Virus record (IMG/VR): IMGVR_UViG_3300020190_000074
Coordinates: 1-52,734 of that record
Origin: a virus
Reading direction: 5' to 3' (one strand)
Length of the DNA: 52,734 nt
The translations under genes and the position numbers were made by a program. Of the stretch, positions 1 to 52,734 are shown in pieces. The notes under the pieces were generated by a model. That model was not told the origin of the DNA. It ran no database searches and saw only the letters and a list, made by a program, of their open reading frames with translations. Numbering within the stretch: the first letter of the stretch is position 1; every line of letters starts with the position of its first letter.

Positions 1-126
1 GATTTCACTAATATAAACCCAAGGAAAGTTTCCTGATAGTTTTACATCTATTCCTATTTTTTTAAGCCTTTCAATAAACACTCCGAGTTTATCTGTACTT
101 ATTTGTGTGCTACTTTTTGTTTCCAT
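1..126 (-). CDS. Partial hypothetical phage protein, runs off left edge
   Basis: An open frame on the minus strand begins with ATG at 126 and stays open for 42 codons to the window edge. The visible part reads METKSSTQISTDKLGVFIE followed by a basic helix and a KLSGNFPWVYISEI segment. The WVYI-type segment resembles small uncharacterised proteins of T4-like phages, but this is from memory and unproven. An in-frame ATG at 159 would add 11 residues and overlap the preceding small gene by 17 bases; 126 was chosen because it follows that gene's stop without overlap. It is probably co-transcribed with the gene at 143-316. Function unknown. Confidence 0.6.
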   Translation of the reverse strand, partial: METKSSTQISTDKLGVFIERLKKIGIDVKLSGNFPWVYISEI

Positions 127-142
127 TTTATATGTTCCAAAT

Positions 143-316
143 TTAGTTTTTACTTCCATAACATTCAAGTTTTTTATCCGTTACATTCCACAAATCTTTT
201 TTTCCTTCCGTCATATGACAGTTGTGTTTCTTTCCGGTTCTTTTTCCGAACTCCACAATCATATCATTATGACGATTACGAATAAGATGAGGACATTCTT
301 TGCAAGGTTTTTTCAT
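143..316 (-). CDS. 57-residue Cys-rich small protein (possible zinc-binding)
   Basis: This short gene starts with ATG at 316 and ends with TAA at 143-145. The product begins MKKPCKECPHLIRN and has two further cysteines (HNCHM, LECYG), so four Cys plus nearby His could bind one zinc ion. It is basic, with no signal peptide or membrane segment. A canonical Bacteroidota promoter (TTTG-N20-TAACTTTG) lies immediately upstream, with only 4 nt between the -7 box and the ATG, so the message is probably leaderless. The next gene (start 126) follows closely. Function unknown; a small nucleic-acid-binding or host-takeover protein is possible. Confidence in the gene rests on the promoter, the Cys pattern and the tight packing. 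Confidence 0.72.
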   Translation of the reverse strand: MKKPCKECPHLIRNRHNDMIVEFGKRTGKKHNCHMTEGKKDLWNVTDKKLECYGSKN

Positions 317-320
317 GCTA

Positions 321-352
321 CAAAGTTAAGAAATGTTTTTTATTAAAACAAA
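321..352 (-). promoter_or_regulatory. Bacteroidota-type promoter for the 57-aa gene
   Basis: On the minus strand, TTTG (349-352) is followed after exactly 20 nt by TAACTTTG (321-328), matching the Bacteroidota primary-sigma consensus TTTG-N19/20-TAnnTTTG. Only 4 nt separate the -7 box from the ATG at 316, predicting transcription to start at or next to the start codon. Confidence 0.7.
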
Positions 353-913
353 TTATTTTTTGAAATTGTAAGATTTTTGAATTGGTCTTTTACCATATCT
401 TTTTTCCATAAGTTTTTGGTGTAAATCCCAATTTAATATTGATTCGTTTGTTTGTTTCAGTTTTTTTGATACTTTTTTTGTTAATTCTTCGTTAAACTCT
501 ACCCCATGTCTATCATAAAACTCATCAACCAATCTATCTGTTGACATATTGTTTTGTTTCAAAAGAATGTAAGCTCCAAGATCGGCTTCTATTTCATCTT
601 TTTCAGAACGAGGACCGTTATGTTTCAATAATAAATGGGCAACCTCGTGTGCTTCAATAAATTTAAGGTCTTTCATATTCAGACCATCATTACCTAAAAA
701 AATTTCCCCATCAATTATTATTAAATTTTGTTCTGGAAAATAAAACCCATAACCATATTCATCGAAAAAATTTTTTAACTCTAAATAGTTTGTATTGTTT
801 TCGAAAATAACTAAAATATTAATGCCAGCTTTAAAATTACTTTCATAAGATATTAAATCTTTTTCCATTTCTTTTAATAACTTATACTGATTTTCAGTTA
901 TAATGATTTTCAT
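353..913 (-). CDS. HExxH zinc metallopeptidase-like protein with capsid-targeting-like leader
   Basis: This 186-residue protein has the gluzincin-type active site EAHEVAHLLLKH at about residues 97-108, giving HEVAH as HExxH. A downstream EADLGAYILL segment could supply the third (Glu/Asp) zinc ligand, as in ImmA/IrrE-like or M78-type peptidases. The N-terminus MKIIITENQYKLLKE matches the leader of other proteins here and ends in L-K-E, the (I/L)-x-E site cut by T4-type prohead proteases. A TATTTATA-like box (ATATTTATATG) sits just upstream of the ATG. I infer a late gene whose product may be packaged and delivered as a protease into the host. It could instead be an ordinary intracellular peptidase or inactive. 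The catalytic motif is clear; the substrate is unknown. Confidence 0.75.
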   Translation of the reverse strand: MKIIITENQYKLLKEMEKDLISYESNFKAGINILVIFENNTNYLELKNFFDEYGYGFYFPEQNLIIIDGEIFLGNDGLNMKDLKFIEAHEVAHLLLKHNGPRSEKDEIEADLGAYILLKQNNMSTDRLVDEFYDRHGVEFNEELTKKVSKKLKQTNESILNWDLHQKLMEKRYGKRPIQKSYNFKK

Positions 914-939
914 ACATATAAATATATTGGTGTTGTGAT

Positions 940-1593
940 TTAACCCACAACACCAACTAAATCATCTAGGTGATGATCTCCGGACATATCAGACCCAATC
1001 GGTCTTTTATCCATAATTTTGATTATTTCATCAATACTATATGGGTCCAACCCATTTCCATCAACACCAACATCCATTCTTTTACCATTACCAAATTTAG
1101 CTTCCCTACCAAGATGTACATGCCCGTGTAGATGGATTACACCTTTATTTAGACCGTGCCAACTTTGTAGTGGATAATGACATAAAACAAAGTTTCTGTC
1201 ATTTATTTTAACTTCCAAGTAGTGGTTTACACTTAAAAATCTATTTCGAATGTCGTCTCTGTTGTTGACTATGTGCTGGTCGTGATTTCCAAGTATTAAG
1301 TGAATGTTTTGACAAACCAATCTATCAAGGAATAAACCAATATTATCAAAACCACCAAATGAAACATCACCTAACATTATTAATGTATCATCTTGACCGA
1401 CATAATGATTTATACCATCAATAAGCCTTTCATTCATTTGGTCTATTGTTTCAAAATCCCTAACCGAATCAACTGGTATTTCACCATCTTTTTTTCTCCA
1501 GTTTGTCACACCACGAACAATATTTTTGTGTCCGTAGTGTGTGTCTGAAGTTATATATACTTTTCCTGTTGTTAATATTTTTTTAAAACTCAT
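940..1593 (-). CDS. Calcineurin-like metallophosphoesterase
   Basis: The 217-residue product shows the whole metallophosphoesterase signature in order: SDTHYGH (D-x-H) near residue 17, MLGDVSFGG (GD), LILGNHDQH (GNHD) and the C-terminal HGHVHLG (GHxH). These residues coordinate two metal ions in the calcineurin-like superfamily. Phages and bacteria use such single-domain enzymes as phosphodiesterases or nucleotide phosphatases; the substrate cannot be read from sequence. There is no signal peptide, so the enzyme acts in the cytoplasm. It lies in a run of minus-strand genes, 12 bases after the gene at 1605-2561, probably in the same operon. The fold call is firm. Confidence 0.9.
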   Translation of the reverse strand: MSFKKILTTGKVYITSDTHYGHKNIVRGVTNWRKKDGEIPVDSVRDFETIDQMNERLIDGINHYVGQDDTLIMLGDVSFGGFDNIGLFLDRLVCQNIHLILGNHDQHIVNNRDDIRNRFLSVNHYLEVKINDRNFVLCHYPLQSWHGLNKGVIHLHGHVHLGREAKFGNGKRMDVGVDGNGLDPYSIDEIIKIMDKRPIGSDMSGDHHLDDLVGVVG

Positions 1594-1604
1594 AATTTTT
1601 ATTT

Positions 1605-2561
1605 TTAAGGTAAATCATCTAAATAATCTATATTATAATTTACATCTGGTCTACTACTAACTGTTTGGTTTTGTTCAGAACCAATTAATCTTTTAATTCT
1701 TTCAATCATATCATTTGAAAACATAGCCCTTATTGAATCGTTATTTGTTGGATTAATTATAGCTTCAGTATTTGTGGAACTCCAAATTCTAAGTGTTTCT
1801 TGTACAATATCATTAGCCGTTCTGGGTTCCGAATAATCAGATATTCTTCTTCTAATTGTTGATACATCATCCCCCCAACCAATTAAATCGCCGGTTGTTT
1901 TATTTTCTTGCAATTCTTTTCTAATTTTTAAAAACAATTCATCCGGAATAAAGTTAATAAACATTGGATCAACTTCTTTATCTAATTGATCCCAAGCCTG
2001 GAACTTTTCTTTTGAAAATTCCCTTGAGAAGGCAATTTTTGTATCCGTTTTTTTATTTAAAACATAAACCAATCTATGTGTTGATAAATATTGATTCCAA
2101 TACCTTTCTTGTGTTACACACCACTTTGTATTTGCTCCATACACTTGTGATGCTTCAAAACTTAATGGTGTTAAAATAAACCAGGTGTCATCTTCATAAA
2201 TCTTTAAAATTTCTTTTTCAAGTTTTTTTCTATTTTCAATTTCTTCGGCTAACACAACAACTTCATTTAATTCTAAAAAATTAGTGTAATGGCTAATATC
2301 TTTATTTTTAATCCTATTTGCTTTTGAATGTCTTTCAAATTCATTTAGAGTTTCAATTTCACCAGAACCAAATAAAAATACACCCATATAACCCATAAAT
2401 TCATCTTTATTAGAACTGTAATAGTCACTATCATTTTTAAAATTTTTAATTAAAAATTCTGTGTACTTATACGAATCCGTTGGGTCCAGAAAAGATATAA
2501 TATCAATTAAAGATATATTCAGATCCGGATGTTGTTCTTTTAATCTATCTAATCTACTCAT
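1605..2561 (-). CDS. Hypothetical protein with a WC-motif domain shared with the gene at 14255-16225
   Basis: This 318-residue protein has no enzyme signature I recognise. Residues about 124-200 hold a patterned segment: DDTWFILTPLSFEAS, then GANTKWCVTQERYWNQY, then a hydrophobic strand LVYVLNKKTDTKIAFS. The same order (aromatic or hydrophobic strand, (K/R)WC, Tyr-rich stretch, LYYIINK) occurs near residue 273 of the 656-residue protein at 14255-16225, so the two share a domain of unknown function. The start codon overlaps the stop of the upstream kinase gene by 4 bases (ATGA), indicating translational coupling. No leader or membrane segment is present. Confidence 0.82.
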   Translation of the reverse strand: MSRLDRLKEQHPDLNISLIDIISFLDPTDSYKYTEFLIKNFKNDSDYYSSNKDEFMGYMGVFLFGSGEIETLNEFERHSKANRIKNKDISHYTNFLELNEVVVLAEEIENRKKLEKEILKIYEDDTWFILTPLSFEASQVYGANTKWCVTQERYWNQYLSTHRLVYVLNKKTDTKIAFSREFSKEKFQAWDQLDKEVDPMFINFIPDELFLKIRKELQENKTTGDLIGWGDDVSTIRRRISDYSEPRTANDIVQETLRIWSSTNTEAIINPTNNDSIRAMFSNDMIERIKRLIGSEQNQTVSSRPDVNYNIDYLDDLP

Positions 2562-2947
2562 AACTTTATACTGAATCTGTTTTTCATTTGTTCTATTTTA
2601 TCTTCTGGAACTCCGTGTTGGTTTTTTCCTTCGTGACGATTTTCAATTATTATTGAAAACACTTTATAACCAAATTCTTTTGCTAATTCAAAATAAGGTT
2701 CCATTTCCCATTCTGTTGTAAAGGTATTTGAAACAACAATTTTTTCAACATCGGCTTTCATATCTGTTTTTACTTTATGTTGACACCAATTATGTGCATT
2801 GCCAATTCTATTTGAATCAAAGTTGTAGTTACTATCTTCATCCAAAAAGAACATGTCAGCTTCGTAATGATTATCAGATAAAGTTTTAGCAAATGTTGAT
2901 TTACCACTTCCTGGTATTCCTCTTACAATATATAATATTTTTTCCAT
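2558..2947 (-). CDS. P-loop kinase (polynucleotide kinase / N4BP2-like AAA ATPase)
   Basis: The 129-residue protein starts with a strand and a perfect Walker A motif, RGIPGSGKSTFAK (residues 9-21). An acidic MFFLDEDSNYNFD segment follows where related kinases bind the phosphate acceptor, then a VSNTFTTEWEMEPYFELAK helix, and the end GVPEDKIEQMKNRF is typical of phage N4BP2-like and polynucleotide-kinase-type P-loop proteins. It probably phosphorylates a nucleic acid end or a small nucleotide substrate. Without a phosphatase domain it is shorter than T4 Pnkp. It is the second gene after the promoter at 3169-3199 and overlaps the next gene by 4 bases. Confidence 0.82.
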   Translation of the reverse strand: MEKILYIVRGIPGSGKSTFAKTLSDNHYEADMFFLDEDSNYNFDSNRIGNAHNWCQHKVKTDMKADVEKIVVSNTFTTEWEMEPYFELAKEFGYKVFSIIIENRHEGKNQHGVPEDKIEQMKNRFSIKL

Positions 2948-2951
2948 AGTT

Positions 2952-3164
2952 TTAAGCTTTAATCCAACTTGATTTATTTTCTGGATTTACCTTAATTAAA
3001 CCCTTTTCAATTAAATCATATGCAATACCCCAAGATTTATACGCGATGATTTTGTCTTGTCCTTTTTTATTTTTAGTCTTAAGAAATATATAATCAAAAT
3101 TCCAAACTAAACCTTCTTTTTCAAGTTTGTCTAAAAATAATTGTTCTCTCTTGTTAACTTTCAT
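2952..3164 (-). CDS. 70-residue hypothetical protein
   Basis: The product is small, basic and soluble (starts MKVNKREQLFLDKLEKEG, with a WNFDYIF and a Trp-rich C-terminus). I recognise no family. It is the first gene of a minus-strand operon that continues with the P-loop kinase 5 bases later. A Bacteroidota-type promoter is placed so close (4 nt between the -7 box and ATG) that the transcript should be leaderless. The divergent gene at 3212 starts only 47 bases away, so the two share this regulatory gap. It may be a host-takeover or regulatory protein, but nothing in the sequence shows this. Confidence 0.75.
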   Translation of the reverse strand: MKVNKREQLFLDKLEKEGLVWNFDYIFLKTKNKKGQDKIIAYKSWGIAYDLIEKGLIKVNPENKSSWIKA

Positions 3165-3168
3165 AATA

Positions 3169-3199
3169 CAAAGATATAAATTTTTTTTTTATCTTACAA
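3169..3199 (-). promoter_or_regulatory. Bacteroidota-type promoter, leaderless
   Basis: Minus strand: TTG (3197-3199), 20 nt, TATCTTTG (3169-3176), then 4 nt to the ATG at 3164. The box order and spacing match the Bacteroidota consensus and repeat those at 321, 5015, 25826 and 30551. Confidence 0.72.
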
Positions 3200-3211
3200 G
3201 TATTTATTAAT

Positions 3212-4222
3212 ATGAAAATTATAATTTCTGAATCACAATATAATAAATTATATTCTTATAATAATCCAGGTGTCAATTTAATTATTAATGAAGTTGCCGG
3301 TAAAAAACTTACACCATTAAGTGAAGGTTGGTTAAATACTCTGGCCGACATTGTTGGTATTTTTGACCCAACAGGACTTGTTGATATTGGAAATGCCGTT
3401 TCATACTGGCACCAAGGAAAAAATACATTTGCCTTATTAACGTTAGTTTCTGCAATACCTGGTATTGACTGGGCAACAAAACCTTTTATTTTGGGTAGTA
3501 AAATTGTTGCTGGTGCATCTGAAACAAAAATACTTGGTTGGTTAGTAAGAACACTTAACAAATGGATTGGTAAAGTTTTAGACAAAATAGATAAGATGTT
3601 ACTTTCTAAAATACCAATTGTTAAAAACTTTGCAGATGCTATGAGATCATTTATAAATGGTCTTAAAAAAGATTCAGAAATGAAATTAAACGAATCCAAA
3701 CTTTATAAGATATTAACTGAAGATGTTGATTTTGATAAGGCTTATCGTGAATTTTTCCCAAAAATTTATAAATCAGTATGTTTAAAATATGCAAAAGGTG
3801 ATGGTGAAAAAGCTCAAGACTTTTGTCAAGATGGGTTTATAAAGGCTTACAATAAATTAAGTCAGTTTAGAGGTGATAATTTAGGTGGTTGGATTGCGAT
3901 GATTGTAAGAAACAATATTCTTGATGAATTAAGAAAAGAAAAAGGTTCAAAAATTCAAGATTTTGATTTTGGTAGATATGATGCAAAACAAGAAGAATAT
4001 GATGATTCATTTATGGGTAGATATAGTGAACAAGATATTCAAGATGCAATAAATACATTATCACCACAATTTCAAAAGGTTTTCAGAATGTATTATTTTG
4101 ATGGAATGAAACACCACGAAATTGCAAAAAAATTAGGTATTTCCGATAGTACATCAAAAACAAACTTACTTAGAGGAAAAGTAAAAGTTAAAGATTTCTT
4201 AGAAAATTTAAAGGAGGCATAA
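3212..4222 (+). CDS. Fusion: leader + hydrophobic virion-type module + second leader + ECF sigma factor
   Basis: The 336-residue protein has two halves. Residues 1-156 begin with MKIIISESQYNKLY and hold a Gly-rich hydrophobic region (GIFDPTGLVDIGNAVSYW, then LLTLVSAIPGIDW) like the pre-toxin or membrane-active segments of large phage and toxin proteins. Residues 157-170 (MKLNESKLYKILTE) repeat the leader and end in L-T-E. Residues 171-336 form an ECF-type sigma factor: region 2 (AYREFFPKIYKSVCLKYAKG to LDELRKEKG) and region 4 with a helix-turn-helix (LSPQFQKVFRMYYFDGMKHHEIAKKLGIS). A TATTTATT box lies 10 nt upstream. Cleavage after both (I/L)-x-E sites would release a free sigma factor. I infer a packaged polyprotein. 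The sigma domain is firm; processing is hypothesis. Confidence 0.85.
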   Translation: MKIIISESQYNKLYSYNNPGVNLIINEVAGKKLTPLSEGWLNTLADIVGIFDPTGLVDIGNAVSYWHQGKNTFALLTLVSAIPGIDWATKPFILGSKIVAGASETKILGWLVRTLNKWIGKVLDKIDKMLLSKIPIVKNFADAMRSFINGLKKDSEMKLNESKLYKILTEDVDFDKAYREFFPKIYKSVCLKYAKGDGEKAQDFCQDGFIKAYNKLSQFRGDNLGGWIAMIVRNNILDELRKEKGSKIQDFDFGRYDAKQEEYDDSFMGRYSEQDIQDAINTLSPQFQKVFRMYYFDGMKHHEIAKKLGISDSTSKTNLLRGKVKVKDFLENLKEA

Positions 4223-4230
4223 GCCCCCTT
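4211..4230. terminator. Hairpin terminator at the convergent gene ends
   Basis: AAGGAGGC (4211-4218), loop ATAA, GCCCCCTT (4223-4230). On the minus strand the one mismatch becomes a G-U wobble and the hairpin is followed by TAAATTTTCT, so it best serves minus-strand transcription from the lipoprotein gene. On the plus strand it overlaps the stop codon of the sigma fusion. Confidence 0.5.
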
Positions 4231-4292
4231 CAAAATTGGGTCGACATTGAATGTCAACTCTCCACCACCTTGTTTCATTAAACAAGGAAAAA

Positions 4293-4733
4293 TCATTGCC
4301 TTATCATCCAGAAGTAATAGTTGGTACCATTACCGGATCCCATTGTTATATCTGTAAATTTTAATCCATTCATAAAACCCATATTCAAATTACCTTGATA
4401 TATTGTTCCACTTAAATTACCAAAAGGTGTAAAGTTTAATGTCAAATTATAAGCCGAAGCTGTTGGGTAAAAGGAATACAGACTTTCTATTCCATTATAA
4501 GTATATGTGTTTAAATCTAAAAAAACAATGGTGTCATTCAAAGGAATTAGATTTCCAAATTCACCAACCCTATATTGATTTATAACCCAAACTTGTCCAA
4601 CCAAATTATATGCCGTATCGATTTGTGTTGAATCCGTAACTATTGGTTCTGGTGGATTTGGTGGTCCAAAATTTTCCTTATGACAGGATGTTAAACCTAA
4701 CACAATAAATAAACTAATTAAAAAGTATTTCAT
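4293..4733 (-). CDS. Phage-encoded lipoprotein
   Basis: The 146-residue product starts with a classic lipoprotein signal: MKYFLISLFIVLGLTSCHKE, with LTSC as the lipobox and Cys17 as the predicted lipidated residue. A Pro-rich linker (GPPNPPEPIV) follows, then a beta-rich domain with many Asn, Thr and Tyr that resembles small Bacteroidota lipocalin-like lipoproteins. It should be anchored in the host envelope. In phages such proteins often block superinfection at the receptor or at DNA entry; that role is inferred only. It follows the gene at 4735-5010 with no gap and shares its promoter. Confidence 0.82.
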   Translation of the reverse strand: MKYFLISLFIVLGLTSCHKENFGPPNPPEPIVTDSTQIDTAYNLVGQVWVINQYRVGEFGNLIPLNDTIVFLDLNTYTYNGIESLYSFYPTASAYNLTLNFTPFGNLSGTIYQGNLNMGFMNGLKFTDITMGSGNGTNYYFWMIRQ

Positions 4734-4734
4734 A

Positions 4735-5010
4735 TTATCTTGTTACTAATGCTTCAATTTTACTTTTAACTTGGTCTGTAATTGTAAATTCTTTAACAGA
4801 TGTAATTACAACAGACTCATTCAATACTTTAGACGGAATGTGAACCAAAAAGGTATCACCATCAAAAAATGATAAATTGTTTTCCAATTCAATGCAACCG
4901 TGAACCATCTTCAAAAACAATTTGAACTGAATTTGATCCATAAATGTTTCATTTACCAATTCACCCATCTTTTCGTGTGTGATTCTAATATTGTATCCTT
5001 GTTTATTCAT
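4735..5010 (-). CDS. 91-residue hypothetical protein
   Basis: The protein is soluble and mildly acidic (starts MNKQGYNIRITHEKMGELVN), with a predicted mix of strands and helices and no cysteine pattern suggesting a metal site. I do not recognise the family. It is the first gene of a two-gene unit with the lipoprotein. Its promoter at 5015-5045 has the -7 box 4 nt before the ATG, so its message should be leaderless. Unlike the structural genes it has no (I/L)-x-E leader, which fits early expression. Confidence 0.72.
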   Translation of the reverse strand: MNKQGYNIRITHEKMGELVNETFMDQIQFKLFLKMVHGCIELENNLSFFDGDTFLVHIPSKVLNESVVITSVKEFTITDQVKSKIEALVTR

Positions 5011-5014
5011 AAGA

Positions 5015-5045
5015 CAAAGATATAAATAAAAATCAATTAAAACAA
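5015..5045 (-). promoter_or_regulatory. Bacteroidota-type promoter, leaderless
   Basis: Minus strand: TTG (5043-5045), 20 nt, TATCTTTG (5015-5022), 4 nt, ATG at 5010. It overlaps the distal end of the terminator T-tract that ends the previous transcription unit. Confidence 0.7.
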
Positions 5046-5048
5046 AAA

Positions 5049-5081
5049 ACCCACAAATATTTTTTTACAAACTTTGTGGGT
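5049..5081 (-). terminator. Rho-independent terminator, minus strand
   Basis: A 9-bp stem, ACCCACAAA (5049-5057) with TTTGTGGGT (5073-5081), has a 15-nt loop. On the minus strand it is followed directly by TTTTTTGTTTT, a good terminator for the Nudix gene. A TATCTTTA box (5133-5140) lies between that gene and this hairpin, so a short transcript from about 5125 to 5040 is also possible. Confidence 0.6.
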
Positions 5082-5169
5082 CTTTAAACTAAACCATTAT
5101 TTTTTTAGAAGAAGGTGGATTAGGTTTTTTTGTAAAGATAAATATATAGGAGTTTTCAAAAAAATCAAA

Positions 5170-5589
5170 TTATTTTAAAACTTTTTGTATTAATTTCAAT
5201 AATTGTTTGTTTTCTTTTGAAATATCAATATTTTTTTCAGAAAAATACTGACACTTAGTATGTTCGTGACCATCTTTTGCTCTTTCTAAATTTGGTAAAA
5301 CTTTTTTTTTAGATTCAAATGAAAAAACATACATCATACCTTTTTTTGTTGTTCCATCATTTTTATATCTATTGATAAAACCAACTAAATCAATTTTATT
5401 TGGTAGTTTAATATTTGTTTCTTCTTTGTATTCTCTGATTGCTGCTTCCGTTGGTGATTCCTTACCTTCTATATGTCCTGAAGGTATTGACCATTGATTT
5501 GGTAATGATTCTTCTGGACTTCTTTTACAAAGTAGGACTTCATCATTGTGTTTTAAAATAACACCGGCATATCTTTTAAATTCATTCAT
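5170..5589 (-). CDS. Nudix hydrolase (MutT family)
   Basis: The 139-residue protein has a full Nudix box: GHIEGKESPTEAAIREYKEE fits Gx5Ex7REUxEExGU. The catalytic REYKEE lies near residues 52-57. Nudix enzymes hydrolyse nucleoside diphosphates linked to another group (damaged dNTPs, NAD derivatives, RNA caps); the exact substrate is unreadable here. The N-terminus ('KRYAGVILKHNDEVLLCKR') is the usual MutT start. It is transcribed away from the DUF192 gene at 5608 across an 18-base gap that is an almost perfect palindrome. Length and domain cover agree with single-domain Nudix proteins. Confidence 0.9.
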   Translation of the reverse strand: MNEFKRYAGVILKHNDEVLLCKRSPEESLPNQWSIPSGHIEGKESPTEAAIREYKEETNIKLPNKIDLVGFINRYKNDGTTKKGMMYVFSFESKKKVLPNLERAKDGHEHTKCQYFSEKNIDISKENKQLLKLIQKVLK

Positions 5590-5595
5590 GATACT

Positions 5596-5609
5596 ATATT
5601 TATAAATAT
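5596..5609. promoter_or_regulatory. Palindromic TATTTATA box between divergent genes
   Basis: ATATTTATAAATAT is a perfect 14-bp palindrome placed between the starts of the Nudix gene (minus, 5589) and the DUF192 gene (plus, 5608). The same box precedes many structural genes in this window. It probably acts as a two-way phage promoter element. Confidence 0.5.
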
Positions 5610-5958
5610 GAATGAAGTAAAAATAAATAATAACCTATTCAATGTTATCACAGTTTTAACTGATAGAGACATTCAGAATGGTATGATGGGTAAAAAATTT
5701 AATGATAAATTTAATGGAATGTTATTTGTTATGGAATCAGGTCAACATTCTTTCTGGATGAAAAACTGTGAAACGTCACTTGATATTATTTTTATAAAAG
5801 ATATGAAAGTTTCTAAAATACACAAAAACTGTTTACCTTGTAGGGAACAAAAATGTCCAACATATCCAGGTGAAGGTGACTTAATATTGGAAATTGCTGG
5901 TGGTGATTGTGATAAGTACGATATAAAAGAAGGTGATTCTGTATATATTGAAGCTTAG
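5608..5958 (+). CDS. DUF192 family protein
   Basis: The 116-residue protein matches the DUF192 pattern: an early GMMGKKFNDKFNGMLFVM, then the family hallmark FWMKNCETSLDIIFI (residues about 50-64), a central Cys pair (CLPCREQKC) and a C-terminal ILEIAGGDCDKYDIKEGDSV. DUF192 proteins form a small beta-barrel and are common in bacteria and large phages, but their biochemical role is not established. Extra cysteines not typical of the family could bind metal. Its stop overlaps the stop of the convergent lipoprotein gene at 5955 by 4 bases. Start chosen at the ATG right behind the palindromic promoter box. Confidence 0.85.
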   Translation: MNEVKINNNLFNVITVLTDRDIQNGMMGKKFNDKFNGMLFVMESGQHSFWMKNCETSLDIIFIKDMKVSKIHKNCLPCREQKCPTYPGEGDLILEIAGGDCDKYDIKEGDSVYIEA

Positions 5959-6602
5959 TTTTTAATATGAATTATATTGTCAAGTATATTTGGATTTATT
6001 AATAATTCATTTGGTGTTGTTTTTATCATAAGAGCCTTACCACTTTTTGATTTAGAAGATTTTATATTGGAAAAATCTAAAATTTCAACTTGGAATCTAG
6101 TTATTGAAGTGTATGTACCATTTTTTAGTTTTTCACCATAAATTGAATTAAATTCTTTTAAATAGAAAATTGTGTATTCTGGAATTTTCTTTGAAAATTC
6201 AATTCCATCGTACGTAACCCAGTTTTCTGAATTTTTAGTATTACTATATTCTTGAAAGGAATTTTCAATAGCAATTTTTAATTTACTTAAATTTTCAAAA
6301 TCGCATTCAAATTTTATTATGTAATCTGTATAATTTTCAGATATAATGACATTTGAAATTCCGTCTTGTTTGATTAAATTTTTTTTAAAATTAAATATTT
6401 TTTGTTTTATTTCTGGTAGTTTTAAATTTTTCTTACCATTTATACTATCTAATAACAATATGGATGATACATTTGTCTTACTTTGACTCAAGTTTATAAC
6501 ATATTTAAACTTTCCGCTACCATCGTTGTTTAATTGTATTTCATCTATAAGTTCGACACAAGATGTCAATAAAAAAAGTAATATGAAAAAAAAATATTTC
6601 AT
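5955..6602 (-). CDS. Second phage-encoded lipoprotein
   Basis: The 215-residue product begins MKYFFFILLFLLTSCVELID: a short hydrophobic signal and the LTSC lipobox, predicting lipidation at Cys15. The mature part alternates beta-rich and charged segments (FKYVINLSQSKTNVSS, then IKFECDFENLSKLKIAIE) and has no catalytic motif I recognise. It probably sits in the host outer membrane or periplasm. Its start overlaps the stop of the methyltransferase-DUF3310 gene at 6602. The signal and lipobox match the other lipoprotein at 4293-4733 closely, although the mature domains differ. A role in superinfection exclusion is possible but not shown. Confidence 0.8.
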   Translation of the reverse strand: MKYFFFILLFLLTSCVELIDEIQLNNDGSGKFKYVINLSQSKTNVSSILLLDSINGKKNLKLPEIKQKIFNFKKNLIKQDGISNVIISENYTDYIIKFECDFENLSKLKIAIENSFQEYSNTKNSENWVTYDGIEFSKKIPEYTIFYLKEFNSIYGEKLKNGTYTSITRFQVEILDFSNIKSSKSKSGKALMIKTTPNELLINPNILDNIIHIKN

Positions 6603-7438
6603 TAATTTTCTAACTTACTAATATGATTTTGTAGGTACCACATTGCTTTTTTCAAATCTTCCAGCTCTTTACTTGGGTCCTTTTTACCGGCTCTTGAAAT
6701 ATATTTAACGGTATTACCAAGTGCAAAACCCAAATTCCAGGCATCAATAACTTTAATTGTTTCATATGGATTTTCTTCTCCACCGTAATGTAATGGGTGG
6801 TCAACAACTTCATATGGTCTCAAAATATCTTTAAGTGTATATATGTTTGGTTGTTTTCTTTCACCCCAAAATGCACCATCAATATAATATGTTTCAAAAC
6901 TTGACCAATTAAGTGAATCAACACCATTGTCAACATCTGGAATATTAATATTTGATGATTTATAATCATCAATATAAACAACACCACCTGGTTTTAGTCT
7001 TGGTAATGTGTTTTGTACGTCTTGGACCAAACAATCAAATGTATGACAACCATCTATTTCTATAAAATCAAATAACAAATCGTTTGATTGTATAAACTTA
7101 GGTACTGTTTCTAGTGAGGATCCAGGAACTAAGTTTAGATAGATTTCGTGTTTTTTTGCTTCTTCTGCCAAAATTTCAAAGTTAGGTACCGTACATTCGT
7201 GTTCACACAAATCAAATACGTGAATAGAAACTGGGTTATTAGGATATTGACCAGAGTTTTTCATAGATGCAATCACATCACAAATTAGTAATGCTGAATG
7301 ACCCATATTAAATCCAATTTGGATTAATGATTCTGGTTTATAATTTGAAATTAAATCACTTAAAGTTTTTTGTCTTTCTGGAAACCAACTAATGTTTCCT
7401 TCTTGACAATCATTTCTCATTCCTTCTAATAATTCCAT
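6602..7438 (-). CDS. Fusion: class I SAM methyltransferase + DUF3310
   Basis: Residues about 20-205 form a Rossmann methyltransferase of the Methyltransf_24 / cephalosporin-hydroxylase-like type: SAM-binding LIQIGFNMGHSALLICD, acidic strand IHVFDLCEHEC, DFIEIDGCHTFDCLVQDV and PRLKPGGVVYIDDYK. Residues 211-278 are a complete DUF3310 domain (VVDHPLHYGGEENPYETIKV, then GNTVKYISRAGKKDPSKELE, then AMWYLQNHI), normally a free-standing phage protein linked to nucleotide metabolism. The join could let one gene act on nucleotides or a modified base, but this is inference. Start at 7438, directly after the 42-residue gene. Confidence 0.82.
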   Translation of the reverse strand: MELLEGMRNDCQEGNISWFPERQKTLSDLISNYKPESLIQIGFNMGHSALLICDVIASMKNSGQYPNNPVSIHVFDLCEHECTVPNFEILAEEAKKHEIYLNLVPGSSLETVPKFIQSNDLLFDFIEIDGCHTFDCLVQDVQNTLPRLKPGGVVYIDDYKSSNINIPDVDNGVDSLNWSSFETYYIDGAFWGERKQPNIYTLKDILRPYEVVDHPLHYGGEENPYETIKVIDAWNLGFALGNTVKYISRAGKKDPSKELEDLKKAMWYLQNHISKLEN

Positions 7439-7444
7439 TATTTT

Positions 7445-7573
7445 TTAATATTTTCTTTTTTTATTTTCTATTTGAATTTTACTACTAAAATTTCTGATTT
7501 TCTTACCCAAATCCATATCATTGGGTGTTTCTTCAATCAATTCTTTGATTTTTTCTACTGGGATTGTTGCCAT
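7445..7573 (-). CDS. 42-residue hypothetical protein
   Basis: A short gene fills the gap between the genes at 6602-7438 and 7576-8352. It starts with ATG at 7573, two bases after the upstream stop, and ends with TAA at 7445-7447. The product starts MATIPVEKIKELIEETPND and ends in a basic tail (IQIENKKRKY), mostly helical. The tight spacing on both sides and the codon use like its neighbours support it being real. I do not recognise a family; it may be a small subunit for the 258-residue protein made just before it. Confidence 0.65.
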   Translation of the reverse strand: MATIPVEKIKELIEETPNDMDLGKKIRNFSSKIQIENKKRKY

Positions 7574-7575
7574 AG

Positions 7576-8352
7576 TTATACGTTTAATTCTTGTTTGGAT
7601 TTTTTATAATTTTCAATCATTTGTTTTTGTCCAACATAAGCAATCAACTTTCTTTTAAACATTGGTAGTAGTGTTTCATTTATTGGAAAATCACCCCTAC
7701 TTATCATTTCAATTACAGGGAGTTTCTTTTTATCTTCTGTTGTCCACTGACTAAAACTATCAATAATCTTTGGGATTGTCAAACTTTTTTTGTCTCCTGA
7801 ATATATTAAATTAGTAACAACTTTACTTTCTGGCGACCCCTTTGCTGCTGGTTTTTTTTCATATTCCCAGATGTTTATTACATTACCAATTGTAAAATAA
7901 AAATAACCTTTATTTTCTAAAATATTTTTATTGTTCTTTTTTACTTTGAGATGAATACTATCATATACAAGTTCCCAAACTGATTTTGCCATTCCAAAAT
8001 ATTCGTAAATTCTTGGTGCCGAATAAGATAGAATCTTTATAAATTCTTCATATTCATCTTTGGACATTACTGGAACGTCTTTGATTTTTAAATCCTTTAC
8101 AAGTAATTCATCATCAACTGTTTGGAATTTCTTATTTGTATATAGGAGTTTTTTATCTTTTACTAATGTTTGGACATTTGCTAAATGTAATGATAGTTCA
8201 ATAAAACCTGGATATAATTCCATATTATCGAGTTTTTCACCCATTTTTTGAAAGTACGATAAAAGTTTGTATTCTTTGTGTTCTCTGTCAATTGGTTTTT
8301 CAAACATCCAGTCGGTGTTCATTAAAAATTCTATTTTCTTTTTTCTTGCCAT
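7576..8352 (-). CDS. Hypothetical phage protein, 258 aa
   Basis: The protein starts MARKKKIEFLMNTDWMFEKP, with a basic N-terminus and then alternating helix and strand segments. A VKVKKNNKNILENKGYFYF-like region and a MISRGDFPINETLLPMFKRK C-terminal segment stand out, but no catalytic or binding motif is clear. No signal peptide, membrane span or (I/L)-x-E leader is present. It heads the operon with the 42-residue gene and the methyltransferase fusion, so it is probably expressed with them. It is well conserved in codon style with neighbouring genes and is certainly coding. Confidence 0.8.
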   Translation of the reverse strand: MARKKKIEFLMNTDWMFEKPIDREHKEYKLLSYFQKMGEKLDNMELYPGFIELSLHLANVQTLVKDKKLLYTNKKFQTVDDELLVKDLKIKDVPVMSKDEYEEFIKILSYSAPRIYEYFGMAKSVWELVYDSIHLKVKKNNKNILENKGYFYFTIGNVINIWEYEKKPAAKGSPESKVVTNLIYSGDKKSLTIPKIIDSFSQWTTEDKKKLPVIEMISRGDFPINETLLPMFKRKLIAYVGQKQMIENYKKSKQELNV

Positions 8353-8390
8353 CTGACATAATAATAATCATTTAATATAACCTGTAAATA

Positions 8391-9923
8391 TTAATTAATC
8401 CTCATAACGATATATTCAGTACTATTGATTGTTATTTCTTCATATTGACCATCGTAACCATTAAGAGTTTCACCATAGTCGGCATTATTTTTTAAATCTT
8501 CTTTGAGTTCTTCCAAATCCATAAAATCTGAAAAATCTGTATAACCCATATCTCTTAAAAAACTTAATGCGTCTCTTTCTATATCATCCAAATAGTTTTC
8601 AACGGCTTCTCCAATATCGTCATCACTTGGGTCACCATCTGGATTATCTTTTATTTCTTGTATTTCATATTCAATATCAGATATTCTTTCGTCTCTAGTT
8701 TCTTCTTGTTCTTCTGTGTCTTCATCGTCATAAATTTGATGTGGTGAAACAACGGCACCATTTTTATATAAAACCCAATGACTTCTTGACGAGTCGTTAC
8801 TTGTATTTTTATATTGAAACCTATTACCTTCGGAATCTTCAAAATCAAAAACATTACCATCTTCTTTTGTAGGTAATGAAATTGGTGCTCTCACACCTTC
8901 ATATTCATAAACCCATTTTTCCATTTCAAGTAACCAAATTTCTTCTTCTTGGTCATCACTTAGTTGGTTTTCAACACCATACGAATCTGGAGAATCCCTA
9001 ACCCATTCTTCAACAGCGTCTTCAAAATAATCTTTAACCTTTTCTGAATCAATGTAGTTGGATAAATAATCTTTACTGAAATAATCATTTGGCCTATCTA
9101 ACATATCTTCATAATATGCCTCAACAGAATCTTCAACTTCACTCATTGTTCCAACGGCATATTCATAACCAGTTGATAATGATTCAAAAGATGTCATATC
9201 ATAGTGTGTTCCATATGGGTATAAATCATAGACATCAGTTTTATCATCTGTTAAAGTTTCAATTTCTTCTTCAATTTCATCTATTTTTTCTTGCAATTCA
9301 TCATACTTTTCATCATAATCTTCTAGTTCGGTACTAAGATTTGATTGTTCTTCTTCTAATTCTTCTAATCTATTTTTTAATTCTTGTAGTTCTTCTTTTT
9401 CGTCACTATCCAAATAATTTAGTTCATTCCTATCTGTTGCATATATAAATGCCGCGTGTGCTTTTTCGCCTTCTTCGTTAGTATCATTTAAATTCCATTC
9501 GTTTTCTTCTCTTCTAACTTCCTGTTCATCAAATTTTGCTTTTTGTTTTCTTGCCGCAATTACTTTTTCATATGGTGTTGACCAGTATCTTTTAGATCCG
9601 AATACTTCAACATTATCTAATGATTTTATTTTTGTATGTGATATATCGATATTTCCATTGACTTTAATTGGTCCCAAATCTGTAAGATGTATTTCATTTT
9701 TGAATGGTTGAAAATCTAAGGACCCGTCAATGACAAGTTTTTTTCCTCTAAACGCTCTTAGTTTTGGTATTAAGTTTGCTTGATAATAAACATTTTTTAA
9801 TAAGACATAGTATTCTTCTGGTGAAATTACAATTTCTTGTTCACCTTGTTCACTTTGTTCTTTAATTATGTTTTTAATCAACTTAATTAGATTTGACTCT
9901 GTCAATTTCAAAACTTTTTTCAT
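8391..9923 (-). CDS. Very acidic coiled-coil protein with (I/L)-x-E leader, likely virion protein
   Basis: Start chosen at the ATG at 9923, because it gives MKKVLKLTESNLIKLIK, matching the leader of the 41456 gene, and follows a GTATTTATTG box; an upstream ATG at 9941 would place six odd residues before it. The leader ends in I-K-E (residues 20-22). The 510-residue product then has a short beta-helix-like segment (VNGNIDISHTKIKSLDNVEV), a long acidic coiled coil near residues 175-230 (rich in ELEEE and DEKYDELQ) and several Asp/Glu-rich helices. I infer a late, capsid-packaged or core protein. No enzyme motif was found. Confidence 0.78.
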   Translation of the reverse strand: MKKVLKLTESNLIKLIKNIIKEQSEQGEQEIVISPEEYYVLLKNVYYQANLIPKLRAFRGKKLVIDGSLDFQPFKNEIHLTDLGPIKVNGNIDISHTKIKSLDNVEVFGSKRYWSTPYEKVIAARKQKAKFDEQEVRREENEWNLNDTNEEGEKAHAAFIYATDRNELNYLDSDEKEELQELKNRLEELEEEQSNLSTELEDYDEKYDELQEKIDEIEEEIETLTDDKTDVYDLYPYGTHYDMTSFESLSTGYEYAVGTMSEVEDSVEAYYEDMLDRPNDYFSKDYLSNYIDSEKVKDYFEDAVEEWVRDSPDSYGVENQLSDDQEEEIWLLEMEKWVYEYEGVRAPISLPTKEDGNVFDFEDSEGNRFQYKNTSNDSSRSHWVLYKNGAVVSPHQIYDDEDTEEQEETRDERISDIEYEIQEIKDNPDGDPSDDDIGEAVENYLDDIERDALSFLRDMGYTDFSDFMDLEELKEDLKNNADYGETLNGYDGQYEEITINSTEYIVMRIN

Positions 9924-10006
9924 ACAACAATAAATACCCAAAACTTTACAAATATGAATGTTTGAAGATATTTATATAGAAATAAACCTAATAAAAACAA
10001 ATTATT

Positions 10007-10156
10007 ATGGGATGTGGTTGTAAGAACAAAGGAAACCAAGCGGCAGCACCTCAACAAGCAACAAGAACTGAACCGGCACCAAAACCAGCTGTTCAGAATC
10101 AAACTGTACAAGAGTCTGTTAAAAAAGTAATCGAAAAGTATTACAATAAAAAATAA
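10007..10156 (+). CDS. 49-residue Ala/Pro/Gln-rich small protein (MGCGCKNK type)
   Basis: A short gene on the plus strand with ATG at 10007 and TAA at 10154-10156. The product begins MGCGCKNKGNQAAAPQQ, continues with a Pro/Ala/Gln-rich linker and ends in a basic amphipathic helix (SVKKVIEKYYNKK). The paired cysteines at positions 3 and 5 and low complexity suggest a small structural or scaffold-associated protein. It is preceded by an ATATTTATATAG box and followed within 25 bases by a strong terminator, so it forms its own transcription unit. Similar MGCGCK starts occur in large Bacteroidota phages to my knowledge, but function is unknown. Confidence 0.75.
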   Translation: MGCGCKNKGNQAAAPQQATRTEPAPKPAVQNQTVQESVKKVIEKYYNKK

Positions 10157-10179
10157 TTTCCTTTGGCCAAAGAAAAATT

Positions 10180-10208
10180 AAGGGTGGAAAATTTTTCCAC
10201 CTTTTTTT
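10180..10208 (+). terminator. Rho-independent terminator
   Basis: GGTGGAA (10183-10189), 5-nt loop, TTCCACC (10195-10201), then seven T residues. The stem can be extended at its base by A-T pairs and one G-T pair. It ends transcription of the 49-residue gene just before the promoter box of the next gene. Confidence 0.85.
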
Positions 10209-10221
10209 GTATTTATAAGAT

Positions 10222-11346
10222 ATGGCAAAATTAGATCAATTTCTTGAGTGGTTCCACGATGGTAGAGAATATTATTACAATAATTTATTAAACACATTTC
10301 AAACGACTCGTAAATTTCTCCAAACCGTAATTAAATATGGTGAACAAGACAATATTGATATTTCATATATTCCATCTAGTGAATTTGAAGAAGATGAAGG
10401 ATTATTTGACTTTTTAGCTGAAAATGGTTTTTTAGATGATATAAAATATGGAGATTTAGAAGACCATTTAAGAAATTATTATCTTCTTTGGTTGATGAAT
10501 AAAGATGAAATCGGATGTTTGAAATTTATATGTGATAATATCCTTACAGATGTTGAACCAAGAGATGATGGGTACTGGTTAAGGTTAAGGGATAGAGAAG
10601 AACTTGCTGATTTTTTTAGAAGTAGTAGTAGAAGAAGTGACTATGATTTACAAGATATTGCAAAACAAGTATTAGGTGATGGTCTTGATTATGATAGATA
10701 TTGGAATACAACTGATGATGTTTATAGAGATGTTATTGAAGAACTGGATGAAAAAAATATTCGAACTCTTGCAAATTACATTTTAGGAAGTATTGGAAAT
10801 ATCGATTTAAATACTGATGATTATAATTCAGATTTTTTTGAAGAATTGGCTCAAATACAAGCTCGTGATGGTGTATTTCAAATTACCCAGGATAATGTAA
10901 TGTCTTTAATTAAAGATGATGACGCTATGAATGAATTAATGAATGGTAAGGATTTATCTGATTTGAAAAGTGATTTATATTCAATACATAGTAATGCTTA
11001 TAACAGTACTTATGAAAATACGATATATAGTCAAGTTATGGAAGGGCTTAAAGAATATTTTTCATCCCCAATTGATGTAGTTGCAACAAAAGTTGGTGAA
11101 AAAACAAAATATATTTCATACATTAAAATTCGTGATTTCTACGGTAATGTTATGAAATTTATTGAAGGAAATCTTGGTGGTGGTTGGAATGAAAGTGTTT
11201 TAGAATACTTTGGTTCATATACAGGAATGATGAATCAACTATTCAGAGAAGATGTTTATGAACCAATTGATTTTAGAATCGATGACTATCCAGATTATAG
11301 AGAAGTTGACAAAGCAATAAATGATTACTTCAGTGACTACATTTAA
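10222..11346 (+). CDS. Hypothetical acidic protein, 374 aa
   Basis: The protein (starts MAKLDQFLEWFHDGREYYYN) is strongly acidic and helical, with many Asp/Glu and Tyr and repeated short D-rich turns (DLEDHLRNYYLLWLMNKDE). I see no catalytic motif, cysteine cluster or membrane span. A GTATTTATAAG box ends 2 nt before the ATG, the same element found before structural genes, so late expression is likely. The end of the gene is followed by the 231-residue gene in the same direction. A tail, baseplate or DNA-mimic type protein is possible, but none is supported directly. Confidence 0.8.
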   Translation: MAKLDQFLEWFHDGREYYYNNLLNTFQTTRKFLQTVIKYGEQDNIDISYIPSSEFEEDEGLFDFLAENGFLDDIKYGDLEDHLRNYYLLWLMNKDEIGCLKFICDNILTDVEPRDDGYWLRLRDREELADFFRSSSRRSDYDLQDIAKQVLGDGLDYDRYWNTTDDVYRDVIEELDEKNIRTLANYILGSIGNIDLNTDDYNSDFFEELAQIQARDGVFQITQDNVMSLIKDDDAMNELMNGKDLSDLKSDLYSIHSNAYNSTYENTIYSQVMEGLKEYFSSPIDVVATKVGEKTKYISYIKIRDFYGNVMKFIEGNLGGGWNESVLEYFGSYTGMMNQLFREDVYEPIDFRIDDYPDYREVDKAINDYFSDYI

Positions 11347-11398
11347 CAACTATTTATAAATTAAATTAAAACTTGTATCCATTATAAAAAAATGGAAT

Positions 11399-12094
11399 AT
11401 GAGAAAAATTAACAAAAATTCAAGAAGAGGTATTGTAAACCTATTTGCCGATTTTATTCTTACAAGAATAGATAAAAAAGAAAATTCAATTATCCAGGTA
11501 ACAGATTGTGAATCATTTATGGTTATCCACGGACAAACAACATCAAAAGACGTATTGGATTTAGATAAAATTAAAACAGACTTTTTTGAGTGGTTTAAAG
11601 ATATTTTAGATGTGGTTGGAATAAAACAGATTAATACTTTAGATATTATCCGTTACGACCAGGAAATCAACAACATTGAAAAGGGTTGGATTAATGTAAA
11701 TAAAGAAGTGTTCGTTGAAGAAGATGAACCTATTCACGAACTTAATGTATCTTCTGAATTTCCATACGGTTACAGTTTAAATTGTGGTAGACTTATGACT
11801 TATTATTCACACTATGTTTTTAATCATATGTATAGTCTTATGGGTGTTGACAGTTTGAAATTTTATTTCACAAAAGAAGAAGATGAAAATGAAGATTTAA
11901 AAATTAAAATTATATCTGATTCTAAATATAACAAAGACATTATCAAATCTTTAGTACTTGACGTATTTTCTTTTGATTTAGAAGACTTTAAAGAATATGT
12001 TAAGGATTATGACCTTTTACAAGACATCTTATTTCCTGGTAAAGATAAACCATATACAAAACAAGATAAGTTAGAACACATAATAGTATTCTAA
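11399..12094 (+). CDS. Hypothetical protein, 231 aa
   Basis: The product starts MRKINKNSRRGIVNLFADFI and has a mixed alpha/beta pattern with a notable SSEFPYGYSLNCGRLMTYYS segment near the middle. I do not recognise the family. It has its own upstream TATTTATAAAT box at about 11350, so it may be transcribed separately from the gene at 10222 as well as with it. A strong two-way terminator follows its stop. No leader, signal or membrane span is present. The length and steady codon use leave no doubt that it is coding. Confidence 0.78.
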   Translation: MRKINKNSRRGIVNLFADFILTRIDKKENSIIQVTDCESFMVIHGQTTSKDVLDLDKIKTDFFEWFKDILDVVGIKQINTLDIIRYDQEINNIEKGWINVNKEVFVEEDEPIHELNVSSEFPYGYSLNCGRLMTYYSHYVFNHMYSLMGVDSLKFYFTKEEDENEDLKIKIISDSKYNKDIIKSLVLDVFSFDLEDFKEYVKDYDLLQDILFPGKDKPYTKQDKLEHIIVF

Positions 12095-12098
12095 AAAG

Positions 12099-12126
12099 AA
12101 ACCCCACCTTTTGAGTGGGGTTTTTT
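12099..12126. terminator. Bidirectional Rho-independent terminator
   Basis: AAACCCCAC (12099-12107), 7-nt loop, GTGGGGTTT (12115-12123), with T-runs on both sides (TTTTTTATTT after it on plus, TTTCTTTTTAG on minus). It separates the plus-strand gene ending at 12094 from the minus-strand glutaredoxin gene ending at 12129. Confidence 0.9.
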
Positions 12127-12128
12127 AT

Positions 12129-12413
12129 TTAATCAATTAAAAATCCTTTTATTATTTCAAAACCTTCATTGATATCGTCAAAGTCTCTATCTGGTGCAAA
12201 AAGTTCTGTATTTGGGTTATCTTCTGGAGATTCAATCAACATAAAAGCCGGAACATATTCATTACCTGTTACTTCAACAAATAAATCGTATTCCGCTTCG
12301 TGTTCGTGAATATCTCGATCAACATATGGAATATTTTCTTTATCCAACATTTCTTTTAGGTCCACACAGAAAGGACAACCTTTCATTGTGAATAACACTG
12401 CTAACTTATCCAT
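12129..12413 (-). CDS. Glutaredoxin-like protein
   Basis: The 94-residue protein has the glutaredoxin layout: strand, then FTMKGCPFCVDLKEML with the CPFC redox motif near residues 13-16, a VPAFMLIE segment supplying the cis-proline, and an acidic C-terminal helix. Glutaredoxins reduce disulfides and supply electrons to ribonucleotide reductase. Phage copies usually serve dNTP synthesis, as in T4. No reductase gene lies in this window. Its start overlaps the stop of the thioredoxin gene by 8 bases, so the pair is co-translated. The C-terminal part is longer and more acidic than in classical Grx. Confidence 0.85.
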   Translation of the reverse strand: MDKLAVLFTMKGCPFCVDLKEMLDKENIPYVDRDIHEHEAEYDLFVEVTGNEYVPAFMLIESPEDNPNTELFAPDRDFDDINEGFEIIKGFLID

Positions 12414-12723
12414 TAATTAATTCTGTTACTAATCCGTTTATTTGTCCTTCACTTAACATACCAACTCTCGTTTCAATAACTTGTCCTGCATTAAATATTT
12501 TTACAGTTGGGATGCTTCTAACACCAAGGGCTGCACTTACTTCTTGATTTAAATCGACATTCATTGTGTACATTTTAACATCTGAAGTATTTTGATTTGC
12601 TACTTTTTCAAAAGCTGGTTTCATCATACGACAAGGTCCACACCATTCTGCCCAGAATTCAACAATAACTTTCTTTCCGGCATTAATTTCATTTTGTAAG
12701 TCAACACTACTAATTTCCATCAC
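12406..12723 (-). CDS. trxA: Thioredoxin
   Basis: The 105-residue product is a standard thioredoxin: VIVEFWAEWCGPCRMMKPAF with the WCGPC active site near residues 28-32, then VDLNQEVSAALGVRSIPTVK with the conserved cis-Pro, and a Gly-rich C-terminal helix region. Thioredoxin reduces protein disulfides and ribonucleotide reductase, and serves as a processivity factor for some phage polymerases. It overlaps both neighbours (8 bases with glutaredoxin, 14 bases with the upstream gene), so the three are one operon. The length is that of the bacterial family. It may have been acquired from a host. Confidence 0.93.
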   Translation of the reverse strand: MMEISSVDLQNEINAGKKVIVEFWAEWCGPCRMMKPAFEKVANQNTSDVKMYTMNVDLNQEVSAALGVRSIPTVKIFNAGQVIETRVGMLSEGQINGLVTELING

Positions 12724-13063
12724 TTTCTTTTAATTTTAATAAATTTTTTATGAAGAACTTTGTTTCTTCTATTTTATCTGGTTCAAAATAAACCTTTATT
12801 TGGTAGAATGTTTCCATCCCATCCTTTCTTGATAAATATACAAAAATTCCGGATTTGTTTTTTAAGATTGCATCAGTATATGTTAATCCATCTTCATACA
12901 TATTAATATCACAATATTCTAATGTAAATTTTTTTTCAATAAGAAGTTCTGGTGATATTTTAACTTTGGCAAACACTCGGCTCTTTGAATAAAGTTTTCC
13001 TTCTTTTTCGTACAATAATTTAAGGAACTCATCTTCCTTTTCAAAAAACTTTTTAGATTCCAT
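12710..13063 (-). CDS. Hypothetical protein, 117 aa
   Basis: The protein starts MESKKFFEKEDEFLKLLYEK, is charged and has an alpha-beta pattern (FTLEYCDINMYEDGLTYTD, then IFVYLSRKDGMETFYQIKVY). I recognise no family. It is the first gene of the unit with thioredoxin and glutaredoxin and overlaps thioredoxin by 14 bases. A hairpin terminator lies just upstream, so an internal promoter between 13064 and 13080 is needed; the sequence there (AATATTGAAAT) shows no clear consensus box. Confidence 0.72.
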   Translation of the reverse strand: MESKKFFEKEDEFLKLLYEKEGKLYSKSRVFAKVKISPELLIEKKFTLEYCDINMYEDGLTYTDAILKNKSGIFVYLSRKDGMETFYQIKVYFEPDKIEETKFFIKNLLKLKESDGN

Positions 13064-13080
13064 ATTTCAATATTAAAATG

Positions 13081-13102
13081 AAGTGGTGAAAAGTCACCAC
13101 TT
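13081..13102 (-). terminator. Hairpin terminator after the DUF932 gene
   Basis: AAGTGGTGA (13081-13089), 4-nt loop, TCACCACTT (13094-13102): a perfect 9-bp stem just past the DUF932 stop. The minus-strand sequence after it is only moderately T-rich (CATTTTAATATT). Confidence 0.6.
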
Positions 13103-13107
13103 TATTA

Positions 13108-13863
13108 TTAAATCATTGTTTCAGCCAATTCCCAAAGTTTAGTATTAATATTGTTTTGTGATATAATATTTTCAATACTTTTCATTTTTGTTATTTTACC
13201 ACGATTGTTTGTTACTTTAACACCACCACGAATAAGTTTTTCTTGTATTACATTAAAAACTTTCCACATATCATCACCTTCATCATCTTTTCTATTTGGT
13301 GTTAACAATCCAAGTATTTCTAAATCGGTCAATGTTTTTTCACTATTGAATCTGATTTTAGCCGATTCTCGAACAAAATCAATTTTTTCATCAGTTGTTA
13401 ATTCACGACGCATCATACGACCAACCGATTGTTCAATCATTGGTAATTTTTTAGAAAATGAATCGGCCAATTGTTTAACATCGTCAAGTTGGAACTGATT
13501 ATGTCTCATTGTAAATTTTTCAGCGACTGCTGTAGGTACTGTTAAACCATTAGAACATACCAATCTAAAAAGACCTGAACCCATGGAAAACGCGGCAGTT
13601 CCATTATGTGAATTCCTAACAATTGCCTCAACTAAAGTGTCACCAATTTTTGGTAATTCACCATTACGGAATTTGATTTCGTGAAGACTATGAATACCCT
13701 TACCTGTTTGTTTTACTGATGATACCTGCCAACCTTCACGGTCAAAAAATTCAATAACTTCTTCTGTTGGTACAAAAGTATATTTGCCAGTCATTTTTGG
13801 TGATGGTGAAGTTGCAAATACTGATGGTGCTGTAGATTTAATTAATTCTGGGGTGTATAACAT
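13108..13863 (-). CDS. DUF932 family phage/plasmid protein
   Basis: The 251-residue protein carries the DUF932 core: IVRNSHNGTAAFSMGSGLFR followed by LVCSNGLTVPTAVAEKFTMR and a histidine in MRHNQF. This family is widespread on plasmids and large phages and is often linked to DNA maintenance or recombination, with no proven reaction. The N-terminal part (TGKYTFVPTEEVIEFFDREG) is also typical. A TAATTTTG promoter-like box lies about 25 bases upstream of the ATG. Its own terminator follows, so it is probably a single-gene unit. Confidence 0.85.
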   Translation of the reverse strand: MLYTPELIKSTAPSVFATSPSPKMTGKYTFVPTEEVIEFFDREGWQVSSVKQTGKGIHSLHEIKFRNGELPKIGDTLVEAIVRNSHNGTAAFSMGSGLFRLVCSNGLTVPTAVAEKFTMRHNQFQLDDVKQLADSFSKKLPMIEQSVGRMMRRELTTDEKIDFVRESAKIRFNSEKTLTDLEILGLLTPNRKDDEGDDMWKVFNVIQEKLIRGGVKVTNNRGKITKMKSIENIISQNNINTKLWELAETMI

Positions 13864-13931
13864 ATTTTAGATTTTTTTGATTACACTACAAAATTAGTAA
13901 TTTTTTTTTAATTACAAAATTTTATATCAAA

Positions 13932-14222
13932 TTAATTTAAAATAATATCACCAAAGCTTGTTTTTTGAATTACTTTATCAAGATATTTTTCTTTTTGTTT
14001 TGTAATTTCTGGAATTTTTAGTTCAACAACAATACTAACAATCTGATTCCTTGAAAGTACAATGTCTTTTCCTTCTTCAAGATTCTTTTCGCACCTTTCT
14101 CTTAATTTTTTGTAGAAATCGTCTTTTTGTAAATCACCAATTAATGTAATTAAATCATTTGGGTTATTTTCAAAGAAATTGACTAACTGAGTTATATAAA
14201 TTTCTAAATCAACATTTTTCAT
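13932..14222 (-). CDS. Hypothetical protein, 96 aa
   Basis: The product is small, helical and charged (MKNVDLEIYITQLVNFFENN, then DFYKKLRERCEKNLEEGKD). No motif, signal or metal site is visible. It lies 32 bases after the stop of the large LRR protein gene and may be the second gene of that transcript. It does not have the (I/L)-x-E leader seen in the upstream gene. Function unknown. Confidence 0.72.
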   Translation of the reverse strand: MKNVDLEIYITQLVNFFENNPNDLITLIGDLQKDDFYKKLRERCEKNLEEGKDIVLSRNQIVSIVVELKIPEITKQKEKYLDKVIQKTSFGDIILN

Positions 14223-14254
14223 AAAAAATTTTTAGAATTAAGTTTTTACTAATA

Positions 14255-16225
14255 TCATCCTAATTCTGAACACATGTCAAAATATTCGTCAGGTCTATTT
14301 GTGTCCCAAAGTGTTGCGCCAGGTTCAATACTAAAATAATTTTTTAGTCCGGCTGGTAGATTTTCTTCTTTAAGATTGTCTGAACCAAGAATTGATATAA
14401 AGTCTAAACAATAGATATCTGCAATCGATTCTGGTAAAGTTTTTAAATTTTTATTGTTTGTTAAGTTAAGGAACGACAATCTTTTTAAATTTCCAATTTC
14501 TTCTGGTAATTCACTAATAATATTTTCAAATACCAAAGTTCTAACATTTGTAAATTTAGAAATACTTGATGGTATTTTTATTACAATAGTGTCATCTTTA
14601 CTTTTATTTTCTATTTGTAAGAATCTTGTATCTTCCGGAATCAAATCAAATAATTCTTCAAGACCAAACATTCTGGCGTATTTAGCATTTGCGTCAGTTG
14701 GGTATGCAATACCAACAAAATTTGTTTTAAAGTCAGTTGTAAGTTCGTTTCTATATTTTTGTTTAAGACTTTTTAAGTACGGTCTCATTTCTTTACTTAA
14801 CACAACTTCGATATCATTTTCTGAAAGGTCTTTCAAAGATTTTTGTAATAGTTTTTCTTTCTTCTTTGAAACATAATATGACATTCCACTTGGTGATAAA
14901 CTTCTTACCATTGCGGCGCTTAATTCATTTCCAAGACCAATATATTTCTTTTGTAGTTCTTCTGGTAAATTACCAAATATATCTGCACCTTTTTGACCCA
15001 TACCATTAAAGTCAGGACCTCTAAGTTCCATCCATAATTCAATTTCTTGTTCACTTCCAAGTTCTGCTAGAGGGTCTGTTGTTGAAAGGTTGTAGTGTTT
15101 ATATCTATTTAACTTTTCCTGGTCTTCTTGTGTATATGGTTTTGCTTCCAAATATTGTTTTTTACCATCTAATACCGGAACTTTTTTAGTAATTTCAGAC
15201 CAAGGAATTACAGTAGATCCAGCATATCTTCCAGAGTTAGAACCATCAGCAAGTCTCATTTCCCCATATCTATCAACCAAAATTACAGTTGCGTAATTCA
15301 AATCAGAAGAAGGTAAATTTTTATTAATGATATAATAAAGTGTTAGGTTTTGATTCAATCTATAATTGTAATAATAGTTTCCTGAACCTTCCCAAGATGT
15401 ACACCATCTTCTATCTGGTGCATGTTTTTTTCTAATGTTAATACACTTATGTTTTTGATCTGGTGCAAATATTAACACATCATCATCTTCATAAGGAATA
15501 TTAACATCACTTAAATCAATTTCTGGAACCGAATATTCACTTTCTTCCATTGGTGTATAACCATCAACAATATGTTCAAATTCTTCAAAATTCATAAACT
15601 TACTCAACTTTGAATTAATTGGTAGAAGTTCAAAGTGTCTAACAAATCTTTTCGCTCTTGGTAAGAAAGTTGTCATTGCATCTTCATCCGGATTTTCTTC
15701 GTGGAATTTTTGTGTAATTGCAGCAACAAGTTCGTTTATTCCTTGGTTATTAAATTTCGAAAAGTATTTAGCAACTAATTCATTAAGTTCGGTAGGATTA
15801 AATGACAATACATCTCTTTTAAATTCTTTAAGTTTTGGGAAATGTGTTTTAACTTCGAAAAACTTTTTGATATTAAGTTTTGTTAATTGTAAATCAACTT
15901 GTACTGTTCCTCTCCATTTATTGATATAATCTTGAACCATACCTTCAAGGTCTTTTTTACTTTTTTGTTTTGTAGATTTGTCAGTAATTAATTTTTTAAC
16001 CTTATCATAGTCGTGTTTAAAAATGTCTCTATCTTCATTATCAAATGCTGCCTTAAATCTTTCAAAATCGGCAATTGTTTTTCTGATATCTTCTTCAGTA
16101 TCTTCTGTCTGTTTAGAAAACTTATCCACAAGTTTTTTAACTGTTGATTCTGGGTATTCTAAAAGTATTTTTTTTGTTTGTAAATTTTCTTTTACAACTT
16201 TAGATAGAAGTCCAAGTAATTCCAT
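14255..16225 (-). CDS. Large leader-bearing protein with a WC-motif domain and C-terminal leucine-rich repeats
   Basis: The 656-residue protein begins with a leader MELLGLLSKVVKENLQTK that ends in L-L-E at residue 23, the T4-type prohead protease consensus. A helical region to about residue 220 follows. Next is a domain around residues 245-350 with DDDVLIFAPDQ, RRWCTSWEGSGNYYYNYRLN and LTLYYIINKN, shared with the gene at 1605-2561. Residues about 540-640 carry leucine-rich repeats (IPSSISKFTNVRTLVFENI, LPEEIGNLKRLSFLNLTNN, LPESIADI). LRRs bind proteins, so this may act on a host target after delivery. A TATTTATAAAT box lies upstream. Packaging is inferred from the leader. Confidence 0.82.
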   Translation of the reverse strand: MELLGLLSKVVKENLQTKKILLEYPESTVKKLVDKFSKQTEDTEEDIRKTIADFERFKAAFDNEDRDIFKHDYDKVKKLITDKSTKQKSKKDLEGMVQDYINKWRGTVQVDLQLTKLNIKKFFEVKTHFPKLKEFKRDVLSFNPTELNELVAKYFSKFNNQGINELVAAITQKFHEENPDEDAMTTFLPRAKRFVRHFELLPINSKLSKFMNFEEFEHIVDGYTPMEESEYSVPEIDLSDVNIPYEDDDVLIFAPDQKHKCINIRKKHAPDRRWCTSWEGSGNYYYNYRLNQNLTLYYIINKNLPSSDLNYATVILVDRYGEMRLADGSNSGRYAGSTVIPWSEITKKVPVLDGKKQYLEAKPYTQEDQEKLNRYKHYNLSTTDPLAELGSEQEIELWMELRGPDFNGMGQKGADIFGNLPEELQKKYIGLGNELSAAMVRSLSPSGMSYYVSKKKEKLLQKSLKDLSENDIEVVLSKEMRPYLKSLKQKYRNELTTDFKTNFVGIAYPTDANAKYARMFGLEELFDLIPEDTRFLQIENKSKDDTIVIKIPSSISKFTNVRTLVFENIISELPEEIGNLKRLSFLNLTNNKNLKTLPESIADIYCLDFISILGSDNLKEENLPAGLKNYFSIEPGATLWDTNRPDEYFDMCSELG

Positions 16226-16319
16226 AAATTATTTTATTTATAAATATTATAAAACATTAAAAAATTAAGTATTTATTGTTTATATGTCAAATCACATCAA
16301 TTATTATTTAAAATAAAAA

Positions 16320-16481
16320 ATGGAAAATAAAGAATCAACAAAAGTAGGTTGTCAAGCCTGTAAAACAAATAAAGGTGTTATAAGAACACAAAGATTAGTT
16401 TTTACTTTAGGAACTATAATATCAGTATTGGCTGTTTATGGTGGTATAAGATTGATTCAAGATATTTCTTCTTTATTTTAA
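16320..16481 (+). CDS. 53-residue single-span membrane protein with CxxC
   Basis: A short plus-strand gene with ATG at 16320 and TAA at 16479-16481. The product begins MENKESTKVGCQACKTNKG, with a CxxC pair, followed by one membrane segment (LVFTLGTIISVLAVYGGIRL). The N-terminal Cys pair could bind metal or be lipid-proximal. A GTATTTATTGTTTATATG element about 40 nt upstream suggests late expression. It converges on the dnaJ gene with a 4-base stop overlap. Small membrane proteins of this kind in phages may be holins or envelope-targeting factors; the sequence does not decide. Confidence 0.68.
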   Translation: MENKESTKVGCQACKTNKGVIRTQRLVFTLGTIISVLAVYGGIRLIQDISSLF

Positions 16482-17404
16482 TCCCTATGATATTTGACAA
16501 ATTGGTTAATTAATAAATCACCAATAGTTTCTAATTTAAAACCTTTTGATTTAACTCTGAGTGGTTTTGAAGTATCAAATGTCTTTGGAAATTTTATTGT
16601 TAAGGGTCCGTCTGGATGTGGGATTTCAAAAGATTGTCCTTTTAAATCTTCTAAATCAAAATAAATATCATAAACAAGGTTGTTACCATACTTTTGGAAA
16701 TTATTTTCTTTTTCCAATTGTATTCTAACAATCAAATCACCAAAAATACCATTTCTAAAATCACCCATTGATTGTAATCTCAAAAATTGTCCGTCATCAA
16801 TGCCGTGTGGTATTTTCACTTCAACATTTTTCATTTCGTCTTTGGTACCACTTCCAGAACAAACAAAACAAGGGTTTACCAAAACGTGTCCAGAACCACC
16901 ACAACCATTACATTGCATTGAAACCATCTGAATAAACATTCCATTACCCATCTGTTTTAATATTTGTCCAGATCCATTACAAGTCGCACAAACCCTTTTA
17001 TCACCACCACTTCCACTACAAGTATCACAACTTGTTTTTCTTTTGAATGTTATATTTTTCTTCTGACCTAAATATGATTCAAGTGTACCAATATTGACAG
17101 TTATATTTGTTGTGTGTGTTCTTTTTTCTTGTCTTTGATTGAACATAGAATTGAACATTTCCTGGAAAGTGGTTCCAAATCCACCATTCATTCCTGCAAA
17201 AGGATTTTTTCTTTCAATATCATACCGTTGTCTTTTTTTTTCATCACCAACAATATCGTATGCAACTGAAATTTGTTTGAATAGTTCTTCGTCGCCACCT
17301 TTATCCGGATGGTTTTCTTTAACTAACTTTCTATATGCTTTTTTTATTTCATCTTGTGCTGCAGTTTCTTCAACACCTAATATCGAATAATAATCAGTAT
17401 TCAT
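16478..17404 (-). CDS. dnaJ: DnaJ-type co-chaperone
   Basis: The 308-residue protein has a full J domain (residues 1-62, HPD at 32-34), a short G/F-rich linker, and the cysteine-rich domain with all four CxxCxGxG repeats (126-133, 139-146, 165-172, 179-186), then the C-terminal substrate-binding domain. It stimulates DnaK ATPase and delivers clients. It is shorter than bacterial DnaJ (about 370) because the C-terminal domain is trimmed. Phage-encoded DnaJ probably redirects the host DnaK to capsid or replication proteins; no dnaK or grpE is in the window. A TATCTTTA box lies about 30 bases upstream. Confidence 0.93.
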   Translation of the reverse strand: MNTDYYSILGVEETAAQDEIKKAYRKLVKENHPDKGGDEELFKQISVAYDIVGDEKKRQRYDIERKNPFAGMNGGFGTTFQEMFNSMFNQRQEKRTHTTNITVNIGTLESYLGQKKNITFKRKTSCDTCSGSGGDKRVCATCNGSGQILKQMGNGMFIQMVSMQCNGCGGSGHVLVNPCFVCSGSGTKDEMKNVEVKIPHGIDDGQFLRLQSMGDFRNGIFGDLIVRIQLEKENNFQKYGNNLVYDIYFDLEDLKGQSFEIPHPDGPLTIKFPKTFDTSKPLRVKSKGFKLETIGDLLINQFVKYHRD

Positions 17405-17450
17405 TTATTGTTTCTTTTTGATATTTTTATATAAAGATAAAAAAAATTTT

Positions 17451-18089
17451 ATGAAATATCTAATAGTTCTATTCAAAAATAAAGAAAGGAAAAAAATAAT
17501 CAAGAAGTTTAAAACCTATGAAAGGGCTAAAAAATTTTTAGATAATAGAATTTCTAACAATAATATTGTTTTTGATAAACAGATTGAAAATGGTAAGACT
17601 TGTAGTTTTGAAATTGGTCTATTGGAAAAAAATTCAAGTAATTTTGATTTATATTTTGTAAAAGATGAATTAGGTAGACAAGTCAAAGTAGATTTAGATG
17701 ATTCTGAATATAAAATTTTACAGATACAAAAATATCAAATAGAAGAATTAATTTTTGATATTTCAAAAAATAAAAAATTAACAATAGATGAATTCATTTC
17801 TAATTATTTAAAACGCGGTTCAATTAAATTAATATCAAAACTAAATAATAAAATTGTTGTCCAGGATGACGATAATTTTAATTTATTTTCACTTAAGAGT
17901 GAAGAAGATTGTTATCGATTTACCCAAGTATTGCAAACGTATATGTTAGAAAAGAAAAGAGGTGATTGTATTATTGTTTTAGATTCATCTTTACCTCAAA
18001 AAAAATACCTTTATTCTCTTTTAGAGTCCAAAGGTATTTCAAAATCAATTCTATATAAAAAATCAACTACTTTTTTTACTGGTGAATAG
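17451..18089 (+). CDS. Hypothetical protein, 212 aa
   Basis: I chose the ATG at 17451 (MKYLIVLFKNKERKKIIKKF) over one at 17418, because the extra upstream residues overlap the divergent dnaJ promoter region. The protein is Lys- and Asn-rich, with alternating strands and helices (EIGLLEKNSSNFDLYFVKD). The C-terminal part (CIIVLDSSLPQKKYLYSLLE) could be a small alpha/beta fold. It overlaps the end of the convergent gene at 18063 by 27 bases, a larger overlap than usual. Family unknown. Confidence 0.7.
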   Translation: MKYLIVLFKNKERKKIIKKFKTYERAKKFLDNRISNNNIVFDKQIENGKTCSFEIGLLEKNSSNFDLYFVKDELGRQVKVDLDDSEYKILQIQKYQIEELIFDISKNKKLTIDEFISNYLKRGSIKLISKLNNKIVVQDDDNFNLFSLKSEEDCYRFTQVLQTYMLEKKRGDCIIVLDSSLPQKKYLYSLLESKGISKSILYKKSTTFFTGE

Positions 18090-18383
18090 TTTTCTTAGTT
18101 TAGAAAAAAAAGTTTCTTTTATGATTTCTTCTTCAATCATTATAGGTTCTTCTTTGTATGAATTTTCCAATATGAAGACAATTTCGGTACCAGATATATC
18201 TATTTTAATCTGAGTATCATCAATTTTTAAATTTCTAAAATTTGATTTAACAAAATTAAAATCGATTTGGTTTAATTCATATATCAATACAGACTTACTT
18301 CTTGGGAATAACCCTTGAATACCATCAACAATTAAAGCCAACTTTCCTAATGAATCTTCAAAACTGTTTTGATTCTCTGCCAT
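18063..18383 (-). CDS. Hypothetical protein, 106 aa
   Basis: The product starts MAENQNSFEDSLGKLALIVD, has a central beta-rich part (LIYELNQIDFNFVKSNFRN, IKIDISGTEIVFILEN) and a basic C-terminal tail (SKLRKLFTSKKSS). It overlaps the 63-residue gene upstream by 37 bases and the convergent plus-strand gene by 27. No recognised domain. The basic amphipathic tail is similar to that of the upstream gene (ISLWQRIKTVLKIH), which may mean both bind the same partner or the membrane. Confidence 0.65.
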   Translation of the reverse strand: MAENQNSFEDSLGKLALIVDGIQGLFPRSKSVLIYELNQIDFNFVKSNFRNLKIDDTQIKIDISGTEIVFILENSYKEEPIMIEEEIIKETFFSKLRKLFTSKKSS

Positions 18384-18538
18384 AGTGAAATTTTTTCTTT
18401 TTTAATTGGTGTTATTTCTTCTTTCTTTAATTTTTTAATCTGTTGAATGAAGTTTAATTTTTCTTTTTCTAAACTTTCCTGATCTTTTTTAATTTCATTC
18501 ATTAACCACTCCATCTGGTTTTCCTGTTTGGTCTTCAT
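18347..18538 (-). CDS. 63-residue basic coiled-coil protein
   Basis: The protein is almost entirely helical and rich in Lys and Glu (MKTKQENQMEWLMNEIKKDQ, then LEKEKLNFIQQIKKLKKEE), ending in a basic tryptophan-containing tail. It overlaps both neighbours by about 40 bases, in different frames, so translation of the three is likely coupled. A coiled-coil structural or assembly role is plausible; nothing more can be said. Confidence 0.6.
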   Translation of the reverse strand: MKTKQENQMEWLMNEIKKDQESLEKEKLNFIQQIKKLKKEEITPIKKEKISLWQRIKTVLKIH

Positions 18539-18923
18539 CTTCTAACCGTAAATTAAATTCTTTTATATCAAATTTTAAAGTTTGTAATTTGTCTAAGTTT
18601 TGTTTTTCAAAAATTTTCTTCAATTCTTCTACTTTGTTGATAAATAAAACTTCTTTTTCTTCTAATTCTTTATTATAGTCAATAATAGATTTTATATTAT
18701 TAATTGTTAGTGAAACTTCTTTTTCATGGAAATCACTAACAAATGAAATTAGTCTCATATTTGGTTGTGGATTGTCTTGTTCAACAACCTTGCCTTCAAC
18801 AGTAAACTTTTTTGGTATTTTCCAATTTTGTGAAATTTCAACATCAATTGATAAATAACCTTTGAGTTTTCTAATTGATTTCATATAAGGAAATATTTTT
18901 TCTAATTCTTTAAAAAATGTCAT
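18495..18923 (-). CDS. Hypothetical protein, 142 aa, with coiled coil
   Basis: The first half is beta-rich (GYLSIDVEISQNWKIPKKF, then FTVEGKVVEQDNPQPNMRLI) and resembles a small binding domain; the second half is a coiled coil (SIIDYNKELEEKEVLFINK to LEKQNLDKLQTLKFDIKEFN). I do not recognise a family. It is the second gene after the small membrane protein at 18929-19114 with a 5-base gap, and overlaps the next gene. It may be an assembly factor or a virion component. Confidence 0.7.
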   Translation of the reverse strand: MTFFKELEKIFPYMKSIRKLKGYLSIDVEISQNWKIPKKFTVEGKVVEQDNPQPNMRLISFVSDFHEKEVSLTINNIKSIIDYNKELEEKEVLFINKVEELKKIFEKQNLDKLQTLKFDIKEFNLRLEDEDQTGKPDGVVNE

Positions 18924-18928
18924 AATTT

Positions 18929-19114
18929 TTAATTTAAAAGGTAAGTTATTATATAAGAAAGAAAAACACCAAAAATAATAATTTCAATCTTTGAAAAAGT
19001 TAATACTGTAGGTGGGTCATTGAATAATGACAAAATAAACATAAAACTGATTCTTGTTACACTTAAAATTGAAAAAACAAAAAGAAATAAAAAAATATTA
19101 TCTACACCAAACAT
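18929..19114 (-). CDS. 61-residue membrane protein
   Basis: The sequence is nearly all hydrophobic with two predicted membrane helices (FLFLFVFSILSVTRISFMFI and IIIFGVFLSYIITYLLN) joined by a short loop (NDPPTVLTFSK). Small two-span proteins near a lysis or structural region can be holins, but no lysis enzyme is adjacent here. It starts 2 bases after the stop of the H1-like gene, so it is co-transcribed with that gene. Function unknown. Confidence 0.68.
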   Translation of the reverse strand: MFGVDNIFLFLFVFSILSVTRISFMFILSLFNDPPTVLTFSKIEIIIFGVFLSYIITYLLN

Positions 19115-19116
19115 AA

Positions 19117-19293
19117 TTAATTTTTTCTTGATTCCAGAACTTCTTTTCTTAACACTTGCATCAAATCTTTTAATTCTTGTGCTGTTTTTCTAACTCTTGT
19201 TCCAGCTGTTTTGTTTCCTTTTTCAAATTTGTCATAATCAAAACTTAATGACTCCACAAGGGTTTTAACTTTTTGAATTGTTGTCTCCTCCAT
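19117..19293 (-). CDS. Histone H1 / Hc1-like DNA-binding protein
   Basis: ATG at 19293 and TAA at 19117-19119 give 58 residues. The core DYDKFEKGNKTAGTRVRKTA followed by QELKDLMQVLRKEV matches the Bacteroidota Hc1/H1-like histone pattern (KFxxKGNKxAGTRxRKxxQxLKxLxQxxRxE). Bacterial versions are longer because of a Lys/Ala-rich tail; here only the folded core remains. Such proteins bind and compact DNA. In a phage it could organise the genome in the capsid or in the infected cell, or interfere with the host nucleoid. It is the first gene of the operon that runs to 18063. The motif match is clear by eye; function is inferred. Confidence 0.8.
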   Translation of the reverse strand: MEETTIQKVKTLVESLSFDYDKFEKGNKTAGTRVRKTAQELKDLMQVLRKEVLESRKN

Positions 19294-19347
19294 TTTTTTA
19301 TTATAAAAGTTTATTTTTAATATAATTTAATATTTTATTATACATTG

Positions 19348-19821
19348 TCAATAGATAACTGTCATATTACTATCTATGGACCTATATATTGTTAAAATAA
19401 CATCTAAATCTGATTTTGTGAATGGTTTTTTTCTATCGAACATATCAACAAAAAATTCTGGTATTGATTTTTTAACTTTGTCTTCTGGGTGATTATAAAA
19501 TATTTCCTTAAAGAAGTCTTTGAAGTAATCATAGTGTTCACCGGTTTCATTAATTAAGATATTTTCTTTTTCAAATGTTTCTATTGTTTTTTTCCAACAC
19601 CAATTAAAGTGATTGAGGTTGTCTTTGTCAGACATTTCTATTTTACTTTCTCGTTCTTCTTCACTACCGCCAAGGTATGTGTCATATAGTATTGTAACGA
19701 GTGTATATGTAAAATCATAAAATAGGTCCATTTTTTCAAATACAATGTTATTTGTTTTGAACCAGATATCAACTTCACTATATTCTAATTGTTGTGTCAG
19801 GTAATTAAAAAAATTCTCCAT
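19348..19821 (-). CDS. Hypothetical protein, 157 aa
   Basis: The product is acidic and helical (MENFFNYLTQQLEYSEVDIW), with a WCWKKTIETFEKENILIN segment and a C-terminal SIPEFFVDMFDRKKPFTKSD. No family is recognised. The ATG at 19821 lies inside the 3' arm of a perfect 12-bp hairpin whose T-run encodes residues 4-6, so translation from the upstream transcript should be blocked unless the hairpin melts. The next in-frame ATG is far inside the protein, so 19821 remains the best start. The overlap of terminator and start is the odd feature here. Confidence 0.7.
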   Translation of the reverse strand: MENFFNYLTQQLEYSEVDIWFKTNNIVFEKMDLFYDFTYTLVTILYDTYLGGSEEERESKIEMSDKDNLNHFNWCWKKTIETFEKENILINETGEHYDYFKDFFKEIFYNHPEDKVKKSIPEFFVDMFDRKKPFTKSDLDVILTIYRSIDSNMTVIY

Positions 19822-19843
19822 AAGATGTGTTCTTATGGAGAAT
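19806..19843 (-). terminator. Perfect 12-bp hairpin with T-run that also holds a start codon
   Basis: ATTCTCCATAAG (19813-19824) pairs fully with CTTATGGAGAAT (19832-19843) around a 7-nt loop; on the minus strand seven T follow. It is the expected terminator for the gene at 19871-21265. The same 3' arm contains the ATG of the gene at 19348-19821, so it can also act as an attenuator or translation lock. Confidence 0.85.
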
Positions 19844-19870
19844 AATAAGTTTAATTATGACTTTTGTAAA

Positions 19871-21265
19871 TTATTGTGTCCTTTTTGAATAATTCATTAA
19901 TTCTGAAATTCTTTTAAATTCTTCCTTAACTTTTTTACGTTTTTTAGGTTTTTCATCAAAAACGGGACTTGGTACTCTACCATATGATTCGTCTTTCCAT
20001 TTTGATAATTGGTCAGATGCAAAATATTCGCCAAATTTATCATTAACACCTGTGTTTTCTGCGTTTACCCAATCTTGGTTATTTCCGTTGCTTGAACTCC
20101 CTTTGATTTGTTTTTCAATGGTATCTTTTTTAGGTTTTATTTCATCATAATCAGGAATATTTTGTCCACCAATTTCAATATTGTAATCTGTACCTTCTTG
20201 ATCAATTTCATAAGCCTTTTTATCCATTTTAGCTAACTGACCATTTCCTTTTGGAAAATGTTTTGGGTTTGTTTCATATTTACCTTTTGACCCATCTTTA
20301 ATGTAATCTATCATCTTTTTTGCGACAGATTTTAAATAGTCTTTATTTTCTTTTCCAGATTCTTTATGAATTTTTTCGTACTTTCCAAGACCTTTTGGTG
20401 TTGCACCTTTTTTGATATTATCTTTTTCTTCTTTTACAATATTTTCAATAATATCAATAACTTCACTTTCACTAAACAAAGCACTTTCATCACCATCAAC
20501 TAATCTATATAGTGTTTCTTCTAAATTAGAATTATCGGTGTATTCTTTATCACCCATTTTAAATTTACCTCCTTTAGGTGTTTGTTTTAATTTATTGGTA
20601 AAAGCATTTCCTTCTTCCATTTCTTCATCAACATCAACTTTACCTTTTCCTGGCCATCCTTTTTTGGATCTTTTTGCAAAATATAGTTCAGACATTTTTT
20701 CTTTTAATCTTTTAGGGACTTTTTCACCTTTTTCTTGATATTTTTGAGTTAAATCCTTTAAACTTCTAATTTGTAAATCTATATCTGCAATTGATTTACC
20801 AGCATGTTCACCAGTTTTTTTAACTTTGACATCACCTTTCCATTTTTCATCTAATGGTATACCACCAGTACCAAACTGACCACCACCACATTCTTCACAC
20901 ATTTTACCTTCCATATAATCACCTTTCATACTACCACCACATTCCATACAATCTTTTTCTTGTACATCACCTCTTAACATTTTAAAGTCTTGTCGGTCTA
21001 ATCTTCCGTTTCTATTTTTATCAAGTTTACGCTGTCCTCCGTGAAGTTTTTCAAGCATTTCAGCACCACCACCTTTCATAGCACCACATTCAACACATTC
21101 ACCTTCATAAAATTCATTACTACCACATTCACATACATTACCTTCTGCAACATAATCAAATGAATCTGATTTTATTTTTTCCATAACTTTATTGGCTTTA
21201 TCCTCTAAAGTTTCAAGAATTATTTTATTTGCTAGTCTTTTTAAATATTCTTTAGAATTTCTCAT
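19871..21265 (-). CDS. Leader-bearing structural protein with zinc ribbons and an EF-hand-like loop
   Basis: The 464-residue protein starts MRNSKEYLKRLANKIILE, a leader ending I-L-E at residue 18. Two Cys-rich segments follow (CECGSNEFYEGECVECG; CMECGGSMKG to KMCEECGG), each with four cysteines spaced as zinc ribbons. Between them is LDKNRNGRLDRQDF, a good EF-hand or dockerin-type calcium loop. The rest is Lys/Glu-rich and disordered. I infer a capsid core or internal protein processed at the leader. An ATATTTATAATAAA box lies upstream. The metal sites are read directly; roles are not known. Confidence 0.78.
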   Translation of the reverse strand: MRNSKEYLKRLANKIILETLEDKANKVMEKIKSDSFDYVAEGNVCECGSNEFYEGECVECGAMKGGGAEMLEKLHGGQRKLDKNRNGRLDRQDFKMLRGDVQEKDCMECGGSMKGDYMEGKMCEECGGGQFGTGGIPLDEKWKGDVKVKKTGEHAGKSIADIDLQIRSLKDLTQKYQEKGEKVPKRLKEKMSELYFAKRSKKGWPGKGKVDVDEEMEEGNAFTNKLKQTPKGGKFKMGDKEYTDNSNLEETLYRLVDGDESALFSESEVIDIIENIVKEEKDNIKKGATPKGLGKYEKIHKESGKENKDYLKSVAKKMIDYIKDGSKGKYETNPKHFPKGNGQLAKMDKKAYEIDQEGTDYNIEIGGQNIPDYDEIKPKKDTIEKQIKGSSSNGNNQDWVNAENTGVNDKFGEYFASDQLSKWKDESYGRVPSPVFDEKPKKRKKVKEEFKRISELMNYSKRTQ

Positions 21266-21286
21266 TTCGTTTTTTATTATAAATAT

Positions 21287-21985
21287 TTAGTACTTTGGAT
21301 TTGACTTAAATTCCTTAGATATAATTTCTTTAATTTCATTTTCAGTCAATCCGTATTTTTTTGACATAGTTTCAATAACCTTTTCAGTTGTTGATTCATT
21401 GAAGATATCAAGCGCTTTAATGTCTCCTTGATTACAATAAGGAAATCTTTTACATTTTTTTTTAACCTGGACAAACTTGCCGCCTGGTAATTGTGTTTTA
21501 CGCCATGATCTACCTTTTCCTTTGGGTGTATTACCTTTCATTTTAATATCTTGAAAACTATTGGTATCATACTGACCACTAGAGCTTGAAGATGTTGCTT
21601 CTTTAAATTCTTTTTTTGAGAATAGTGGTGTATTATCTAATGCCGCATATCCACCACCGGTTCCCATCGCCTCTTTATTTTCTGATTTTTTACCTTTACT
21701 ATCTAATATTGACCTTAAAAATGCTTTTAATTCACTTGGTTCTTTCAAAAAATCTTTTATTTTTTCTTTAATTTTATTTGCTGAAAGTTTTTTATTTTTT
21801 GCCAACAAATAAATTTCTTTCATATCGTCTGAATGAATTAAATAATCTTCTGGTGAATTTCTTTCTGTGCCTTCATCTTCTGTAAATTCTTTTTTCATAT
21901 TCGACACATCAGACCCCCTTAGACCAAGGTCGTTTGCTTGTCTACCAAGTTCAGATATAAACATATCTCTAAGTGAATCACTCAT
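21287..21985 (-). CDS. Hypothetical structural-type protein, 232 aa
   Basis: The protein has an acidic N-terminus (MSDSLRDMFISELGRQANDL), a helical middle, a Ser-rich linker (ATSSSSSGQYDT) and a basic patch (GKGRSWRKTQLPGGKFVQVK) followed by KKCKRFPYCNQG, a Cys pair. It ends in a helix (KVIETMSKKYGLTENEIKEI). The basic central patch suggests contact with DNA or RNA. It overlaps the 82-residue gene by 4 bases in a run leading to the lysis genes. I do not recognise a named family. Confidence 0.72.
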   Translation of the reverse strand: MSDSLRDMFISELGRQANDLGLRGSDVSNMKKEFTEDEGTERNSPEDYLIHSDDMKEIYLLAKNKKLSANKIKEKIKDFLKEPSELKAFLRSILDSKGKKSENKEAMGTGGGYAALDNTPLFSKKEFKEATSSSSSGQYDTNSFQDIKMKGNTPKGKGRSWRKTQLPGGKFVQVKKKCKRFPYCNQGDIKALDIFNESTTEKVIETMSKKYGLTENEIKEIISKEFKSNPKY

Positions 21986-22230
21986 AACCCTTTGAATTTA
22001 GATTCCCAGAAACTTCTTTGTTGATACATAATTGTATAGAATTCTCTGAAAGATTTTATTATTAAGTCTTTGACTTCACCATTTAATTTACCATTTTTTT
22101 TCATTTCTTTGGTAATTCTTTCAACCAATTTATCTTCAAATTGTTTTGCAGTATTTGACCCAAGAAAGTCTTTCATTTCTTTTTTAATTAATGATTCAAT
22201 TTCTCTTTTATCTGCTTGACTAAGTGCCAT
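21982..22230 (-). CDS. 82-residue helical protein
   Basis: The product is a charged, mostly helical small protein (MALSQADKREIESLIKKEMK) ending FYTIMYQQRSFWESKFKGL, an aromatic-rich tail. The tail may pack on a larger partner. The start and stop each overlap the neighbouring genes by 1-4 bases, indicating coupled translation within a structural/lysis operon. Function unknown. Confidence 0.7.
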   Translation of the reverse strand: MALSQADKREIESLIKKEMKDFLGSNTAKQFEDKLVERITKEMKKNGKLNGEVKDLIIKSFREFYTIMYQQRSFWESKFKGL

Positions 22231-22640
22231 TATTTGAATAATTGTATATAAGTTATGGTTGCAAAAATAACCCCAGAAACAATTTCTATTATATTGTTTT
22301 TAATTTTAACGTTTTTAATTTCTTTTCTTAAATCCTTATTGTCTTCTTCTAATAATTTATATTTTTCTTCAGTACTTTTAATAATAACTTCATTATTTCT
22401 ATCTTTTTGTTCAAGTTTTGAAATTATTGAGTCCTGGTCTTTTACTTTTTTTTCAAATTCTTCTATTTCTTTTTTATCCAAGATGTTTGTTTTTCTTAAC
22501 TTATCCAATTCGTTAAGATCCTTTAAAACTTCCTTACCAATTTCTGTTGGAAAACAAATTATTGTTGTATCGACATTTGTTTTTTGGCTAAAACCAAAAA
22601 AACAAAGTGACAAGAAAATAAAAAATAGTATATTCTTCAT
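22230..22640 (-). CDS. Secreted coiled-coil membrane protein (spanin- or holin-associated candidate)
   Basis: The 136-residue protein starts with a signal-like segment MKNILFFIFLSLCFFGFSQ, has a long coiled coil (residues about 45-110, rich in Glu and Lys) and ends in a hydrophobic span (IIEIVSGVIFATITYIQLF). The signal ends in FGFSQ, a type I cleavage context common in Bacteroidota. With the i-spanin-like gene just upstream and an amidase two genes away, it is a reasonable lysis-cluster component linking the inner and outer layers. A clear lipobox is absent, so it is not a standard o-spanin. Confidence 0.68.
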   Translation of the reverse strand: MKNILFFIFLSLCFFGFSQKTNVDTTIICFPTEIGKEVLKDLNELDKLRKTNILDKKEIEEFEKKVKDQDSIISKLEQKDRNNEVIIKSTEEKYKLLEEDNKDLRKEIKNVKIKNNIIEIVSGVIFATITYIQLFK

Positions 22641-22642
22641 AA

Positions 22643-22996
22643 TTAATATTTGTATCTAACCCTAAATGCACTATCAACTTGTTTGTTTGTCCATTTAGGA
22701 ATTTCTTTTTCTTTTATTTCGTAATAGTTATTTATTGTTGTTTTTTGTGACCTAATATTGTCAATATTTTCATTTATAATTTTAATATTTTTTTTGTAAA
22801 CCGATATCGAATCGTCCAATTCTTTTTGTTTATTTTTCAAATCCAAAATCTTTTGGTCCAATTGGTCAAGTTTATATTTTAAAAGTTCACTTTTGTCTGG
22901 TGCTGGTGTGTAAACTTTAATTAACAAAAAAACAACCATACCAATTAGTACGACTAATAAAATTTCTCTAAAATATTTTATAAAAAATTCTTTCAT
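22643..22996 (-). CDS. i-spanin (Rz)-like protein
   Basis: The 117-residue product has one N-terminal membrane segment (ILLVVLIGMVVFLLIKVY, residues about 12-29) and then a long periplasmic coiled coil (ELLKYKLDQLDQKILDLKN onward), ending in NYYEIKEKEIPKWTNK and a Tyr/Arg tail. This is the architecture of inner-membrane spanins, which with an outer-membrane partner fuse the membranes in the last step of lysis. It sits in a cluster with the amidase and other membrane proteins, which supports the call, but spanins diverge too far for sequence proof. Confidence 0.65.
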   Translation of the reverse strand: MKEFFIKYFREILLVVLIGMVVFLLIKVYTPAPDKSELLKYKLDQLDQKILDLKNKQKELDDSISVYKKNIKIINENIDNIRSQKTTINNYYEIKEKEIPKWTNKQVDSAFRVRYKY

Positions 22997-23637
22997 TATT
23001 CTTTTGTTTTCTTTCTTACCGCAATTACTTTAGACCATTTAGTTTTGAACTTTTCATAATATTGTTTAAGTTTATTCATCATTTTTAGAAATTCTTCATC
23101 AACTTGCATCATAGTACCGTTAATGTACACACCATTGTTTTCACCAATTGAAAAGAAAAATTCCAAATCATATTCAGTGATTTTTCCAGACCATTCGACG
23201 TTGTTTGGATATAAATTCAATTTATTAAAATCAACAATTTCAGCAACCTCATTAACAAATTCATCCATACTTTCTTGGAAGGCTATCTTATCATCTGTTG
23301 TTAGTTGTAAATCTTTTTCACTAGCTCCGTGGATGTATAAAATTCCACCAGAAATTCTATATCCTTTTTTCTTATCTGATTTTTTTTCTTCTTTATCATC
23401 ACCTGGTTCACCATCATCCGCAGTTTCATATTCAATGTCCTTTTTAATACTATCCATAGGATTATCCCTTTTGGTAATATTATTTGGTTCATCTATTTTT
23501 CCAGTCTCATCTTCTGGCTGTTCCATTATAAGACCATATCTTTTTTTAATTTCATAAGATTCTTTGATCATCTTTTCACCACCTAACATAGTTCTGGATG
23601 CTTTAAGTAAATTTCTAATTTCTTCGTAATTATTCAT
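22996..23637 (-). CDS. Leader-bearing structural protein, 213 aa
   Basis: Residues 1-39 form a basic amphipathic leader (MNNYEEIRNLLKASRTMLG to KKRYGLIME) ending in I-M-E, a T4-type prohead protease site. An acidic, disordered stretch follows (GKIDEPNNITKRD, then a DDGEPGDDKEEKK segment), then a beta-rich domain (YRISGGILYIHGASEKDLQL, VEWSGKITEYDLEFFFSIG) and a basic C-terminal helix. Such long leaders recur in virion proteins of jumbo phages. It overlaps the amidase gene by 8 bases. I infer a late virion protein; the domain has no known family to me. Confidence 0.72.
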   Translation of the reverse strand: MNNYEEIRNLLKASRTMLGGEKMIKESYEIKKRYGLIMEQPEDETGKIDEPNNITKRDNPMDSIKKDIEYETADDGEPGDDKEEKKSDKKKGYRISGGILYIHGASEKDLQLTTDDKIAFQESMDEFVNEVAEIVDFNKLNLYPNNVEWSGKITEYDLEFFFSIGENNGVYINGTMMQVDEEFLKMMNKLKQYYEKFKTKWSKVIAVRKKTKE

Positions 23638-24226
23638 TGTCTAATTTTTTTATAAAATATTCAAAATCAAAAGCAGGACTCAAGTCTGTGGATTCTTCAT
23701 CAATATTTGATCTTGTGATAATCCCACTAAATGTTTCCAGTCTATTTGTTTTTGTATTATGTCCAATACAAATTGGTTCTATATTAAACTTTTTAGATAA
23801 CTTAATACAAAGTTCAGCTGTTTTATCCAACTGTATTTGTGTATAAGGTTCCCAAAAAAAATAGTCTCTCCATTTCTTACTGAACACTTTCTCTTTATAA
23901 ATACTCCCCAACCAGTTAATGTGATGATTTTTTAGTGGTTGTTTTTCTAACCAACCAAGATTTTCCAAAGAAATGATAATAGACTGTTTATCATACACAG
24001 TATTGTTTAACATTTTACCATAATGTTCATCATCCATTGTTTGTAAAACAATACCTTCTTTTGTTACAATGTAATGTGGTAATTTATCATATTTCTTGTT
24101 GTGTCTATTTCTCAATGCTGTTAAATATTCATCAGCATTTCTTGATGTGTGGGTTAAAACTATCTGAATTTTATTTTTTTCTACACCGAAATTATTGTTA
24201 ATTTTTTTATCTAAAATTTCAAACAT
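23630..24226 (-). CDS. N-acetylmuramoyl-L-alanine amidase-like endolysin (Amidase_2 / PGRP fold)
   Basis: The 198-residue protein follows the amidase_2 pattern: IVLTHTSRNADEYLTALRNR with an early His, LPHYIVTKEGIVLQTMDDEH (HY.I..dG), IISLENLGWLEKQPLK, and CIGHNTKTNRLETFSG near the C-terminus for the last zinc-ligand region. These enzymes cut the bond between peptide and N-acetylmuramate. There is no signal peptide, so a holin or membrane permeabilisation is needed. The neighbouring spanin-like genes support a lysis role. The usual K-DPG motif after GH is altered, so the zinc site should be checked. Confidence 0.75.
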   Translation of the reverse strand: MFEILDKKINNNFGVEKNKIQIVLTHTSRNADEYLTALRNRHNKKYDKLPHYIVTKEGIVLQTMDDEHYGKMLNNTVYDKQSIIISLENLGWLEKQPLKNHHINWLGSIYKEKVFSKKWRDYFFWEPYTQIQLDKTAELCIKLSKKFNIEPICIGHNTKTNRLETFSGIITRSNIDEESTDLSPAFDFEYFIKKLDNE

Positions 24227-25268
24227 TCTTTTTATATGTAAGTCTTTTTATACCACCAATATCATTTGTTGTTGTAGTTGTTTCCATAGGAACGTCTATC
24301 CAATAATCAACATTATCAAATAAATCTTCATCATCTACTTGGTCGGTACTTGGTCGGTACTTGGTCGGTACTTGGTCGGTTTCTTCTTCAACTTGGGGGG
24401 TACTTGTGGGTTGGTTGTGGATTGGTTGTGGGGTTGGTAGATTGGTTGATTGAAAATTTTCATCTTCTTTTCTACTGGACTTGAATGCTTGATTTGTTGC
24501 AATAACCAAAGTAATTGCCAATGGATCAAAAACAAAAATCAGAATTAAAATAAAAAGATTTGCAGTTCTTTTTATTTCCCAATCTAAAAGTTCACTTACG
24601 TATTTGATTGCACCAAGTTCACTATTCCCAATGTCTTGTGATTCCATATCTAAAATCTGAACATCAAGTTTTGTTATACTATCGTTATAACCATCGATTC
24701 TTTTTGAAATTGTATCTCTTCTTGATTGTGCTTCTTTTAATTGTCCTTCAAATGATTTTCTATTTGCATTATTTGCTCTTGTAATTAATTGCCCAGTTCT
24801 TTGGTCTACAGTTTGTGTTGTTGTATTTGTAGATAGTCCATCCCTTAATTTTGTAATATCACCATCGAGGGTTATTTTTTCTTTTGTTAATTCGGTTTTT
24901 ATTTCTTCAAATCTTTTCTTTTTAACTTCAACATTCTTTACTTGTTTTTCACTTATTTCAAGTTTTGCAATATTTCCTTGGAATCCGGTACTAAGTAATC
25001 CATAGATACCCAAAGAAGTAATAATTGATAATATTATAAGTGCAATTGTCATATAAATTTTTAAGACACCATATGTTTGTTTCCATTTATCGTGAAGATA
25101 TGTAGCTATTGCTATTTTAGAAATTTCAAGGAAGGATCCCATTATTATTACCGGAATTGCAACACCGACAAACACAATGGACAAACCAACAACACTATAA
25201 TATGCTGCGGTTGCTGATAAACCAAGAGCACAAAATAACATAAACCAGGGTAAAAATTTTTCTTTCAT
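24219..25268 (-). CDS. Multi-span membrane protein with coiled coil and repeat-containing tail
   Basis: The 349-residue protein has three membrane spans in its first 95 residues (FLPWFMLFCALGLSATAAYY; IVFVGVAIPVIIMGSFLEI; IYMTIALIILSIITSLGIYG), a long coiled coil (about 100-215) and a fourth span (NLFILILIFVFDPLAITLVI). The cytoplasmic tail is Pro/Thr/Gln-rich and contains 4 perfect 11-bp DNA repeats (TDQVPTKYRPSTDQV read in three frames). It precedes the amidase by overlap, so it belongs to the lysis or entry module. A GTATTTATAAAC box lies upstream. Copy-number change of the 11-bp unit would shift the frame of the last 30 or so residues. Confidence 0.78.
   Translation of the reverse strand: MKEKFLPWFMLFCALGLSATAAYYSVVGLSIVFVGVAIPVIIMGSFLEISKIAIATYLHDKWKQTYGVLKIYMTIALIILSIITSLGIYGLLSTGFQGNIAKLEISEKQVKNVEVKKKRFEEIKTELTKEKITLDGDITKLRDGLSTNTTTQTVDQRTGQLITRANNANRKSFEGQLKEAQSRRDTISKRIDGYNDSITKLDVQILDMESQDIGNSELGAIKYVSELLDWEIKRTANLFILILIFVFDPLAITLVIATNQAFKSSRKEDENFQSTNLPTPQPIHNQPTSTPQVEEETDQVPTKYRPSTDQVDDEDLFDNVDYWIDVPMETTTTTNDIGGIKRLTYKKNV
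24337..24380 (-). repeat. Four perfect 11-bp tandem repeats inside a coding sequence
   Basis: The unit ACTTGGTCGGT occurs four times in a row at 24337, 24348, 24359 and 24370, without a mismatch. As 11 is not a multiple of 3, gain or loss of one unit shifts the reading frame of the membrane protein's C-terminal tail, the arrangement seen in slipped-strand contingency loci. Confidence 0.92.
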
Positions 25269-25308
25269 ATTATATTAATATAGTTTATAAATACTTATTA
25301 TAAAGGAT

Positions 25309-25692
25309 ATGAAAAATTCACTACTAAGGGAATCAATTAGGAAACATTTATTGTTAGAAAAAAGGATTGCAACATTGAGGTCCCAGATATCGATTACATT
25401 TGAAGTTAGATTAGACAAGGGTGGACATACTCAAGATAGACAAGTAGAGAGAAATGTTAGTAGGGGTGATATTAATTTATTATTGGGTAAAGCTGTTGAT
25501 GAAATAACAACAAAAATTATTTTAAAAGAAATAAAAAATGGTGATGTTTTTATTGTTAGAAGTAAATCTGATAATTTATTCATCCCGGTCATACTGATTG
25601 AGGAAGACCCTTATAATTTTGTATTATTAACAAAAACTGTAATCAGAAAAAACGCTCAAGGTAGACCACAATTAACAATTTGGGTTGATTAA
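25309..25692 (+). CDS. Leader-bearing small protein, possible toxin-like (DUF4258-like) domain
   Basis: The 127-residue product starts MKNSLLRESIRKHLLLEKR, a leader ending L-L-E at residue 17. The rest has RLDKGGHTQDRQVERNVSRG, then DINLLLGKAVDEI and strands DVFIVRSKSDNLFIPVILIE and FVLLTKTVIRK. An H...R...ER.(I/V)S pattern followed by beta strands is also seen in DUF4258/RelE-like small RNases; this likeness is weak. If real, it would be a packaged toxin-like effector. A related box lies upstream, shared with the divergent membrane protein gene. The coding call is firm, the domain is not. Confidence 0.78.
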   Translation: MKNSLLRESIRKHLLLEKRIATLRSQISITFEVRLDKGGHTQDRQVERNVSRGDINLLLGKAVDEITTKIILKEIKNGDVFIVRSKSDNLFIPVILIEEDPYNFVLLTKTVIRKNAQGRPQLTIWVD

Positions 25693-25820
25693 GTAGGATA
25701 GGACATTAGTATCTGAATCGTCTTCCATCTTCCTATCGACTTAGGCTTGTTCATTCCTAAATCACTTCTACTTAACCCACCACCTAGAGCTCGTTAGTGA
25801 CTTTTAACCCTCGTTGTTTG
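25689..25820 (-). ncRNA. Structured RNA with a three-way junction and its own promoter
   Basis: Between two gene ends lies a compact nested fold: an outer helix TTAAGTAG/CTACTTAA (25689-25696 with 25768-25775) encloses two helices that abut it and each other, GATAGGA/TCCTATC (25697-25703 with 25731-25737) and an 8-bp helix (25738-25745 with 25756-25763). The last helix has one pair that is a G-U wobble only when read on the minus strand (A-C on plus), which favours minus transcription. A perfect Bacteroidota promoter (25826-25857) points into it. No ORF of useful size lies in it. I do not recognise a known RNA family; it is not a tRNA. Confidence 0.68.
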
Positions 25821-25825
25821 TGATA

Positions 25826-25857
25826 CAAAGATATGTTGTTTTTTCTAATTTACCAAA
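25826..25857 (-). promoter_or_regulatory. Bacteroidota-type promoter for the structured RNA
   Basis: Minus strand: TTTG (25854-25857), 20 nt, TATCTTTG (25826-25833). Both boxes match the consensus exactly, and no protein-coding gene lies downstream on this strand before 25268, so it should drive the ncRNA. The -33 box is inside the 3' end of the methyltransferase gene. Confidence 0.78.
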
Positions 25858-26747
25858 CTTTTTTGATAAATATTTTGGAATATGTAAGAAATTACATCAA
25901 CGGTCCATCCATTACCAATCATTTTTTTTCTTTGGTTTAAAGTTGCAATTGATGTGTAGTTATCTGGTAGTGTTTGTAATCTTTCGTATTCCAGAATATT
26001 AAGTTCCCTTAAATTTCCATCAACAACAACACCATAGTTACAGGCCGTGTTTAGTGTATTTGTTTTACCGTGACTTACTCTACCTCTTCTTGTTTTACTC
26101 TTCGGAACTTCAAGGTTTACACAATCACCATTATTAGCATACAAATATCCTTGTTTTGTTCCATTCCTTATTTTAAAACCTTCGTCGTTTATATCTAACA
26201 CAACAAGGTGGTCGTTTATTATTTTTTCTGAACCATCTGGTTTTAAAATATCTAAAATGTGAATGTTCTTATCTTCCATATTCTTATCAATTGGAATGTT
26301 AGTCCAATAAAGTCTTTGTCTTTTTTGAGCCGAAAAAAATTTACTGTCAATCATTATTGGTTCAACACCAATTGCGTCTGTTATAATTTTTTCCCATTCT
26401 TTTTTCATTACAACATTTTCTAAAAGAAAATATGTTGGTTTTACTTCATTTAATATTCTAACATATTCCCAAAATAAACCACTCTTTCCGTCAAATCCTG
26501 TATTGTCACCTGACCTACTAAATGATTGACATGGTGATCCACCTATAAGTAAATCAATTTTTGGTAATGTTGAGGTATCCAAACCTACAACACTACCTAA
26601 TTGGATTGTATTTGGGAAATGGTGTTGTGTAAGGGAAATTGCGTGTTTATCAATTTCTGAAGCAAAATAATTATCAACTTCAATACCAGCTCTTTGTAGT
26701 GCTAGTTGTCCGCAGGAAATACCATCAAATAGACTCAATATATTCAT
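25845..26747 (-). CDS. DNA cytosine-5 methyltransferase (first of a tandem pair)
   Basis: The 300-residue enzyme has the C5-MTase motifs in order: motif I LSLFDGISCGQLALQRAG, motif IV GGSPCQSFSRSG with catalytic Cys at about 73, motif VI YFLLENVVMKK (ENV), motif VIII QKRQRLYWTNI, a variable target region, and motif X MIGNGWTVDVISYIF. It methylates cytosine C5 in a specific DNA site. No matching restriction enzyme is nearby, so protection of phage DNA from host restriction is likely. It overlaps its paralogue by 23 bases; the two share most motifs but differ in the target-recognition region. Confidence 0.95.
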   Translation of the reverse strand: MNILSLFDGISCGQLALQRAGIEVDNYFASEIDKHAISLTQHHFPNTIQLGSVVGLDTSTLPKIDLLIGGSPCQSFSRSGDNTGFDGKSGLFWEYVRILNEVKPTYFLLENVVMKKEWEKIITDAIGVEPIMIDSKFFSAQKRQRLYWTNIPIDKNMEDKNIHILDILKPDGSEKIINDHLVVLDINDEGFKIRNGTKQGYLYANNGDCVNLEVPKSKTRRGRVSHGKTNTLNTACNYGVVVDGNLRELNILEYERLQTLPDNYTSIATLNQRKKMIGNGWTVDVISYIFQNIYQKSLVN

Positions 26748-27543
26748 ATTTCATATTTTTGAATATATGTTCTATAATACCTACGGTCCAACCATTTCCT
26801 AACATTTTATATCTTTGAGTATTGGAAACAACTGAAGAATAATTATCTGGAACATTTTGTAATCTTTCGTATTCAACTGGTGTTAGCATTCTAATATTAC
26901 CATTATCCATAACACCACTCATTTGTTGATTACCAAATCCTTTATAATCTCTAGCAAGTAATGTTGCCGATTTATCACCACCAGGTTTATGTGTCTTTTT
27001 TTGGTTTGACACAATTATATGTTGACCACTTAAAAGTATATCAGACATTTTTACATTTTTATCTTCTGGTTGTTTTATATTTGAAATGTTGGTCCAGTAG
27101 AGTCGTTTTCTATTTTGTGCAGAAACAAGATTACTATTTATTAAAATTGGTTCAACACCCATATGTTGTGTAATAACATCTTCATATTCTTTTTTCATCA
27201 CAACATTTTCAAGTAAAAAGTATTTTGGTTTACATTCTTCCATTAACCTAACAAATTCAAAGAACAATTTACTTCGTTCGTCTTCGAAATTTAATTGTTT
27301 ACCAGCAAATGAAAATCCCTGACACGGACTACCACCAATAAGTAAATCAATTGGTGGTAGGTCAGTTCCTTTAACTTGTGTAACATCACCAATTTGTATT
27401 GTTTCTGGATAGTTATGTTGTGTTACTTGTATTGCAAACTTATCTATTTCTGATGCAAAGTACTTATCATATTTAATACCAGCTTTGTTTAGTGCAATTT
27501 GTCCACAGGACATTCCATCAAATGAAGAAAGTACATTCATCAT
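26725..27543 (-). CDS. DNA cytosine-5 methyltransferase (second of a tandem pair)
   Basis: This 272-residue paralogue has motif I LSSFDGMSCGQIALNKAG, motif IV GGSPCQGFSFAGKQ with the catalytic Cys, ENVVMKKEY (motif VI), QNRKRLYWTNI (motif VIII) and MLGNGWTVGIIEHIF (motif X). Its target region (GQHIIVSNQKKTHKPGGDK) is shorter than in its neighbour, so the sites probably differ. The start overlaps the stop of the sigma factor gene by 4 bases, so sigma and the two methyltransferases form one operon. Tandem duplicates give wider protection against host restriction; this role is inferred. Confidence 0.95.
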   Translation of the reverse strand: MMNVLSSFDGMSCGQIALNKAGIKYDKYFASEIDKFAIQVTQHNYPETIQIGDVTQVKGTDLPPIDLLIGGSPCQGFSFAGKQLNFEDERSKLFFEFVRLMEECKPKYFLLENVVMKKEYEDVITQHMGVEPILINSNLVSAQNRKRLYWTNISNIKQPEDKNVKMSDILLSGQHIIVSNQKKTHKPGGDKSATLLARDYKGFGNQQMSGVMDNGNIRMLTPVEYERLQNVPDNYSSVVSNTQRYKMLGNGWTVGIIEHIFKNMKYEYIESI

Positions 27544-28340
27544 AGATAGTCAAATAGTTCAGATGATTCATTACGAAGTCTACGAAGAGCTTTTTCTTTG
27601 ATTTGTCTAACTCTTTCTTTTGTTAAGTTAAAATCTGACCCAATGTCTTCCAAAGTTCTTGGTGTACCAGTAAGGCCAAAATAGTCACCGATGATTGATT
27701 TTTCACGGTCGTCCAAAACATTAAGTAATGACAACAACTTGTCTTTAAGAATGTCTTTTGTATTAAACCCAGCGTCTGGAGCTACAGCATCTGGATTTTC
27801 AATAAGATCAATAAGTGTATCACCTTCTTCGTTGATATTCATATCAAGATTAATTATTGAAGGAAGTCGGGCAAACTTATCATCCAGTTTTTTACCGGAT
27901 TGTTCAACTTCTTTTTTTGCTTTTTGTAAATCCTGGACAACATTAACTGGGAGTCTGATTGTTCTTGCATTGTCATTTAGGGATTGAATAATTGATTGTT
28001 TAACCCACCACACAGCATATGAAATAAATCTTAAGTCTTTATTCCAATCAAAATTTTTAATTGCTTTCATAAGACCAAGGTTTCCTTCGGCAATAAGATC
28101 CGATAAATCAAGACCTTGATTCTGATACTGTTTTGCAACAGTGATAACAAAACGAAGATTTCCTTCCAATAGTTCGTCTTCTATTTTTTTTCTTTCTCTT
28201 TCCGAAATCTCTTCAGATTTCATTTTCAAAGCAAGCTCCTTCTCACGATCTGGAGTCATAACTTTAATCTTTCTAATGTCTTTTAGGTAGTGATAAATTT
28301 CGTCCTGATTAATTGGGGCACCGATGTTCTTTTCCTTCAT
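27540..28340 (-). CDS. Phage-encoded primary-type sigma-70 factor (RpoD-like)
   Basis: The 266-residue protein has sigma region 1.2 (YHYLKDIRKIKVMTPDREKE), region 2 (LRFVITVAKQYQNQGLDLSD to YAVWWVKQSIIQSLNDN, residues 61-123), region 3 and region 4 with its helix-turn-helix (TLEDIGSDFNLTKERVRQIK, residues about 229-248). The ISYAVWW(V/I)(K/R)QSI segment and the compact size are those of Bacteroidota RpoD. It should redirect host RNA polymerase to phage promoters, perhaps the TATTTATA boxes. The window also encodes an ECF-type sigma in the fusion at 3212, giving two sigma factors. Confidence 0.93.
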   Translation of the reverse strand: MKEKNIGAPINQDEIYHYLKDIRKIKVMTPDREKELALKMKSEEISERERKKIEDELLEGNLRFVITVAKQYQNQGLDLSDLIAEGNLGLMKAIKNFDWNKDLRFISYAVWWVKQSIIQSLNDNARTIRLPVNVVQDLQKAKKEVEQSGKKLDDKFARLPSIINLDMNINEEGDTLIDLIENPDAVAPDAGFNTKDILKDKLLSLLNVLDDREKSIIGDYFGLTGTPRTLEDIGSDFNLTKERVRQIKEKALRRLRNESSELFDYL

Positions 28341-28342
28341 AT

Positions 28343-28879
28343 TTATATTTGTTTCGAATATTCGTCTAGTTTGTCTTTCTCAGCTCTTGTTAATGAGCCA
28401 ATTCCATTCTGTAAAATCTTATCCAAAATTTCGTCAAGAGTCAAGTCACATACTTGATTTTTCAAAAATTCTTCAACACGAGTATTATGTTCTTCCATAA
28501 ATTTCTTTATGTCAAAAATAGGTTTCTTATCCATAAATATTTCTTTAACACGATTTTTGGTTTTTGGTTTCCTACCTTTTTTGTTTAATTTCTTCAAATG
28601 TTCCAAGTGTTCTGGAAGCATATTTGATGTCATAAATTTTGTTGTCTGAACAAGAACATACATAAAATCTGGTTTTTCATTATGTATTAAATCAACGTAG
28701 ATTGTAAGTTCTGGTTGACACATATCAGATTCAAAGTGAAATATTGTATGGTTGTCACCAAAGACATAGGTAATATCATCAGATTTTGAAATTGTTGACA
28801 GTTCTTCAGCGATTTTTTGGTTGGTTTCTTCTTTGTCCCAGTTATTGTCGCAGGGATAGACGAATAGTAAGTATTTCAT
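28343..28879 (-). CDS. Hypothetical protein, 178 aa
   Basis: The product starts MKYLLFVYPCDNNWDKEETN and has an alpha/beta first half (DDITYVFGDNHTIFHFES, LTIYVDLIHNEKPDFMYVLV) and a basic, then acidic, helical C-terminal half (KKGRKPKTKNRVKEIFMDK). I recognise no family. It lies between the CRISPR array and the sigma gene, same strand, 2 bases before sigma, so it belongs to the sigma operon rather than to the CRISPR unit. A TATCTTTG box (28900-28907) precedes it with a 20-base leader. A link with the CRISPR locus cannot be excluded. Confidence 0.75.
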   Translation of the reverse strand: MKYLLFVYPCDNNWDKEETNQKIAEELSTISKSDDITYVFGDNHTIFHFESDMCQPELTIYVDLIHNEKPDFMYVLVQTTKFMTSNMLPEHLEHLKKLNKKGRKPKTKNRVKEIFMDKKPIFDIKKFMEEHNTRVEEFLKNQVCDLTLDEILDKILQNGIGSLTRAEKDKLDEYSKQI

Positions 28880-28899
28880 AGATTTTTATTTTGGTTCAA

Positions 28900-28907
28900 C
28901 AAAGATA
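28900..28907 (-). promoter_or_regulatory. Bacteroidota -7 box for the sigma operon
   Basis: TATCTTTG on the minus strand, 20 bases before the ATG at 28879. The -33 region at the expected distance reads AGTTT rather than TTG, so this promoter is weaker than the others of the class or needs an activator. Confidence 0.55.
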
Positions 28908-28961
28908 GTGAAAATATTGGTTTCTAAACTAACTTTTTTTAAAAAATATTTTCAGACTATA

Positions 28962-29260
28962 ATTGTGATTACATTTTATTTGTTGATGGTTCACAATAAA
29001 CAACCTCTAAACCGAACTAACTAAATAGTTGTGATTACCTTCCATTTAAGTATGATTCACAATTTTATTAAATATGGATAGTATATTGTCCGAGTTGTGA
29101 TTACCTTTCATTTAAGGATGATTCACAATGCGCACTGCCGGTTTGTCCGAACGATTTTTGTTGTGATTACCTTTCATTTAAGGATGATTCACAATTTCAA
29201 TCGTTGGGGATGAATTATACGGCAGTTGTGATTACCTTTCATTTAAGGATGATTCACAAT
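28962..29260 (-). CRISPR. CRISPR array, five 36-bp repeats, four 29-30-bp spacers
   Basis: Repeats lie at 28962-28997, 29028-29063, 29094-29129, 29160-29195 and 29225-29260. On the plus strand a repeat begins GTTGTGATTACC and ends GATTCACAAT. Spacers are 30, 30, 30 and 29 bp. The three repeats next to the nuclease are identical; the fourth has 2 changes and the last (28962) has 7. Decay at that end marks it as the distal end, so the array reads on the minus strand, leader side toward the nuclease gene. Read that way, repeats end GGTAATCACAAC, like the 3' ends of Cas12f-type repeats. No Cas1 or Cas2 is present in the window. Confidence 0.95.
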
Positions 29261-29282
29261 GTGAATTAGGAAACTTTACTAT

Positions 29283-29335
29283 TGAAAGGTTCTTATCATC
29301 AACAGAAGTTGTAACCAACTTCCTCCGAATAATTA
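29283..29335 (-). ncRNA. Putative tracrRNA (anti-repeat plus hairpin)
   Basis: In the 107-base gap between the nuclease stop and the first repeat, 29283-29303 is complementary to the repeat when both are read on the minus strand. It can form 8 bp (ACCTTTCA with TGAAAGGT), 4 bp (TGAT with ATCA) and 4 bp (GTTG with CAAC), with a 1-nt bulge and an internal loop. Directly upstream is a perfect 7-bp hairpin GAAGTTG/CAACTTC (29305-29322). Anti-repeat plus stem-loop beside the array is the layout of type V-F tracrRNA. The exact ends are unknown, and no clear promoter is seen, so it may be processed from the nuclease mRNA. Confidence 0.72.
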
Positions 29336-29367
29336 AATTGGATGTCACACCACCCAGTTTTTGTTTC

Positions 29368-30546
29368 CTATTTTTTTAAACTGTCAAAGAACTTTTTTGT
29401 CCCTAAATCTCTAATGTTTAAGGCAGCATTTAAATCTCTATTCAAAATTTCACCACAATTTTCACATTTCCAGATTCTATCTTTTAATTCTAAATTTTTA
29501 TTAATTGTCCCACAACAATTACATTTTTTACTTGTTGGTTCAAATCTACCAATTTCAACTAAATATTTTCCACTATTTTTTGTTTTATAACCAATCATAG
29601 TTTTAAATTTACCAAAACCAACATCAATTATACTTCTATTCAATCCAGATTTTTGTTTTACATTTTTACCAGGATTTTCTTTTGTACCTTTACTTGATTT
29701 TGTCATCCCTTTAACATTTAAATCTTCCATACAAATCAAATCATAATTATCTACTAATTTTTTTGATTCGTTATGTAAAAAATTTTCTCTTGTATTAGCT
29801 ACATTTTCATGTATTTTTGAAATGTTTTTTTTTATTTTTTTATAGTTGTTTGACCCTTTTTTTGCTCTTGCTAATTTTCTTTGTAAGACAGTTAGGTGTT
29901 CTTGATTTTTAGTTAAATGTTTTGGATTTTCTATTACTTCGTTATCTGATGTGACAACAAATGCTTTTACCCCCAAATCTATACCAACACTTTTTTTAAC
30001 TTCAACTTTTTTAAAATTATTTGTGTACTCAACCATAATTGAGACATAATATTTATTGTGTTTTTTTGAAATTGTTACGGTTTTGATTTTACCTTCAATA
30101 GGTCTATGATATTTAATTTTAATTAATTTTTCAACCTTTGGTATTTTCAAATAGCCGTCATATGTAATATATAAATTTTTAGAATTTTGCTTTGTACTTG
30201 GTCTTGTTGTAAAACTTTGAGTGGTGTCGGATTCTTTTTTGAATTTTGGGTAACCCCCTTTATTTTTAAAAAAATTTTTATATGCCTTTGATAAGGCCTT
30301 CATTTCATTACAATATATGTTTACATCATATTCGTTTAGAAATGGTGCTTTTACTCTATAATTTTTTATATGATAATTTAATCCAAAATGTGATAAATTT
30401 GATTTACCACCCAACTGATAAATTTGTTTTTCACAATCTAAAGAAACATTATAAACATATCTTCCGGCTTTGAAAGCCCCTTCAAAATATTCTATTTGTT
30501 TCTCTGTTGGGTAAATCCTATATTTATATGCTTTATTTTGTTTCAC
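29368..30546 (-). CDS. TnpB-like compact RuvC nuclease, putative phage miniature Cas12 (type V)
   Basis: The 392-residue protein is a full-length TnpB/OrfB-type nuclease: N-terminal KAYKYRIYPTEKQIEYFEGA, RuvC-I SVGIDLGVKAF (D190), RuvC-II LICMEDLNVKGM (E274), a zinc finger CNCC...CENC (342/345, 361/364) and RuvC-III NRDLNAALNIRDLG (D371). All three catalytic acids are present. TnpB proteins are about 370-420 residues; known Cas12f are usually larger. Here it is followed by a tracr-like RNA and a CRISPR array instead of a transposon end, so it probably uses crRNA guides. The start is GTG at 30546, 4 nt after a promoter -7 box. No tnpA is present. Confidence 0.9.
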   Translation of the reverse strand: MKQNKAYKYRIYPTEKQIEYFEGAFKAGRYVYNVSLDCEKQIYQLGGKSNLSHFGLNYHIKNYRVKAPFLNEYDVNIYCNEMKALSKAYKNFFKNKGGYPKFKKESDTTQSFTTRPSTKQNSKNLYITYDGYLKIPKVEKLIKIKYHRPIEGKIKTVTISKKHNKYYVSIMVEYTNNFKKVEVKKSVGIDLGVKAFVVTSDNEVIENPKHLTKNQEHLTVLQRKLARAKKGSNNYKKIKKNISKIHENVANTRENFLHNESKKLVDNYDLICMEDLNVKGMTKSSKGTKENPGKNVKQKSGLNRSIIDVGFGKFKTMIGYKTKNSGKYLVEIGRFEPTSKKCNCCGTINKNLELKDRIWKCENCGEILNRDLNAALNIRDLGTKKFFDSLKK

Positions 30547-30550
30547 AATA

Positions 30551-30582
30551 CAAATATAGGATTTATTTTTTAATTGGTCAAA
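30551..30582 (-). promoter_or_regulatory. Bacteroidota-type promoter of the TnpB/Cas12-like gene
   Basis: Minus strand: TTTG (30579-30582), 20 nt, TATATTTG (30551-30558), 4 nt, GTG start at 30546. Consensus boxes and spacing are perfect and predict a leaderless mRNA expressed by host RNA polymerase early in infection. The -33 box lies inside the 3' end of the Rad50-like gene. Confidence 0.75.
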
Positions 30583-32948
30583 AGTTTTGAGATATTATTT
30601 TGTTTTGTAATTTTTATCACACAATCTGCCCATTGTGAGACCATAGGATTGTGAGTTATTACAAACACTTTATCAAAGTATTCCTTAATCTTTACAAAAA
30701 ATTCAGACACCATCTCCAAGTTGTCATTACTTATTTTACCAAATACTTCGTCGAATACAATCAGATTGGGTTTTGGTAGAGAACATACTTTACTCAAAAC
30801 TGATCTTAAGGCGAGTGATGCAATTGTTTTTTCATATCCGGACCCACTAACCATTAACTTTTCAACACCAGTATTATTATCTACCTGGATAAACTCAACC
30901 TCGGATTTATCATTAATTCTGATTTCTAATTTGAAGTAACAAGAATCTTCCATCAACCTTTGTAATTCAGAGTTAATAAGTGGCATCATAGTTTTCATAA
31001 TAATTTTACTAACACCATTCTTACCATAACTTTCAAGATACATTTTATAAATCTTATCCTTACTTTCTTCTTCTTTAATTTTTACAATTAAATTTTTGTT
31101 ATTGGTAATCTTTTCCTTATTTGATTTAATTGTATATTCATTTGTGTTAATCTGGTTATTCTTTTCTTTTAAAAGTTTATCATAACTTTCAAGTTTCAAG
31201 TCAGCTTTAATTAACATAGAATCAATCTGGTCGTTTGTTTTAATCTTGTCCTGGACCTCACCCCACCTTTTTAATTTATCTTCAAACCCAGAAATTTTCA
31301 AGTCACAACTTTCAACACTCAAATCATATTTTTCTTTGATAAGTTTGTTTTTCTCATACTCATCAAATTGTCTTTTTGTCTCAACAAATTCTTTTTCTTT
31401 GTTGGTTAAATCCGTCATTAACTTCTCAATAACCTTTTTTTGTTGTGTAAATCCATCAAGTTCAGATATTTTTTGTTGTGTAATTGCTGCGTTCATAAGT
31501 TCAATTCCACAGTGTTCACATTTAATACCACCCTTTACTTCTGACTTTAATTTTTCAATACCAGAAATCTTTGTTTCAAGTTCTATTTTTGAATGGAACT
31601 TAGTTTTATACTCATCTTTTACTTTGTCGTGTTTATCTTCTTCATAAAATTGTTCTGGTTCAACAACCTTTAGTGTTGAAAGTAGGTCAACATAAGATTG
31701 TCTTTCTTTTTTCAAAGTTTCTATTTGTGATTTTGTTGTTTCTGGATTAAGTAAGGCAATTTCTTTATCGATGTCTGAATGTTTCTTTTTTAACATCGAA
31801 TCTCTATAATCTTTTCCTTTTGCTATACCATCCTCAATTTCTTTTACTTCACTTTTAAGAATTTCAATTTGTCCTTCAAGTTCTGTGATTTTACTTTCAA
31901 AAGATTCAATATCTTGTTTTAATTCTTCTGAATTATAGATATTTGATAATTTTGACTTACTAAATGATGAATAAATTTCTTTTGCAACTTCTTCCTTTTT
32001 CTTTAAAAATTCAAGACCCATAAATCTTGAAAGAACTTGTCCTCTGGCTGTTGGTTTTGCTTCTAATAATTCTTCTAGGTTTGTTGCCGTTGTAAGAATT
32101 GTCATTAAGAAATCTTCCTTGGTCCCAATTGAACTTTTAATGAAGGCTTCAGTTTCTCTTCTTTGTTCTCCGGTAAAGTTCTGTAAAGAACCATCGTGTA
32201 GTTTTTTAAAGAAATCAAGTTCTGTTTTAACATTCCATTCACCTTTCTTTGATTTTTTTCTTTCAATTTTTCTTAAAATTATATAATCTTCACCATCAAT
32301 TGTGATTTCACCTTTAACAACAACCTCATCTTTATCAGAAAATCTATTAAAAACTTCTTCAGCTTTTGATGTCTTTGTTGTTTCATTGAAGAACAAGAAC
32401 ATTAGTAAATCCACCGTAAGAACCGTCTTGCCACCAAAGTTTGGTGGGTCCGATTCAACAACAACAATTCCATTCAACTTGTCAAAATCAAGTCGTTGGT
32501 TTTCGCCATATGATAAGAAGTTGGAGAACTCAATGTTTCTTATGTACCACTTTTTAAACTGTGTTGTTTCAGAATCATCTTCTTTCATTTTATTCTCAAC
32601 CATTTTATTCAAATCAAGAATTTCTGTAAGATGTTCTCCATACCCTTTGGATTCCAAAAATTTCTTTAACAAATCAAGTTGATAGTTAACGTCAGTTATG
32701 TTCATTGATACATCAACTGTTTGCATAGTTTCTGTGTCAACATTTTTTACTTTTGTAACAACATTAACATTTGTAGTGTTATACTTTTTTTGAAAGTAGT
32801 GTTTAACACTCTTCATTTTGTCTTGTGTGAAATTTTCTTGTAGGTCTTCCCACACCACCTGGATAGATGGGTTTTCAAACTTTGAAAAATCCAAATCTTT
32901 TATCATAATATTGTAATTGTATAATTTTGGTGGATTAAATAAATCCAT
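30570..32948 (-). CDS. Rad50/SbcC-like recombination ATPase (T4 gp46 type)
   Basis: The 792-residue protein has an SMC-like ATPase head split by a long coiled coil. The P-loop is unusual (ESDPPNFGGKTVLTVDLLMF: GGKT in place of GxGKS). A zinc hook, GIKCEHCGIELM, lies in the middle of the coiled coil. The C-terminal head has the signature LMVSGSGYEKTIASLALRS and Walker B PNLIVFDEVFG. With the Mre11-like partner at 34278 it should process DNA ends for recombination-dependent replication. About 125 residues precede the usual start of the head, an extension not seen in T4 gp46. The gene ends 24 bases before the nuclease start. Confidence 0.92.
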   Translation of the reverse strand: MDLFNPPKLYNYNIMIKDLDFSKFENPSIQVVWEDLQENFTQDKMKSVKHYFQKKYNTTNVNVVTKVKNVDTETMQTVDVSMNITDVNYQLDLLKKFLESKGYGEHLTEILDLNKMVENKMKEDDSETTQFKKWYIRNIEFSNFLSYGENQRLDFDKLNGIVVVESDPPNFGGKTVLTVDLLMFLFFNETTKTSKAEEVFNRFSDKDEVVVKGEITIDGEDYIILRKIERKKSKKGEWNVKTELDFFKKLHDGSLQNFTGEQRRETEAFIKSSIGTKEDFLMTILTTATNLEELLEAKPTARGQVLSRFMGLEFLKKKEEVAKEIYSSFSKSKLSNIYNSEELKQDIESFESKITELEGQIEILKSEVKEIEDGIAKGKDYRDSMLKKKHSDIDKEIALLNPETTKSQIETLKKERQSYVDLLSTLKVVEPEQFYEEDKHDKVKDEYKTKFHSKIELETKISGIEKLKSEVKGGIKCEHCGIELMNAAITQQKISELDGFTQQKKVIEKLMTDLTNKEKEFVETKRQFDEYEKNKLIKEKYDLSVESCDLKISGFEDKLKRWGEVQDKIKTNDQIDSMLIKADLKLESYDKLLKEKNNQINTNEYTIKSNKEKITNNKNLIVKIKEEESKDKIYKMYLESYGKNGVSKIIMKTMMPLINSELQRLMEDSCYFKLEIRINDKSEVEFIQVDNNTGVEKLMVSGSGYEKTIASLALRSVLSKVCSLPKPNLIVFDEVFGKISNDNLEMVSEFFVKIKEYFDKVFVITHNPMVSQWADCVIKITKQNNISKLLTN

Positions 32949-32951
32949 ATT

Positions 32952-33275
32952 TTATTTTTCTGATTCAGAAATTTGGTCTTCAACTTGTGGTTCTATTCTA
33001 TCTTCAATTGAAAATCCACTACTATCAAATTGTGCTTCAAACATTTGAGTATTTTCTTCCTTAAATTCAACAATAGAATTCAACTCTACATCATTAACAA
33101 TACTAAACGGAACTTCTTGTTCGCCAACCGAAACGTTAAGACTTTCAGCTTCTTGTTGTTCTGCCATTTGTTTCATCATTTTATTTAACGCATTCTGCAT
33201 TGCATATCTTTCTTGTGTAATTCTTCTGTTTCGTTTTGCAACCTTTGCTCGGTGCTCTTTAGCTTTTTTTCCCAT
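32952..33275 (-). CDS. Hypothetical protein, 107 aa
   Basis: The N-terminus is very basic (MGKKAKEHRAKVAKRNRRIT) and helical, followed by a Met/Gln-rich helix (MQNALNKMMKQMAEQQEAES), then an acidic C-terminal half without motifs. A charge-split protein of this kind often binds nucleic acid at one end. It lies between the Rad50-like gene and a membrane protein gene with gaps of 3 and 12 bases, so it is part of the recombination operon. No family is recognised. Confidence 0.72.
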   Translation of the reverse strand: MGKKAKEHRAKVAKRNRRITQERYAMQNALNKMMKQMAEQQEAESLNVSVGEQEVPFSIVNDVELNSIVEFKEENTQMFEAQFDSSGFSIEDRIEPQVEDQISESEK

Positions 33276-33287
33276 TTTTATTTATAT

Positions 33288-33683
33288 TTAATCGTTTAAA
33301 ATTTCTTGTTCAGTTTCTGGTTCTTCGTAGTGTTGGACTTTTTGTGGTCTATTTTCTTCAAACCATTCAATTATTGAATTTATCGCCCAGACAGATCCGG
33401 CCGATAACATTCCATCAAAAAATACGGAAACATATTCATTAAGTCCAATAAAATTATGAATAGGTGAAAAGAAAGTTAATGATAGAAAAAAACCAACCCA
33501 TGTTGATGTACATAACATACATTGTATCAATTCTGAAATAAATTTTCCAAGACCATTAAAAGCCATGTAGTCACTATTACCCCAATTATGGATTGATTGT
33601 CTTAATCCGTTAAAAATTGATCCGTAGACCAGAATGGTTGTCATTCCATATGCAACCAACATAAAAATTACTAATTGTATCAT
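33288..33683 (-). CDS. Multi-span membrane protein with CxxCxSxWVG motif (DUF1360-like)
   Basis: The 131-residue protein has hydrophobic spans at residues 1-25 (MIQLVIFMLVAYGMTTILVY), about 52-75 and about 90-110. The middle contains LIQCMLCTSTWVGFFLSLTF, matching the Cys-x-x-Cys-x-x-x-W-V/G motif of DUF1360-type membrane proteins found in phages and bacteria. Function is not known. The acidic, charged C-terminus (EENRPQKVQHYEEPETEQE) faces the cytoplasm by the positive-inside rule. It overlaps the coiled-coil gene by 4 bases. Confidence 0.7.
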   Translation of the reverse strand: MIQLVIFMLVAYGMTTILVYGSIFNGLRQSIHNWGNSDYMAFNGLGKFISELIQCMLCTSTWVGFFLSLTFFSPIHNFIGLNEYVSVFFDGMLSAGSVWAINSIIEWFEENRPQKVQHYEEPETEQEILND

Positions 33684-34321
33684 AATGTATCATTTAAATT
33701 TGAACCTCTCAAGAATACTGCATTTAATTTATTTTGTCTAGTATTTTGTAGGTCCTGGTTTATTTTTGTTAATTCTTTTATTTTATCATTTTTTTCCGTG
33801 AGTTCCTTTCTCAATTTTTGAAGTGTTTCCTGGAGCATTTTTTCATTGCTGTCGTCTAACTTAATGTCTAAACTTTGTCTAAATTCATCTAATTCTTTAT
33901 CCTTTTTAGATATTTCATCTTCCAACCTGGCGATTTTTTCACCAAGTTCATTTTCATTACTTTTATCATAAACAGTAACTACTTTTTCTACAATTTTTTC
34001 AACTGGAACTTCTTTAATTATTTCTTTTTCAACAATAACTTCCTTTATAACCTCAATAGGAACTTCAACCCGTTTTTCAATAATAACTTCCTTTATTAAT
34101 TGTTTTTCATCAATAACATCAGTTTTTAAGTCATTTTTACCCTCATTAAGTGTTTCTCCTAATAATCCGTATTTTTTTATATCAAAACCTTGTTTAAAAC
34201 ATTTATATATAAAACCATCAATGTCTTTAATTTTATTTTCAGAACAAAATGCCGACACTGTCTGCATTATCTTTTCATTAAAGATTTTTGAGTAATTCGG
34301 TTCCATTTTCAATATCGTCAA
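33680..34321 (-). CDS. Coiled-coil protein with repeated Val/Glu/Lys/Pro motif
   Basis: The 213-residue protein has a helical N-terminal domain, a central low-complexity stretch (residues about 78-118) built of VEVPIEVIKEV-like units (EKRVEVPIEVIKEVIVEKEI, then IKEVPVEKIVEKVVTV) and a long C-terminal coiled coil (residues about 125-200). The repeats resemble linker stretches found in phage and bacterial filament-associated proteins. It overlaps the Mre11-like gene by 44 bases; a second in-frame ATG at 34306 would shorten the overlap and is an equally good start. Function unknown. Confidence 0.72.
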   Translation of the reverse strand: MTILKMEPNYSKIFNEKIMQTVSAFCSENKIKDIDGFIYKCFKQGFDIKKYGLLGETLNEGKNDLKTDVIDEKQLIKEVIIEKRVEVPIEVIKEVIVEKEIIKEVPVEKIVEKVVTVYDKSNENELGEKIARLEDEISKKDKELDEFRQSLDIKLDDSNEKMLQETLQKLRKELTEKNDKIKELTKINQDLQNTRQNKLNAVFLRGSNLNDTL

Positions 34322-35057
34322 ATGAATTTATTGAGAATTTTAGAAATGGTCTTGGGTTTTCAAGATCGGTATATGTATATTCCTTGGTTTCGAAATCATA
34401 AATTCCGAACCCGTGGTTTCTAATACTTTCACCTATGTTCTGTTGAATTGGTGATCCAATCATATATCCTTTACCTGTTTTGAATTTAAATTCCTGTCTT
34501 TTATGAATATCACCACATAATACAATATCAAGTCCGTTGAACTTTTCAACATCATATGCTTCTTCACCAAAGTCAAACCCTAAATCCGTTTTCATGCCTT
34601 GGATTGGTCCGTGAAATAAACCAACTTTAATACCTGTTGCAACATTCAAATCTGGTGGAATATTACCCTGGTATTGTGAATAAACACACCAACTAACATT
34701 TTCATCTTCATAAACACCTCTATCTCTATAATAGACAATATTTTTGTTATTTAATGAATTAATTATTGGTGTTAAGGTATCCAGCCTATCTAAATTATTT
34801 ATGAGTGCGTCGTGGTTCCCTGGGATGATAATTGTTTTTGTGATTTTGGAACATTCGGTCAATACCCAACTTACAATTTCTATTAATTCAGGACTAACAG
34901 TGTTTTTTGAATGAACGAGGTCTCCAGTAAATACAATTCTATCTGGTTCAATCTCTCTCCATTGATTGAGTGCATCTTCCATAATTGACCTATAAAGGTC
35001 GTGGTCTTTAAATAATCTGATATGAAGATCAGAGAAATGACAAATGGTTTTGATCAT
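34278..35057 (-). CDS. Mre11/SbcD-like nuclease (T4 gp47 type)
   Basis: The 259-residue protein has the phosphoesterase motifs of Mre11/SbcD: FSDLHIRLFKD (D-x-H near residue 9), RIVFTGDLVHSKN (GD), TIIIPGNHDALINN (GNHD), KVGLFHGPIQG (GH region) and CGDIHKRQEF (GDIH), then the cap region GSPIQQNIGES. It forms the nuclease subunit with the Rad50-like ATPase. It lacks the C-terminal domains of bacterial SbcD and is shorter than T4 gp47 (about 340). It starts close to a plus-strand homing endonuclease gene inserted upstream. Confidence 0.92.
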   Translation of the reverse strand: MIKTICHFSDLHIRLFKDHDLYRSIMEDALNQWREIEPDRIVFTGDLVHSKNTVSPELIEIVSWVLTECSKITKTIIIPGNHDALINNLDRLDTLTPIINSLNNKNIVYYRDRGVYEDENVSWCVYSQYQGNIPPDLNVATGIKVGLFHGPIQGMKTDLGFDFGEEAYDVEKFNGLDIVLCGDIHKRQEFKFKTGKGYMIGSPIQQNIGESIRNHGFGIYDFETKEYTYTDLENPRPFLKFSINSFDDIENGTELLKNL

Positions 35058-35115
35058 ATTGTTTGTTTTTTTAAAAAATATACAAAATATTTTAATTTTT
35101 CAATACTTAAAAGAT

Positions 35116-35991
35116 ATGTATATATATAAATGTATTAATATTTTTATTATAAAAAAAAATACTTGGACTAATGAAGAAATTGAATTTTTAAAGGTAAATT
35201 ACCCAATAAAAGGTGTTGATTTTTGTGTTGATAATTTAAATTACACAAAATCTAAAATATTTGCAATGACTCACAAACTAAAACTTAAAATGTTACCTAA
35301 CATTAAGAAAAAATATACGGGTAAACCAAACAATCTATGCAATGTAAATCCTTCAAAATTTGAAAATATTGTTGATAAAGATGTTTCTTATTTCCTTGGT
35401 TTGTTATGGGCTGATGGTCATATAATACATTACAAAAGAAATTACCATATTGTTTTAACTATGTTAGAAGATGATATTATGAATATTAAATGGATTTTAG
35501 ATAAAGTTGGTAAATGGAACTATAATAAAATTAAAAAAGGGTCAGAAAACTGGAAAAATCAGATTCGGATTACAACAAACAATAAGAGAATATACGATAT
35601 ATTATATAAATATGATTTTACTAAAAAATCAAAGTTTTCACCAGAAAAGTTGTTAAATTCTATACCTAATGAACTACATAGTTACTTTTATTTGGGACTC
35701 ATAGATGGTGATGGTTGTTTTTACATCGGTAGAACAAAAAAATCAACAGTAAGACAATTTTCAATTTCATCAACCTACGAACAAGATTGGTCTTATCTTG
35801 AAAAATTGTTTAATTCAATGGATATCAAATTTTCTATTAATAGGTATAATAGGAAATCTGGTAGTTCTTATTCTTTTATTAGAGTTTCAAATAAAAAAGA
35901 CATTACAAAAATTGGTGAATATATCTATAAAGATATTGATAGATTTGGTTTAGATAGAAAGTTTTTTAAGTACAACCAAATAATTTCATAA
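35116..35991 (+). CDS. LAGLIDADG homing endonuclease
   Basis: The product (291 residues from ATG 35116) has two LAGLIDADG helices: VSYFLGLLWADGHII (near residue 95) and SYFYLGLIDGDGCFYIGR (near residue 200), each with the catalytic acidic residue. The N-terminus TWTNEEIEFLKVNYPIKG is a SANT/HTH-like DNA-binding segment found in phage homing nucleases. Start at 35116 rather than 35044, because the earlier part overlaps the Mre11-like gene's start region. It is the only plus-strand gene between 25.7 and 39 kb and lies in the recombination region, as expected of a free-standing mobile gene. Its target is unknown. Confidence 0.92.
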   Translation: MYIYKCINIFIIKKNTWTNEEIEFLKVNYPIKGVDFCVDNLNYTKSKIFAMTHKLKLKMLPNIKKKYTGKPNNLCNVNPSKFENIVDKDVSYFLGLLWADGHIIHYKRNYHIVLTMLEDDIMNIKWILDKVGKWNYNKIKKGSENWKNQIRITTNNKRIYDILYKYDFTKKSKFSPEKLLNSIPNELHSYFYLGLIDGDGCFYIGRTKKSTVRQFSISSTYEQDWSYLEKLFNSMDIKFSINRYNRKSGSSYSFIRVSNKKDITKIGEYIYKDIDRFGLDRKFFKYNQIIS

Positions 35992-35994
35992 ATT

Positions 35995-36234
35995 TTACAT
36001 TACAATTTTTGGTGGTGTTCCTAAATCATCGTATCCATCTTCCTTGAATGGGTTTGGTGGTACAGGTACTGGTTCAAATCTGGGCGGAGCAATTGTTCTT
36101 GGATTTGAAAAAAATGGATCAACATCTTTGACTATATTCATTTTTTCAACTATAGGTGTGATGTCTATGTTTTTGTTTTCAAGTTTACCGTACAAGTAAC
36201 CTTCTAACCAGGCAAAAAATTCTTTGTGTGTCAT
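35995..36234 (-). CDS. 79-residue hypothetical protein with Pro-rich tail
   Basis: The product starts with a helical domain (MTHKEFFAWLEGYLYGKLEN) and ends in a Pro-rich, flexible tail (APPRFEPVPVPPNPFKEDG). Small phage proteins of this build are common but uncharacterised. The start overlaps the stop of the 61-codon frame upstream by 4 bases. It is convergent with the homing endonuclease, with 3 bases between the stops. No function can be read. Confidence 0.7.
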   Translation of the reverse strand: MTHKEFFAWLEGYLYGKLENKNIDITPIVEKMNIVKDVDPFFSNPRTIAPPRFEPVPVPPNPFKEDGYDDLGTPPKIVM

Positions 36235-36377
36235 ACTAATTCTCTATTATAAAGATTTACTAAAATAATTCTTGCGAATTTAAAATCTTTAGCTTTATTT
36301 AATTTTAATCCATAAGCAAGTGCTACACTTTTAAGGTGTGGATATGCTTCACTTATTGTCATTTTTCCTATTTCCAT
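36231..36377 (-). CDS. 48-residue hypothetical protein
   Basis: I start it at the ATG at 36377 (MEIGKMTISEAYPHLKSVAL), because an earlier ATG at 36416 would overlap the zinc-ribbon gene by 38 bases, while 36377 begins one base after that gene's stop. The product is a small helical protein (YGLKLNKAKDFKFARIILVN). It overlaps the next gene by 4 bases. Function unknown. Confidence 0.6.
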   Translation of the reverse strand: MEIGKMTISEAYPHLKSVALAYGLKLNKAKDFKFARIILVNLYNRELV

Positions 36378-36378
36378 A

Positions 36379-36591
36379 TTAATCAAATAATTCAAATTCT
36401 TCATTAACAAATCCACAGTTGTTACACATATAAGTTGGAAATGGGACTATGGTATCTTCATGACTTCCGGTTAATAGTTTTGGTACTTTCTTCAATAATA
36501 CAACTTCTTTAAAATACTTTGATTTACATTCTGTGCATTGAATTGTTTCTTGTTCTCTTAAATTGATTTTTGGTTTAATAATGTCTTCCAT
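36379..36591 (-). CDS. 70-residue zinc-ribbon protein
   Basis: The product has two CxxC pairs, IQCTECKSKYFKE and YMCNNCGFVNEE, about 33 residues apart, forming a standard zinc ribbon. Such small ribbons occur in transcription factors and in phage T4-like nucleic-acid-binding proteins. The first part is basic and the last part (EEFELFD) acidic, so it may contact RNA polymerase. It follows the RecB-like nuclease gene with a 5-base gap, indicating an operon with the primase. Confidence 0.78.
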   Translation of the reverse strand: MEDIIKPKINLREQETIQCTECKSKYFKEVVLLKKVPKLLTGSHEDTIVPFPTYMCNNCGFVNEEFELFD

Positions 36592-36596
36592 TTTAT

Positions 36597-37460
36597 TTAT
36601 TTTTTAAGCTTATTAAGCATTGGTCTTATATTCATATTAAGTATAGTATTTATTGTGGATTTATCAACTCTGTATTCAACATATTCACGGTCTTCTGTTA
36701 ATCTAACAATAATGCAACCAAATAATTTTATATTTTCGTATTTTGAACCTTCAAGCATTTTAAGAAGTAATTTACCATATAATGGAAGTTGTGTTTTATA
36801 GTGACCTAAAGCATTATTTGGTAAGTATTCAAATGGTGATCTCATAGGTTTAATGTACTTTTGGACTATGAAGTTTTTTTCCTGGTTTGTTTTCCAGTCT
36901 GTGATTAATAATCCTATCTCACCACTTGTTCCGACCACTAACCAAACCTTATCTGGTTGTCCGGTATAACCAAGTTCTGGATGTCCCAAAACAATTTCAG
37001 TATCAATTAAAACACAACCCCTCTGTTTTAATAATTCAACATAGTTTTTTCCAGCAACAATCATTGTGTCACTTATAACAATTTGTTCTGCGTCACACTC
37101 AAATATTGGTTGTCTTAATTGTTTATTAACCTGGAACACTTTTAGGGTGTGGTCTTCTAAAAAATAATGAACTCTGGACCCCATATTTGTTGATCTTGTT
37201 CCTTTTTCCGCCCATTCAGCAAGTAGTTTTTCTGTTTCATCTGGGTCACCACCAGACATTTCAAAAGCTTTTTTTTCTGATGGAAACTCATCATAAAAAA
37301 GTTTCATTACCTTTGATACTGAAGGAAAATTAGAGTGTAATTTACCATCCAAATCAAGCATTGTGTATTTGTGTGTATCTTCTTCAAAAGTTAATTGTAC
37401 CTCTTTTCGTCTTTTGGATAAGATATCTCTTATTTCTTGTGCTACTTTATATAAATCCAT
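36597..37460 (-). CDS. PD-(D/E)XK nuclease, RecB/Cas4-fold exonuclease
   Basis: The 287-residue protein has the RecB-type nuclease pattern: FPSVSKVMKLFYDEFPSEKK, then MGSRVHYFLEDH (G-x-x-x-H), an E-containing strand DTEIVLGHPELGYTGQPDKV (motif with D169-type acid), LLITDWKTNQ (D-x-K) and KTQLPLYGKLLL (Q-x-x-x-Y). It should be a metal-dependent 5'-3' or 3'-5' exonuclease acting with the recombination or primase system. It has no iron-sulphur cysteines, so it is not a Cas4 adaptation enzyme. Its start overlaps the primase stop by 1 base. Confidence 0.87.
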   Translation of the reverse strand: MDLYKVAQEIRDILSKRRKEVQLTFEEDTHKYTMLDLDGKLHSNFPSVSKVMKLFYDEFPSEKKAFEMSGGDPDETEKLLAEWAEKGTRSTNMGSRVHYFLEDHTLKVFQVNKQLRQPIFECDAEQIVISDTMIVAGKNYVELLKQRGCVLIDTEIVLGHPELGYTGQPDKVWLVVGTSGEIGLLITDWKTNQEKNFIVQKYIKPMRSPFEYLPNNALGHYKTQLPLYGKLLLKMLEGSKYENIKLFGCIIVRLTEDREYVEYRVDKSTINTILNMNIRPMLNKLKK

Positions 37461-38362
37461 TAATCTCTTATTTCATAATAATATTCGTTTATTTGTCCTT
37501 TTAAATCACAGACATCTCTATCGTTTGGAAGTTTTACAATTTTAACTTTACCCCACAATTCTCCACCATTTAATTCGTGATATAATCTTACGGCATTTTC
37601 CCAGGCATCACCATCCAAACAAATTATAACATTTCCTTTTGCATTATTGTAGATTGTTTCAAAAAGAAGTTCTGACATATGTTTTCCAAGCATAACAACT
37701 GGATTATCCAAAAACATTCCATCAAATGCACCTTCAACAAGATATATGTCTTTATTCCAATCAATAAGATTTTCCCAAAATATTATTTGGTCTTTTTCGG
37801 CTTCGGGATTTCTATATTTAGCTCTACTATTTGGGTCCCAACTTCTTCCAACATAATAATTTAGTTCGCCTTTTTTATTATATGATGGTATAACTATTCT
37901 ACCCATATGACTTCCTTTGTCACAAAAACCAATACCAAATCTTTCGATTATTTCATCGGTTATTCCACGACTTTTTAAATAGTTGTATGCTTGTTTTCTT
38001 ACGGGATATATTGGATGTGAGTCTTTGAATAGGGTAAAGTTTTCTGGAAGAACTACTTTTGGTTTTTTTACCTTTACAACTTTTTCATTTTCTTCTGGTC
38101 TTAAAATTAAATAAAGTTTTTTTAATTTTTTATTACCAAATTTATCAAAAAGTTTTCCTAAATTTCCGTGTGTTCCTTCGCTATCACCACAGGCCCAACA
38201 TTTATAAACACCATCAAAGTAATTTACTTCAAGGTTATGTTTGTTTCTTTCGTCATCACATACTGGACAATTAAAAGAAATTTGACCACGATTCGGATAG
38301 TGTAATCCGTGGTCGCCTAAAACTTCTTCTAATAATTCTACGATTGCTTCTTGTTCATCCAT
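37460..38362 (-). CDS. DnaG-type primase
   Basis: The 300-residue protein begins with a zinc-binding CPVC...CWAC (residues 32/35 and 55/58), a linker, a core with GFCDKGSHMGRIVIPSYNK-like and VGRSWDPNSRAKYRNPEAEK segments, and a Toprim domain: YLVEGAFDGMF (E and DGM) and VIICLDGDAWENA (D-x-D). It lacks the helicase-binding C-terminal domain, as many phage primases do. It should synthesise RNA primers for lagging-strand synthesis. A 7-bp hairpin touching its start codon (38361-38382) may control translation. Firm call. Confidence 0.92.
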   Translation of the reverse strand: MDEQEAIVELLEEVLGDHGLHYPNRGQISFNCPVCDDERNKHNLEVNYFDGVYKCWACGDSEGTHGNLGKLFDKFGNKKLKKLYLILRPEENEKVVKVKKPKVVLPENFTLFKDSHPIYPVRKQAYNYLKSRGITDEIIERFGIGFCDKGSHMGRIVIPSYNKKGELNYYVGRSWDPNSRAKYRNPEAEKDQIIFWENLIDWNKDIYLVEGAFDGMFLDNPVVMLGKHMSELLFETIYNNAKGNVIICLDGDAWENAVRLYHELNGGELWGKVKIVKLPNDRDVCDLKGQINEYYYEIRD

Positions 38363-38382
38363 TCACTATAATATAAGTGAAT
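38361..38382 (-). promoter_or_regulatory. Hairpin touching the primase start codon
   Basis: ATTCACT (38361-38367) pairs with AGTGAAT (38376-38382) around an 8-nt loop. On the minus strand the 3' arm ends in the first two bases of the primase ATG. This could mask initiation, as autoregulated phage replication genes do; alternatively it is a weak terminator for the gene at 38391. Confidence 0.45.
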
Positions 38383-38390
38383 TTTTTAAC

Positions 38391-38915
38391 TTAATCAAAT
38401 ATTAATTTTTTTCCGTTTCTTTTTGATTCATATAAATCGGAAACGTTGATATAATGTTTTAGAAATCTTTTTTCTTCAATTGAATTTGCATCGATTTTAA
38501 TATTTTCATCTTTGTGTTCACATTTTGAAACCTGGATTGTGGACCAAATCCATAAATTTTCATATAACCAGGTATTAACCATATAATCATAATCCCAATT
38601 ATTTTTTTCACATTCTTTATGAATATGTCTGCCAATTTCTACAGTACCAATTACGTGATCACCCAACTTTTCCCTTTTTTCAATTGATTTTTCGGTTCTA
38701 ATTGCAAGACTAAGACCACTTTGTGTCCCAATACCCATATAACCTAAACCACGATATGAATCAAGTTTCAAATCAGCTTCTGGTGTGTTTAAATTTATTG
38801 CATTTTTTAAATCTATTAGTTTTCTGTAGAAATACCTTTGGTATTTTTCTTTGTTTTCATTCCAATAGTGGTCTCTTCTAAATTCATTGAAATATTTTTT
38901 TACGTCTATACCCAT
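38391..38915 (-). CDS. Hypothetical protein, 174 aa
   Basis: The protein (MGIDVKKYFNEFRRDHYWNE) is rich in aromatic and charged residues, with a middle part LDSYRGLGYMGIGTQSGLSL that may form a glycine-rich loop, and SEHKDENIKIDANSIEEKRF-like acidic regions later. I do not recognise the family. It is transcribed from a strong Bacteroidota-type promoter with a 20-base leader, the same class as other early-type genes, and sits directly upstream of the primase. A replication-linked role is only suggested by position. Confidence 0.75.
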   Translation of the reverse strand: MGIDVKKYFNEFRRDHYWNENKEKYQRYFYRKLIDLKNAINLNTPEADLKLDSYRGLGYMGIGTQSGLSLAIRTEKSIEKREKLGDHVIGTVEIGRHIHKECEKNNWDYDYMVNTWLYENLWIWSTIQVSKCEHKDENIKIDANSIEEKRFLKHYINVSDLYESKRNGKKLIFD

Positions 38916-38935
38916 ATTCGAATTATATTATTCTA

Positions 38936-38966
38936 CAAATATAAGTAAAATATTTTAATTATACAA
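38936..38966 (-). promoter_or_regulatory. Bacteroidota-type promoter
   Basis: Minus strand: TTG (38964-38966), 20 nt, TATATTTG (38936-38943), then 20 nt to the ATG at 38915. This probably drives the gene at 38391, the primase and the genes after it. Confidence 0.72.
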
Positions 38967-39002
38967 CTTCACAAGATTTTTTGATTATCTATATTTATTT
39001 AT

Positions 39003-39224
39003 ATGCCAATAGACATAACAATTAACGATATTTCTGGACAAACACCTTTTGATATATATGTATGTAACACAGGACAAACTTATTGTGTGTATTCGGCAAC
39101 AATAAATTCTGGTGACTTACCTTACACGTTTGAGGTTCCAATACCATTTATAAATTCTGAAGGTGTTAATTTAAGAATTGTTGATGATAATGATTGTCAG
39201 ATAAATGAAATACTTCTAATATAA
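39003..39224 (+). CDS. Small fibre-associated protein, 73 aa
   Basis: The product (MPIDITINDISGQTPFDIYV) is beta-rich, with the pattern SGxxPF(D/N)IYVC followed by YC, a hydrophobic turn and an acidic loop with Cys. The N-terminal 70 residues of the minus-strand protein at 48557-49060 share this pattern (LSGTPPFNIYVCDATITYCY), so the two are paralogues. The stop overlaps the start of the 721-residue fibre gene (TAATG), so they are coupled. It is probably a small structural unit or a cap for the fibre. A TATATTTATTTAT element precedes the ATG. Confidence 0.75.
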   Translation: MPIDITINDISGQTPFDIYVCNTGQTYCVYSATINSGDLPYTFEVPIPFINSEGVNLRIVDDNDCQINEILLI

Positions 39225-41389
39225 TGGCTTGTATTGAAAATAATTTTTGTATAAATTCTGGTGGTAATTTATTTGATGGACAATATACCACAGATAGTAA
39301 TACTTATAATGGTTTTACATCATATACAGGTGATAGTGTACCATTTTTTATTTATTATTCATTAACAGAAGATAGATGGTGTTTATCAACAAGTTTTGGT
39401 GGTAGTTGTTTACAATTTGGTCCAGTCGGTGTTGGGAGTGATTGTCCTGATTTTGACGAAAGTTTTTTTATTACCGGTGTCTGTATTACAACAACTACAA
39501 CAACATCACCTTGTGATGTTTTTAATTTTGAAGCTATTTTTGATTGTTTGGTTCCAACAACTACAACAACAACTAAGTTACCACCAACAACCACAACAAC
39601 GACAACAATTCCTTTTGATCCTTGTACTGGTGTTTCGGTTAGTGCATCAATTACTGCTTATACAACTACAACTACCACAATTCCAGTAACTACAACCACA
39701 ACAACAGGAGTTATCAGGCCTTGTAATTTTGATGGCATTGTTACTTTCAATACGTTTGACGAATATATGAGATGTGGTAATAGTAAGAAATTTAAAGATT
39801 GTTTAACTGGGTTTGAATATTTTTCAAATGGATTAATCTTCAATGAATCTGGTGACACTTTGATTCAAAATTGGGTTTATAAATCAACAATTAATGGTAT
39901 TTCTACTTGTGTTTCGTTTTTAGGTCTTGTCGATAACATTAGTGGTTCAGATTTAGTTGTGATTAATGAAACATTGGGTTCTGAATTTCAAGGTGCTTGT
40001 TTAGAATGTGTACCAGATTCTACGACAACAACAACGACCAAAGGACCTGCTGACTACTTTGTTGAGTGTGGTGATGGTTTTTGTCCTTTCGGTAATGTAA
40101 ATTTTGGCCCTAGAGACAATCTTTCAACACTATTCAATTCTTGGAATAGATTTGCTCTTTTTGCCCCAAATAAATATCCTGGTTTATCCACATTAACTGG
40201 ATTACAATCTAATGGTATTCTTATAACTAATGATCCATCTTATTATTTTTGGACTGGTAGTACCAATTATTTGGGGGCATTTAATCTTGTAATGACAGAA
40301 GGTGAAAATGTTGGTCCAGTAGCTTCAGATTTTAGTAATGTTGATAAGTTTTATTATAACACGTATATTAATAAAATGATTTTTTCTTACGATGTTGGTG
40401 GAAGTAGTACATATCGATGGTCTACGTTTGACCCAACAGCCAATGTAAGTACCGCTTTAGGTAACCCAACAACAACACAATATTTAACAACTTCATCAAA
40501 TTGGAAAATATCTGGCTTAACAAGTGTCCAATATACTGTCAGTGGAACTAGTAATACCGTTGTGTTAGCACAACAAAAAATACTTGATGCTGGTGGTACT
40601 CCTGAAATGATTCAATGTGTTCAAAATAGTGCTTTTGGAAATGGATTTTATAGTAATTGTGAATACACTAATTATGTACACGAAGTTACTTTAGGTAGTA
40701 CTGATAATGATAATGATAAGATTGGTATTGTTTTAGCAGCTAAAAAAGGTTTAGGTAACAATCCTAAGGTTACTGATATGTTATCTTTAATCTTTAATGG
40801 TACAAATAATCGTGTTAATGTTGATTATAATCCATACCAAGATGTTTATGCGTTTAACAATAATATGGGTTTAACAAGTGTTACGATAATGACTGGAGCA
40901 ACAAATCCATTTGGTGCTGGTAATTATAACGTTAAGGGTCAAGTCAGAATTAAAATTATTAAAACAAATACTACTATTAGTATATATACAACACAACGTA
41001 TGGGTCCATTAGGTATTGTACAGTCTGGAAATCCAAATCCATACACTCTGTTATATCAATTTGACTTAACAGATAAAACTACTTGGAATGCAGCACCTAA
41101 TTATGCTTTGGGTAATGAACTTTTGAAATTCACAGGTGGGACAAGTTTTGGTTATCTGACAACATCACAACGTAAAAGTCAATTTTATGACATTTTATTT
41201 TCGAGCACACAACAACCTTCTGGTATTTTATATAGTAAAACAGTTTCGAATCCTATTTTAGGTAAAGTTTATTCATTTATTGATGTTGATGGTTGTTTCA
41301 TATATAGTGGCAGTACGTTTAATTTTTCAAATTCTGATTTGGTTGATTTAACGATTGAAACTGTTAATAATAGTTGTCAAGATTGTTAA
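39224..41389 (+). CDS. Poly-threonine fibre/adhesin, 721 aa
   Basis: The protein is beta-rich and Gly/Thr/Asn-rich, with several poly-Thr linkers: ITTTTTTSPC, PTTTTTTKLPPTTTTTTTIP, YTTTTTTIPVTTTTTTGVI, TTTTTTKGPAD. Paired cysteines (CLVP, CNFDG, CLTG, CLECV) between linkers suggest small disulfide-stabilised or metal-bound modules. A C-terminal globular lectin-like region follows (IGIVLAAKKGLGNNPKVTDM to STQQPSGILYSKTVSN), ending in a Cys pair QDC. It should be a tail fibre or head decoration that contacts the host. Thr runs are likely sites for O-glycosylation by the nearby transferases. It is followed by a two-way terminator. Confidence 0.82.
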   Translation: MACIENNFCINSGGNLFDGQYTTDSNTYNGFTSYTGDSVPFFIYYSLTEDRWCLSTSFGGSCLQFGPVGVGSDCPDFDESFFITGVCITTTTTTSPCDVFNFEAIFDCLVPTTTTTTKLPPTTTTTTTIPFDPCTGVSVSASITAYTTTTTTIPVTTTTTTGVIRPCNFDGIVTFNTFDEYMRCGNSKKFKDCLTGFEYFSNGLIFNESGDTLIQNWVYKSTINGISTCVSFLGLVDNISGSDLVVINETLGSEFQGACLECVPDSTTTTTTKGPADYFVECGDGFCPFGNVNFGPRDNLSTLFNSWNRFALFAPNKYPGLSTLTGLQSNGILITNDPSYYFWTGSTNYLGAFNLVMTEGENVGPVASDFSNVDKFYYNTYINKMIFSYDVGGSSTYRWSTFDPTANVSTALGNPTTTQYLTTSSNWKISGLTSVQYTVSGTSNTVVLAQQKILDAGGTPEMIQCVQNSAFGNGFYSNCEYTNYVHEVTLGSTDNDNDKIGIVLAAKKGLGNNPKVTDMLSLIFNGTNNRVNVDYNPYQDVYAFNNNMGLTSVTIMTGATNPFGAGNYNVKGQVRIKIIKTNTTISIYTTQRMGPLGIVQSGNPNPYTLLYQFDLTDKTTWNAAPNYALGNELLKFTGGTSFGYLTTSQRKSQFYDILFSSTQQPSGILYSKTVSNPILGKVYSFIDVDGCFIYSGSTFNFSNSDLVDLTIETVNNSCQDC

Positions 41390-41404
41390 AATCACATTAA
41401 AAAA

Positions 41405-41430
41405 AAATATCGTCTAAAAAGACGATATTT
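41405..41430. terminator. Bidirectional hairpin terminator with a third repeat copy nearby
   Basis: AAATATCGTCT (41405-41415), AAAA loop, AGACGATATTT (41420-41430): an 11-bp perfect stem. On the minus strand it is followed by a T-run (TTTTTTTAATG), giving a strong terminator for the gene at 41456. A further AGACGATAT at 41448-41456 can pair in competition. Confidence 0.88.
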
Positions 41431-41455
41431 AAAATTATCATTATTTTAGACGATA

Positions 41456-41773
41456 TTATCTTCTTCTTCTAAGATATCTTGATTCCGTAATTTGTTCTGA
41501 TTCCATACTATCTTGACCCCAATTTTGGTTTGGTCTTTCACTTGCAACACCCATATCGTTTTTTTCACTTCTAATTGCAAATTCCAATTCTTTTAAGTCA
41601 GACATTATTTCATCTGGTGTTCTCGCACCCAATGTACCACCTCTTTCTTCTAAGAAACTTCTTACAAAGTCCATAGCACTTCTTTGTTCCATTTTTTCAT
41701 CTTCAATTTCAAAAATGGTTCTTTTGATTATTCTTGATAAGTCTCTTTCTGTTAATCTGACTATTTTTTTCAT
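41456..41773 (-). CDS. Leader-bearing small protein, 105 aa, likely virion-packaged
   Basis: The N-terminus MKKIVRLTERDLSRIIKR then TIFE ends in I-F-E at residue 22 and is nearly identical in pattern to that of the acidic protein at 8391-9923 (MKKVLKLTESNLIKLIK). The rest is charged and helical, with FLEERGGTLGARTPDEIMSD in the middle and a basic tail (SRYLRRRR). No motif of known function was found. A TATATATTTATAATAAA element lies upstream of the ATG. The size and basic tail suggest a DNA-associated internal protein. Its terminator follows directly. Confidence 0.75.
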   Translation of the reverse strand: MKKIVRLTERDLSRIIKRTIFEIEDEKMEQRSAMDFVRSFLEERGGTLGARTPDEIMSDLKELEFAIRSEKNDMGVASERPNQNWGQDSMESEQITESRYLRRRR

Positions 41774-41816
41774 ATCTTTTTTTATTATAAATATATAGAT
41801 ATTCTAAAAAAATAAT

Positions 41817-42425
41817 TTACTTCCAAATTTCCTTTGAATTCATATACCCTAATACACAGGTGTAGGCATCTGTCTGGTCAAAATTTTCTTTTTTGAGTGT
41901 GTTATTTTTAGTATAACCCCAGGTTATTTGTGGTTCACGTTTTGCAACTTTTTCCCAGATTAACATTTTTTTATCAATGTCTTTTGGTAATCCACCAAAT
42001 AAAACGTATTTACCTTTATCATTTTCTTTAACCAACTCTGGCCAAGCATATTTTCTTGCGTTATACGTTGAAATAAATTCTGGAACAATTCCTAAAATAT
42101 CATAAACTTCTTTACAAATAAAACTATTAAATCTTAGTAGAGTTTGTATTGTATAGATATTATTTGAATTTAATAATGGTTCTTCAATTATTACTTTAAC
42201 AATCCCTAAATTAACATATTGTTTTAGTTTTTCAGCAAAAATTTCTGATTTAAAAATTAACTCTTTTACTTTATCATCATTACCTTTTTCCATTTTTGGT
42301 CTTGGTGAAATATGTGTAAGTTCTAAAAGTTCTCTTCCTTGAATGTCAAATAAAGCCCAACCAATTGTTTTAGTTGATATGTCTAAACCTAAGACTTTTG
42401 GTGAATTTTTAATTTGTTTTCCCAT
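41817..42425 (-). CDS. RuvC-like Holliday-junction resolvase (RNase H fold)
   Basis: The 202-residue protein begins KVLGLDISTKTIGWALFD, the RuvC/RNase-H strand-1 motif with the first catalytic Asp (residue 15), then VKVIIEEPLLNSNNIYTIQT (second acidic site) and a C-terminal FDQTDAYTCVLGY with the last Asp. Length and order match phage RuvC-like resolvases rather than T4 endonuclease VII. It should cut branched DNA before packaging. It stands alone between two structural genes. Its start follows an AATATTATTT stretch. The catalytic set can be read but metal binding is inferred. Confidence 0.83.
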   Translation of the reverse strand: MGKQIKNSPKVLGLDISTKTIGWALFDIQGRELLELTHISPRPKMEKGNDDKVKELIFKSEIFAEKLKQYVNLGIVKVIIEEPLLNSNNIYTIQTLLRFNSFICKEVYDILGIVPEFISTYNARKYAWPELVKENDKGKYVLFGGLPKDIDKKMLIWEKVAKREPQITWGYTKNNTLKKENFDQTDAYTCVLGYMNSKEIWK

Positions 42426-42474
42426 AAATAATATTTTATTAAGATAATAACTTAAAAGGAATAAAACTAAATAA

Positions 42475-45402
42475 TTAGATGTCTATCTTAACTACGTATT
42501 GTTGGATACCTTGTCTTAAAGTCGGTGATTGTAATTTAGACATAACAAGAATATCTTTATTGTCATCAAGTAGCGCAATTTCAGTGACATACGATTTTGT
42601 ACCTAGTGTCCAGCTTGGATTTGTTGAAACTTGGAATTCACTTGAACTTAGATTTATTTTATATTTCATTTCATAAATTGTTGCTTGAATATCTGTTTCG
42701 AAAGACCCATAAAAATAGTATTCATCACCAAAATTTAATGATTGTCCGGTATAGCCAATCGGTGTTAAACTAATATAATCATCCAAGTTGTAATATGGTG
42801 CTGAATCATAGTTATCTGGAGAAATAATAAATGTTGTCCCAGTTAACGAACTTTGAGTTATAAAACCATCTATGAAACTATTTTGGATTTGTGTTGTAAA
42901 ATCTATTTTTTTCCACATTGCCGGATTGGGTCTTTGGCCTGTTTGTACTTTTTGAACGAGGATTTCAAATTCATCACCAAAAAATCCATTGGGTGTAATA
43001 CAGGGTTCACAATTTGGTAAATAATTTGTTGTTGTAGTTGTTGTCATTGGAAATATAGTTGTGGTTGTTGTTAAACATCCACCACATTCATCAACCAAAT
43101 CAATAATCAAATCACCAGTTGATTGAATACCAGTAGTTGAACAAACTACAGTTCCAGTGTTTCCTGGTAATGTAAGTGGTGATGTTTTTGTTTCATCACA
43201 ACAAGGTGTAAAAATAATTTTTGTACTTCCAGTTAATTCTGTGTTAGTAATTTGATATCTACCACAAAATGGATTAGTTGTTGTTGTGGTTGTTGAACAT
43301 CCACCACATTCATCAACCAAATCAATAATCAAATCACCAGTTGATTGAATACCAGTAGTTGAACAAACTACAGTTCCAGTGTTTCCTGGTAATGTAAGTG
43401 GTGATGTTTTTGTTTCATCACAACAAGGTGTAAAAATAATTTTTGTACTTCCAGTTAATTCTGTGTTAGTAATTTGATATCTACCACAAAATGGATTAGT
43501 TGTTGTTGTGGTTGTAATTGGTTGTACGGTATATGGTTGTACTAAACAGTTAAAATCACCACCAAATCTAACGGCAACATTTTTAGATACGTCAGGACTA
43601 CATTCGTTATTATTACCTTTAATAGATGAATAATAATTACAATGTAATGAATTTGTAAAACAATATGTGTTATTAATTCTATATGTAACAAACAAAGTTT
43701 GTGAATCACCAGTTAATATTCCTTGTGATGTTGTTGTTGTATCACAAGTATTTGGTGTTATCAAAGAAAGTTGTGGTGCTGGTAATGTCCAATTTCTATT
43801 TGATTTGTAAGACATTGCAGCAATAATTTCTTCATCATCAATGATAATTAATTTACTATCTGGAAACACCTTACCAATTCTACTTGGTAATCCATCTGAA
43901 TTAGGATTTGTGTCCCACAAATGATAATACCTAATACCAGGTTGGTTCATTCCTTCATTTTTGGTAGATTGGATATAATGTGGTTTGAACAATTCCTTAT
44001 CTTCAAATCCTGGTGGATCAACCCAGAACGTTTGACCGTTACAACAATTTGGGTTCTTGTGCCACATCAACCAAGGAATATGTAATTTAAAGTTTCTTGC
44101 TTGTCCAGTTGTATTGTCTGGATTTGTTGGGTCATAAGGTTCTAATGCAAATTTTTCACCATAAAAGAAATCAATCGTTTGATTTGTGTAATGAATTATT
44201 GCAATTGCTTTTTGTTCTTCTGGTTTTACTTGTACAATTTCATCAAAAGAATTATAATAATAGGTATAACTTGTATCACTTTGACCTTTACTTGAATTAT
44301 AACCAAAATATTCTTTACTTCCGATATAATCTATTGAACCAAATTGTGTGTAGTCTTTAAATTGACTTGGTATTAGTCCAGCAGGATTTTCAGTCCAAGG
44401 AATGTTCATATTCCAAACTTTAACATCAAATTGGTCTGTATTACAAATAGATTCAAAATCAATAACTTGTTCACCCCAATGTGGCATAGGTGTTATACTA
44501 TCGTATAATTGTGTCATCGTCGATGGATATATAATTGTTCTTGAATAACAATCAACTGGGTAACAAGTATAGTTTGGTACATTTCTATCAACAGTAATAG
44601 TATTAAGACAAACATCAACAATCTTATATGTTAACATAATAGTACAACTTTGTACTGGCATAAAACATTCTGGAACTGGGGGGAGAGGACATTGTGGACT
44701 TGGTGTTGGTGTCAAACACGGAGTTTTTGACGGTGTTGGTGTAGGTGTTGGTGATAAACAAGGTATAAGTGTTGTTGTTGTAGTTGTAGAAGTTGTAGTT
44801 GTTGTTCCGGTAGGTGTTGGTGTGGGTTTTGGTAAATTTATACATTCACAATTACAATCAGCTTTACCATCAAAAAATATAGTTATAATATCACCAATTT
44901 GTGGTTTTACTGTATTTGGTGTATTACATCCAGAATAAATAAGTGTAATTTGATTTGTACCATTAAGTGTTGTCATATCAACAACATAGTTACCAGTTAA
45001 AGCGTATTGATTACCGGTTAGAACTTCCCAATTCACTGTGGTTGCTGTTGTAATTCCACCAAAAAAACCTCTAAGTGGTGCTCTATTAAACACGGAATCT
45101 ATTTGTGAATCCATAAATGGAATACCATATGTATTCTGTTGGTTTGAATCAACATAATATGGGTATTTAACGTATTGTCTATTTGATTGTGGTACTCCAG
45201 TCGTGTTTTGACTATTAAAACCTGGTTCTAAAACAAAACTATTTGATTGGTTATATGTTTGTGGTAATTTATCGTATGAAACTTCACTATCTCCAATTTG
45301 GAAATAAGATATTTTAAAATTACCTTGTGATAATTTTTGTCTTCCAACGTCAGTTATTCTTGTGTTAACTAAACCTGATGTATTTTTAATTATGTATGCC
45401 AT
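42475..45402 (-). CDS. Giant fibre/adhesin, 975 aa, with Thr/Pro linkers and a duplicated module
   Basis: The N-terminus (MAYIIKNTSGLVNTRITDVG) is typical of phage baseplate-attached fibre proteins. Residues about 195-245 are a Pro/Thr linker (TPTPTGTTTTTSTTTTTTLI, then PTPTPTPSKTPC). A large globular part follows, then two identical 74-residue modules joined by TTTTTTNPFCGRYQITNTEL and ending DLVDECGGC, then another poly-Thr linker and a C-terminal beta domain. Module DNA is identical over 222 bp, so the duplication is recent. Cysteine pairs within each module could form disulfides. It is probably the receptor-binding fibre. Function by homology is not shown. Confidence 0.83.
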   Translation of the reverse strand: MAYIIKNTSGLVNTRITDVGRQKLSQGNFKISYFQIGDSEVSYDKLPQTYNQSNSFVLEPGFNSQNTTGVPQSNRQYVKYPYYVDSNQQNTYGIPFMDSQIDSVFNRAPLRGFFGGITTATTVNWEVLTGNQYALTGNYVVDMTTLNGTNQITLIYSGCNTPNTVKPQIGDIITIFFDGKADCNCECINLPKPTPTPTGTTTTTSTTTTTTLIPCLSPTPTPTPSKTPCLTPTPSPQCPLPPVPECFMPVQSCTIMLTYKIVDVCLNTITVDRNVPNYTCYPVDCYSRTIIYPSTMTQLYDSITPMPHWGEQVIDFESICNTDQFDVKVWNMNIPWTENPAGLIPSQFKDYTQFGSIDYIGSKEYFGYNSSKGQSDTSYTYYYNSFDEIVQVKPEEQKAIAIIHYTNQTIDFFYGEKFALEPYDPTNPDNTTGQARNFKLHIPWLMWHKNPNCCNGQTFWVDPPGFEDKELFKPHYIQSTKNEGMNQPGIRYYHLWDTNPNSDGLPSRIGKVFPDSKLIIIDDEEIIAAMSYKSNRNWTLPAPQLSLITPNTCDTTTTSQGILTGDSQTLFVTYRINNTYCFTNSLHCNYYSSIKGNNNECSPDVSKNVAVRFGGDFNCLVQPYTVQPITTTTTTNPFCGRYQITNTELTGSTKIIFTPCCDETKTSPLTLPGNTGTVVCSTTGIQSTGDLIIDLVDECGGCSTTTTTTNPFCGRYQITNTELTGSTKIIFTPCCDETKTSPLTLPGNTGTVVCSTTGIQSTGDLIIDLVDECGGCLTTTTTIFPMTTTTTTNYLPNCEPCITPNGFFGDEFEILVQKVQTGQRPNPAMWKKIDFTTQIQNSFIDGFITQSSLTGTTFIISPDNYDSAPYYNLDDYISLTPIGYTGQSLNFGDEYYFYGSFETDIQATIYEMKYKINLSSSEFQVSTNPSWTLGTKSYVTEIALLDDNKDILVMSKLQSPTLRQGIQQYVVKIDI
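43074..43517 (-). repeat. Two identical 222-bp tandem repeats in the fibre gene
   Basis: 43074-43295 and 43296-43517 are identical base for base by eye over 222 bp, giving two copies of the 74-residue module. The period is a multiple of three, so copy number can change without breaking the frame. Exact identity, including synonymous positions, points to a recent duplication or ongoing gene conversion. Confidence 0.92.
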
Positions 45403-45440
45403 CTATTTTATAAATATTTCTAAAAACTAAATTTATATTT

Positions 45441-47504
45441 TTAATTTGGTTTAATTGGGTTTACTACCTGAACATCACAACATTTACAATTGTTGACAGT
45501 TGGCCTTCCTACGATATATAGATTAAAATCTCTATTAGCACCGCGACATAATCCGACTGGTAAATTGTTTATAATGTCAGTATATGAACCAGTTATTGTT
45601 TGTCCACCACTTATTGTTAATTGTTTTGTGTAAAGTTTTATTTGTTGATTTTGTAATGGTACAGGTACTATACAATTAATGTTCAATGCTGGTTGACTAT
45701 TTGTTATTATTGGTATTCCCATATTACCTAATCCACCATCAAATGTGACTATATTATCTAATGTTGGGGTCGGTGTTATATTTGGTGGATAATAATTAAA
45801 TTGAGAATATTGTTCAATCGAAAAAGTAATTGTTTGTGTTGGTGCAAGGTTTATTGATGGTTGTATTTGGAATGTATTTGAAATATCATCAATTGTTAAT
45901 GTCAAAACAAAAGTTTGTGGATTTGTTTGTGTTAATGTGACCGATGATGGTGTTGATAAATTACCCAAACTATCTTTTACAACAACAATATAGCTTACAG
46001 CATTTAGATTAGAAAAAGTGGATAGAGTACTAAACGTTGTTCCATTATTTATTGAATATTGATAAGGTGGTAGACCACCATATGCTTGTATTGTTATACT
46101 TCCTTTTGTATCACAAATCAAATTGTTTTGTGTTATATTTACACTTACTTCTTTGTAAGAAGTACAAGTACCAGTAGTCACTGTAATATTTATTATACTA
46201 GGATTACCAAGTCCTTGCCAACCAATTATAGGCGGTGTTGGTGTATTGTTATTAATAATACTACCAAAAACAGAACTTCCAGAAACAACCCACTGACTTG
46301 TGTAACCAGTATTAAAAAACATAAAATATTTTTCGTCGTCTGATAACCAACTTTGGTTACCATTTGTAATATTATAAGGCTCAAATTGTATTTGTTCAAA
46401 AATAACAGCCCCTAATTTTGAAGAACTTCTTTTTTTAATAGTCATACACAAATCACCATAAACTGGTAATGGTCTTATTGTGGTTGTTGTGGTAGTTGTT
46501 GGCGTTTCAGCAGTTAAGACACAAGTTGTATTTGCCGTAAAGTCACCATAATAATCAATAACAGTCGCACTATAACTTCCTACATTCAAATTATAAATTA
46601 ATGGGGAAATACTACCAATATCCCATAAAATTGTATATGGTGATGTGCCACCAGTTATTATCAATGTTGCAGCACCATCAAATGATTTTATTGATGAAGG
46701 GTGTGTTACCAAACATTCAACTTCCATAGGAAATATTGTAAGTACGTCACATTCATTTCTAGGTTGTATTGTTATTGGTGTAGAACAAGAACAACTTTCT
46801 TCTAAGTTAATTTCATAACCATAAGTTTCAACACAACTTTGTACTCCAATGTATTTTACTTCATAACATTGTTGTGGAATTGGTAGTGGATCAGTTATTG
46901 TTAGTAGTATTGAATTGTTTGTGTGCCCAGAAAGGATTGGGTTTGCACTCGTAAATGTTGGTACACTACCATCACATGCCGAAATTTCATAACAATCCGT
47001 AGCACAAGGATTTTCTTCAACACAAGTCCTACAACCCAAATCACCGAAAACATTTGGATTTTTAAATATTGGATAATAATTCGGTTGTATTCCCAACTTT
47101 ATTAATTTTTTGTCGTAAACATAAAAACAACCAGAATAAGTTTGTCCACTTAGTGAAGAAGGAATGTAGTTATCACAATAAATAGAATCATCTAGATTTA
47201 GATAATCGTCATTAGCAAGAATTGTTATGTATTGGTTATCAATACAACAAGCACTTAAAAAATAACTTGAATTTGGTATTACAATTTTGTCTTTTTTGAA
47301 ATTTGATGTATTGCCACTTATTGGAAATAATCCACAAAAATTTACTATTGCACTTTCTTGTGGTTCAAAAATTTCTGAAACAGTATTACCAGAGCAATCA
47401 ATAAAAGTTAGTGTTTCGGTTGTGGTACCAGTATTTACAATACCAGTAACTTTACAAGTTGTAAAACAATTGAAAACAAGTGGGGGAAAATTAATTCTAG
47501 GCAT
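45441..47504 (-). CDS. Fibre/adhesin, 687 aa, with SprB-like repeats
   Basis: The protein has many Cys-rich small modules in the first 260 residues, a poly-Thr linker (PTTTTTTTIRPLP), and at least two SprB-type repeats: GGTSPYTILWDIGSISPLIY followed by NLNVGSYSATVIDYYGD, and YGGLPPYQYSINNGTTFSTL followed by AVSYIVVVKDSLGN. SprB repeats are known from gliding-motility adhesins of Flavobacteria. Presence in a phage fibre suggests host-derived modules that bind the same surfaces. It follows the glycosyltransferase gene at 47517 with a 12-base gap on the same strand. A TTATTTATTAGT element lies before the ATG. Receptor-binding is inferred. Confidence 0.82.
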   Translation of the reverse strand: MPRINFPPLVFNCFTTCKVTGIVNTGTTTETLTFIDCSGNTVSEIFEPQESAIVNFCGLFPISGNTSNFKKDKIVIPNSSYFLSACCIDNQYITILANDDYLNLDDSIYCDNYIPSSLSGQTYSGCFYVYDKKLIKLGIQPNYYPIFKNPNVFGDLGCRTCVEENPCATDCYEISACDGSVPTFTSANPILSGHTNNSILLTITDPLPIPQQCYEVKYIGVQSCVETYGYEINLEESCSCSTPITIQPRNECDVLTIFPMEVECLVTHPSSIKSFDGAATLIITGGTSPYTILWDIGSISPLIYNLNVGSYSATVIDYYGDFTANTTCVLTAETPTTTTTTTIRPLPVYGDLCMTIKKRSSSKLGAVIFEQIQFEPYNITNGNQSWLSDDEKYFMFFNTGYTSQWVVSGSSVFGSIINNNTPTPPIIGWQGLGNPSIINITVTTGTCTSYKEVSVNITQNNLICDTKGSITIQAYGGLPPYQYSINNGTTFSTLSTFSNLNAVSYIVVVKDSLGNLSTPSSVTLTQTNPQTFVLTLTIDDISNTFQIQPSINLAPTQTITFSIEQYSQFNYYPPNITPTPTLDNIVTFDGGLGNMGIPIITNSQPALNINCIVPVPLQNQQIKLYTKQLTISGGQTITGSYTDIINNLPVGLCRGANRDFNLYIVGRPTVNNCKCCDVQVVNPIKPN

Positions 47505-47516
47505 ACTAATAAATAA

Positions 47517-48497
47517 TTAGTTTTTTGTTTTTTCAATGTAAGATTTCATAACATCAATATATTTTATTGTCGTACTATTCACATCTATATAATCAAAGTG
47601 ATTTTTATTTTCTTTTAATTTTTCTATTGGGTCAATATTAATGTAATCGCCTTTATAAAACTTTGTTGATTTTAAAGTATCAGTAACACCTGCCATATGT
47701 AATATTGGCATTCTTTCATATTTATCAACATTATCTGTGGCCCAAGAAAAATCTAATTCTTTTGTTATTTCTGTTTTATAATTATTTAGCCATAGATTCC
47801 ATAGAAGCGACCACATTTCAGCTGTCCAAAATTGTATTTGACCTGGGTTAATTGGAAACCTTCTTTGATAGTCTAACATTTGGTTATATAGTGGTGTACA
47901 ATCATTATAGACTTTTTCCCAAAATTTATAATCAGTATTTTTAATCAGATATTGACCACCACCGGAATTTTTTTGATTTTCCTTTATTATATCAACATTG
48001 ATTCCTACAACTTCAGCCATTTCTTTTATTAGTTGTCCTTTTTCTGATGATGGGTGTCTTGATTCATAATTATTACAACAATACATAATATAATCATAAC
48101 CTATATATCCGATTGTATCAGATAGATAAGAAATATTATTCTTTATAAGTTTTTCAAAATCTGGTAATATTCTAAAAATAATATCAGCGTCGTGTAAAAA
48201 TATATTTTTTCCTAGTTTTGGGAATTCTTTTAACCATTGTGCAATAAGATATGGTTTTATACTTGGAATGTATGTTTTTACATCTCTATTGTCTTCGTAA
48301 AAATGTAAATTAATTCCTAAATTTTTTAACTTAATTGCACCTTCACTCGGTTCTTTTGCTCCGTGAACAAGTGCTAGAATTACGTGAATTCGATTCGGGT
48401 TAATTCCTTTTTCAATAAAATTATGAACATACAATTTTATTTGCCAATGAAAATAGGGAACATCAGGTTGTGCACTTAGAAATACAATGTCTTTCAT
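47517..48497 (-). CDS. GT-A-fold glycosyltransferase, HPAT-like
   Basis: The 326-residue protein starts MKDIVFLSAQPDVPYFHWQI with the first Rossmann strand and carries NIFLHDADIIFRILPDFEKL, a D-x-D (DAD) metal and nucleotide-sugar site near residue 100. GGGQYLIKNTDYKFWEKVYN and QFWTAEMWSLLWNLWLNNYK follow, in the order known from plant hydroxyproline arabinosyl- and serine galactosyltransferases. It likely transfers a sugar onto a peptide or lipid acceptor in the cytoplasm. It ends 12 bases before the SprB-like fibre gene and is probably co-expressed with it, which fits fibre glycosylation. The sugar donor is unknown. Confidence 0.78.
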   Translation of the reverse strand: MKDIVFLSAQPDVPYFHWQIKLYVHNFIEKGINPNRIHVILALVHGAKEPSEGAIKLKNLGINLHFYEDNRDVKTYIPSIKPYLIAQWLKEFPKLGKNIFLHDADIIFRILPDFEKLIKNNISYLSDTIGYIGYDYIMYCCNNYESRHPSSEKGQLIKEMAEVVGINVDIIKENQKNSGGGQYLIKNTDYKFWEKVYNDCTPLYNQMLDYQRRFPINPGQIQFWTAEMWSLLWNLWLNNYKTEITKELDFSWATDNVDKYERMPILHMAGVTDTLKSTKFYKGDYINIDPIEKLKENKNHFDYIDVNSTTIKYIDVMKSYIEKTKN

Positions 48498-48556
48498 ATG
48501 AAAAATATATCTTAAAAATAGATAAAGTGAATTAATTTATGATACTTGTGTTACAG

Positions 48557-49060
48557 TTATAATAACAGAAGGAATTTGAGGTCCATAAAGGGGTGCTGGG
48601 TCATATCGTAAAAAGGTATATTTATTTGAGGTCCATTGAATTTCAAAATATTCTCCACCCCTAAAACTTTCAACAAAGATTCCCCATTAGCCGAATCGAA
48701 AGTTGGCCCATTGACTAATGTTGTGGATAAAGAATTATATGATAAATCGTAACATGTATTCCCTGATGTAGAATATGATGGTGTAAATGACGCGTCTTGG
48801 AAAAGGAAGATATGAAAGTCTTCAAATTCCTTACCATAAATTTCCTGACAGTTCAATAGATAAATATTTTCACAATTATTGAAGTCAATAACTTTTAAAA
48901 TAATTGGTGTTGTTGAGTCTAATGGGGACGGAACGTTAAAGATGTAAGGCGCTCCAACAATAGTTTGTACAAAATAACAATATGTTATGGTCGCATCACA
49001 TACGTATATATTAAACGGTGGTGTACCAGAAAGACTAACTATGTTTACTTGATTTGGCAT
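48557..49060 (-). CDS. Fibre protein with LamG-like module, apparent -1 frameshift near its end
   Basis: The first 70 residues (MPNQVNIVSLSGTPPFNIYV to CENIYLLNC) are paralogous to the 73-residue protein at 39003. A LamG/lectin-like part follows (CYDLSYNSLSTTLVNGPTFD, LKFNGPQINIPF). The frame then ends in an odd string, YDMTQHPFMDLKFLLLL. In the -1 frame the DNA reads LRYDPAPLYGPQIPSVIITV, which fits the fibre style and repeats GPQI, and stays open to about 48540. A five-T run lies at the switch point. So the gene is frame-shifted by programmed slippage, recent mutation or sequence error. Confidence 0.72.
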   Translation of the reverse strand: MPNQVNIVSLSGTPPFNIYVCDATITYCYFVQTIVGAPYIFNVPSPLDSTTPIILKVIDFNNCENIYLLNCQEIYGKEFEDFHIFLFQDASFTPSYSTSGNTCYDLSYNSLSTTLVNGPTFDSANGESLLKVLGVENILKFNGPQINIPFYDMTQHPFMDLKFLLLL

Positions 49061-49091
49061 CTACAATCGGAACTATTCATATAGATAAATA

Positions 49092-50030
49092 TTACTCACC
49101 GACTATTTCAATAACCTTTTCATATACTTGTAGTACGGAGGGGTGACACTCAAACTTTTCTTTTTTTTCTAAACAACCTACTAAAGATGGTATTCCATGA
49201 ATAGATCCCCACTCTCTAACGCCATATTTCATATCAGATGCACAATGTAATCCGCATTCACCTCTAACATAATGAAACTTATAATCTTGACTTCCTTTTC
49301 TATACGGAGCTCTAAACTCAGGGTTAATTGAACTACCCAATTGAAGGATTTCACAATCTGTTGTTCCTGCCAAATGCAAAAGACCAGAGTCCATTGTAAT
49401 AAAACAAGAACATTTATTCAACAAGTGCCAAGTTTGATCTAAACTTGTTTGATTCATTAGGTTGTACCCAAGTTGGATTGGAAAATTAAATACGGGTTTT
49501 TGAACCATAGAATTTCCAATCTCAGATGAGTCTTTACCAACAGAAATTACAGATATCCCCTTTTCGTTCAATAGTTGAGTCAATATCTTCCAACTTTTGG
49601 CTGGCCATGTTCTTGAGTCCCAATTTTGAACAGGGTGAATTAAAACAAATTTTTTAGGTAAATCTGATAATATAACATCATCAGCAATATAATCCATTTT
49701 CATTTCATTGTTAGTTAACATAAACCCAAGATTGATTGCATGAAATTGTTTAATGTCTATCACGTTATGTTTATTACAAACACCATTAGGTTTGTATAAA
49801 ATATCAAAGGTAGAAAATACTTCATAATCATTTTTTACACGATCAAGTAAGTCAGGAGTATATTGAAAATTGTTTTCTACATAAGGTAAATTAGTAAAAA
49901 TTTCAGGGTGATGTGATATAACAGATATTTTTTTATTGTAGGCCTCACTCAATTTCCTAATTACAGGTGTTGCACACAAAGTATCGCCAAGAGCACGACA
50001 ACCACTAATGTCTACACACATTTCTTTCAT
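49092..50030 (-). CDS. GT9-family heptosyltransferase-like glycosyltransferase
   Basis: The 312-residue protein has the ADP-heptose:LPS heptosyltransferase fold: GCRALGDTLCATPVIRKLSE (acceptor side), KFVLIHPVQNWDSRTWPAKS (nucleotide-sugar binding), VISVGKDSSEIG and CFITMDSGLLHLAGTTDCEI. A C-terminal cluster of cysteines (CGLHCASDM, GCLEKKEKFECHPS) is unusual for GT9 but like that of autotransporter heptosyltransferases. It could add a sugar to host LPS, changing the receptor, or to the phage fibres. It sits between a fibre gene and the long GT fusion in opposite orientation. Codon choice seems less AT-biased than in most of the window. Confidence 0.84.
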   Translation of the reverse strand: MKEMCVDISGCRALGDTLCATPVIRKLSEAYNKKISVISHHPEIFTNLPYVENNFQYTPDLLDRVKNDYEVFSTFDILYKPNGVCNKHNVIDIKQFHAINLGFMLTNNEMKMDYIADDVILSDLPKKFVLIHPVQNWDSRTWPAKSWKILTQLLNEKGISVISVGKDSSEIGNSMVQKPVFNFPIQLGYNLMNQTSLDQTWHLLNKCSCFITMDSGLLHLAGTTDCEILQLGSSINPEFRAPYRKGSQDYKFHYVRGECGLHCASDMKYGVREWGSIHGIPSLVGCLEKKEKFECHPSVLQVYEKVIEIVGE

Positions 50031-50081
50031 CTAATAATATTAAGCCCTTCACAAATAAATTCAATAAATTATTTTTCTATT

Positions 50082-52734
50082 ATGAAAAAAATTAGGTTGT
50101 GTTATGTGACACCCCACCTCTCAACAGGAGGAATGCCACAATTTGTTTTGAAAAGAATAGAATCACTTCAAAAATACCAAGATCAAATTGAAATTTTTTT
50201 AATTGAGTACTCTCAATTTAGCACAATTTATTTGGTACAAAGAAATAAAATTATTGATCTATTAGGTAATGATCATTTTTTTTCGTTGGGTGGATTCACA
50301 GAAGTTGATAAAAAATATGAATTGATTAAAATTTTAATAGATTTACAAATCGATATTGTTCACGTCGAAGAAATACCTGAAGGGTTCGAAAGTTTTAACA
50401 AAATTCCATTAGATTTATTGAACTCTTTTTATGACAATAACAGAACATGGAAAATAGTTGAAACGTGTCATAATGTTTGGTATAACTCTGAAAACAAAAA
50501 GTTATATCCCGATGCTTACTCATTTGTAACCCCATATCATTTCGAGACCTTCAAAGACAACACCCCTTTTAAAGAATTACACGTATATCCATATGAGGAT
50601 AAAGTGACGACAATTCTTGAAGAGTTGGGAATCCCTTTTAATCATCATAGAATCCCGTTGTTACAAAAAATTAAGACAAGGGAAAAGTTGGGTATAGATC
50701 TCACAAAGACACACATTTTAAATGTTGGTCTGTGGACCTCAGGAAAAAACCAAAGTGAGGGTGTCGAGGTTGCAAGATTGATTGAAAAAACACACTCTGA
50801 TTTACACTTCCATTTTATTGGTAATCAGGCGGAAAATTTCGAATCTTATTGGAAACCTGTCATGGAAAATTTACCAAGTAACGTAACGGTGTGGGGAGAA
50901 AGAAATGATGTAGATTCTTTTATGATGGCATGTGATGTCATGATGTTCAACTCCAAATGGGAATGTAATCCACTTGTAGTTAGAGAAGCAATAAACTACG
51001 GATTGAAAATTCTTGCCAGAAATTTATCACACTATCTTGGTATGTTCGATAAATATATCACACCTATCAGTTCCGATGATCCACTCGAAATATCAAAACA
51101 ACTTATAGATCTTGTGAATAATGATGCATTTTACGAATTAGAAAATCAGAAAGATTTTGGTGAAGAACTTTTAAAATTTTACAGTAAGGTAATTAATATG
51201 GAAAAAAATACAAATAAAAAAATAGAAACCAATTATACATTCAATCAACATTTTGTTGTTAATCCTTTTTTAGAAATATTAGGAGAAGGTGAAAACAAAT
51301 TAGACGTTAAGTTATTCGATGATGATACACTAATTTATCAAAACAATATAAAATTAAATAGTTGGATAAAATTAAATCGTGAGTATTATACCAAATGGAG
51401 AACCGAGGTTAGTGAGAATGGAAAAATTATTTACGAAAACGTTTTGGATTTAGAAAACAGGAGAGTTTACATTTCTTTTGGTTCAAAATCATTGGGCGAC
51501 ACTTTGGCTTGGATGCCGTATTGTGAAGAGTTTCGATTAAAACACAACTGTAAACTAATTGTTTCAACTTTTATGAACTACCTGTTTAAAGATCAATACC
51601 CCGAGATAGAGTTTGTAGAACCTGGACAAATTGTTTTAAATATTTATGCCCAATATAGGTTGGGTTGGTATTACAATGAAGATGGTAAGTTTAATACTAA
51701 TATCCATAAAAATGATTTCAAAAGACAAACACTACAAAAAACCGCAACCGATATTCTTGGTTTGGATTACCAAGAAATTAGACCCCAATTGAAATTACCT
51801 GTCGTTGAAAAGAAGAGAAAAGTAGGTATTGGATTTCACTCAACCGCACAGGCGAAATATTGGAACAATGAAGGTGCATGGCAAGAAGTTGTTGATTATC
51901 TCAATTCCCATGGGTATGAATGTATGATCTATTCTAAGGAGGGTGATGGTTACATGAATAACAGATACCCACATAATGTGAAAATATTTAAAGGAGGAAA
52001 TTTACAAGAAGTAATAAATGATCTTAGTACTTGTGAATTTTTTATTGGTCTCGGGTCTGGATTAAGTTGGCTAGCTTGGGCATGTGAGTTACCTTTAATT
52101 TTAATTTCAGGTTTCAGTGAAAAGTGGGCGGAAACAAAATTAGACACCTACCGAGTAATAAATCAAAATGTATGTCATGGTTGTTTTAACCATTATAGAT
52201 TAGATGCCGGTGATTGGAATTGGTGTCCTCTTCATAAAGGTACGGAAAAACAGTTTGAATGTACAAAAACAATAACACCAGAAATGGTTATTTTTGAAAT
52301 AAACAAAATAATAAATAAAAAATTAATGAACGAAAATTTTAACGACCGTTCATTTGATTGGGGAAAGAAAAGTGATTGGTATGTAAATGCTGCAATCAAA
52401 GAAATATTTGAGGATAATATCTATGAAAGAATTTTTCAGGTTGAGGAGGGGGATGTTGTTGTAGATTTGGGGGCTTCTTTAGGGCCGTTTACATATTCAA
52501 TATTACCAAAGAATCCTAAACAATGTTTTGTTGTAGAACCTTTATCCTATCATGTTGAGGTATTGAAAAAAAATGTTGGTCGAGAAAATGTAAAAATTAT
52601 ACAGGGAGCAATTACAGATAAAAAGAAAATAGAAATCAGTTGGGACAACATTTCTGAAAGTGTACCAACATTTAGTTTTAAAGAATTCTTAGATGACAAT
52701 AACATTGAAAAAATCGATTTTTTGAAATGTGATT
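50082..52734 (+). CDS. Partial three-domain fusion: GT4-like + autotransporter heptosyltransferase-like + FkbM-like methyltransferase
   Basis: An open frame starts at ATG 50082 and continues for 884 codons without a stop to the window edge. Residues 1-370 are GT-B glycosyltransferase (RLCYVTPHLSTGGMPQFVLK; HILNVGLWTSGKNQSEGVEV; CDVMMFNSKWECNPLVVREA, like GT4). Residues about 400-745 match the autotransporter (TibC/BAHT-type) heptosyltransferase: VYISFGSKSLGDTLAWMPY, FIGLGSGLSWLAWACELPL and CHGCF...WCPLH...FEC, the metal-binding cysteines. From about 760 an FkbM-type methyltransferase begins (VEEGDVVVDLGASLGPFTYS; QCFVVEPLSYHVEVLKKN). All act on sugars or proteins in the cytoplasm. The end is not seen. 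Codon use is less AT-rich than the neighbours, suggesting transfer. Confidence 0.9.
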   Translation, partial: MKKIRLCYVTPHLSTGGMPQFVLKRIESLQKYQDQIEIFLIEYSQFSTIYLVQRNKIIDLLGNDHFFSLGGFTEVDKKYELIKILIDLQIDIVHVEEIPEGFESFNKIPLDLLNSFYDNNRTWKIVETCHNVWYNSENKKLYPDAYSFVTPYHFETFKDNTPFKELHVYPYEDKVTTILEELGIPFNHHRIPLLQKIKTREKLGIDLTKTHILNVGLWTSGKNQSEGVEVARLIEKTHSDLHFHFIGNQAENFESYWKPVMENLPSNVTVWGERNDVDSFMMACDVMMFNSKWECNPLVVREAINYGLKILARNLSHYLGMFDKYITPISSDDPLEISKQLIDLVNNDAFYELENQKDFGEELLKFYSKVINMEKNTNKKIETNYTFNQHFVVNPFLEILGEGENKLDVKLFDDDTLIYQNNIKLNSWIKLNREYYTKWRTEVSENGKIIYENVLDLENRRVYISFGSKSLGDTLAWMPYCEEFRLKHNCKLIVSTFMNYLFKDQYPEIEFVEPGQIVLNIYAQYRLGWYYNEDGKFNTNIHKNDFKRQTLQKTATDILGLDYQEIRPQLKLPVVEKKRKVGIGFHSTAQAKYWNNEGAWQEVVDYLNSHGYECMIYSKEGDGYMNNRYPHNVKIFKGGNLQEVINDLSTCEFFIGLGSGLSWLAWACELPLILISGFSEKWAETKLDTYRVINQNVCHGCFNHYRLDAGDWNWCPLHKGTEKQFECTKTITPEMVIFEINKIINKKLMNENFNDRSFDWGKKSDWYVNAAIKEIFEDNIYERIFQVEEGDVVVDLGASLGPFTYSILPKNPKQCFVVEPLSYHVEVLKKNVGRENVKIIQGAITDKKKIEISWDNISESVPTFSFKEFLDDNNIEKIDFLKCD

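Follow-up and report, generated by a model that had tools for sequence, protein, structure and literature searches.

Virion glycosylation by phage enzymes is already known. In mucin-type O-glycosylation, the acceptors are dense threonines placed in flexible, exposed segments. In mycobacteriophage virions, as far as the work of Freeman et al. 2023 is cited in PMC12619734, glycans are carried at the C-termini of the capsid and tail-tube subunits. The enzymes TibC and AAH (PMC4358343, PDB 4RAP) modify serine, not threonine. The locus described here resembles the mycobacteriophage case, to the extent that the citing paper describes it, in that the glycosyltransferases are encoded by the phage and in that the proteins glycosylated there at their C-termini, capsid and tail tube, are those bearing poly-threonine tails in phages of Firmicutes. 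Homology between the key enzyme of our locus, a member of the family phrog_4417, and the glycosyltransferases of mycobacteriophage Che8 was nevertheless rejected, as Che8 gp108–110 did not match the phrog_4417 profile; no threonine run was found at the C-termini of the Che8 capsid and tail-tube proteins either. The phrog_4417 enzyme with its poly-threonine is therefore similar in kind to the mycobacteriophage system but a distinct solution.

The DNA analysed (the window) is an entire virus record of 52.7 kb, a genome fragment; the genes at its end recur unchanged on contigs of 73 and 31 kb, and the same fibre operon is present in relatives of up to about 290 kb. The nearest relatives of the window primase, by coverage and score, are those of uncultured and Flavobacterium phages, and fibre C contains SprB-like repeats (PF13573), so a host belonging to the Bacteroidota is likely from the sequence. 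On the minus strand, from 50030 down to 41817, there follow one another a GT9 glycosyltransferase gene (49092–50030), a 167-aa ORF (48557–49060), the phrog_4417 glycosyltransferase gene (47517–48497), fibre C directly after it (687 aa, 45441–47504), fibre B (975 aa, 42475–45402; 165 relatives in IMG/VR) and a RuvC-like resolvase gene (41817–42425), which matches the RuvC-like PHROG and whose place inside the fibre operon is conserved; one 105-aa ORF stands after it. Fibre A (721 aa, 39224–41389, plus strand) is convergent with this operon, and a large fusion gene diverges from it at 50082. Three glycosyltransferase genes (at 47517, 49092 and 50082) stand beside the fibres, as the initial annotation had it. 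The 167-aa ORF combines a short fibre-resembling piece with an N-terminal domain like the 73-aa protein encoded at 39003–39224 (plus strand) ahead of fibre A; in relatives a full threonine-rich fibre is often found at its position, and it is probably a remnant. Proteins of 70–100 aa forming one family stand directly ahead of several fibre genes (39003–39224 in the window and 12591–12887 in contig L003, for example) and are possibly fibre assembly partners. A transposase gene (phrog_506, 29368–30546) lies among the replication genes of the window, adjoining an SbcC-like gene.

Runs of five to seven threonines occur in all three fibres. There are 13 runs of at least five threonines (six in fibre A, six in fibre B and one in fibre C), where residue shuffling leads one to expect 0.04, 0.06 and 0.02, respectively, or about 0.1 in total, and the earlier observation of such runs in three fibre genes is thereby borne out. 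Fibre A has five runs of six or seven threonines within 39488–39706 (39488–39505, 39557–39607 and 39662–39706) and a further run of six at 40022–40039, all on the plus strand. On the minus strand, fibre B has a T5-S-T6 run at 44770–44805, runs of six at 43498–43515 and at 43276–43293, the latter flanked by two near-identical NPFCGRY domains, and runs of five and six within 43027–43071; the single run of fibre C, of seven, is at 46479–46499. A structure model of fibre B was of too poor quality to be used. Microsatellite or codon slippage as the source of the runs was ruled out by mixed synonymous codons: in runs of at least four threonines the codons ACA, ACT, ACC and ACG are used 60, 15, 9 and 3 times, which is the background ratio of the window, and 372 of 374 runs in the wider clade and related loci use at least two synonymous codons. 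Selection therefore acts on the protein. An additional TTTTT run is found far from the fibre operon, in a 349-aa ORF at 24219–25268.

The product of the gene at 47517–48497 (326 aa, minus strand) matches the phrog_4417 profile over residues 6–318 with an E value of 9e-67; the family is annotated as being of unknown function. Its AlphaFold (AF2) model is a confident GT-A fold (pLDDT 96.1), and the Foldseek matches listed are GT-A enzymes, the nearest solved structures being WbbM, UGGT, blood-group transferases and glycogenin. A DxD motif, D103-A-D105 (48183–48191, minus strand), presumed to form the metal and nucleotide-sugar site, is invariant together with other residues across 51 sequences, the relatives being 29–76% identical to the window protein, and an HxAGV motif is also conserved. 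By its predicted fold and invariant DxD the protein is a GT-A glycosyltransferase. The retaining GT-A families GT8, GT24 and GT6 (glycogenin, UGGT and the blood-group enzymes GTA/GTB) share this fold and motif and are among the best Foldseek matches, but the TM scores against solved enzymes are only 0.37–0.46, at 7–14% identity, and by sequence the enzyme belongs to none of them; the sugar donor and the linkage are therefore not readable from the fold. The initial label of this gene as HPAT-like was abandoned, since neither Pfam nor NCBIfam gave the protein a match at E 0.1 and no HPAT is among the listed structure matches.

The enzyme is spread far beyond the window. Relatives were found by tblastn in 74 phage records, mainly phages of Lactobacillus, Enterococcus, Staphylococcus and Lactococcus, and the family has members in Enterococcus phage phiFL1A, Lactococcus phage 1706, Lactobacillus phages and the Staphylococcus Sextaecvirus. 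In IMG/VR loci of freshwater-type jumbo phages carrying the enzyme, runs of at least five threonines are present in 76/80, and the next gene after the enzyme is a fibre C homologue in 78/80; some of the four loci lacking any such run are short contigs. In phages of Gram-positive hosts, the enzyme gene mostly stands directly downstream of a gene for a capsid, decoration-like or tail-tube protein, and in Firmicutes phages and prophages the run sits as a tail at the C-terminus of capsid, connector and tail-tube proteins. The tail tubes of phiFL1A and 1706 end in TTTTTSTTTTTTSSTTTTTTTQASSK and TTTTTTTTTTHHD, respectively, and the capsid of 4995_1 ends in TTTTTTKPTTTTTTTQA. All 10 complete phage records tested contain (ACN)6 runs, many of them at the 3' ends of head or tail genes. 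The bacterial-genome loci (Firmicutes prophages), whose enzymes are 28–38% identical, contain an ORF with at least five consecutive threonines in 37 of 38 cases; the gene immediately upstream of the enzyme has a poly-threonine end in 33/38, compared to 43/485 for other genes, and the last run typically stops no more than a few residues from the C-terminus. The phrog_4417 glycosyltransferase of phiFL2B (GQ478085.1 gp49; L179, 8995–9903) bears the GenBank label 'major tail protein'; this label (compare phiFL1A) is probably an error taken over from the adjoining gene.

The pairing was followed through loss as well as presence. In 80 viral loci sharing one capsid family (71–100% identity), the capsid has a poly-threonine tail in 4/4 with the enzyme and in 0/76 without it, 60 of the 76 extending for 5 kb or more downstream. 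Non-redundant fibre B homologues have runs in 39 of 42 loci with the enzyme, three of the 42 having no run of at least five despite it, and in none of 14 without it (Fisher p 1e-10, relatedness ignored). On the fibre tree, the state of the enzyme changed at least five times, and in the supported independent contrasts the runs changed in the same way in 2.8 of 3 on average and never in the opposite way, three well-supported contrasts (five over the entire tree) being too few for significance in a sign test. Comparison of L076 with L085 shows the runs to be either PTPTPTPS linkers or absent in the sister without the enzyme; the run comparable to the T5-S-T6 of fibre B is such a Pro-Thr linker. 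Between L060 and L087, a segment with three runs is absent with both flanks intact, and runs comparable to that at 43498–43515 are missing from relatives without the enzyme. Threonine runs and enzyme are thus gained and lost together.

Starting from this observed pairing and joint loss, and from the predicted fold and conserved DxD motif of the enzyme, we propose that the core of the locus is very probably a two-part virion glycosylation module, consisting of threonine runs on virion proteins and the adjoining phrog_4417 enzyme. The runs, which link fibre domains here and form C-terminal tails in Firmicutes phages, are the likely glycan acceptor. The enzyme would be cytoplasmic, would presumably be produced together with the late gene products and, using a nucleotide-sugar of the host as donor, would glycosylate the threonines of the runs before assembly, yielding mucin-like, hydrated and extended segments on the particle; the benefit would probably lie in stiffer linkers and in shielding of the particle. 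The likeness to mucin-type glycosylation lies in the threonine-rich segments, and Pfam Mucin weakly matches the tail protein of iLp84. The phage system differs from it in that its enzyme is cytoplasmic and convincingly matches no solved structure by sequence, and in that its threonine is homopolymeric instead of forming mixed repeats. We further consider it rather probable that homopolymeric threonine serves as a portable glycosylation tag in phages of hosts from several phyla, the enzyme recognising the run itself and glycosylating it densely, so that an in-frame (ACN)n tail would suffice to give any virion protein a sugar coat. The initial annotation had suggested that the phage decorates its own fibres. 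Glycosylation of its own virion proteins does appear very probable, with poly-threonine as the likely acceptor, but the key enzyme is the product at 47517, not the heptosyltransferase fusion. The proposed grouping of all transferases with the runs holds for the 47517 enzyme, which tracks them, and not for the remaining genes, which are accessory.

These remaining genes form a second cassette. The gene at 49092–50030 (minus strand) was correctly recognised at the outset as GT9-like (PF01075, 61 bits, with a match to 1psw and relatives in L004, L006, L010 and L012); against the LPS heptosyltransferase equivalogs RfaF/RfaC it scores 42 bits (cut-off 134.6) and 38 bits (cut-off 569), below both. 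The fusion gene on the plus strand encodes a GT4 domain (50082–51251, PF00534), a domain of the Aah/TibC heptosyltransferase type (51264–52313, residues 400–743) and the beginning of an FkbM-type methyltransferase domain (52344–52734, weak TIGR01444 match), which is cut at the window end; the gene is complete, at 972 aa, in the identical contig L003. The heptosyltransferase-like assignment was sound: the domain scores 281.9 bits against TIGR04414 (cut-off 200), matches 4rap with an E value of 6e-64, and has D473, K592, C698, C701, C715 and C727 in the places of TibC D110, K230 and the four iron-binding cysteines, the catalytic aspartate and the four iron-finger cysteines being aligned and invariant in nine phage sequences. 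The expectation that this family acts on Ser/Thr stands for serine and fails for threonine in TibC and AAH (PMC4358343). The phage domain differs from TibC and AAH in its fusion to GT4 and FkbM and in its surroundings, since no autotransporter substrate was seen in the window locus and its neighbour, past the window end at 10272–12557 of L003, is a collagen-like fibre of 761 aa with Gly-Thr-Ser/Asn repeats and 21% threonine. TibC-like relatives occur in viral contigs more than 570 times. A collagen-like ORF lies within 10 kb in 34/56 non-redundant TibC loci, compared to 7/64 loci anchored on the phrog_4417 enzyme and 1/66 anchored on fibre B; the link is one-sided, as only 4 of the 70 short loci recovered by a search anchored on collagen-like ORFs have TibC. 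Hardly any relative of the fibre operon has this cassette. TibC as the poly-threonine enzyme is not supported, since it tracks collagen-like fibres, is absent from 80 loci found by threonine runs and modifies serine, not threonine (PMC4358343). The fusion and the GT9 gene are a separate accessory cassette, more likely acting on the collagen-like Ser/Thr fibre because TibC-like genes track such fibres; its GT4, GT9 and FkbM components possibly extend or methylate the cassette glycan.

The alternative that survives best is an addition to, and compatible with, the two-part module: the TibC-like cassette may also elongate or cap the poly-threonine glycan begun by the phrog_4417 enzyme. The two modules stand back to back in the window and in L530, a second locus with both, and sugars are often capped by FkbM methyltransferases. 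Only one of the 56 TibC loci, that of the window itself, has phrog_4417, however, and together with the serine specificity, the frequency of collagen-like fibres and the lack of TibC in the loci found by threonine runs, this makes such a role unlikely, if quite conceivable. A less probable reading is that the runs are simply unmodified flexible linkers, the enzyme acting on other sites or virion proteins. In a reverse search with (ACN)9 alone, in which loci with an in-frame run of at least seven threonines were kept (n = 53), the enzyme was absent from 44, so that most poly-threonine loci do without it, and Pro-Thr linkers stand in where it is missing. But in the other nine loci the enzyme always directly adjoins the run-bearing gene, the runs vanish with it at homologous positions, and the co-occurrence is near-strict on proteins as unrelated as fibres, capsid, connector, tail tube and small decoration-like proteins.

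The initial annotation had offered two alternatives to fibre glycosylation, and both fare worse still. Were the transferases to alter LPS or wall polymers on the surface of the host, thereby blocking superinfection, the relationship of the GT9 and heptosyltransferase-like domains to LPS core enzymes and the occurrence of TibC-like genes within multi-glycosyltransferase clusters on some contigs would be accounted for. LPS modification fits poorly, though, because the same enzyme family is found in virion operons of phages whose Gram-positive hosts have no LPS; phrog_4417 lies inside the virion operon in phages of Gram-positive and, probably, Gram-negative hosts alike, it comes and goes with the runs, and the TibC family, all of whose key residues are kept here, is one of protein glycosyltransferases, which leaves this reading highly improbable. 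Glycosylation of modified bases of phage DNA deserves scarcely any credence: many phages do this and the window has two DNA methyltransferases, yet a scan of proteins from this genome fragment, many of whose ORFs are unmatched, recognised no genes for base hypermodification, the enzyme occurs beside capsid or tail genes in temperate phages of 36–40 kb, and its association with the threonine runs would go unexplained.

The two-part module, if correct, gives a testable function to a family annotated as unknown in such well-known phages as phiFL1A, 1706, the Lactobacillus phages and Sextaecvirus, and allows glycoproteins to be predicted from sequence in many virions. Immune recognition, stability and adsorption can depend on virion sugars. 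Poly-threonine tails, otherwise low-complexity noise in appearance, would gain an explanation. A short acceptor that can be built into a gene, paired with a single enzyme, would make a useful tool for cytoplasmic O-glycosylation. No published account of the poly-threonine tag, the phrog_4417 module or its spread across host phyla was found in the mostly non-subscription literature searched, a weak sign of novelty.

Several observations lie at the margins of this family. The lone non-phage relative, at 5995–6858 of L228 in an Arachidicoccus MAG, is surrounded by a LanC-like protein, a C39 peptidase-ABC transporter and another glycosyltransferase; this peptide-maturation context is consistent with a polypeptide acceptor, and the cluster is a possible glycosylated-peptide pathway in Bacteroidota. 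A group of phages (L231, L241, L267 and L290) has C-terminal poly-threonine on small virion-like proteins with no phrog_4417 in the locus, and may represent an independent invention; in L290 a GT4 glycosyltransferase is encoded nearby. A highly diverged relative of the enzyme (Foldseek TM 0.71, 19% identity) occurs in phage LP65, where no run of five threonines lies beside it. But the two adjoining LP65 proteins end in TETQTQTQ repeats, which counts in favour of the module, and one of them carries an annotation as a virion protein detected by mass spectrometry.
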